A DNA stretch of 32,903 nt from an uncultured Lachnospiraceae bacterium (GTDB lineage: Bacteria; Bacillota; Clostridia; Lachnospirales; Lachnospiraceae). The position numbers and the translations under genes were made by a program. Of this stretch, positions 1-32,903 are shown piece by piece. The number at the start of each line of letters is the position of its first letter. Within the stretch, counting starts at the first letter, position 1. The stretch lies in NCBI GenBank assembly GCA_902788555.1, contig CADAKQ010000033.1, forward strand, positions 1-32,903. Reading direction: 5' to 3'. The notes under the pieces were generated by a model that was not told the origin of the DNA, ran no database searches, and worked only from the letters and a program-made list of their open reading frames with translations.

Positions 1-1
1 G

Positions 2-868
2 TATACATATGTAGAGGCAACATCTACCATGAACGAATCCGACTGGCTTAGCTGTAACATCCATATGCTTGAATTTTTTGAAGGGGTACCTGTGAGAATC
101 ATTTGTGACAATCTCAAAACTGGAATTAATACACATCCGAAACATGGAGAAATTATTCTTAACGATGCTTATCTCTCTTTTGCAGAACATTATCAGGTCG
201 CCATAATGCCTACCGCAGTAAAGAAGCCTAAGCAGAAACCAAGCGTAGAAGGATCTGTTGGTAAGATCGCCAGAAAAATCATAGGAATGCTTAGAAATGA
301 AACCTTTCATTCATTGGAGGGACTAAATCGAGGAATACGAGAGGCTCTTGAAAAGCTTAATAATAAGAGTTTTCAGAAAAGAAGCGGATCAAGAAAGAGT
401 ATATTTGAGGTTGAAGAAAAGCCATTATTAAGGAAACTGCCTTTGATTCCTTTTGAGATATGTGAATGGTCATATAGTCGTAAAGTTAACCCTAATTCAC
501 ATGTATGGTTTGACAAAGGGCAATACTCTGTCCCTAGCGATTATATCGGCAGTTATGTGGATATCAGATATAGCACTTCCATGGTATATATCTATTCTTC
601 ACATAAACAGATTGCTTCTCATAAACGCATAACTCCTGGAGTTAAGAACGAAAAAAGGACAGAGCCATCACACCTTCCTTATGAACTATACACCCCTGAC
701 ACGGTTGATTCAACAACTGATAAGGCTAAAGAAATAGGAATAAGCACACACACAGTAGTTACAAGATTGTATAGGGATGCTAAGGTTCAGGAACAGGCTC
801 TTGTGGATGTAAGAAGTGTTCTTGATATAGCAAATCTTTATAACAATGAAATTCTTGAGGAGAGTTGA
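2..868 (+). CDS. istA: IS21 family transposase IstA, C-terminal part (cut by window edge)
   Basis: The reading frame is open from base 2, so the ATG at 29 is internal and the true start lies left of the window. The visible 288 codons cover the end of the DDE (RNase H-like) transposase core and the C-terminal domain. The second catalytic Asp is in CDNLKTG and the catalytic Glu in KPSVEGSV, both in the usual IstA context (a DW..C..H..E.F.GVP stretch before, and NDAYLSFAEHY between). The first catalytic Asp is outside. The C-terminal Mu-type domain includes VWFDKGQYSVPSDYIG. IstA cuts and joins IS ends and works with the ATPase IstB, whose remnant overlaps its 3' end. No stop or frameshift is seen in the visible part. 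Confidence 0.9.
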   Translation, partial: YTYVEATSTMNESDWLSCNIHMLEFFEGVPVRIICDNLKTGINTHPKHGEIILNDAYLSFAEHYQVAIMPTAVKKPKQKPSVEGSVGKIARKIIGMLRNETFHSLEGLNRGIREALEKLNNKSFQKRSGSRKSIFEVEEKPLLRKLPLIPFEICEWSYSRKVNPNSHVWFDKGQYSVPSDYIGSYVDIRYSTSMVYIYSSHKQIASHKRITPGVKNEKRTEPSHLPYELYTPDTVDSTTDKAKEIGISTHTVVTRLYRDAKVQEQALVDVRSVLDIANLYNNEILEES

Positions 869-1268
869 AGCATGTAAACAGACACTCAGAACCTGCTATA
901 TACGGATGCCAGATATGTTAGGTCATTTCCAGAACCATAAAGATAACTTGAGAGAACAGGTTCGTTACAGAAAGAAGCTTGGAAACTATAAGTTTCTAAT
1001 CATTGATGAGTGGCTTAATTATAAGATAAACGAAAGAGAATCTAAGTTTATTTATGAGCTAATTGAGCAAAGATGCGGTAACAATCCGACAATCTTTGTC
1101 GGACAGTATGAAGTCGCTGATTGGCACGAGAGACTCGGCGGAGGAACTCAGGCCGACTCCATTATGGATAGAATAATACACAACTCGTATACAGTACCTA
1201 CTACAGATAAGAATCTGAGAAAAATCTATGATTCTGAAAAAGCAAAATCCGTAATAAGTCAGTTATAG
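846..1268 (+). pseudogene. istB: IS21 helper ATPase IstB, N-terminal half deleted
   Basis: The 140 codons match only the C-terminal part of IstB, normally about 250 residues. The AAA+ Walker B region is present (FLIIDEW), as is the family C-terminus with DWHERLGGG, ADSIMDRIIHN and a basic tail. The Walker A/P-loop and the N-terminal IstA-interaction domain are missing. The open frame starts inside the end of istA, and the sequence jumps almost directly into EACKQTLRTCYIRMPD, which in full-length proteins lies just after the P-loop helix. I infer an in-frame internal deletion of roughly 100 codons with its joint near 865-875. Without Walker A the product should not bind ATP, so this copy is most likely dead. 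Confidence 0.85.
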
Positions 1269-1286
1269 GAGTAAGTTTCAAAAAAA

Positions 1287-1320
1287 GTAAGGGGATAGTT
1301 CATCTGAGCTATCCCTTATT
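1287..1320 (+). terminator. Hairpin terminator after istB
   Basis: An inverted repeat with arms TAAGGGGATAG and CTATCCCTTA, loop of about 10 nt, is followed by TT and AT-rich sequence. It lies about 20 nt past the istB stop and could also end the gene arriving from the minus strand at 1326. Confidence 0.5.
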
Positions 1321-1325
1321 GAATA

Positions 1326-2600
1326 CTATATATAGTGTTTGTTGTGTGCTCCCAAGCATGAGAAATCCGAAGAAAAATAACATGCTCTCAAGCGTGAGAA
1401 GGTGTACTCCCAAGCGTGATAATATTCAGTAATCGTTCCAGCGTTATAGCTACCTTTATTGCCGCCGATGCCCGCAGCGTAGCTGTTCTGTTTGTTTCCA
1501 GCAATCAGTTCGCCGGTGTTCCCGCTTTGAGCATAGATGTTCAGCGTACTGCCCTCGCCGACTTGGATACCGCCCGTGACGGTCAGGGTCTTGCCGTCCA
1601 TCAGGATCAGGTTCACCGTGCCGCTGACAGTCACGCGGCGGTCGAGGGTCAGATTTTGGGAGGCAACGACCCAGCCGCTCCAAATGGTATCGGTAGAGCG
1701 AACATAGCAGTAATCATTGCAGCTCTGGCTGCTTCCGTTTTCATCCACATACGCTATGGTTTCCTTTGTGGCTTCCTTGAATGTCACGCTGACCGTGGTA
1801 TTCTCCTCCGGCATGGAGAAGGTATAAACGCCGCCCTCCACGCCGGACAGAGCCTGCCCGGAGGTCGAGCCGTAGGAATAGCTAATGCTGTCCACAGCCT
1901 TTCCCGCTACGGGCTGCACAGTGACGGTAACTTGTTCGTCCGCTGCCGCCATAGTCGGACTGACGACAACATCTCCATCCGAATTGTTATAAGCAGCTAT
2001 GATGCTGTGAACGCCTTCCCGCAGCTTCCAGATTGCTTTTGCTGTGGTCGTTTGACCGAAGGTAAATGTGGCCCCTGCATTGTATCTGGCTCCGTTGATT
2101 TCCCACTGGTCAAACTCATAACCGTCCGGAGGCGTAAATGTGCAATCAGGCAAAACGGTCGTCGAGTACTCCCGTACAGATTGACCGTCCATGATGCCGC
2201 TGCCGCCGTTCTTGTCAAAGAACAGCGTGCCGTACAATACAACACTGATGGAATCCGGGGTACTGGTAATGGTGATCTCATACTCTGTTCCGCCTGCCGT
2301 CACCCTGAGCCAGCCGGTGCCGAAGGCTTTGGTTAGGGTGATGGCTGTCGTTGTGACGGTCATTCCCTGACCTTCGGAGACGGATGCCACTGTGACGTCA
2401 CCCGTGATCTCCAGCGAAGACAGGATAGTGGACAGCGATATCTCCTGCGTGCCTGTGATACTGCCGATAGAATAGTTTTTTCCGTTGTAGCTGAATATCA
2501 CGGAATAGGAACTGTCTGCCGCATAAGTCGGAATTGTTCCGGCCGAGAACAACACTATAAACATACAAATCACCATGATAAATAACAATGATTTTCTCAT
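1326..2600 (-). pseudogene. Secreted surface protein with InlB-type B-repeat, C-terminally truncated, GC-rich
   Basis: The start at 2600 has a GGAGG site 8 nt upstream. Residues 1-27 are a signal peptide (MRKSLLF..., hydrophobic core, TYA-AD cleavage site). Residues about 120-195 form an InlB B/Listeria-Bacteroides-type repeat (LFFDKNGG, GYEFDQWEINGARY, TFGQTTTAKAIWK). Later residues hold a beta-rich stretch ending in YAAGIGGNKGS, typical of adhesin-like right-handed repeats in gut Firmicutes. Family similarity breaks after NAGTIT (about position 1428), and the last 35 residues read through AT-rich unrelated sequence containing short palindromes. The body is clearly GC-richer than its neighbours, which suggests transfer from a GC-richer donor. 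It was probably a longer adhesin, now broken, and residual secretion is uncertain. Confidence 0.7.
1349..1422. repeat. Three copies of a 16-nt imperfect palindrome
   Basis: The motif CTCNCAAGCRTGAKAA occurs at 1349-1364, 1385-1400 and 1407-1422, each a small hairpin (for example CTCAAGCGTGAG). It occupies the DNA immediately beyond the break in the adhesin gene. The core AAGCGTG returns in palindromes at 4189-4207, 6183-6198 and 6642-6657. Confidence 0.6.
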
Positions 2601-2633
2601 TTTTTATTCCTCCATTTATTTTTTGATATCATC

Positions 2634-2714
2634 GCGTATAAGCTACGAATTGCTCCGCGCTTCGCGCTTTCGCAATTCTACGGGCATACGGCCGCTTGGC
2701 AAGAGCTTATACGC
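2634..2714. repeat. Nested fold-back element upstream of the adhesin gene
   Basis: The ends GCGTATAAGCT and AGCTTATACGC are perfect inverted repeats. Inside them GAATTGC/GCAATTC and GCGC-TTC-GCGC form a second hairpin. The element lies 33 bp upstream of the start codon at 2600, where it would fall in the 5' leader or promoter region. Confidence 0.7.
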
Positions 2715-2719
2715 ACAAA

Positions 2720-2766
2720 AACCGCCTTACATGACAGGGCATAATACCCCGTCAAGTAAGGCGGTT
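2720..2766. terminator. Long hairpin, terminator-like
   Basis: Arms AACCGCCTTAC and GTAAGGCGGTT enclose a further TGAC/GTCA and GGG/CCC pairing around a CATAATA loop. A strong stem is certain. On the minus strand it is followed by TTTTTGTGCG, so it could end transcription coming from the right. Confidence 0.5.
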
Positions 2767-2816
2767 ATCCATCACGAATATATGCTGTTTTATATGAAAA
2801 AAGGGCGCTGTTATTA

Positions 2817-2915
2817 TGAACTGAACTGAACTGAACTGAACTGAACTGAACTGAACTGAACTGAACTGAACTGAACTGAACTGAACTGAACTGAACTGAA
2901 CTGAACTGAACTGAA
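2817..2915. repeat. Pentanucleotide microsatellite (CTGAA)19
   Basis: Nineteen perfect tandem copies of CTGAA run from 2821 to 2915, preceded by a partial TGAA. There is not one mismatch, which indicates recent or ongoing slippage. On the minus strand the tract reads TTCAG and is translatable as FSSVQ repeats because five nt times three gives a 15-nt coding period. I do not see a convincing gene around it. It lies about 220 bp upstream of the adhesin-type gene at 2600. Confidence 0.97.
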
Positions 2916-3022
2916 GTCTGCCAGTGCGGATTCTTTAACCTGCGCAGGGCATAAAGATACACATATATTATAGCAAAATCTGACGCTGACTGCAAAGATA
3001 ATTTGATGAAAAATATAAAATC

Positions 3023-3060
3023 GGGCAGCACATCACCATTTTCACAGTGATATGCTGCCC
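3023..3060 (-). terminator. Terminator of the recombinase-like remnant
   Basis: The arms GGGCAGCA and TGCTGCCC, with inner ATCAC/GTGAT, form a strong stem. On the minus strand it is followed by GATTTTATATTTTT, 12 nt after the stop at 3072. Confidence 0.65.
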
Positions 3061-3071
3061 TGTGTTCCCGC

Positions 3072-3365
3072 TCACACCTCGACCTCCACGGTCACTCCGG
3101 CCTTGAAGGCCACCTCATAGCCGTCATCCTTCACGACCATCCTGTCCAGGCAGCGGATGACCAGATCGTTATTGAAAGCCTCCATCCGCCCGTTCTCGTC
3201 CAGCACCCCCTCCGGCACTGTGTACCTCGTGCGGCTGAAGAAGTCATCGTAGTCACGGCAGGCTCCGGTCTCTTCTTCCATCACAACCACCCTTGTTAGA
3301 GCCGCTCCCGCTGTACCACCAGTTCCTCGCGCCTTGAAGGCAGTGTGTTGAACGCCATCTCCACC
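3072..3365 (-). pseudogene. C-terminal remnant, possibly of a site-specific recombinase
   Basis: About 75 readable C-terminal residues (from VVVMEEETG to the end) contain a segment resembling the ends of large serine recombinases: an acidic Asp/Phe-rich helix, then NNDLVIRCLDRMVVKDDGYEV and a FKAGVTVEVEV strand. Farther 5', the next frame reads EMAFNTLPSRREELVVQRERL, so the coding region appears frameshifted near 3300. There is no start codon of its own: the open frame only reaches an ATG by running into unrelated AT-rich DNA. The fragment is GC-rich like the adhesin gene at 1428-2600, which suggests that both are relics of one imported element. The family assignment is tentative. Confidence 0.4.
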
Positions 3366-3369
3366 AAAC

Positions 3370-4154
3370 TTGAAGGTACAAAACAGCTTAGCTAAACACA
3401 TTGATACCGCAGGTATCATGGTTTCCTATGACGAAGCCGTAAAACAGGTTCTTGCAAACAAAATAATCCTTGCATGGATTATCAAATATTCTACAAAAGA
3501 ATATTCCGATTACAGTGTTTTTGAAATTGCCGAAAAATTTATAGACGGTGAACCACAGATTTCTAAAGAAACGGTTCACAGAGATGAAGTGCCGGAATCT
3601 ATTGAAGGCACCAATAATGAAGACAGTTCCCTAAAGGAAGGTGTTGTCAGATTTGACATTAAATTCAAGGCAATCATACCTGAGACGGTTAATCGTGCAG
3701 ACATGATTATAAACATCGAAGCACAAAATTTTTATCCGGGATACCCGATTATTAAAAGAGGTATATATTATGCAAGCCGCATGATATCCTCTGCCTGAAT
3801 GATAATAAAAATGACAGCAGCGACAAGCTCATACAAATGCTCTCTACCCTGCTGTCAAAGTCAATAAGTACGGAAGATAAAAAGAAAAGATTAAGCGAAG
3901 AATTTAATATTCCTATGACCAAAGAACTGGAAGGTGGTGTAAGAAATATGTGTAATTTAAGTCAGGGTGTATATGATGATGGATTTAATGATGGTTATGA
4001 TTATGGTTATGATGAGTCATTAATAGAAGGTATCAAAAACCTAATGGACGGTACCGATTGGGATATTGATAAATGTATGAACATTTTAAAAATATCCGAC
4101 GACAAACGAGAAAAATACAAAAATATCATAATTAATGAATCTGTTACGATTTAA
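3370..4154 (+). pseudogene. PD-(D/E)XK nuclease family transposase-like gene, internally deleted
   Basis: Two reading frames belong to one broken gene. The first (3370-3798) has the N-terminal half of the PD-(D/E)XK family common in Lachnospiraceae: DEAVKQVLANKIILAWII, then the core strands VRFDIKFKAIIP and MIINIEAQNFYPGYPIIKRGIYYASRMIS. The Asp and the E-x-Q pair are the likely active-site residues. It stops just after MISSA. The second frame, open from about 3792 and containing DKLIQMLSTLLS, is the C-terminal helical part (KKKRLSEEFNIPMTKELEGGVRNMCNLS, then a G/Y/D-rich linker). The roughly 100 residues normally between them are missing, so a deletion with a frame change sits near 3790. The 5' end is uncertain; the real start may be GTTTCC-proximal rather than 3370. 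Confidence 0.75.
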
Positions 4155-4188
4155 GTTATATGATAAAATAAACATTATATTCATACAT

Positions 4189-4207
4189 ACACACGCGAAG
4201 CGTGTGT
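4189..4207. repeat. Small perfect palindrome beside fold-back element 1
   Basis: ACACACGC-GAA-GCGTGTGT is a perfect 8-bp stem with a 3-nt loop. The same sequence, slightly shortened, lies at 6642-6657 beside the second fold-back copy, so it may belong to the mobile unit. Confidence 0.6.
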
Positions 4208-4392
4208 CGGTTATATAGGGTACTCCATATAAAACATTCAGAGAGCAGGTGCTTAGCATAGCCGTTTGAAACATGTGAGCACTTAGCGAAAAAAATAGGG
4301 TAGTAAGCCGCTTACATTTATTAAGTGCAAACGTGCTATGCGAGTATCTGCTCTCTGAATATTTTATAAGGAGTACAGTCTATATAACCGAC
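4206..4392. repeat. Fold-back (MITE-like) element, copy 1
   Basis: The terminal inverted repeats begin GTCGGTTATATAG and end CTATATAACCGAC. Pairing continues inward for about 55 bp through TACTCC.TATAAAA, ATTCAGAGAGCAG and GCATAG, with few mismatches. It has no coding capacity. A near-identical second copy lies at 6656-6863; this one lacks about 21 bp of the right inner arm. It starts 11 nt past the stop codon of the surface-protein gene at 4404 and so could end that transcript. Confidence 0.85.
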
Positions 4393-4403
4393 CAAGATTA
4401 AGT

Positions 4404-6131
4404 TTAATAAAGCGCAACTCCGTTGCCCTGCAGATAGCAAAGTCTGCCTTCCCAGTCGGTTGTTCGGGTATTTGTCATAAGGGTTCCATCTTCATTTGCA
4501 CAGCCGTAGCCACCCTTAAACTCATCGCCTTCTCTGCCGTCTGCCCATGTAACGTTATCTGAGAATTGGAACCACTTACCCATCTCCATTACACCATATG
4601 CATTGGCATAGTAAAGAACTGTTCCTGACTTATCATAAGTAACCACATCTACATACATATATCCGAATACATTGAAAAAACAGTAATCATCCACTTCATC
4701 TCCTGCTATGGTCCTCTTGACATTTGCAAAATCAGAAAATACCTCATGACCTTCGCTGTCAAAGTATATAACATGCGTACCATCCGGATGATATGTGAGT
4801 CTGTCCTTCATGGCGGTTCCGTCAAACTGGAAGTAATATGTATATGTGCCGTCACACTTGAATTCATTTATAACTGCTTTACCTTTTTCATCAATACATG
4901 TTATATCCCCATTTGAATCCTTATAAAAATAAACTCCTTCATAAGTTGCAAAGTATCCATCCGGAATCTCTGTCTTCGGTTTCTCTACTTTTGGCTCTTC
5001 CGCCTTCGGTTCCTCTACTTTTGGTTCTTCCGCCTTAGGCTCCTCTGCTTTTGGTTCTTCCGCCTTAGGCTCCTCCTTAGCAGGTGTTTCAGGAAGCTTG
5101 TCAATCACCTCTGTCTTGGTCTCTTCACACACCGTACATGTATAGGTCTTAACTCCTGCTTCCTTTGTAGTGGCTTCTTTAGTTACCTTACCGCCATCCC
5201 ACTTATGTCCCGGTGCCTTTACAACCCATGAATCCTTGGCTATTTCCGTTCTTGCCGTATCATCCGAAAAACACTTTCCACAGATTGAGCAGGTATAGTA
5301 CTCAATGTTTCCGTCTGACATACATGTAGCAGTCTTCGCAGGAACCTTTGTAAGTTTATGAACATCTTCAGGAGTATAAAAAAACGGTCTGTCTTCTCTA
5401 ATAATGCCATTTACCTTTGTACATGTATTTCCTGCAAAATATCCTGTTCTGATTTTAAATGATTCTCCATAATACACCTGTGCTGTATAATATTTACCTT
5501 CCTCAAACACATCATTTTCATTCATTACTCTGGCATCTGACATACCATAATCCGAACCAACCTCCCAGTACAATCCTATATCTCCCTTAAATGCACCCTC
5601 AGGTACTGTAGTATATGTCGAAACAACAAATTCAGGTTTTTTACCAACCACCGGCTCATTAAAAATCAAATTTACTTCTTTTACTTCTTTACTTCCCACT
5701 GTAATATGATATTCAAATTCCACCCAATCTTCACTTATACTTTGAGTTCCCGTTATTCTGTATCCATCCACATTTATATAACTGTGCTCATCACTTTGCT
5801 CATCAAAGTCCAGTACAAACTTATATCCGTTTTTTGGCTCTACCTTAATATCAATTGTGTAAGTATGCCCATCTATATACTCACCACTATTAATCCATAC
5901 ATTGCAATTTACTTGGTCTTTAACTTTAAATTCCTTTATTTCATATTTCTCCGGCTCCAAAGCTGTAAACTTTGATGCCGTACTCTCAATGCTATCTCCA
6001 CCTTTTATCTCAGTATATGCGAAATTAACCTCCGCAACCCGAGTTACCGCATAAGAAGGTATACTATAACTAAATGTAAGCGCCAACATAACTGATACAA
6101 GTAAAGCACTAATCTTTTTCCTTAACTTCAT
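4404..6131 (-). CDS. Secreted surface protein with Glu/Pro/Lys linker and C-terminal cell-wall-binding-like repeats
   Basis: I choose the ATG at 6131 because it has an AGGAGG site and begins a signal peptide (MKLRKKISALLVSVML... ending PSYA-V); an in-frame ATG 60 nt upstream would add a charged extension before it. The mature 575-codon product has an N-terminal beta-rich region of unknown family to about residue 255. Next come two Cys-pair repeats common in Clostridia surface proteins (YYTCSICGKCFSDD; TYTCTVCEETKTEVI), then an EEPKAEEPKV-type linker of seven units. The C-terminal 175 residues are aromatic repeats (GVYFYKDSNGDITCID, YYFQFDGTAMKDRLTYHPDGT, HVIYFDSEGHEVF) like choline/glucan-type wall-binding modules. 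There is no LPXTG. The gene is probably exported and held non-covalently on the wall; ligand unknown. Confidence 0.8.
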   Translation of the reverse strand: MKLRKKISALLVSVMLALTFSYSIPSYAVTRVAEVNFAYTEIKGGDSIESTASKFTALEPEKYEIKEFKVKDQVNCNVWINSGEYIDGHTYTIDIKVEPKNGYKFVLDFDEQSDEHSYINVDGYRITGTQSISEDWVEFEYHITVGSKEVKEVNLIFNEPVVGKKPEFVVSTYTTVPEGAFKGDIGLYWEVGSDYGMSDARVMNENDVFEEGKYYTAQVYYGESFKIRTGYFAGNTCTKVNGIIREDRPFFYTPEDVHKLTKVPAKTATCMSDGNIEYYTCSICGKCFSDDTARTEIAKDSWVVKAPGHKWDGGKVTKEATTKEAGVKTYTCTVCEETKTEVIDKLPETPAKEEPKAEEPKAEEPKAEEPKVEEPKAEEPKVEKPKTEIPDGYFATYEGVYFYKDSNGDITCIDEKGKAVINEFKCDGTYTYYFQFDGTAMKDRLTYHPDGTHVIYFDSEGHEVFSDFANVKRTIAGDEVDDYCFFNVFGYMYVDVVTYDKSGTVLYYANAYGVMEMGKWFQFSDNVTWADGREGDEFKGGYGCANEDGTLMTNTRTTDWEGRLCYLQGNGVALY

Positions 6132-6182
6132 ATTCTGCCTCCTTTCGCCTAACGGCTTGATGCGTCTTTCGTAAAATACCGA

Positions 6183-6198
6183 TTCACGCAAGCGTGAA
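6183..6198. repeat. Small palindrome in the leader of the 4404-6131 gene
   Basis: TTCACGC-AA-GCGTGAA is a perfect 7-bp stem, 52 nt upstream of the chosen start codon. It shares the core AAGCGTG with the other small palindromes in this window. Confidence 0.5.
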
Positions 6199-6286
6199 CT
6201 TCACTTTACTCATAGTACCATAATACGTAAAAATTTGCCATAGTAAATATAGCACGAAAATGTGACACGAGTGAGCGCTCCCAGTC

Positions 6287-6316
6287 ATTATAACGTAAAA
6301 AACTGCTATATAACAA
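6287..6316 (-). promoter_or_regulatory. Probable sigma-A promoter of the surface-protein gene
   Basis: On the minus strand a TTGTTA -35 (6311-6316) is followed after 18 nt by a perfect TATAAT -10 (6287-6292). It would give a leader of about 150 nt containing the small palindrome at 6183-6198. Confidence 0.5.
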
Positions 6317-6330
6317 ATACGCTTAGCATA

Positions 6331-6577
6331 CAGACTAAAATCTCTCTTACCTTATTTAAGTCTGCATTGCTTCTAAAAATATGCAGACTAAATCTACCCT
6401 TACCTCATTTTAGTCTGCACCGTTTCTAAAAAAATACAGACTAAAATCTCTCTTACCTTATTTAAGTCTGCATCGTTTCTAAAAATATACAGACTAAAAT
6501 CTCTCTTACCTCATTTTAGTCTGCATCGCTTCTAAAAATATACAGACTAAAATCTCTCTTCCTTAAATTTAGTCTGT
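6331..6577. repeat. Tandem array of five 53-bp hairpin units
   Basis: Units begin at 6331, 6384, 6437, 6490 and 6543, an exact 53-bp period. Each has inverted ends CAGACTAAA and TTTAGTCTG (or TTTAAGTCTG) around a CTCTCTTACC core, then a conserved 18-nt linker close to CATCGYTTCTAAAAATATA. The linkers are alike, so this is not a CRISPR array. It lies between the promoter of the surface-protein gene and fold-back copy 2. Confidence 0.9.
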
Positions 6578-6655
6578 AAAAAGCGAATAATCTTACCAGA
6601 AATATATCATCAATAAATTCTAATGAACGCAAACACACAATCACGCGAAGCGTGT

Positions 6656-6863
6656 GTCGGTTATATAGGGTACCCCATATAAAACATTCAGAGAGCAGGT
6701 GCTTAGCATAGCCGTTTGAAACATGTGAGCACTTAGCGAAAAAAATAGGGTAGTAAGCCGCTTACATTTATTAGTACTCCTACATGTTTCAAAGAGTGCA
6801 AACGTGCTATGCGAGTATCTGCTCTCTGAATATTTTATAAGGAGTACAGTCTATATAACCGAC
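6656..6863. repeat. Fold-back (MITE-like) element, copy 2, full length
   Basis: The inverted ends are the same as copy 1 (GTCGGTTATATAG ... CTATATAACCGAC), and the two sequences agree almost base for base in the same orientation. This copy keeps the inner right arm ACATGTTTCAAAGAGTGC that pairs with the left GTTTGAAACATGTGAGCAC and that copy 1 has lost. It begins 6 nt past the secDF stop codon and probably works as its terminator. The small palindrome CACGCGAAGCGTG precedes it as in copy 1. Confidence 0.85.
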
Positions 6864-6869
6864 CATGCA

Positions 6870-9077
6870 TTACGCAGCCTCTTCCTTTTTCTTTCCGATG
6901 TGCTTCTTGAAGAAGTACCACATAGGACCTGTGATGCAGATTGATGAGTAAGCACCACATACAATACCTGCCATAAGAGTAAATGTGAATTCCTTAAGTG
7001 CCGGTACCCCCATTATAAAGAGTACAAGAACCATTATAAAGGTTGTAAGTGAAGTATAGATACTTCTTGTAAGAGTCTGAGCTATACTTGTATTGACAAC
7101 CTCGTCAAGTTCTACATTTCTATCCATAATCTTCATATTTTCACGAATACGGTCAAATATGATTATGGTTGCGTTGATTGAGTAACCAACGATTGTAAGC
7201 ATACATGCTATGAATGTATTACCAACTGAAAGTCTTGCAACAGCATAGATGGCAAATACAACCATAACATCATGAATAAGTGCGAGCACTGCAGATGCAC
7301 CGAATCTTAAATCCGAGAATCTGATAGCTATATAGATGAGCATAAGGATTGATGCAATTATAATAGCGATAACCGCATCCTTCTTCATCTCACCACTTAT
7401 GGTTGAGCTTATGCTCTGCTCACTAATTTCTGATACATTAAAGTTATCCTTTATAGCCTTTTCCATATCGGCAGCCTGTTCCTCAGTAAGCTCGGCAGTC
7501 TTAAAGATAACCTGGTTGGAATCCTCAACCGTCTGAATCTGTATACTTCCTGCGGAAATGCCTGTGGCATCCGTAATTACAGGAACAACCTCTGTCTCAG
7601 CCTTTGCAAGGTCATAAATCTCATCGCCGTCAAAGGTAACGGTTGTAGATGTACCACCCGTAAACTCAAGTGAATAGTTAAGAGCTGAACCCTTTCTTGC
7701 TTTATTAACAGGAAGGAATATAAGTCCTCCGATAATCACTACGAGTGAAATAACTATACATACTCTTGATATCTTTATATAATTAACCTTCTTAGGCGGC
7801 TTAGCCGAACCATAAAGCTTCTTATTGGTAATTCCAAGGTCAACAGCTATCTTGAGGAGAAGCTTGGTAATAACGATAGCAGTAAACATGGAAAGAATAA
7901 TACCAATCATAAGAGTTGTAGCAAAGCCTTTGATGCTACCTGTACCGAGCATCATCAAAACGAAGGCAGCTATAAGTGTTGTTATATTACCATCAAGGAT
8001 TGCTGAAAGAGCCTTGTTAAATCCGGCATCAACCGCATTTCTTACACCCTTATCGGCAGCTATCTCTTCTCTTATACGGGTAAATATGATGACATTTGCA
8101 TCAACCGCCATACCGATTGAAAGTATAATACCTGCTATACCCGGAAGGGTAAGTGTTATGGTTCTTACACTGAGAACAAGGAGCATAAGAACGATATAGG
8201 AAACAAGTGCAACGGAAGCAAGGAAGCCCGGTACAAGGTAAAGTACAATCATAAGAAGGCATACAAGGCCAAAACCGATTGCTCCTGCCACAAGACTTGT
8301 TGAAATAGCCTCACGACCAAGCTTTGCACCAACTATATTGTACTGAAGCTGTGAAAGCTCAAGAGGAAGTGCACCGATTTTAATGGTTGAAGCAAGTCTC
8401 TCTGCCTCTTCATAATCAGCCATACCATCTATAACTGCATTTCCACCGGTAATAGCTGTTTTAACACGTGGAGCACTTGCCACGGCACCATCATATATAA
8501 TGTAAATGATATTACCGACATTTGCCGATGTGATATCTCCGAATTTCTTTGTTCCTTCATCAGTGAACTGAAGCTGAACCAAATATTCCCTTATACCTGT
8601 AGTATCATTGGTATCTGTAGCAGGAGCTGCCTCCTTTACATCAGAGCCTGTAAGCGCCGCTTCATAATCAAGCCCCTGAGACCACAAAGCATAGTTTGTT
8701 TCATCCAAGAACAAAAGCTGTCCCGGCTGACCAAGTTCATCCAATATATCATGAGCATCATACTTGGATGTATCTACAGGAATTTCAACAGTGATTCTGT
8801 CATCACCTTCCTTGTAAACCTCACCCTCGCTGCTGTACTCATCAACTCGTCGCTGAAGCTTGTCTATCGTCGCATCGATTTCCTCATCAGACGGTTTAGA
8901 ATCGACTATCTGATAAGTAACACTAAGTCCTCCCTGAAGGTCAAGTCCCAAAGGGATATCCTCCGCCTTACCTGTACTTTCCTTTCCTACACCTGCAATT
9001 GCCATATATATTGCGCCTGCAAGTAAAAGCAAAAATACAAGCAGTTTAATTATGGCATCCTTTTTAGCTTTCTTCAT
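6870..9077 (-). CDS. secDF: Protein translocase subunit SecDF (fused SecD and SecF)
   Basis: This 735-residue membrane protein joins SecD and SecF in one chain, as in many Firmicutes. It uses the proton gradient to help pull preproteins out of SecYEG on the outer side of the membrane. The N-terminal helix (about 9-30) is followed by the SecD signature GLDLQGG (44-50), the P1 periplasmic-type domain, and a six-helix block with IGMAVDANVIIFTRIREEI. The SecF half starts with a helix and the LEFTGGT signature (about 470) and ends with GYSINATIIIFDRIREN and a Lys/Glu-rich tail. The ATG at 9077 has a GAGGAG site and overlaps the end of scfB by 14 nt, so translation is coupled. This linkage to the SCIFF maturase is a recurrent clostridial arrangement. 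Confidence 0.97.
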   Translation of the reverse strand: MKKAKKDAIIKLLVFLLLLAGAIYMAIAGVGKESTGKAEDIPLGLDLQGGLSVTYQIVDSKPSDEEIDATIDKLQRRVDEYSSEGEVYKEGDDRITVEIPVDTSKYDAHDILDELGQPGQLLFLDETNYALWSQGLDYEAALTGSDVKEAAPATDTNDTTGIREYLVQLQFTDEGTKKFGDITSANVGNIIYIIYDGAVASAPRVKTAITGGNAVIDGMADYEEAERLASTIKIGALPLELSQLQYNIVGAKLGREAISTSLVAGAIGFGLVCLLMIVLYLVPGFLASVALVSYIVLMLLVLSVRTITLTLPGIAGIILSIGMAVDANVIIFTRIREEIAADKGVRNAVDAGFNKALSAILDGNITTLIAAFVLMMLGTGSIKGFATTLMIGIILSMFTAIVITKLLLKIAVDLGITNKKLYGSAKPPKKVNYIKISRVCIVISLVVIIGGLIFLPVNKARKGSALNYSLEFTGGTSTTVTFDGDEIYDLAKAETEVVPVITDATGISAGSIQIQTVEDSNQVIFKTAELTEEQAADMEKAIKDNFNVSEISEQSISSTISGEMKKDAVIAIIIASILMLIYIAIRFSDLRFGASAVLALIHDVMVVFAIYAVARLSVGNTFIACMLTIVGYSINATIIIFDRIRENMKIMDRNVELDEVVNTSIAQTLTRSIYTSLTTFIMVLVLFIMGVPALKEFTFTLMAGIVCGAYSSICITGPMWYFFKKHIGKKKEEAA

Positions 9078-10461
9078 TTTTACACTCCTCTTCTAAATCG
9101 GCTAAAGCAGCCTTTATCATAATTGCACATTCGACACGCTTTTGCTGCATCTTACAGCCGATGTCATATGTATCAAGTATACCGCCACTGTAAAGGTAAG
9201 AATTAGCGGCACATCCACCGCTACAATAAAATCTTGCAAAGCAGTCCTTACATTTATCCTTGGCATATACATTGCAAAGCTTGAATTCATTTACAACCTC
9301 AGTATTATCAATTCCGTCAAATACGGTTCCAAGCTTAAAACCATCTATACCAACAAACTGATGACACGGATATAGCTCACCCTGCGGTGTAACCGCCAGA
9401 TATTCCGTTCCCGAACCACAGCCTGAAAGTCTTTTATAGACACATGGTCCTCCATTTAAGTCAAGCATATAATGGAAAAATGTTATCGGTTTTCCTTTTT
9501 TATGTCTTTCTATGATATCAAGTGCAAGCTTGTCATATTCCTCAAAAATCTTCGGCAGGTCTTCCTCACGTATGGAATAATCCTCTGTAGGTGCCGCAAC
9601 AACCGGCTCTATGGAAATCTCATCAAATCCCAAATCTGCCATTTCCTCAAAATCGGAAAAGAAGTCAAGATTATTTCTTGTAAATGTACCTCTTACATAA
9701 TAGCTCTTGTCACCACGCTTTTTGACGAATTTTTTAAATTTCGGGACTATTATGTCATAGCTTCCCTTGCCATTTCTTGTAGGTCGCATAAGGTCATTTA
9801 TACATTTACGACCGTCTAAGCTTAAAACGACATTGGATATTTCCTTATTACAAAACTCTATAACATCATCATCCAAAAGTACTCCGTTGGTCGTAAGAGT
9901 AAATCTGAAATTCTTGTTAAATTCCTTCTCCTTACTTCGTCCGTAAGCAACAATTTCCTTTACTACTTCGAAATTCATAAGTGGCTCGCCGCCGAAGAAA
10001 TCAACCTCAAGATTAACACGGTTTCCGGAATTTTCTATAAGAAAGTCTATAGCCTGTTTACCTACCTCAAGACTCATAAGCTCACGCTTCTGTCCATGAT
10101 ATTCACCCTCATCCGCAAAGCAGTATTTACAGGCAAGGTTACAATCATGTGCTATATGAAGGCACAGGGCCTTGACCACTGTTTTTCTCTTTTTAAAATC
10201 AATAATGACATCTTTATATACATCCTCTGTAAATAGCTGTCCGCTTTCCTTAAGCTCCTCTATATCAGAGTATGCCTCGTAGATGTCATATTCCGAATAC
10301 TTATCACCATACTTTTCCATGATTGAAGCTGCTATCTTTTTTCTGTCAGCTTTCTCAAACATCGCAATCATATCATACACAAGCTCGTCCACCACATGAA
10401 CGGAGCCACTGCATACATCAAGAACGATATAGTATCCGTTGTTGATATACTGATAAACCAT
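9064..10461 (-). CDS. scfB: SCIFF radical SAM maturase (thioether-forming)
   Basis: The 465-residue enzyme belongs to the radical SAM/SPASM maturases that install thioether cross-links in the SCIFF peptide. Residues 1-90 form a small N-terminal recognition-type domain. The [4Fe-4S]-SAM motif CNLACKYC uses C107, C111 and C114; FFGGEP follows near 155. The C-terminal half has the SPASM-type auxiliary cluster cysteines: GPCVYKRLSGCGSG, YPCHQF, then CNVYAKDKCKDCFARFYCSGGC and a final pair in IGCKMQQKRVEC. The start at 10461 has a TTAGGAG site. It lies 101 bp downstream of its substrate gene scfA and overlaps secDF. Length and motif set match the SCIFF maturase family well, so substrate assignment is firm, while the biological role of mature SCIFF peptides is unknown. 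Confidence 0.96.
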   Translation of the reverse strand: MVYQYINNGYYIVLDVCSGSVHVVDELVYDMIAMFEKADRKKIAASIMEKYGDKYSEYDIYEAYSDIEELKESGQLFTEDVYKDVIIDFKKRKTVVKALCLHIAHDCNLACKYCFADEGEYHGQKRELMSLEVGKQAIDFLIENSGNRVNLEVDFFGGEPLMNFEVVKEIVAYGRSKEKEFNKNFRFTLTTNGVLLDDDVIEFCNKEISNVVLSLDGRKCINDLMRPTRNGKGSYDIIVPKFKKFVKKRGDKSYYVRGTFTRNNLDFFSDFEEMADLGFDEISIEPVVAAPTEDYSIREEDLPKIFEEYDKLALDIIERHKKGKPITFFHYMLDLNGGPCVYKRLSGCGSGTEYLAVTPQGELYPCHQFVGIDGFKLGTVFDGIDNTEVVNEFKLCNVYAKDKCKDCFARFYCSGGCAANSYLYSGGILDTYDIGCKMQQKRVECAIMIKAALADLEEECKNEES

Positions 10462-10501
10462 CTGTGGTACTCCTAAATATTTGCTCTTTTAATAACGCAA
10501 C

Positions 10502-10532
10502 TAAAGAGGACTATCCGAGATAATCCCCTTTA
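10502..10532 (-). promoter_or_regulatory. Intercistronic hairpin between scfA and scfB
   Basis: Arms AAAGAGGACTATC and GATAATCCCCTTT pair through 13 bp in RNA (two G-U pairs) around a 3-nt loop. No long U run follows on the minus strand, so it looks more like an attenuator or mRNA-stabilising 3' end for scfA than a full terminator. This would let the precursor be made in excess over the enzyme. Confidence 0.55.
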
Positions 10533-10562
10533 ATTAGGATATTATTATGTATAATCTTTCTA

Positions 10563-10703
10563 TTATTTATTCTCGCAGCTCTGGTTACCAACAGTGCATG
10601 ATGTCTTGCAGGCTGACTGGCATGAGGTCTGGCACTCGCCACAACCGCCCTTAACTACAGTGCTGTTTAAAGTCTTATCTGTTAAAGTCTTAATTCTTTT
10701 CAT
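10563..10703 (-). CDS. scfA: Six-cysteine peptide SCIFF (RiPP precursor)
   Basis: This short gene encodes exactly 46 residues: leader MKRIKTLTDKTLNSTVVKGG, then CGECQTSCQSACKTSC and TVGNQSCENK. The six cysteines are at 21, 24, 28, 32, 36 and 43, which is the pattern that gave the family its name (six cysteines in forty-five residues). The ATG has an AGGAGG site 8 nt upstream. The maturase encoded next door is expected to cross-link cysteine sulphur to a neighbouring residue such as Thr. The gene is nearly invariant across Clostridia, and the core here matches the family consensus almost exactly. It is too short for many gene finders. The mature product's function and export route are not known; the SecDF neighbour is suggestive only. 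Confidence 0.97.
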   Translation of the reverse strand: MKRIKTLTDKTLNSTVVKGGCGECQTSCQSACKTSCTVGNQSCENK

Positions 10704-10755
10704 TTTGTATTCCTCCTGATTTTATCTGTCCTTCTTTTTTACATATGTGCAAATT

Positions 10756-10784
10756 ATTATAACACAACTTTTTTATAAAGAAAA
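10756..10784 (-). promoter_or_regulatory. Probable promoter of scfA-scfB-secDF
   Basis: On the minus strand a perfect TATAAT (10756-10761) lies 17 nt after a weak TTTTCT -35 (10779-10784), about 50 nt upstream of the scfA start. The region is the only gap between scfA and the membrane-protein gene upstream. Confidence 0.5.
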
Positions 10785-10793
10785 GCTATTTTT

Positions 10794-11156
10794 TTAGCTA
10801 ATCATTCCGCCAAGTGTTCCACCGCAGAGACATAAAATTATTGTACTCACACCCTTGGCTGCTATAACGTTTTCACCATGCGAAATAAGCAGTGATGCTA
10901 TAAGAATAATTCCGACGTAAAGTGCTCCAAGCAATAATCCCCATATATACTTTTTTTCTTTCATACTCTTACCTATGACTATTCCGCCTACCGCAGAAGC
11001 AAGTATATAGGTAAGCGTTATGGCAAAATTAACCTTCCCTTCATTAAGACCAAGCTTATACATTAAAAAGGCTATTCCAAGTAAAAGTATTCCGGTTACA
11101 AGATAGGCTATTATAAGTGCTCTCAAAACACTTGTAATCCTGTAAGCTGCTGACAA
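10794..11156 (-). CDS. Small four-helix membrane protein, TIGR04086-like
   Basis: The 120-residue product is almost entirely hydrophobic, with four predicted membrane helices at about 12-32, 38-58, 70-90 and 98-118, and a basic loop (KSMKEKKY) between helices 2 and 3. Glycine-rich motifs (SAVGGIVIG, LCLCGGTLGGMIS) end helices 2 and 4. The start codon is TTG at 11156, supported by a GGAGG site 8 nt upstream and the absence of a nearby ATG. It lies upstream of the SCIFF genes in the same direction; proteins of this size and layout (I recall them as TIGR04086) occur near SCIFF loci in Clostridia. No catalytic motif is visible and its role is unknown. Confidence 0.7.
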   Translation of the reverse strand: MSAAYRITSVLRALIIAYLVTGILLLGIAFLMYKLGLNEGKVNFAITLTYILASAVGGIVIGKSMKEKKYIWGLLLGALYVGIILIASLLISHGENVIAAKGVSTIILCLCGGTLGGMIS

Positions 11157-11251
11157 TCAAAACACCTCCAACACATAATTCTAATAATAAATATATGCCG
11201 GGGATTTCGCAGATATGTCATCAGTATTTAAATATACCCTTGTTTATATCT

Positions 11252-12427
11252 TTATACAGTTGTTATCTCTCCTGCCTTCTTAAGCACCATTTTGGTTATA
11301 ACCGGACCTAAAAGCTCGTATATAACCACACCGCATAATACTATCGTTTTTATCTTTCCCGCATACTCCGGAAGACTCGTTGCGGCTGAGGAAGCAAGAC
11401 CAATAGCGACACCCTCCTGAGGTATAAGTGTAAGACCAAGCCATTTAATAACAGGCTTTGGCGCCCTTGTAATTCTCGCACCAAAGGAGGCTCCGAGATA
11501 TTTACCGATTACTCTTCCGATTACATAAATTGAGCCTACTGCTCCGACAGTTGCTATAACCTTAACATCAAGTGATGCGCCGGATATTATAAAAAACATC
11601 ATATAAATCGGTGGGGTGATTCTTTCCACAGGCTCATATATCTTATCACTGTATTTTGACAAATTAACAAAAACCGTACTGAGCATCATACAGGCAAGCA
11701 GCGAAGAAAAACCAACCTCATCAGATACACCGAGACACAGGAATATCATCATTATGGTTACGGCAAGTCTGTTACCTCTTCCGGTATATAGTTTAACAAG
11801 CAACGTCATAATTATTCCAAGTATAGTTCCGAAGGCAAGACCGCCAAGAAGCTCGACACAAGGCTCAAGTAACAGCCTTCCGAGCGAAACATTTCCGTGA
11901 GCTTTTATAACATTTGCAACTGCCATCGATATACCAAATGCCATAAGTGCTACAGCATCATCAAGTGCAACAACCGGTAGAAGTGTCTGCGAGACCGGTC
12001 CCTTTGCCTTATATTGCTTGACTATCATAAGAGTCGAGGCTGCTGCCGTAGCGGAGGCAATTGCTCCCATAGCAAGGGCAAAGGTTACATCAAAGCCGCA
12101 TATAAGCATAATTGTATCTACTACAATAACCGCTCCAAGTCCCTCCGTAATTCCGATAACTATCGGAGCTTTTCCAACCTTTTTCAAGAATGATATTTTA
12201 AATTCGGCTCCTATGGAAAATGCTATAAATCCAAGAGCTACCTCTGATATTACGGAAACGCTGTTTAAGAAGTCCTGCGATAACAGCTTAAGGCAGTTCG
12301 GTCCTATAAGAAGTCCGATTACCAGATATCCGGTAACATTCGGTAATTTTAATCTTTTAACTATTTTTCCGGCGATAAGCGCAGCAAAAAGCATTATCGC
12401 AATATTAGTAAGAGTATTCAGTCCCAT
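11252..12427 (-). CDS. CPA2-family cation/proton antiporter, membrane domain only
   Basis: The 391-residue protein has 11-13 predicted helices of the Kef/NapA-type monovalent cation:proton antiporter fold. Family signs are PNVTGYLVIGLLIGP near the N-terminus, the GAIASATAAAS stretch around 121-131, the conserved Asp pair D156-D157 in PVVALDDAVALMAFG that carries ions, and the PQEGVAIGLA segment near the C-terminus. There is no C-terminal TrkA/RCK nucleotide-binding domain, unlike KefB/KefC. The gene begins 2 nt after the stop of the PII-like gene, so the two are translationally coupled, and the PII-like protein may supply the regulatory input. Whether it moves sodium or potassium cannot be told from sequence. 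Confidence 0.9.
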   Translation of the reverse strand: MGLNTLTNIAIMLFAALIAGKIVKRLKLPNVTGYLVIGLLIGPNCLKLLSQDFLNSVSVISEVALGFIAFSIGAEFKISFLKKVGKAPIVIGITEGLGAVIVVDTIMLICGFDVTFALAMGAIASATAAASTLMIVKQYKAKGPVSQTLLPVVALDDAVALMAFGISMAVANVIKAHGNVSLGRLLLEPCVELLGGLAFGTILGIIMTLLVKLYTGRGNRLAVTIMMIFLCLGVSDEVGFSSLLACMMLSTVFVNLSKYSDKIYEPVERITPPIYMMFFIISGASLDVKVIATVGAVGSIYVIGRVIGKYLGASFGARITRAPKPVIKWLGLTLIPQEGVAIGLASSAATSLPEYAGKIKTIVLCGVVIYELLGPVITKMVLKKAGEITTV

Positions 12428-12429
12428 TT

Positions 12430-12768
12430 TTATGCACCAAGCCCCTCAACAAATAATACAGGTACCGCAAACATGATACCGGTGTTAGGCTCGTCAAGTC
12501 CGACAACACCTCTTATAACCTCCTTTGCTTTTTCAAGCTCCGGGTCATTCATTACAAAAAGCATAGTTTTGACTGTCTCATGCTCATCATCATCCGCAAG
12601 TATTGATTTGAGCATGCTAAACATCGGTAAATCATCCATTTTTTCAATTATACTTGCCATACCGACTCCATCAAGTATGGTTCCACCATGCACACCATTT
12701 TCAGCAAGCTCCTTGCAAAGCTCATTGACAAGATTTGCCTTTTTCAAAATAACAAATAAAAGATTCAT
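12430..12768 (-). CDS. PII-like signal protein, coupled to the antiporter
   Basis: The 112-residue product shows the beta-alpha-beta order of PII/GlnK-like ferredoxin folds: strand NLLFVILKK, helix ANLVNELCKELAENGVHGGT, strand TILDGVGM, a long T-loop-like insert (about 38-62), strand TVKTMLFVMN, helix DPELEKAKEVIRGVVG, and a final strand TGIMFAVPVLFVEGL. The classical nucleotide-binding B-loop (GDGKIF) is replaced by EPNTGIMFAV, and there is no T-loop uridylylated Tyr, so it is a divergent PII-like member rather than GlnB/GlnK. Immediate coupling to the antiporter suggests that it binds a small ligand and controls that transporter. The start has a GGAAACAG-type weak ribosome site. Confidence 0.7.
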   Translation of the reverse strand: MNLLFVILKKANLVNELCKELAENGVHGGTILDGVGMASIIEKMDDLPMFSMLKSILADDDEHETVKTMLFVMNDPELEKAKEVIRGVVGLDEPNTGIMFAVPVLFVEGLGA

Positions 12769-12790
12769 ATTCTGTTTCCTTTCTTTCCGT

Positions 12791-12978
12791 GGCTAACTTG
12801 ATATGATAAGTCCATCGCAGGCACGCTCTCGCTACTCTCAAACGCAACGGTACTAAGCTCTCTGTCTTTAAGCTATAATTACATTTTACTTCGTAATGTA
12901 ATTATAGCCTAAATCAAATTCGCTAAGTACCGGCGTTTTCAAAGTACCTGCTTATGGACTTATCATATCCGGTTAGCC
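12791..12978. repeat. 188-bp fold-back element between two operons
   Basis: The ends GGCTAACTTGATATGATAAG (left) and its inverted partner ending GGTTAGCC pair over 24 bp with two mismatches. A second arm pairs GGTACTAAGC with GCTAAGTACC, and the centre is a perfect hairpin around CTATAATTACATT/AATGTAATTATAG. It starts 21 nt past the stop of the HAD gene and ends 22 nt before the PII-like gene, so it may terminate one and lead into the other. Its sequence is unrelated to the copies at 4.2 and 6.7 kb, but the design is the same. Confidence 0.85.
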
Positions 12979-12999
12979 GCTATACTTTCATAAAAACAA

Positions 13000-13647
13000 T
13001 TAAATTAAGTCACATATACGTTTTATATTGTCATATACCTGTTTTGCGTATTTTTTTGTAATGTCATTTGGCTGTATAAGGTCAATTACCATAACAGGAT
13101 ACATCCCGGCTCGTCCCGCTGATACAATACCGTTTATGGAATCCTCAACAGCGATTGCGTTAGACGGTTCGACCCCAAGGGCTGCACAAGCCTTCAGATA
13201 AATGTCCGGGTCAGGCTTGCTGTGTTCTACCATATCGCCATATATAAATACATCAAAATATTTATCCATATCGTTTGCATTGAGATATTTCTTTGCACGA
13301 GAGCTTTGGGTAGATGTAGCAAGTGCAGTTTTGATATTTTTATTCTTCAGATATTCAAGAGTCTCAACCGCTCCATCCTTAAACTCAACTCCATTGGCGA
13401 CAACATAAGCTTCAAAATTTTCCATAACCCGGTCACGAAATTCCAAATATTCTATACCTCGTCCGACAATTGCCTCAAACCTTGGCTTGTTATCATACTT
13501 GGTTCCTCCCGCTACCGTCTCGCACGCCTTAGTCATTATATCGGAGGGAACTCCTCTTTTAGCACCCTCCTCCATATAAAATCTCCGATACAGCTTTTCC
13601 GTATCAAAGATAACACCGTCCATATCAAAAACAACTGCCTCGAACAT
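13000..13647 (-). CDS. HAD-superfamily hydrolase, beta-phosphoglucomutase-like
   Basis: The 215-residue protein has all four HAD motifs: nucleophile FDMDGV (D8 and acid/base D10), TSTQSS, K in SKPDPDIYL, and the metal-binding EDSINGI. A helical cap of the C1 type lies between motifs I and II. This set fits beta-phosphoglucomutase-like phosphatases/mutases acting on a small sugar phosphate; the substrate is not predictable. I choose the ATG at 13647, which starts the conserved MFEAVVFDMDG and has a GGAG site. An upstream in-frame ATG at 13698 is only about 8 nt from the predicted transcript start and would add 17 basic residues. It is transcribed alone from its own promoter at 13713-13741. Confidence 0.88.
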   Translation of the reverse strand: MFEAVVFDMDGVIFDTEKLYRRFYMEEGAKRGVPSDIMTKACETVAGGTKYDNKPRFEAIVGRGIEYLEFRDRVMENFEAYVVANGVEFKDGAVETLEYLKNKNIKTALATSTQSSRAKKYLNANDMDKYFDVFIYGDMVEHSKPDPDIYLKACAALGVEPSNAIAVEDSINGIVSAGRAGMYPVMVIDLIQPNDITKKYAKQVYDNIKRICDLI

Positions 13648-13712
13648 TTTGATTACTCCATTCCCCCTACTGTATTTTTCGTTTTTCTTGCTTTTCATCT
13701 TAACTAACCGCT

Positions 13713-13741
13713 ATTATAATTCAACCCGACTAAACATTCAA
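13713..13741 (-). promoter_or_regulatory. Promoter of the HAD gene
   Basis: On the minus strand TTGAAT (13736-13741), 17 nt, then TATAAT (13713-13718): a near-consensus sigma-A promoter. It sits directly after the terminator hairpin of the giant surface-protein gene and supports the downstream start at 13647. Confidence 0.7.
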
Positions 13742-13756
13742 GCCGTATAAAGCACA

Positions 13757-13790
13757 ATTCGGAGGATTTTTTTAATATAATCCTCCGAAT
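13757..13790 (-). terminator. Hairpin ending the kinase/FHA operon
   Basis: The arms ATTCGGAGGATT and AATCCTCCGAAT form a perfect 12-bp stem 24 nt past the stop codon at 13814. The loop holds the T/A run, and only a short U-rich stretch follows, so it may act through its stem strength. Confidence 0.6.
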
Positions 13791-13813
13791 CTCTATTTAA
13801 AAGCTTTTCTCAT

Positions 13814-16800
13814 CTATTCACGTTCTCTTCTTTTTATCGCGAAGAGTATTCCGCCGCCTGCTGCCAGAATTCCGGCTGCGACAACAAGCCAGAGCCACCA
13901 ATGACCTGTCTTATTTTTAACCACATCCGTAACTGATGCAGCAACACTTTCATCACCATATACAAAGCTTATAGTATTTTCGTCTTCATTTCCCGCCTCA
14001 TCATAAGCTTTCATATAAAGCTCGTATTTGCCTCTTTCAGTTACATTTACGGTAGCAACATTATTCTTAATTACAACATCCTTACCGTTTAAGGAAACCT
14101 TATCAAGCGTATCCTCATCAAGCTGCAGAGAAACCTCTATATTGTAATTATCGTCCTTAATCTCTCCATCCTCAACCCCTGTCACGATAAATACCGGAGC
14201 CTTTGTATCAAGGACGAAGGTAACGCTCTTCTCACTTGTATGTCCAAGCTCATCTACAGCAGTTATGAGCAAGGTGTATGAACCATCCTCGATTTCAGCA
14301 AGTCCGTCATATTCACTACCATTCAGGTACATTCTGACTTCGCATACCGTAAGGTCCGTTACAAGATTGTCAAGGTCTATCTCATCAAGGTCTATCTCCC
14401 TAAATGACTTACCGTCATACATTGACAAATCCCCGATAACAGGAGCTGTCTTATCTATGGTAAAATGCACACTGCTTGACGACTCATTGCCCGCTATATC
14501 CCTTGATACAATTATTATATCATATATTCCATCTTCCGTAAATGTATCATTAATAGAAGTAGGATTTGCAGCCGCAGCAAATGGTGAGAAGCTTATCTGT
14601 GTCTTCTTACCGTCTATACCGGTTCTTGTACCTGATATCGATACCGTCTTATTGGAATAAAACTCATCCGTAATAACCGCAGATATACTAACCTCTCCGT
14701 CTGTTACGTCATAATTTTTTACACCTGTCAGCTTTATCTCCGGCTTGTTTCTGTCCACGGTTAGCGTCTGGCTTGCAGTTGCCGTATGACCTACTCTGTC
14801 ACTTGCCTCAAATTCAAATTTATAAACACCGGTTTCTGATATAACCTCAGAAATTGAGTAAAGGCGTGATGTCGGCGTTACATTTATAGTCTTGTAAACT
14901 TCCTCCTCAACTCCGTCTCCGGCTTTTCTTTTGATAGTTACGGTTCCCTTTGCATCCATCCAAAAGGCTTCATTTATACTAAATGTAACTGTAGAAGCAC
15001 TTGCAGAGGTTCCGCCTCCGGCACCTGTTATACTAATCTCCGGAGCAGCCTTATCCACTCTGAAGCTTATGGTTCTTGTCGTGCCCTGATTATTAGCAAG
15101 GTCAACTGCAAATATATTGACAGTATAATCCGCTTCATCGGAGAAGGTAAAGGTTCTTTCTCCGGTGGAAACAAATTCAGAGGTCTGAGTCTCCGTATCA
15201 GGAACTGTCTTAATAACCTGAACTCTAAGGTCTGCCGTGTCTTCATTGGTATCCGTTACTGAAACTCCCAGAGTAAGTGGTCCTGTAAGGTTAAGTGTTC
15301 CCATGCTCTCATTATAAATCGAAGTACCATTCATAAGAAGCGCAACTGTCGGAACTGTCTTATCTATAACAAATACACCCTGTCTTGGCAAAGCCGTTGT
15401 TCCTGCCTTGTCAAAGCCATTGACATACATATTGTGTATGCCTTCTGACGTTACGGTAATGTCCGTGTACCAAATGCCATTTTCATTCTTCCACTCGGCA
15501 TTTACAGGTGTACTATTGTCGGTCACTGACATTCCGTCCACATTGAAGTTATTGTCAACACAGGTAAATCTTATAACAACATCCGAATTATAATATCCGT
15601 TTTCTTTTCCGGAAGCGCCGCTTATTATCTCTGCATTTAATACAGGGGCGGTATTGTCAATATCAAATTTAACTGTCCTTATAAGACTGGCATTGTTCGC
15701 CTTATCAACTGCCATATAGTTAAGCGTATATTCTGCCTCATCGGTAAATGTAAATTCTCTTTCTGATGTAGGATCATAATTGGAAATGCTTGCTTCCTGT
15801 CCCGGAACAGTTTTGATAATCTGCATTCTCAAATCAGGTACATCTTCATTTACATCTGTTACAATAGCATTTACCTTTACCGAACCGCTCATATAACGTG
15901 TACCCATGCCCTCATTGTAAGCCTCATCATTAAGAGTAAGCTCAAGTCCCGGCACGGTTTTATCAATTATAAAGGATACATTTTTTGTCGCCCCGAAAAG
16001 ACCCGCCGTATCAACTCCGCCTATTCTTATGTCATGACCACCTTCTGAAGTTTCCGGAATCGTTATGGTTCCTACTCTTATACCGTCTTCAATTTGCCAG
16101 CTATTGTCAAGAGAAACAGCCTGACCGTTATCGGTTATACTAATCTTATCCGAATCAAAGTTATTGTCATCTACGGTAAGCCTTACAGTTACAGCAGTAT
16201 TATAATAACTGTTGTTTTTAACTGAGCTGCCGCTTACTATATCTGCCGTAAACATCGGAGGTGTATTATCAATAGCAAATCTTATCTCCTTTTCAGCAGC
16301 ACTGTTGCCGGCCTTATCCTCTACACTTAGCTTAACCTTATAGTTACCGTCCGCCGGCTCACTGCCTATAATCTCCGATATCTTATAGCTCTTAGACATT
16401 GATATGTTTTTTTCTTCTGAGTCCGCATCGGCTATATCATAGGTCTTTGTCGTTCCATCAGGAAGACTAACTGTAAATGTTGCTTTTCCCAAAGTTAAAT
16501 TATCAGAAAAGCCTGCCGCTATACTCGGATCACCTGCAAGCGGTATGGTATTTTCTTCATTTCCTGCTGCAGTAAGTGAATCAATAACAGGATTAGTTGC
16601 ATCGACCTTGATTGTAAATGATATAGGAATCATACTGTTTGTAGCACTATCTGTTGCTGAAAATGTAATGGTCGTACCGCCTACATTGTTAGACTCCGGA
16701 ATATCAATCAAGTCCGATTTATATGTCTCTGTACCATTAAGGGCATAGTTTTTGCTTGTTACATCCACACCGGCATCCGTACCTGTAATGGTATATCCTG

Positions 16801-19204
16801 CTGCCGTAAGAGGTGACTCAGTATTTTCCTTACCTGACCAAATAGTAAAGCTAAAAGGATATGACTTATGCCATTCATTATCAGTCGTAATCTCCGAATT
16901 AACATCTGCTCCTCTAACTATAGGAAGTGTTGAGTCATACATTAAAAGTCTTATGCTTTGTTCCTTTGTAGGATGAGCAGCGAGTTCATCATTTGCATAT
17001 ACCTTTAAATCATTAAATAATGTATTTAATTTTTCTTTCGGTATATAAAATGTAGATTCAACCGAATACAACTTCGTTACGGGATTAACCACCAAACCCG
17101 TATATGTCTTGGAATCGAGATAACCGGAATTATCTTTTATACCAACCTCAGTTATAGGACTTCCTGATGAAGTTGTAAACGTCAATTTATACTGTTTATT
17201 CGAATACAATGCAACACTGTCACTGTTTAAGTCACTTATATTACCATTGTTGATAATTATGTTACCATTTTCATCTTCAAGTTTTACATTGGTAAATCTG
17301 ATTTCCGAATTAATTACACATATTTTTGTTAATCCACCTAATTCCGTTTCATTCCCTGCGTTATCGGTAACCTTAATTTTATAATCAACTACCTCATTCA
17401 GGTTTTGACTACTATACGGTATTGCAACAGAATAGTATCCAACAATAGGTCCTTCATTTAAACTACCAACTTCATCATCCCCACGCATCAATTTTGCTGA
17501 TGCTATTCCTGAACCACCTACATCCTCCAATTTTACTCTATAGTAAATAGTTTTTGGATAATCTTTATTGACATTATATATACCATCTGAAATTTCAGCA
17601 GCGTCAACCTCAGGATATTCACCGTTATCAGTATTAAGATAAACCAACTTTACTGAATCACCTTCAACTATCTTAGGCTTATGTCCATCAATTTTTAATG
17701 TACCTGATATCTGTGTTATATTACCCTCAGTATCAGTTGGATCAGTTTGGCTGATTGCTTTATCGTAAGCATATAATGTAATCGAATACTCTCCATCGGC
17801 ATCTTCTATATTTTTATTAACTATCTTATGTATCTTTTTATTAATAGATGCTGATGTATCATTAATATCTTCTCCAAAAAGCTCTGTACCACCTTCCTTT
17901 ACGGATATCCTTTTTAACTCTATTGCATCATTAGCTGTAATTAAAACATCCGCATCTGGCTTAAACCATGTTCCTGCTGCAGATGTAAGTGGTGTTCCTC
18001 CGATTGTCATAGCCAGATCTGACGGAGCACTTTTATCCACACGTACGGTTACCGCTTTATCCAACTTATTCTCCGCCATATCCTCAATATGAAATGTAAT
18101 CGTTGTTCCCGCCGACGAAGCCGATTGAGGTACATCTATTGTTCCTGTTGCAGCAACAGGAAAATGAGTATTATCTCCAGTGACTGTATAATACGAATTA
18201 ACATAATTTATATTTGATTCATTACCATCAGAACCCGAGCTTATACTATATTTATAGTTATATACTTTATAGGTATTAGCTTTATCATCTAACCAGTCTG
18301 CATCAGGAGTTTCAGTTATTGTCGGTTCCGTAACATCATAGCAAAGACTTCCCAATGTAAATGAGCCTGTATATCCATCTATTATAGGAGTAATACTCAA
18401 ATCTCCATAACTACGATTGACCAATTGTTCTTCAACATTCGTATTGTTTGAATCAAAATCATAAATATAAGTATATGTATATGAACAAGTCTGAGCATCA
18501 TAGCTGTCAGTATCAACATCAGTCATTTCGTCTGTAGTAAGCACATGATCAAGAACCGTCAATCCATTCATTGTTTTTACGGATGTAACAGTAACTATCA
18601 TCTTACTTTCTTTTTTGGCATAATAATGATTGCCAGCTTCTACATCTGTTCCGTCTAAGCTTGCACTAATTGTCGTAGCAGGTGCTACATCTATTTGAGT
18701 AGGAAACTCTCCCAATTCTTTTTTTTCGTTTTGTTCGGCTTCATTTTCGTTATATGTCACGCTAATATACCAATTATTAGTACCGGCAAGTTCACCTTTT
18801 GTAACCTGAATCATATATCCTGTCTTATCATCAGACGTTACTATATTATCAGCAAGACTAAAAGTCCCATTTTCTCCATCTTTGCTAAATTGAACAGAAC
18901 TAACTTCTGTACCATCATTTTTCAAAACTATATATGCATATTGTCTTCCGTCCTCAAAGGTTGCTATGGAGGAAGTGCTGTCTACCGATTGCCATCCATT
19001 TCCGCCAATAACAATTTTTCCAGCTTCTGTTCCGCTTCCTCCTGCCGGAAGATAATACATTCCAACACTTACAGGAGCACCATCCGCCTTCGCATCATAC
19101 CTTTTCTCAAAATGAAAATATAGAGTTGTTCCAACCATGATAAACGTAAGCACAACTGCAATTATTCTATAAAGCAGGCTTGTTTTCTTCCAGTTTTCTT
19201 TCAT
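13814..19204 (-). CDS. Giant Ig-like repeat surface protein, membrane-anchored at the C-terminus
   Basis: The 1796-residue protein has an N-terminal hydrophobic segment (9-30) followed by AKA-DG, a possible signal peptidase site after residue 40. The body is a string of bacterial Ig-like domains, recognisable by recurring D-x-T/A-x-P linkers (VDKSAPS, IDNTPPMF, IDKTVPGL, IDNTAPVL, IDKTAPVI) and A-x-D-x-A-G-N strand ends. Residues about 983-1184 and 1185-1384 are two copies of one 200-residue double domain. The C-terminus is a membrane helix (HWWLWLVVAAG..., about 1768-1790) with a basic KRRERE stop, so the large part lies outside the membrane. No LPXTG or enzyme motif is seen. It starts 15 nt after the scaffold gene with an AAAGGAG site and is last in the kinase/FHA operon. 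Adhesion or wall-spanning sensing is my inference. Confidence 0.9.
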   Translation of the reverse strand: MKENWKKTSLLYRIIAVVLTFIMVGTTLYFHFEKRYDAKADGAPVSVGMYYLPAGGSGTEAGKIVIGGNGWQSVDSTSSIATFEDGRQYAYIVLKNDGTEVSSVQFSKDGENGTFSLADNIVTSDDKTGYMIQVTKGELAGTNNWYISVTYNENEAEQNEKKELGEFPTQIDVAPATTISASLDGTDVEAGNHYYAKKESKMIVTVTSVKTMNGLTVLDHVLTTDEMTDVDTDSYDAQTCSYTYTYIYDFDSNNTNVEEQLVNRSYGDLSITPIIDGYTGSFTLGSLCYDVTEPTITETPDADWLDDKANTYKVYNYKYSISSGSDGNESNINYVNSYYTVTGDNTHFPVAATGTIDVPQSASSAGTTITFHIEDMAENKLDKAVTVRVDKSAPSDLAMTIGGTPLTSAAGTWFKPDADVLITANDAIELKRISVKEGGTELFGEDINDTSASINKKIHKIVNKNIEDADGEYSITLYAYDKAISQTDPTDTEGNITQISGTLKIDGHKPKIVEGDSVKLVYLNTDNGEYPEVDAAEISDGIYNVNKDYPKTIYYRVKLEDVGGSGIASAKLMRGDDEVGSLNEGPIVGYYSVAIPYSSQNLNEVVDYKIKVTDNAGNETELGGLTKICVINSEIRFTNVKLEDENGNIIINNGNISDLNSDSVALYSNKQYKLTFTTSSGSPITEVGIKDNSGYLDSKTYTGLVVNPVTKLYSVESTFYIPKEKLNTLFNDLKVYANDELAAHPTKEQSIRLLMYDSTLPIVRGADVNSEITTDNEWHKSYPFSFTIWSGKENTESPLTAAGYTITGTDAGVDVTSKNYALNGTETYKSDLIDIPESNNVGGTTITFSATDSATNSMIPISFTIKVDATNPVIDSLTAAGNEENTIPLAGDPSIAAGFSDNLTLGKATFTVSLPDGTTKTYDIADADSEEKNISMSKSYKISEIIGSEPADGNYKVKLSVEDKAGNSAAEKEIRFAIDNTPPMFTADIVSGSSVKNNSYYNTAVTVRLTVDDNNFDSDKISITDNGQAVSLDNSWQIEDGIRVGTITIPETSEGGHDIRIGGVDTAGLFGATKNVSFIIDKTVPGLELTLNDEAYNEGMGTRYMSGSVKVNAIVTDVNEDVPDLRMQIIKTVPGQEASISNYDPTSEREFTFTDEAEYTLNYMAVDKANNASLIRTVKFDIDNTAPVLNAEIISGASGKENGYYNSDVVIRFTCVDNNFNVDGMSVTDNSTPVNAEWKNENGIWYTDITVTSEGIHNMYVNGFDKAGTTALPRQGVFVIDKTVPTVALLMNGTSIYNESMGTLNLTGPLTLGVSVTDTNEDTADLRVQVIKTVPDTETQTSEFVSTGERTFTFSDEADYTVNIFAVDLANNQGTTRTISFRVDKAAPEISITGAGGGTSASASTVTFSINEAFWMDAKGTVTIKRKAGDGVEEEVYKTINVTPTSRLYSISEVISETGVYKFEFEASDRVGHTATASQTLTVDRNKPEIKLTGVKNYDVTDGEVSISAVITDEFYSNKTVSISGTRTGIDGKKTQISFSPFAAAANPTSINDTFTEDGIYDIIIVSRDIAGNESSSSVHFTIDKTAPVIGDLSMYDGKSFREIDLDEIDLDNLVTDLTVCEVRMYLNGSEYDGLAEIEDGSYTLLITAVDELGHTSEKSVTFVLDTKAPVFIVTGVEDGEIKDDNYNIEVSLQLDEDTLDKVSLNGKDVVIKNNVATVNVTERGKYELYMKAYDEAGNEDENTISFVYGDESVAASVTDVVKNKTGHWWLWLVVAAGILAAGGGILFAIKRRERE

Positions 19205-19219
19205 GTTCCTTCTCCTTTC

Positions 19220-20107
19220 CTATAAGCTCTCATCTGTATTAACAACTACAATATCATATATGTATCTTATTCCGTCTTTTGAATCTTTTATATCATCAGT
19301 TGAAAGAACCGTTGTTGCTTCATCCTTATCATCTGTCAGAACGGTTGTTACATCTTCATCTTCTGTATCTTCATTTCTGAGTATATCTGTTTCGCCGTCA
19401 GCATCAAAATCGCTTTCCTCATCTTCTTTTCTCAAAACATCTGTCTCAGCATCCGGGTTGAAGTCATTCTCTCCATCTACTGCTCTCAAGACATCCGTTT
19501 CAGCATCCGGGTCAAAGTCTGCTTCATCTCCTGCCCTCAAGACATCTGTTTCGGCATCCGGATCAAAGTCTGCTTCATCTCCTGCCCTCAAGACATCTGT
19601 TTCGGCATCCGGGTCGAAATCTGATTTTCCTTTCTCCATTAGGACATCCGTTTCAGCATCCGAATCAATGACTTCAGTATCCGAACCGCCGAGTACTGTC
19701 GTTTTTTCCTCGCTATCGTAATCAGGAATTTTTGCAGTTACCGGGATGTCATCCTCATCGCCGGGTCTTAAAATGTCTGTCTCTCTCTCCGGCGCTTCGA
19801 CCGCCTTGGCATCAGCTTTTATATTATCCGTTACTTCCTCATTCGTAGCAGAATCCCTCACGGTTATTTTGCCGGTACCCTGATTGTAGTATTTTTTCTT
19901 TTCCTCTCTTGACAGTCTGCTTGATGTAGTGTCGCTTCCGCCTCGTTTTTTCTTCTTCTCCGCAATCTCACGACGTGCATTTCTTCCTGTCAAATCACCG
20001 ATTACCTTCGGTATCTTAAATACTGCAAATAAAACTATACTGGTTATCAGTAAGATTATGGCGAGTGTCAGTCCGCCATAAAAGCATATTTTATATACAC
20101 CTTCCAT
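19220..20107 (-). CDS. Single-pass membrane protein with ten T-[DT]-[VI]-L repeats (putative FHA-docking scaffold)
   Basis: I prefer the ATG at 20107 (295 residues; AGGAG site upstream) over a GTG at 20116 that overlaps the kinase stop. One membrane helix (about 8-31) is followed by basic KIPK...RNARREIAEKKKKRG, which puts the remaining 255 residues in the cytoplasm. That tail is very acidic and carries ten motifs: ETDIL, KTTVL, five AETDVL, GETDIL, VTTVL and ATTVL. Three central units are near-identical 17-residue repeats (DFDPDAETDVLRAGDEA, 51 bp). Thr with Leu at +3 in acidic context is what some FHA domains bind once phosphorylated. The gene lies directly between the kinase and the giant surface protein. 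I know no named family for it. The scaffold role is inference from motif and neighbours. Confidence 0.85.
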   Translation of the reverse strand: MEGVYKICFYGGLTLAIILLITSIVLFAVFKIPKVIGDLTGRNARREIAEKKKKRGGSDTTSSRLSREEKKKYYNQGTGKITVRDSATNEEVTDNIKADAKAVEAPERETDILRPGDEDDIPVTAKIPDYDSEEKTTVLGGSDTEVIDSDAETDVLMEKGKSDFDPDAETDVLRAGDEADFDPDAETDVLRAGDEADFDPDAETDVLRAVDGENDFNPDAETDVLRKEDEESDFDADGETDILRNEDTEDEDVTTVLTDDKDEATTVLSTDDIKDSKDGIRYIYDIVVVNTDESL

Positions 20108-20112
20108 AGCTA

Positions 20113-22293
20113 TCACTCTCCTATCTCTTCTGTATCATCCGAGGTATCGTCGGATTCATTTTCCATATCCTGTGAATCGTCCTGTTTTTTCAGCGTTCCC
20201 TCGACAAGCGATTTTACCGTATCTTTTCGTTTTTTCCAGGTTTTGTTGCTGTCTATGGAAGGAACATCTGAGCCCTCATTGTATACGCTTATCAGGTCGG
20301 CAAGCTCATCCGGACATACATTTGACCAGTATGCCGGGTCCTGATTTATATTTTCACAATATGTATATATATAATCCAGATGTTCGGCATATACCTTATT
20401 GCTAAGAACATTCTTTGTACCGAATACCGACTCAATATCTTTGTACATATTTACGGCATTATCATATTCACCCATCTGCTCATAGCAATATGCCTTTTTC
20501 ATCGTCTTGTTGTAATAGCCGGTATTGAAAATGTTATCATATTCGCCGCCATAGCCTATCTCCCCATTTTCCTCAACCTTTATATCGAGTATGGTAAGAT
20601 AATCATCGCAATAGGCTATAACCTCTTCATAGTATGTATGCTTCACACTTTCCTCTTCGGATATCTTGGCCAACTGTTCATTTATAACTGAAAGATTATC
20701 ATAATATGCATAATAATAATCGTTGGTATCAAGCTTCGTTCCGGTATACTCGTCAAGGTCATCTACCGCCTGTGTCATTATGGTTTCTGCCTGCTTTGCA
20801 ACACCCTCGGTATTTATATATGTAGCATATATCTGTCCTATGGTTTTGTAGTTAATAAATTTGTTTTCATTCTGATTCGTATATTCACGCTGATTATATT
20901 CGGCAAAATCATTTATCTTTTCAAGCAGCTCATCAATATTTACCGTAGTACTTGAAAGTATAAGTGATACAGAGCCATAATATTCTGCAAGTTCTCCAAA
21001 GTCCTTATCCTTTTTGTCGACCATATTAAAATACTTTGTTGCCGTCTTGTAATCATTTAATTCTACAAAATATGTAATTGCCATTTTATACAGCACTTCA
21101 TCATTTTTATCGACACCACTGTAGCCGGACTTTATTCTGTTTGCAATGACATTAAGTCCGGTGTTTAAGTCTAATGGCGTAGTTCCATCCTCATTTATCT
21201 CGTGTGATGCATCTATATAGGTCTGTATAAATTTATCATACGCTTCTGCATCCGAGCCATCCAGTTCAAATGCCTTTTTATATTCATCTACCGCATTTTC
21301 ATAATCTTCTTCTATCTTATAATCATTTCCTGCCTCTATGTAGGAATTATAAGTATCCATCTTTATCTTCTGCAGTCCCGAATATCCAAATATAGCTGTT
21401 ATGGCTGCCGCAACCGTAAGTACTGAAGTTGTTATAAACAGCCCAAGCTTTCTCTTATTTTTCTTTTTATAGGAATCATCCAACTCGGTGTAATGTTCAA
21501 GGTCATATATAAGCTCAGAACAGTTCTGATATCTTTTTGCGGGATTGTCCTCCGTACACTTAAGAAGTATTTTTTCAAGTCCCGAAGAAAGCGAAGGATT
21601 CATTTCCCTTATAGGATGAACACCATATGGCGGGTCGCAAGGATTATTTCCCGTTACAATATGGTAAAGTGTTGCTCCGAGATTGTATATATCCGTTCTC
21701 GCATCAGTATTGTAGATTCCTCTTCCCTGTTTATCTCCAAACTGCTCCGGTGCCGCATATCCTCTCGTTCCGAGAGCCGTTGTATCTGCATTATTTTCTA
21801 CATCGTATTCTTTTGCAGTTCCAAAATCTATAAGCTTTACTCCGCCCTCCGGCTTTATCATAACGTTGGACGGCTTCATGTCTCTGTATATAACAGGCGG
21901 ATTCATATTGTGAAGGTAGTCCAAAGCTCCGGCTAATTGTATACCCCATTCCACAACTAAATCCTGAGGCTGTGCGCCCTCTTTTTTTAGTCTTTCGCTT
22001 ATGGTTTCTCCTTCGATAAAGTCCATAACAACGTATATCGTATTGTTCTGGTTTATTATATCAACTATTCTCGGAAGAACCGGATGGTCAACATTTTTCA
22101 GTATATTTGCCTCTCGCTCAAGTCCCTTGAGGAGTGTCTTTGCAGACTTTGAGCCATCATTTTTTATCTCCTTAACAGCCCATTGCTTATTGAGTCTGTT
22201 ATCTCTGGCAAGATAAACTATTGACATGCCACCTCTGCCGACTTCTTTCCATATTTCGTATTTACCGTCTAAAACAGTACCTTCCTTTGTCAT
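20113..22293 (-). CDS. Transmembrane Ser/Thr protein kinase with extracytoplasmic TPR-like region
   Basis: Residues 11-270 are a complete Hanks-type kinase domain: glycine loop GRGGMSIVYLA, Lys K41 in WAVKEIK, catalytic YRDMKPSN (D138), DFG at 156-158, activation loop ADTTALGTRGYAAPE and TDARTDIYNLG. A basic stretch and one membrane helix (283-305) follow. The outside part (306-690) is helical with TPR-like pairs, for example DYENAVDEYKKAFELD and EYDNAVNMYKDIES, instead of the PASTA repeats of PrkC/Stk1. The C-terminus is a short acidic tail. The activation-loop DTTALG resembles the KTTVLG motif of the neighbouring scaffold, which fits a shared phosphorylation preference. It lies 22 nt after the PP2C gene. 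All catalytic residues are present, so it should be active; the outside ligand is unknown. Confidence 0.95.
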   Translation of the reverse strand: MTKEGTVLDGKYEIWKEVGRGGMSIVYLARDNRLNKQWAVKEIKNDGSKSAKTLLKGLEREANILKNVDHPVLPRIVDIINQNNTIYVVMDFIEGETISERLKKEGAQPQDLVVEWGIQLAGALDYLHNMNPPVIYRDMKPSNVMIKPEGGVKLIDFGTAKEYDVENNADTTALGTRGYAAPEQFGDKQGRGIYNTDARTDIYNLGATLYHIVTGNNPCDPPYGVHPIREMNPSLSSGLEKILLKCTEDNPAKRYQNCSELIYDLEHYTELDDSYKKKNKRKLGLFITTSVLTVAAAITAIFGYSGLQKIKMDTYNSYIEAGNDYKIEEDYENAVDEYKKAFELDGSDAEAYDKFIQTYIDASHEINEDGTTPLDLNTGLNVIANRIKSGYSGVDKNDEVLYKMAITYFVELNDYKTATKYFNMVDKKDKDFGELAEYYGSVSLILSSTTVNIDELLEKINDFAEYNQREYTNQNENKFINYKTIGQIYATYINTEGVAKQAETIMTQAVDDLDEYTGTKLDTNDYYYAYYDNLSVINEQLAKISEEESVKHTYYEEVIAYCDDYLTILDIKVEENGEIGYGGEYDNIFNTGYYNKTMKKAYCYEQMGEYDNAVNMYKDIESVFGTKNVLSNKVYAEHLDYIYTYCENINQDPAYWSNVCPDELADLISVYNEGSDVPSIDSNKTWKKRKDTVKSLVEGTLKKQDDSQDMENESDDTSDDTEEIGE

Positions 22294-22315
22294 AACTATT
22301 CCTTCCCATATATAA

Positions 22316-23089
22316 CTATGCCGTTTTTATCAGCCCGACCGTTATATTGTCTGTTTCCCTTCTCTGTTTAACAAGCTCCGTAAGATATATACAGCCGTTC
22401 TTCATGCCATTTTCGTCCTTAACACTGTTCGGCCCGATTTTTTCCAGCATCTCGTCTTCCGTTATCTGGTGTCTGAATCCGTCTGAGCATATCATATATA
22501 CGGTGTTTGGCATAATTACTCCCGTGGAAAACTCCGGCTCAACAACATTGGACGCGCCTACACACTGAAGAAGCACACTTCTTCTCGGATCAGTCTTTGA
22601 CTGTTCAACCGTCATCCTCCCCGCTGCTATCTCTCTTGCTATAAAGGTCTGGTCTTTTGTAAGCTGATATACATAATTATTTGTCATCTGATATATTCTA
22701 CTATCTCCGACATGTACAATATGATATTTATCCTTAAATAGTAAAATCGCAGTTATGGTTGTTCCTAACTGAAGATGGTTTTCACTGCCGTAATCTCCCA
22801 GTCTTTTATTTTGTTTCTGTATAATCTCATTCCACTGCCCGTTTAAGCTTTCTTCATCAAATGTATTATTTCTTACTTCCTCTACAAATGTTCTGTCAAA
22901 CCAGTTTAAAAAAGCAAGAATCACTTCTTTACTTGCAAGCTCTCCTTTGGCAAGTCCGCCCATTCCATCGCAAACAATCCCAAATGCAGCCTGTCCAAGG
23001 TCTGTTTCGATAATCTTAATACCCAATGAATCCTGATTTGTTTTCTTTGTTAAACCAACATCCGTATGATAAGCAGCTATATAGTTCAT
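22316..23089 (-). CDS. PP2C-family Ser/Thr protein phosphatase
   Basis: The 257-residue cytosolic protein has the metal-binding motifs of PPM/PP2C phosphatases: TNQDS (D20), CDGMGG (D41), VHVGDSRIY, CSDGFRHQI and the final RRETDNITVG. The bacterial flap LTKDQTFIAREIAAG and the DPRRSVLLQCVG segment are also present. It should reverse phosphorylation made by the kinase encoded immediately downstream, the usual PrkC/PrpC type pairing. The start at 23089 has an AGGAG site. A possible internal promoter lies 50-75 nt upstream, so the phosphatase, kinase, scaffold and giant protein may form a sub-operon apart from the FHA genes. Confidence 0.95.
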   Translation of the reverse strand: MNYIAAYHTDVGLTKKTNQDSLGIKIIETDLGQAAFGIVCDGMGGLAKGELASKEVILAFLNWFDRTFVEEVRNNTFDEESLNGQWNEIIQKQNKRLGDYGSENHLQLGTTITAILLFKDKYHIVHVGDSRIYQMTNNYVYQLTKDQTFIAREIAAGRMTVEQSKTDPRRSVLLQCVGASNVVEPEFSTGVIMPNTVYMICSDGFRHQITEDEMLEKIGPNSVKDENGMKNGCIYLTELVKQRRETDNITVGLIKTA

Positions 23090-23136
23090 CGCATTCTCCT
23101 ATAGTACAAATTATCCTTTTGTTTCGCTCAATACCA

Positions 23137-23165
23137 ACTATAAAATGTATGTTTTAAATAAGCAA
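23137..23165 (-). promoter_or_regulatory. Possible internal promoter before the PP2C gene
   Basis: On the minus strand TTGCTT (23160-23165), 17 nt, TATAGT (23137-23142). The -35 is weak. It lies in the longest gap of the operon, just after the hairpin at 23170-23195. Confidence 0.3.
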
Positions 23166-23169
23166 TCCA

Positions 23170-23195
23170 GCCGGATTTTATGAAAACAAAATCCG
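23170..23195. terminator. Hairpin after the first FHA gene
   Basis: Arms AGCCGGATTTT and AAAATCCGGCT make a perfect 11-bp stem. The T run (ATAATTTTTTTATT) follows it on the plus strand, so as an intrinsic terminator it points against the genes. In the sense (minus) direction it lacks a U run and may only slow or protect the mRNA end between the FHA and phosphatase genes. Confidence 0.55.
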
Positions 23196-23207
23196 GCTAT
23201 AATTTTT

Positions 23208-25268
23208 TTATTCTTTTCTAAGCAGGAAGGTAAACTCCTCATCGCCCATTCTTACAGAGGTTCTGTTTTTAAGCAATACCTCCTTATCAGGCTCAAGTAA
23301 TTCTCCGTTTACATATGTATGATTAGTTGAATTATTATCTTTTATATAATTCACTCCATTTTTTTGTAATATAATACAATGTACTCTGCTTATGGCGGAA
23401 TTGTCTGTTATAGTATAATCCGCTTTTGACTCTGATTTTCCTATAGAAAATTCCGGCTTGGTTATGTTTATTATTTCTCCGGTTTTTTCTCTTACAAAAT
23501 GAGGTACCGGCTTTGTTCCAAGCTGTCCCACAAGTGCTCCCATCGAAGGCTCAGGAATTTCCTTCTTTATCGGAGGTGTTATATCACCCTTTATCTCCTC
23601 TGTCGGCTGTGTGTCCACGAAAGGCTTAGCTTCATTTGTTTTATCATCCGGAGCAATCTTTGCCTCAGGTATTTCTTCAACCTTTATCTCCTCTTGTGGC
23701 ATAGCAGCATTATTTTCCTCAGTCACCGGACTATCCGTTTTTTTCTCTTCCTCCTGTCCCATCATCGGCGGTACTCCCGGCTTTATCCCTATCGGTGATT
23801 GTCCCTGTGGCGATATCTGCTGTGAACCTGACTGATTTTGCGGAGCCTGCTGTGGACTAGACTGATTCTGTGGAGCCTGCTGTAGATTCGGCTGTCCCTG
23901 CGGTGGCACCTGTCCCATCATCGGCGGTACTCCCGGCTTTATTCCTACCGGCGATTGTCCCTGTGGCGGTATCTGCTGCGGATTTGGCTGATTTTGCGGA
24001 GCCTGCTGTGGACTAGACTGATTCTGTGGAGCCTGCTGTAGATTCGGCTGTCCCTGTGGCGGCACCTGTCCCATCATAGGCGGTACTCCCGGCTTTATCC
24101 CTATCGGTGGCTGTCCCTGTGGCGGTATCTGCTGTGGATTTGGCTGATTTTGCGGAGCCTGCTGTGGCCTAGGCTGATTCTGTGGAGCCTGCTGTGGATT
24201 CGGCTGTCCCTGTGGTGGCACCTGTCCCATCATAGGCGGCACTGCCGGCTTTATCCCTACCGGCGACTGTCCCTGTGGTGATATCTGCTGTGGCATCTGC
24301 CCCGGTTGTCCCATCATCGGCTGTCCCTGCGGTGGCATCTGTCCCGGTTGTCCCATCATCGGCTGTCCCTGTGGTGGCATCTGTCCCGGTCTTCCCATCA
24401 TCGGTTGTCCCTGTGGCGGCATCTGTCCCGGTCTTCCCATCATCGGTTGTCCCTGTGGTGGCATCTGTCCCGGTTGTCCCATCATCGGCTGTCCCTGTGG
24501 TGGCATCTGTCCCGGTTGTCCCATCATCGGCTGTCCCTGTGGTGGCATCTGTCCCGGTCTTCCCATCATCGGCTGTCCCTGCATAGGTGGTCTTTGCTGT
24601 GAGTTATGCATATTGCTCATAACACCAAGCCTGTTTACCTTAACATCCTTGCTTTGACCTGCTGCTCCACCTGCATTGACACTTGTTAAGCCCTTTTCCC
24701 TGCTTATAAACAAGCCCATTTTTTCAAGTTCTTCATCTATATATTGTTTTAATTTTAAAGTGGCAAAATCCTTTGAATTAATGATAGTAAGAAGCTTCGC
24801 AACATAATTGTCCATATCTATCTCGTCAAATGACATCCTTGATATAACACTTCTGAAAAATTCAGGTATTTCAGACAAAGCTATAGCCTCCTGTTTCACA
24901 GGAACTAAGATGCATTTTGTCCTTAATGTTTCTTCATTGACATAAATGTGGTTATAATCCTTAACTACGTAGCTTACAGGTATTCCCTGTGATCCGATGT
25001 CAAATATTGACACCAATTCTCCCAAAAGACATAACACCTCTCTTTTTTGCAAGGTCTTTGAAAAAAGCATTTCGAGAGTATATGTTTCTCTTACATATGT
25101 TGTCAATATTCTTTTTCCGTCCTGATCTGAAAACTGAAATGGAATAACATTTATGAGCTGGCTTAATCTGTCTGCAACCCTCTCATCATATTCTTCATTT
25201 CCCAGCAACTCGTATCTTATTACGTCACACCCGTTTTCCTTAGATACCGACAATTCGATTTTTTTCAT
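23208..25268 (-). CDS. FHA-domain protein with DUF6382-like N-terminus and Pro/Gln/Gly repeat linker
   Basis: The 686-residue protein has three parts. Residues 1-185 are a globular domain of the kind found N-terminal to FHA in Clostridia (I recall it as DUF6382), with IYVNEETLRTKCILVPVK and NYVAKLLTIINSKDF. Residues 215-505 are low-complexity: seven 14-residue units (QGQPMMGxPGQMPP), then three longer units of about 52 residues (PQGQSPVGIKPGVPPMMGQ ... QQAPQNQ). An acidic stretch leads to a C-terminal FHA domain (585-686) with the phosphothreonine-binding residues in place: FSIGKS, ISRVH and NSTNHTYVNG. There is no membrane segment, so it should be cytosolic and able to read phosphorylated Thr. 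It is the paralog of the next gene upstream. The start has a GGAGG site. Confidence 0.92.
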   Translation of the reverse strand: MKKIELSVSKENGCDVIRYELLGNEEYDERVADRLSQLINVIPFQFSDQDGKRILTTYVRETYTLEMLFSKTLQKREVLCLLGELVSIFDIGSQGIPVSYVVKDYNHIYVNEETLRTKCILVPVKQEAIALSEIPEFFRSVISRMSFDEIDMDNYVAKLLTIINSKDFATLKLKQYIDEELEKMGLFISREKGLTSVNAGGAAGQSKDVKVNRLGVMSNMHNSQQRPPMQGQPMMGRPGQMPPQGQPMMGQPGQMPPQGQPMMGQPGQMPPQGQPMMGRPGQMPPQGQPMMGRPGQMPPQGQPMMGQPGQMPPQGQPMMGQPGQMPQQISPQGQSPVGIKPAVPPMMGQVPPQGQPNPQQAPQNQPRPQQAPQNQPNPQQIPPQGQPPIGIKPGVPPMMGQVPPQGQPNLQQAPQNQSSPQQAPQNQPNPQQIPPQGQSPVGIKPGVPPMMGQVPPQGQPNLQQAPQNQSSPQQAPQNQSGSQQISPQGQSPIGIKPGVPPMMGQEEEKKTDSPVTEENNAAMPQEEIKVEEIPEAKIAPDDKTNEAKPFVDTQPTEEIKGDITPPIKKEIPEPSMGALVGQLGTKPVPHFVREKTGEIINITKPEFSIGKSESKADYTITDNSAISRVHCIILQKNGVNYIKDNNSTNHTYVNGELLEPDKEVLLKNRTSVRMGDEEFTFLLRKE
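23770..24240 (-). repeat. Three tandem 156-bp coding repeats in the FHA gene
   Basis: Each unit encodes about 52 residues running from PQGQSPVGIKP through VPPMMGQVPPQGQP to two or three QQAPQNQ blocks. The units are highly similar at DNA level, with the third partial, so copy number may vary between strains. Confidence 0.8.
24290..24585 (-). repeat. Seven tandem 42-bp coding repeats in the FHA gene
   Basis: Each unit encodes QGQPMMG[QR]PGQMPP. DNA copies are nearly identical, differing mainly at the Gln/Arg codon (TTG or CTT on the plus strand). In-frame gain or loss would change linker length by 14 residues per unit. Confidence 0.9.
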
Positions 25269-25335
25269 AGTATACCTCCATACATTCTATAATCCTTTTC
25301 CTGCTTACCCTTACGACTGACAATTCATGCAGGTC

Positions 25336-27180
25336 TTATCTTATTTTAAATAAGAATTCTTCATCCCCAAGTCTTATAATTGAATCATGTGTCAATATTT
25401 CTTCTTTACCTTCTTCTACTTCCTTATCATTCACATACGTATGATTTGTAGATTTATTGTCCTTTATATAACATACTCCGTCCTTTTGTGTTATAACAGC
25501 ATGTTGTCTGCTTACTGCACCATTTCCGCTTACCGAGTAGTCAACACCTCTTGAAGCCTTACCTATTTTGAAGGTTGCCTTGTTAAGCATAATTCTTTCT
25601 TCGGTATTTACTCTGATAAGGTACGGCATAGCCTTTGGCGCATTAAGAAGTGTATTCACTTTTTGAGCCTCTGCCGGTTTTTCGTTTTCAACGGGTTCAT
25701 CCCTGTGCTCAGATTTTGCATTTTCAAGTTCTTCCTCTGAAAGCTCTGCAGTCTCCGCCTCATGCTCTGCTATACTTTGTATAATTGCAGCTCTATTAAC
25801 CTTAACCACGTTCTTTTTAGGTGTATTTTTTCCTGCATCAAGCATATTGGAAAGGTCTTCCAATGTTTTGACAGTCTTAGAATCATCATTTGTTGTTTTG
25901 GCCTGTGGAACATCTCCAACGAGCTGTTTTATCTTATTCTTTATTACATCCAAATCTTCTTCCTTCTTGGCAGGAGCCGACTTTACAGCTTCAGGTTCGG
26001 ATATGAATTCAAGCTTTGCCTCAGACTCAGGTGTTTCCTTCTTTTCCTGTTTAGGTTTCTCGTCGCTATTTTCTTCAGGAGCCGGTTCAATCACATTCTC
26101 CACTGCAATCTCAGGTATATGCTCAGGCTCTTTATCTGCGGACTGAGCTTCTATTGTTTCTTTCTCCTGAGCTTCAGAAACCTTATCTATATCTTCTATA
26201 GCATTTTCTGCCTTTTCTACATCAGCCGGTGTTTCTGCCTTATCCGGTGCTTCAGATGCAGTATCCTCTTTTATATCAGGTACAACATCTTCCATGGCAG
26301 GCTCTTTAGCTTCCGCAACAGGCTCAGCAGGTTCAGCCTTTTCACTTGCCGAATCTTCTGATTCCTTCTTCGACGTTTCCTCTATCTTCATGCCTGCAGG
26401 CAATATGCTTTCAAGCTCCTCAGAATCCTCTTTTTGTACATCCTCCGAAACCTTTTCAGGTTCTTCCTCTTCATCATCACCTATCTCAGGAAGCGGAACA
26501 TCGTCTGCATCACTCATAAAGTCGGTCACTGAGCTTTCCGGTTTTACTTCCTCCTCCGGCTCAGTGCTTACTACTTCAACGCCCTCTGTTTCTATGGTTC
26601 CGGCTTCCTCATAATCTATACCGGCTTCTTCCATAAGGGCTTCCGTAAGTCCGATTAATCCTCTAAGGTTAAAGCTGTCACTATTGATGTAGGTAAGCAA
26701 CTTTCCAACATAGTTTAAATCCTCATCAACATTATATTTCATATTGGCAAGAAGCTGTCTTAAAAAGCCTTTAAACTCTACCGAGAGCGAGCCCTTATTT
26801 TCTATAGGTACACAGATAAAAAATATATCGTTGTTATCTCCCACATAGACATATTCTCTGTTTAATAAAATATAAGAAAGATGTATCGCCTGTTCCTTTA
26901 TGGATATAAGATTTCCGGCTACATTTCTTACAATAAACAATGCCTGCTCACCACTTATCTCCTCCGAAATAAGTTCACTCAAAGATTTTTTATCAGTAAT
27001 ATCATATGTGAGATAATCATAGTCATCATCTTCCTCATAGATAATGTCTATCAATTCCTTAACATTATTTTCTTCACAATAATCAAGTACATCCTCATCA
27101 AGCTCCGTTTCTTCCCCCATTGTATAGGTCAAATATTTTTCTTGGCCTATATTTCTTGCCTTGAAATAAAACGTTCTCAT
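25336..27180 (-). CDS. FHA-domain protein with DUF6382-like N-terminus and long acidic linker
   Basis: The 614-residue protein is built like its neighbour. The N-terminal domain (1-190) shares the pattern YVYVGDNNDIFFICVPIE and NYVGKLLTYINSDSFNL with the first FHA protein. The linker (about 195-510) is Glu/Ala/Lys/Pro-rich and acidic, without tandem repeats, and includes a helical stretch EHEAETAELSEEELENAKSE. The C-terminal FHA domain (515-614) keeps the binding residues FKIGKA, VSRQH and KSTNHTYVN. There is no signal or membrane helix. The two linkers differ strongly in composition, so the paralogs probably recruit different partners to similar phospho-sites. It starts 40 nt after mltG with a GGAGG site and is likely co-transcribed with it. 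Confidence 0.92.
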   Translation of the reverse strand: MRTFYFKARNIGQEKYLTYTMGEETELDEDVLDYCEENNVKELIDIIYEEDDDYDYLTYDITDKKSLSELISEEISGEQALFIVRNVAGNLISIKEQAIHLSYILLNREYVYVGDNNDIFFICVPIENKGSLSVEFKGFLRQLLANMKYNVDEDLNYVGKLLTYINSDSFNLRGLIGLTEALMEEAGIDYEEAGTIETEGVEVVSTEPEEEVKPESSVTDFMSDADDVPLPEIGDDEEEEPEKVSEDVQKEDSEELESILPAGMKIEETSKKESEDSASEKAEPAEPVAEAKEPAMEDVVPDIKEDTASEAPDKAETPADVEKAENAIEDIDKVSEAQEKETIEAQSADKEPEHIPEIAVENVIEPAPEENSDEKPKQEKKETPESEAKLEFISEPEAVKSAPAKKEEDLDVIKNKIKQLVGDVPQAKTTNDDSKTVKTLEDLSNMLDAGKNTPKKNVVKVNRAAIIQSIAEHEAETAELSEEELENAKSEHRDEPVENEKPAEAQKVNTLLNAPKAMPYLIRVNTEERIMLNKATFKIGKASRGVDYSVSGNGAVSRQHAVITQKDGVCYIKDNKSTNHTYVNDKEVEEGKEEILTHDSIIRLGDEEFLFKIR

Positions 27181-27220
27181 AATGTCCCTCCTTCTCTAAC
27201 AGCTTTTTCTATGATTAATT

Positions 27221-28312
27221 CTAATAATTATCTACCTCATCCTCAGGTATACCATTCGGACCACCTATAATTTGGGTATCTATATGTTCCTCATAGGTCT
27301 CCGTAAATACATGTGAGCCCTCCTCCTCATTATCAACATGGTAATAGTAATATCCATGTTCCTGAGGATACAGCACTGCATTTATACAAGCAAGACCCGG
27401 ATTACATATAGGTCCCGCAGGAAGTCCCGTGTATTTGTATGTATTGTATGGCGAATCAAGTTCAAGATCCTCATAGTAAACCTTGCTTTGGTCATACATT
27501 CCGTCAGTAAGAGGATATAATACTGTCGGACACATCTGAAGCGGCATATCCGCACTAAGTCTGTTATTCATTACTCCCGCTATGATAGAACGTTCTTCCT
27601 CTATCTTTGCCTCACGTTCTATGATAGAGGCTCTTGTTACAACCTCAAAGGAATTATATCCAAGCTCCCCGGCTCTTTGCTGCAAATCCATGGTATAATT
27701 ATTTTCAAATGTTTCAAGCATCCATTTAACCAGAGATTCAGCAGTAGTATATTCGTATATATCATAGGTTGCCGGGAATATATATCCCTGAAGTCTGTAT
27801 TTAACCGCCGCGCCGGCAGGTACATCAGCAAGATATGGGAAATCTTCTGTTGTTACGGAATTAACCGCATTCAAAAAATCCTGCGCAGAGCATATACCCT
27901 GTTTTTCACATCTTGCCGCTATCTGTTCTATGGTAAATCCCTCCGGAATAACCAATGTATCTATCTTTTCATCTGCTTCTATAACAGGGCTCATGGTTAT
28001 AATCATATCAAGCGTGCTCATACCGGTATTTAAAGTATATGTACCGCTTTGGATACGATAATCCGTGCCTTGTAATCTTTTTACAAATGCATGTTCAAAC
28101 TGAATCAAACCTTTGTCCTTCAGTATAGATGCAATTTTTTTTGCAGCAGCTCCCTCAGGTATCTCTACAACGACATCCTCACCAACTGTTGTTGTTGTAC
28201 CCTTAAGCTCGTCCTGATATATATCATAATATCCTTTTCCATAATCGTATATAATTGAAAATAATGCGAATGTTGCAACTATAAGTATAATTCCTTTTAT
28301 GAATTTAATCAC
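27221..28312 (-). CDS. mltG: Endolytic murein transglycosylase MltG
   Basis: The 363-residue protein has an N-terminal membrane helix (6-23), a LysM-like subdomain and the YceG/MltG catalytic domain. The catalytic Glu lies in ASIIEREAKIEEE (about 230), followed by GVMNNRLSADMPLQMCPTVLY and the conserved GLPAGPICNPG. It cuts nascent glycan strands at the outer membrane face and sets their length. The start is GTG at 28312 with an AGAGG site 9 nt upstream. It is the first gene of the co-directional run leading to the FHA, phosphatase and kinase genes, a plausible functional tie because kinases of this type often control wall synthesis. Confidence 0.93.
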   Translation of the reverse strand: MIKFIKGIILIVATFALFSIIYDYGKGYYDIYQDELKGTTTTVGEDVVVEIPEGAAAKKIASILKDKGLIQFEHAFVKRLQGTDYRIQSGTYTLNTGMSTLDMIITMSPVIEADEKIDTLVIPEGFTIEQIAARCEKQGICSAQDFLNAVNSVTTEDFPYLADVPAGAAVKYRLQGYIFPATYDIYEYTTAESLVKWMLETFENNYTMDLQQRAGELGYNSFEVVTRASIIEREAKIEEERSIIAGVMNNRLSADMPLQMCPTVLYPLTDGMYDQSKVYYEDLELDSPYNTYKYTGLPAGPICNPGLACINAVLYPQEHGYYYYHVDNEEEGSHVFTETYEEHIDTQIIGGPNGIPEDEVDNY

Positions 28313-28373
28313 GACTATTACCTCTTATTTTTCATATGTTATACCTTAAGCCGGTGCTTAAAAAATTACAGAC

Positions 28374-28402
28374 TTGACGTAATTTTACATTAACGTTATT
28401 AT
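28374..28402 (+). promoter_or_regulatory. Promoter of the cyclophilin gene
   Basis: TTGACG (28374-28379), exactly 17 nt, then TATTAT (28397-28402). This near-consensus sigma-A promoter gives a short leader of about 35 nt. Confidence 0.75.
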
Positions 28403-28444
28403 AGTAACATCTTTTATAGAAAATTTCAAGAAAGGATGATGAAT

Positions 28445-28963
28445 TTGGCAAATCCAATTATTACTATGACTATGGCAGACGGAGGAGTTATGAAATTCGA
28501 GCTTTATCCGGACATTGCACCAAACACTGTTAAAAACTTTATTTCACTTGTAAAAAAAGGCTTTTATGATGGTTTAATCTTTCACAGAGTTATAGAAGGC
28601 TTTATGATTCAGGGAGGCGATCCTGACGGAAACGGAACCGGAGGTCCGGGTTATTCTATCAAGGGAGAGTTTTCAGATAATGGTTTCCCTAATGATTTAA
28701 AGCATGAGCCGGGTGTTCTTTCCATGGCCCGTTCTATGATGCCGGACTCAGCAGGCTCACAATTTTTTATAATGCATAAAACCTCTCCACATCTCGATGG
28801 AGCTTATGCAGCCTTTGGTAAAATAACAGAGGGCATAGATGTAGTCAATAAAATTGCTGCAGTTCCGACAGGCTGGGCCGACAGACCACTTGAGGATCAG
28901 GTCATCAAATCCGTAACCGTCGATACAATGGGCGTCGAATACGAGGAACCCGAAAAGTGTTAA
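28445..28963 (+). CDS. Cyclophilin-type peptidyl-prolyl cis-trans isomerase
   Basis: The protein has the cyclophilin core: FHRVIEGFMIQGGDPDGNGTGG with catalytic Arg and Gln, SMARSMMPDSAGSQFFI and HLDGAYAAFGKITEG. There is no signal peptide, so it acts on proline bonds of cytosolic proteins. Family members begin MANPI, which here corresponds to a TTG codon at 28445. That start has the AAGGA site 8-9 nt upstream, whereas the ATG at 28436 abuts the site. I therefore prefer the TTG start (172 residues), which adds a non-ATG gene start that automatic calls will miss. It is the only intact gene in the window on the plus strand and has its own promoter and terminator. Confidence 0.93.
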   Translation: MANPIITMTMADGGVMKFELYPDIAPNTVKNFISLVKKGFYDGLIFHRVIEGFMIQGGDPDGNGTGGPGYSIKGEFSDNGFPNDLKHEPGVLSMARSMMPDSAGSQFFIMHKTSPHLDGAYAAFGKITEGIDVVNKIAAVPTGWADRPLEDQVIKSVTVDTMGVEYEEPEKC

Positions 28964-28992
28964 TTATATAAAAATTCTTATTAATAAAAAAG

Positions 28993-29028
28993 ATGCTTTG
29001 CAAAAAACAAACCTGCAAAGCATTTTTT
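28993..29028. terminator. Bidirectional terminator
   Basis: The perfect 10-bp stem ATGCTTTGCA/TGCAAAGCAT is followed by TTTTTTATTTATT on the plus strand and by CTTTTTTATTAATA on the minus strand. It ends the cyclophilin gene and the converging transporter/transglutaminase operon; the latter's stop codon lies within the T run. Confidence 0.9.
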
Positions 29029-30112
29029 ATTTATTATAATAATTTTTGTCATTTATATATTCACTTTGGAATACGGATGTATCCGGTTTTTTATATGTGT
29101 CATATCCTTCATCCGTTCCTCCGACAGATCCCGAGCTTATTATTCTGTAGTCGTATTTTTCATGTATATCTATTCCTCTGCCTTTGATTCTTGTCGAAAA
29201 ACTTATGAAACACATCAAGGCGACTACTGCAATAACATATATATACCATCTTGATGTTCCCATACCCATCGTCAGCTTGTAGGATTTTTCGGCTATAGTG
29301 ATATTGAAATACCCCGTCTGGTAGTACCCAAGCCTTTTATGATTCGGAAAATCATCATCGGATTTAAGAAAGTATGTATATGTCGGCTTTGTACCGTTTA
29401 CGTCATCCCATGTAATATCCATATTGTACCATTTTCCATCCAGCTCTACCATATTCCACATATGATTGGATGTATCAGCCGTACCATTTCCTCCGTATCC
29501 GGTTACAACCCTTGTCGGTATATCTGCCATATTTAACAGTGCATACGCTGCAAGGCTGTAGCCGCTGCATACCATGACACCATCCCGGAAGCCTTCTATA
29601 TCCGTATGATTTTTGAATAATGTTTTTTGGTCATACTCAAATTTTTCTATAAGATAGTCATGTACGTTTTGAACTGTTTCATAATCGGAATTCTTTTTTA
29701 ATTCCATAGCAAGACTTTCAATTTTTGCAAAATGTTCCTCCATCTCCTGTTTTGAATATCTAAACTGAATAACCACTCTTAATGTCCCATGTCTATAGTA
29801 AAGATTCAGGTAATCAAGATAATATGACAGATAGCATCCGCTTGTAAGCGGAGAATCAGGATTATATTGGAATGCATATTCATCCATATCCAAGTCCATT
29901 ATTTTATCAATAAGCCCACGGTCACTCAAATCATATGTTACATCAACACTATGTGAGAAAATCTGTTCAGAAAGCTTTGTGTAAAAATCATCCATTGATG
30001 TAATTTTCGAATTGCCTGCCGCCTTTATATCAAAGCAAGGCATACTTAATATGATAAGTATACCTGTTAATATTATCGCAAGAAATCTTTTTATTCCCGA
30101 TAGCTTACACAT
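29027..30112 (-). CDS. Membrane-anchored transglutaminase-like protein
   Basis: The 361-residue protein has a signal peptide or anchor (8-27), a helical domain, and a transglutaminase-like (papain-fold) core with the catalytic triad: Cys in GVMVCSGYSLAAYALL (about 183), His in SNHMWNMVELDGKWYNMD (about 217) and Asp in the same stretch or WDD. A second membrane helix lies near 285-305 (RWYIYVIAVVALMCFIS), followed by a basic, Tyr/Asp-rich tail of 55 residues that should be cytosolic. The catalytic part therefore faces outside. Such domains in bacteria act as proteases or cross-linking enzymes, and the substrate is unknown. It starts 16 nt after the lipoprotein gene and is last in the metal-transport operon. 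Confidence 0.85.
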   Translation of the reverse strand: MCKLSGIKRFLAIILTGILIILSMPCFDIKAAGNSKITSMDDFYTKLSEQIFSHSVDVTYDLSDRGLIDKIMDLDMDEYAFQYNPDSPLTSGCYLSYYLDYLNLYYRHGTLRVVIQFRYSKQEMEEHFAKIESLAMELKKNSDYETVQNVHDYLIEKFEYDQKTLFKNHTDIEGFRDGVMVCSGYSLAAYALLNMADIPTRVVTGYGGNGTADTSNHMWNMVELDGKWYNMDITWDDVNGTKPTYTYFLKSDDDFPNHKRLGYYQTGYFNITIAEKSYKLTMGMGTSRWYIYVIAVVALMCFISFSTRIKGRGIDIHEKYDYRIISSGSVGGTDEGYDTYKKPDTSVFQSEYINDKNYYNK

Positions 30113-30128
30113 ATAAATCCCCGTTATC

Positions 30129-30803
30129 TTAATTCATCTTTGCATCCAAAAGTGTTACATACATATATCCATCCTCTTCATAGGTTGAAAATGTTCCTGT
30201 AACAGTAACTATATCATTGACCTCAGGATAATCCTCCGGATAGCTGTAATCTCCATCCAATTGAAACTCTATTCCCTGAGAGCAGCATGCAGTAGCATCC
30301 TGAATTATACACGCAAAGTATGTTTTATTTTTTACATCATCAATATACACTGCAAAAGGTCCTGACATTTTTATGGTCTTTCCCATATATCCGTCAGGCT
30401 CGGTCATCATATTATAAACCTCCGAATACACCATCGTACTTGAAAGAGTGGTGAGGTCTATATCTATTTCCGGAGGAATAACGGTAGCTTCCTTAGGGAC
30501 GGCTTCCGTCATTTCTTCCTCTGACGTAGTTTCTTCCTCTGCTATTTCCTCCGTTGTTTCCTCTGTTGATATTTCTGTTGCTTCCGTAAGCTTTTCCTCT
30601 TTAGCTTCCTCCGACTTCTTATCCTCTTCCGAAGAAGCCTCTGTTTTACTTTCTTCCTTTGCTACTCCTTCATCCAAAACGTCCGACACTCCCTTTACGG
30701 TGCCGGTTTTCTTTCCTGAAGCATTTGAATTTCCACAAGCTGTGAGGGACATAATTATAATAAGTGATGCAGCTAAAATTGATATATATTTTTTTAATTT
30801 CAT
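30129..30803 (-). CDS. Lipoprotein with acidic spacer and an OB-like domain carrying a Cys-Cys motif
   Basis: Residues 1-23 are a lipoprotein signal with the lipobox LTAC (lipidation at C23). A Glu/Thr-rich spacer (about 45-105) precedes a C-terminal beta-rich domain with KTIKMSGPFAVY, CIIQDATACCSQGIEFQL and VNDIVTVTGTFSTYEEDG, an OB-fold-like pattern. The paired Cys in DATACC resembles the CC motif of DUF1980-type proteins seen with zinc chaperones, so metal binding is plausible. It overlaps the permease gene by 4 nt. It is not a ZnuA-type binding protein, having none of its His-rich or helical layout. Its place between permease and transglutaminase suggests a role in envelope metal handling, as an inference. 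Confidence 0.7.
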   Translation of the reverse strand: MKLKKYISILAASLIIIMSLTACGNSNASGKKTGTVKGVSDVLDEGVAKEESKTEASSEEDKKSEEAKEEKLTEATEISTEETTEEIAEEETTSEEEMTEAVPKEATVIPPEIDIDLTTLSSTMVYSEVYNMMTEPDGYMGKTIKMSGPFAVYIDDVKNKTYFACIIQDATACCSQGIEFQLDGDYSYPEDYPEVNDIVTVTGTFSTYEEDGYMYVTLLDAKMN

Positions 30804-31672
30804 GCTTTTTTACCAATCCTTCCCATTATAGAAAATACAAAGAAGCCTGCCATATCAACAGCAACAATGGTTGAGCCGACAGGTGTTCCGTAAATTATCG
30901 AAAGCAATATTCCCAAAAGCGCACATACAACAGAGAAGATAGTTGAACAAATCGTTACCGATAAAAAGCTTTTAAAAACTCTCATAGCCGAAAGTGCCGG
31001 AAATATTATAAGTGCCGTTACCAAAAGCGAGCCGACAAGATTCATGGCAAGCACTATTATAACAGCTATTATAACAGCTATTATAAAATTGTACGCATTC
31101 GCTCTTGTACCCACCGCTTTAGCAAAATTCTCGTCAAAGGTGACCGCAAATATTTTGTTATAAAAAAGAATAAATGCCGCTACTACAACTATTGATAATA
31201 CTATACAAAGCCAAACCTCCGTGGTTTTTAGTGTAAGTATCGAGGTCGAGCCAAAAAGCGTGCTGCATACATCACCGGATAGATTTGTGGAAGTTGAAAA
31301 TATATTCATCAAAAGGTATCCTATCGCAAGTGCTCCGACTGAAATCATGGCAATCGCAGCATCTCCCTTAATCTTGGTGTTTTGGCCTGTCCATAATAAT
31401 AAAATAGCAGATATTACGGTTATCGGCAATACTATAAGCATATCATTTTGATAAGCAGATTTGCCTGAACCATCGCCTACCGTAACATTTATAATTGAAG
31501 CTATCGCCATAGCACCAAATGCCACATGTGAAAGGCCGTCACCTATAAAAGAAAACCTCTTAAGTACAAGCGTAACACCAAGAAGCGATGAGCAAAGTGC
31601 AATCAATACCCCGACAATTATCGCATATTGTACAAATGAAAACTGAAGGTAATAAGAAAGTGTATCAAGCAT
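30800..31672 (-). CDS. Zinc/manganese-type ABC transporter permease (ZnuB family)
   Basis: The 290-residue protein has eight or nine membrane helices of the ABC-3 metal permease family, with GDGLSHVAFGAMAI (the coupling-helix region near 40-55), GDVCSTLFGS and the C-terminal VGSTIVAVDMAGFFVFSIMGR. I choose the ATG at 31672, which follows an AGGAGG site by 8 nt and begins MLDTLSYYLQF; the earlier in-frame ATGs lie inside the ATPase gene or too close to the site. It overlaps the ATPase gene by 8 nt. It imports divalent metal together with the ATPase; zinc or manganese cannot be told apart from sequence. Confidence 0.92.
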   Translation of the reverse strand: MLDTLSYYLQFSFVQYAIIVGVLIALCSSLLGVTLVLKRFSFIGDGLSHVAFGAMAIASIINVTVGDGSGKSAYQNDMLIVLPITVISAILLLWTGQNTKIKGDAAIAMISVGALAIGYLLMNIFSTSTNLSGDVCSTLFGSTSILTLKTTEVWLCIVLSIVVVAAFILFYNKIFAVTFDENFAKAVGTRANAYNFIIAVIIAVIIVLAMNLVGSLLVTALIIFPALSAMRVFKSFLSVTICSTIFSVVCALLGILLSIIYGTPVGSTIVAVDMAGFFVFSIMGRIGKKA

Positions 31673-32378
31673 TTTCATTACCTCCTTCCTCATCAAGATA
31701 CAATCTTCCAAGCTTTGTATTCTTGTAATCTTTTACCGTACCATAAAATATATCTTCACCAATATGAAGAATATGACTCGCATATTTTACCGCACTATAT
31801 ATATCATGTGAAATCATAATAATTGAAATGCCATCTTCATTGAGTTTCTTTATCATCTTATACATATCGGCAGTAACCTTCGGGTCAAGTCCCGATACCG
31901 GCTCATCAAGCAAAAGCATCTTCTCGGTAGCACAAAGTGCGCGGGCAAGAAGCACTCTTTGCTGTTGACCTCCCGAAAGCTCTCTGTAGCATCTTTTTGC
32001 AAGATTATCTATCCCAAGCCTTTCCATATTCTTTTTTGCAAGAGCCCTTTCTTCTTTTGAATAAAACGGCTTTAGCCCGGTCTTTGCCTGACATCCCGAA
32101 AGCACAACCTCTCTAACCGAAGCCGGGAAATCCCTTTGAACCATAGTTTGCTGCGGAAGATAACCTATCTCGGTGCTCTTTAATCCATCGGAATATTCTA
32201 TCGTTCCTGACATCGGCTTTTGAAGTCTTAGTATAGTACGCATAAGAGTAGACTTTCCTGTACCGTTTTCTCCCACTATACAAAGATAATCCCCCTTATT
32301 AACCTGAAAGCTAAGACCTTCAACCAATATGTTATTCTCATATCCGAGCGTTAAATCCTTACATATAAGTTCACCCAT
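31665..32378 (-). CDS. Metal ABC transporter ATP-binding protein (ZnuC family)
   Basis: The 237-residue ATPase has Walker A GENGTGKS (36-43), Q-loop GYLPQQ, signature LSGGQQQR, Walker B MLLLDEP and switch His in ISHD. The order and length match the ATPases paired with ABC-3 permeases. It opens the operon: a near-consensus promoter lies at 32441-32469, and the start has a GGAGG site. No substrate-binding protein gene is seen in the window on either side, so that part must be encoded elsewhere or beyond the right edge. Confidence 0.93.
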   Translation of the reverse strand: MGELICKDLTLGYENNILVEGLSFQVNKGDYLCIVGENGTGKSTLMRTILRLQKPMSGTIEYSDGLKSTEIGYLPQQTMVQRDFPASVREVVLSGCQAKTGLKPFYSKEERALAKKNMERLGIDNLAKRCYRELSGGQQQRVLLARALCATEKMLLLDEPVSGLDPKVTADMYKMIKKLNEDGISIIMISHDIYSAVKYASHILHIGEDIFYGTVKDYKNTKLGRLYLDEEGGNENA

Positions 32379-32408
32379 GATATATCCTCCAAACTACGTA
32401 TTAAACCA

Positions 32409-32431
32409 AAAATGAAATTAAAAACCATTTT
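32409..32431. promoter_or_regulatory. Possible operator palindrome in the metal-transport promoter
   Basis: AAAATG and CATTTT flank an 11-bp centre just downstream of the -10 element. A Fur/Zur-type repressor site is conceivable here, but the half-sites are short and AT-rich, so this is weak. Confidence 0.2.
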
Positions 32432-32440
32432 CAAATTGAC

Positions 32441-32469
32441 ATTTTAACTCATACATGCTCCGATGTCAA
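32441..32469 (-). promoter_or_regulatory. Promoter of the metal ABC transporter operon
   Basis: On the minus strand TTGACA (32464-32469), exactly 17 nt, then TAAAAT (32441-32446). The leader would be about 55 nt. Confidence 0.75.
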
Positions 32470-32527
32470 GCCAATATAAAAACAACATGCCTCCAAACTT
32501 CAAATACCGGTTTGTCGAAGAAAGACC

Positions 32528-32829
32528 GGTATAAAAGCTCCTGACACATGGAATGCAATTTAAATTCTTATATATGACAGATAAAGAAAACAGGTGGCTG
32601 CTACAACTAACCAGCAATTTGTTAAATCAGTGTACTCGTACTTTCTTGATTTTGCACAAAACCAATAAACTCGCTTCGCTCAAACATATTGGTTTTATGC
32701 GTGCAAAATTAATTCAAGTACTCGTTGCTGATTTTAAACAAATTGGATCAAATGTTGTAGCAGCCACCTGTTTTCTTACCTGTTATGTTAAATTTATAGA
32801 ATAATCCATGTGCCGGGAGCTTTTATACC
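32528..32829. repeat. 302-bp nested palindrome (fold-back element)
   Basis: The ends GGTATAAAAGCTC and GAGCTTTTATACC are inverted repeats, followed inward by ACACATGGA/TCCATGTG. Then come a perfect 24-bp pair AAGAAAACAGGTGGCTGC... with its complement ...GCAGCCACCTGTTTTCTT, imperfect CAGCAATTTG/CAAATTG arms, and a central TTTTGCAC-AAAACCAATA pair. Any reading frame inside is an artefact of the symmetry. It is upstream of the metal-transport promoter and again sits at an operon border. Confidence 0.88.
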
Positions 32830-32830
32830 T

Positions 32831-32869
32831 GTAGCTTGAAACCGCGCATATTGCGCAGTTTCAAGCTAC
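32831..32869. terminator. Strong hairpin at the window's right end
   Basis: Arms GTAGCTTGAAAC and GTTTCAAGCTAC with an inner GCGC/GCGC make a stem of about 16 bp. There is no clear T run on either side. It may be part of the adjoining palindrome or the terminator of a gene beyond the window. Confidence 0.5.
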
Positions 32870-32903
32870 GAAAGCATAATTGATTAATATCTAAAATAGG
32901 ATG

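Follow-up and report, generated by a model that had tools for sequence, protein, structure and literature searches.

A candidate kinase, phosphatase and FHA module with a ten-motif threonine tail in an uncultured Lachnospiraceae bacterium

The window, a stretch of 32,903 nucleotides from an uncultured Lachnospiraceae bacterium, encodes a membrane Ser/Thr kinase, a PP2C phosphatase, two FHA proteins, a single-pass protein with ten threonine motifs in its cytoplasmic tail, and a giant Ig-repeat protein. Judged from the sequences, these proteins probably form an envelope signalling module akin to the regulatory half of T7SSe/T7SSj, in an assembly in which no T7SS ATPase was found, and the threonine tail would be written by the kinase, erased by the phosphatase and read by the FHA proteins. 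The kinase-motif-FHA reading is unproven but appears well supported, because the motif is exclusive to Thr, binding by FHA domains depends on phospho-Thr and the listed classes of FHA ligands include pTxx[ILV] (both as described in PMC8786283). The genes line up on the minus strand in the order mltG, FHA2, FHA1, PP2C, kinase, tail and giant Ig protein:

27221-28312, minus strand: mltG (endolytic murein transglycosylase; TIGR00247, 218 bits), upstream neighbour of FHA2 and putative module member
25336-27180, minus strand: FHA2, 614 aa, with DUF6382 (PF19909, 1e-11), an acidic linker and a C-terminal FHA domain (PF00498, 8e-15), no TM segment
23208-25268, minus strand: FHA1, 686 aa, with a DUF6382-like N-terminal region, Pro/Gln/Met-rich repeats and a C-terminal FHA domain (PF00498, 4e-15)
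22316-23089, minus strand: PP2C/PPM phosphatase, 257 aa (PF13672, 2e-9), no TM segment
20113-22293, minus strand: membrane Ser/Thr kinase, 726 aa, with a cytoplasmic kinase domain (Pkinase, PF00069, 6e-45), a TM segment (residues 283-301) and a TPR-like outside part
19220-20116, minus strand: tail protein with a short N-terminus, one TM segment and an acidic cytoplasmic tail carrying ten T-[DT]-[VI]-L
19304-19780, minus strand: motif-bearing stretch of the tail protein (residues 113-271)
13814-19204, minus strand: giant Ig-repeat membrane protein, 1796 aa, with a signal/TM segment (10-28), Ig-like domains (PF19077 and others), a second TM segment (1772-1790) and a KRRERE end

The initial annotation had confined the system to 19220-25268, an interval that omits FHA2 and the giant Ig protein, both of which lie in the conserved block. 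The tail gene and the stop of the kinase gene share a 4-base GTGA overlap, and mltG adjoins FHA2 in 9 of the 9 same-genus loci where FHA2 was seen. A promoter and terminator scan stayed close to shuffle level (58 versus 47.5 and 11 versus 9.5), and no T6SS genes were found among the window proteins scanned with Pfam.

That a membrane kinase and a PP2C phosphatase are encoded beside the tail had been recognized correctly. The kinase has the catalytic motifs (P-loop, AVKEI, YRDMKPSN, DFG and APE), a single TM segment and weak TPR matches in Pfam, and its best PDB match is PknB (1e-32); the phosphatase has the metal-site motifs DGMGG, GDSR, CSDG and DNIT and scores 155.9 bits against NF033484 (Stp1), under the cut-off of 230. 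A kinase tree from a quick search placed the window in a clade of 58 rows (SH-aLRT 100), with zero rows from EssC-bearing stretches. A role in anti-phage defence was rejected, since the PADLOC matches to the kinase cover the kinase domain and look generic. A decayed T7SS remnant was likewise rejected on the dN/dS of the kinase domain, about 0.01 against two relatives (0.007 for L119 and 0.011 for L121), a rough estimate with dS near or beyond saturation.

As had been stated, the tail protein is single-pass, with an acidic tail and ten copies of T-[DT]-[VI]-L. Its C-terminus is inside by charge, it has 78 D/E versus 25 K/R past residue 60, and the copies, exactly ten, start at residues 113, 139, 156, 173, 190, 207, 225, 243, 257 and 268. 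In 20000 shuffles the cytoplasmic part yielded a mean of 0.04 copies and a maximum of 2. The window tail has no match in Pfam, NCBIfam or the PDB sequences. T-[DT]-[VI]-L describes the window; in relatives the family-wide form is T-x-[VI]-L. When the loci were divided by kinase length, the 58 tails of the long-kinase group, to which the window belongs, contained 444 T-x-[VI]-L against 9.3 expected and 8 S-x-[VI]-L against 7.4 expected, with 2-15 T-x-[VI]-L copies per tail; in the 22 short-kinase tails the numbers were 43 against 2.5 and 1 against 2.2. The missing Ser could also be caused by a kinase that prefers Thr only. Motifs of the kinase such as FITTSVLT, which fall within its TM segment, were excluded as sites. 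A spread of the motif over the whole genome was considered and discarded: a pattern coding for ETDVL has 11 matches in the window's genome (G000), 5 of them in the tail, and the 6 outside it are no more than the reversed control gives, also 6. Six of 80 tails are without T-x-[VI]-L (L179, L180, L185, L188, L190 and L191), and that of L214 has NETTLL only; since some tails do without the motif, the tail must have a further role.

The two FHA proteins had been described as having intact binding residues. Both FHA domains are present and keep the S, R and H of SRxH and the Asn, but the canonical Arg, which corresponds to the R30 mutated in Fha of A. tumefaciens (PMC3953482), is Lys in both. Lys occupies this position in 105 of 109 FHA domains aligned from PP2C-linked loci (60/62, 27/27 and 18/20). 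It was dropped as a hallmark of kinase-linked FHA domains because 9 of 9 DUF6382-FHA proteins without a kinase in the stretch also have Lys (ten such loci, of which L098, lacking an FHA match, was left out); the one Tad-linked FHA protein checked, on contig C29 of G000, has Arg. T-x-[VI]-L also stands in four of these nine, whose stretches are short, and in three of the four an acidic residue precedes the Thr; readers linked to a kinase are thus not its only carriers. The N-terminal region of FHA1 has no Pfam match and is 22% identical to its FHA2 counterpart in a DUF6382 alignment; tandem repeats follow at 23753-24581. DUF6382 gave no believable match among the PDB sequences.

In the linker, defined as the sequence preceding the FHA domain and shortened by contig ends in many loci, the two kinase groups differ. 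FHA1 and FHA2 of the window have zero T-x-[VI]-L, and the 77 linkers of the long-kinase group have no excess (4 versus 2.8 expected). In the 22 short-kinase loci, by contrast, the motif occurs at least once in each of the 19 readable linkers, with 35 T-x-[VI]-L against 1.6 expected and 0 of the S form against 2.0; linkers under 60 aa were dropped from the counts, among them that of L183 (41 aa, no motif). A 30-row alignment of FHA proteins with 22% mean identity has T275 in 27, L278 in 26, T286 in 23 and L289 in 27 rows, so that these linker positions vary little more than the FHA core does. Where linker and tail both carry motifs (27 loci), the motif flavours agreed at 0.50 within loci versus 0.417 between loci, a value as high being reached in 9 of 5000 shuffles, with kinship between loci not removed. 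The N-terminal "DUF" model served only to mark where the linker starts, and its scores are not evidence for DUF6382 because it was built partly from trypsin-type N-termini.

In the named loci the kinase adjoins the tail in 79 of 79, with PP2C in 78 and FHA in 76 of the 79; FHA lies upstream in 52 of the 54 that have at least 4 kb upstream, and giant Ig relatives follow the tail in 63 of the 65 that have at least 3 kb downstream. The order FHA-PP2C-kinase-tail was repeated in three modules from other families, with two motifs per FHA protein; these modules were fetched once the motif had been defined. Of 295 genomes sampled from the order, 121 had a DUF6382 protein; among the 20 tail-positive ones it was 19, and the exception, G244, is a doubtful 63-aa match. 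The expectation that the scaffold occurs only with FHA genes agrees with these counts, but not with 7 of 17 out-of-genus loci, where the sequence fetched contained no FHA gene (two of the seven lie at contig ends), nor with L215, without FHA beside the tail, and L188, with neither FHA nor PP2C there. L182 has two tail motifs, yet no FHA gene in the 7.4 kb upstream of PP2C. The pair of FHA genes is not a strict trait of the long-kinase group, since L150 has a single one despite 9.9 kb upstream.

The initial annotation had held that no described system has this exact set. This is partly incorrect: Garrett et al. (2024) described T7SSe/T7SSj loci with the same kinds of proteins: a membrane kinase (TseD; TsjD with a TPR part), a PPM phosphatase (TseF), a DUF6382-FHA protein (TseJ), a single-TM protein with an unstructured cytoplasmic part (TseK or TseH) and TseI, the T7SSe counterpart of TsdI, a giant Ig protein with a signal peptide and a C-terminal TM segment like the window's (PMC11217815). 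By Pfam matches, TM segments and motifs the window has all five kinds, the tail being likened to TseK/TseH by description. It differs in having two FHA proteins and a long tail with ten motifs, and in that neither a TseC ATPase nor WXG100 was found in its genome. The motif, which the main-text account of T7SSe/T7SSj does not mention (PMC11217815), and the protein set standing apart from a secretion machine appear to be undescribed so far.

We propose that the kinase senses via its outside part, possibly together with the giant Ig protein, and would phosphorylate the motif threonines of the tail, from which PP2C would take the phosphates off. Once phosphorylated, the tail would recruit both FHA proteins, several molecules at once, and so bring their N-terminal parts together at the membrane, next to kinase and Ig protein. 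On the model of GarA/OdhI, a phosphorylated linker motif in the short-kinase modules could be a ligand for its own FHA domain or for that of a second copy. The readers of the window's group have lost the motif and the tail has many copies of it, and here such a reader-internal switch would have become a multivalent membrane dock. This scheme of writing, erasing and reading, put forward in the initial annotation, gains strong comparative support from the Thr-exclusive motif, its link to a kinase in each named locus and its presence in relatives' FHA linkers, and loses from the Lys in place of the canonical FHA Arg and from the modules without an adjacent FHA gene. As for the output, mltG and the Ig protein allow no more than the guess that the module controls the cell wall or surface adhesion.

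It is quite unlikely that the module is the control part of a T7SSe/T7SSj that acts on an ATPase from another locus or from the 11% that the assembly is missing. The kinds of components are alike, G000 is only 88.7% complete, and EssC over the cut-off was found in 9 of 24 tail-bearing genomes of the genus and 10 of 17 outside it, with partial matches in two more of the 17 (G306, 637 bits; G172, 206 bits). G023 and G027 even have EssC-linked versions of the module in which both the tail and the FHA protein carry the motif, the latter being of the trypsin type and not DUF6382 in G023. The window tail alone as query weakly matches the single-TM protein at the EssC locus in G027 (E 3.5e-4); later profile matches to that protein are circular because it was in the alignment. 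In G000 itself, however, the best TIGR03928 score for the EssC-type ATPase (TsxC) is 110 bits, which is the level of FtsK/SpoIIIE (cut-off 778), and PF06013 found no WXG100 (TsxA) at E 0.001. The remaining 15 of the 24 genus genomes have neither EssC over the cut-off nor WXG100, among them G006 (one contig, 99% complete), G011, G021 and G042, all 99-100% complete. Matches do not rise above the FtsK/SpoIIIE level in 4 of 8 named genomes tested, one of them that of Eubacterium ruminantium ATCC 17233, which carries the module (L161). Of the 35 named loci that extend 9 kb or more in both directions, one has EssC. The search for YukD (TsxB) is uninformative, because PF08817 matched in 0 of 17 genomes, even in the EssC-bearing G023 and G027.

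The other rivals concern the tail. If it were a sink, with phospho-motifs filling and shutting the FHA pockets as in the cis switch of GarA/OdhI, the linker motifs of the short-kinase loci and the OdhI/GarA precedent (PMC2784874) would be accounted for, but not the readers of the window's group, which lack a motif excess; a motif set in 2-15 copies in a separate membrane protein favours recruitment and makes a sink or decoy unlikely. Highly improbable is a dock that holds its partner phosphate-free, as the FHA domains of EssC hold the pseudokinase EssB: the Lys in place of Arg would suit it, and the FHA contacts in T7SSb are described as made without phosphorylation (PMC11217815), yet such a dock should have little reason to demand Thr and exclude Ser, which is not above chance at this position, and would leave the constant presence of kinase and phosphatase beside the tail unexplained. 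Scarcely credible, and already contradicted here, is low-complexity sequence from neutral repeat duplication. The tail gene does contain a 51-bp repeat array (19431-19662), copies 173 and 190 are identical across the ten codons compared, and copy number varies in the long-kinase group; against this, the Leu codons of the ten copies differ (TTA, CTC, CTA, TTG, CTG and CTT), so they are not merely fresh duplicates, the motif codons are diverse in relatives too, T, V/I and L are kept across genera while the spacers change, and the same motif stands in FHA linkers.

Garrett et al. considered that kinases, phosphatases and FHA proteins possibly regulate the new T7SS types, in an account that, as drawn on here, does not name the targets (PMC11217815). 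T-x-[VI]-L gives likely phosphosites for such regulation, testable with a few peptides. The control set also occurs without the secretion machine, in Lachnospiraceae of gut and rumen and in their relatives, and would amount to a bacterial counterpart of the many-site phospho-Thr scaffolding known from MDC1. With some hesitation we go further: the module may be a stand-alone, secretion-independent phospho-Thr scaffold, whose tail with up to 15 FHA sites would be a dock, multivalent and graded and perhaps a condensate at the membrane, its occupancy reporting an outside signal via kinase and Ig protein; T7SSe would be one user, and the motif would have moved from linker to scaffold in one lineage.

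PrkC and StkP belong to the known pairs of PASTA kinases and Stp phosphatases. The window shares with them the families of kinase domain and phosphatase (NCBIfam and PDB matches); its kinase has no PASTA match in Pfam, and three PASTA repeats occur in a different frame, of 772 aa, elsewhere in the genome (C1:74073-74675). In the T6SS of A. tumefaciens the kinase PpkA writes phospho-Thr on the cytoplasmic part of the membrane protein TssL (phosphopeptide DLPpTVVEI), which is read by Fha; the proposed module is alike in this, but there the site is a single one, on a subunit of the secretion machine, and no homologous scaffold is described (PMC3953482). GarA and OdhI, in which an N-terminal phospho-Thr is bound by the protein's own FHA domain, resemble the short-kinase linkers; they differ as small metabolic regulators without a membrane tail, and the FHA proteins of the window are without the motif (PMC2784874). 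The TQXF repeats of MDC1, read by the FHA domains of RNF8 and Pellino, resemble the tail as proposed here in that a single scaffold bears several phospho-Thr motifs, each with an invariant hydrophobic residue at +3; MDC1 is an animal DNA-damage protein for which common descent with the window tail is not implied (PMC11884936).

The window, contig C33 of a 2.70-Mb genome, carries on its minus strand mltG, FHA2, FHA1, PP2C, the kinase gene, the tail gene and the gene of a 1796-residue Ig-repeat protein, in this order. Intergenic gaps are 15 to 118 bases; kinase and tail share a 4-base GTGA overlap. The single-span tail protein does carry the ten T-[DT]-[VI]-L motifs counted in the initial annotation; 20000 shuffles of its cytoplasmic part gave 0.04 motifs on average and 2 at most. 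The usual catalytic motifs of the kinase and metal-binding motifs of the phosphatase are present. From hydropathy and charge, three parts are predicted to be cytosolic: the tail, the kinase domain and the extreme end of the Ig protein, which has a signal sequence and a C-terminal transmembrane segment. Other features of the window are:

2-1268, IS21-type element in pieces, with a Mu-transposase C-terminal domain and an IstB-like ATPase
2817-2915, perfect intergenic TGAAC array, 19.8 copies
6328-6560, intergenic 53-bp array, 4.4 copies
9064-10461, SCIFF peptide maturase (TIGR03974, 772 bits), adjoining secDF
23168-23199, 14-pair inverted repeat with weak T tail between FHA1 and PP2C, a possible terminator or processing site within the block
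23753-24581, two arrays in the FHA1 linker, one of 42 bp (PMMGQPGQMPPQ type) and one of 156 bp (Pro/Gln)

Full-length FHA1 frames of relatives span about 470 to 1045 residues.

The tail gene is present in 22 of 24 same-genus genomes (the window's own not counted). Samples at order and class level, both including the window's own genome, gave it in 20 of 295 and 14 of 391 genomes, several of the class-level matches being weak. Retrieval by the tail alone gave 79 named loci, mostly from Lachnospiraceae metagenome assemblies, many of them ruminant-gut, with a few cultured strains. The initial annotation had asked whether the scaffold occurs only with kinase and FHA genes. For the kinase, whose gene adjoins the tail gene, this held throughout (79/79 named loci, 17/17 other-genus loci), for FHA mostly: it lies upstream in 76 of the 79, or 52/54 when only loci with 4 kb or more of upstream sequence are counted, and was found at 10 of the 17. 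Two of the seven other-genus loci lacking it run to a contig end; all seven genomes encode a DUF6382 protein elsewhere, possibly the reader. PP2C is upstream in 78/79 and was found in 15/17; the Ig gene follows in 63 of 65 named loci with at least 3 kb downstream. Three other-family modules, retrieved once the motif was defined, have the order FHA-PP2C-kinase-tail, two motifs per FHA protein and 2, 1 and 0 motifs in their tails; beside the tail of a fourth (L215) no FHA gene was found. The only hints at the overall function of the module come from its neighbours, the giant Ig protein and mltG (upstream in 9/9 same-genus loci extending that far).

Motifs were counted in the 79 named loci and the window, sorted by kinase length, with expectations from shuffles. 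The 58 long-kinase tails, the window's group, together hold 444 T-x-[VI]-L (9.3 expected). In the short-kinase group there are 43 in 22 tails (2.5 expected) and 35 in 19 FHA linkers (1.6 expected), whereas the 77 FHA linkers of the long-kinase group show no excess (4 vs 2.8). Of the 80 tails, six are motif-free, and at five of these loci the FHA linker carries the motif; the sixth, L188, has no adjoining FHA or PP2C gene. Motif codons vary, both inside the window tail and over the 79 tails. In a 30-row FHA-protein alignment of 22% mean identity, the T and L positions of the linker motif are each conserved in 23 to 27 rows. The N-terminus of the motif-bearing FHA protein is swapped among related modules between DUF6382 and a trypsin-like domain, while FHA and T-x-[VI]-L stay, as in the following readers, probably transmembrane protease-FHA fusions:

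L049:12629-14392, minus strand, trypsin-like domain instead of DUF6382
L106:5757-7325, trypsin-like start
L116:5423-6967, trypsin-like start
L102:1051-2976, trypsin-like start
L186:5818-7425, trypsin-like start

S-x-[VI]-L shows no excess in long-kinase tails (8 vs 7.4), short-kinase tails (1 vs 2.2) or short-kinase FHA linkers (0 vs 2.0). According to PMC8786283, FHA domains strictly need pThr, with pTxx[ILV] among the listed ligand classes; rejection of Ser is therefore what FHA recognition predicts. A kinase accepting Thr only could also have this effect. We think it rather likely, from the sequences compared, that kinase, PP2C and FHA proteins write, erase and read T-x-[VI]-L. The kinase would phosphorylate its Thr, PP2C would strip the phosphate, and the FHA proteins would recognise the phosphorylated motif on the tail, a many-site dock at the membrane.

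The FHA binding residues had been called intact. SRxH and Asn are indeed kept in both window domains; in place of the canonical Arg both have Lys, a substitution shared by 105 of 109 aligned FHA domains and by 9/9 DUF6382-FHA proteins without a kinase in the stretch. This Lys may well be able to hold phosphate. Arg is retained in the third FHA protein of the window genome, a DUF6382-FHA protein with hydrophobic stretches and no motif, encoded among Tad-pilus-like genes (leader peptidase, T2SSE, T2SSF, DUF5702; G000:C29, L043:4595-13637).

Long-kinase FHA linkers have D-x-[VI]-L (15, with 3.4 expected) and N-x-[VI]-L (11, with 2.0 expected) in excess, chiefly DSIL and NSIL, with no excess of E-x-[VI]-L (5 vs 8.3); it looks as if an acid or amide replaced Thr. 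The linker of window FHA2 (25336-27180) reads LESILPAGM at this place. The last dozen tail residues (19223-19258 in the window) are of the VVVxHTDExL type, the tail middle being variable by contrast. Most long-kinase tails share this end, perhaps a second docking site, as do the EssC-linked tails of genomes G023 and G027; among other short-kinase tails it is less conserved.

Garrett et al. list TseD, TseF, TseH, TseI, TseJ and TseK as T7SSe components; in T7SSj the kinase has a TPR part and TseH is missing, and T7SSb has FHA contacts presumed phosphate-free (PMC11217815). Besides the main text of this paper, the open-access literature searched gave no account of the motif with FHA or of T7SSe with FHA, and none of DUF6382 or of FHA, kinase and phosphatase together in Lachnospiraceae. 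In the window genome (88.7% complete) the EssC match is just FtsK/SpoIIIE-level, and WXG100 was not found. Among 26 genus genomes searched for both, 24 carry the tail; 9 of these have EssC and 15 have neither EssC over the cut-off nor WXG100, several of the 15 being incomplete (71 to 91%) and four (G006, G011, G021, G042) being at 99-100%. The cut-off was passed in 10 of 17 other-genus tail genomes, with partial matches in two more, and in 4 of 8 named genomes. In the kinase tree none of the 58 rows of the window's clade comes from an EssC-bearing stretch. G027 and G023 have T7SSe/T7SSj-like loci adjoining EssC, with short tails and motif-bearing FHA proteins. From this distribution and these related loci we conclude that the window set, judged by the defining ATPase, is not a type VII secretion system, yet is plainly akin to the control part of one.
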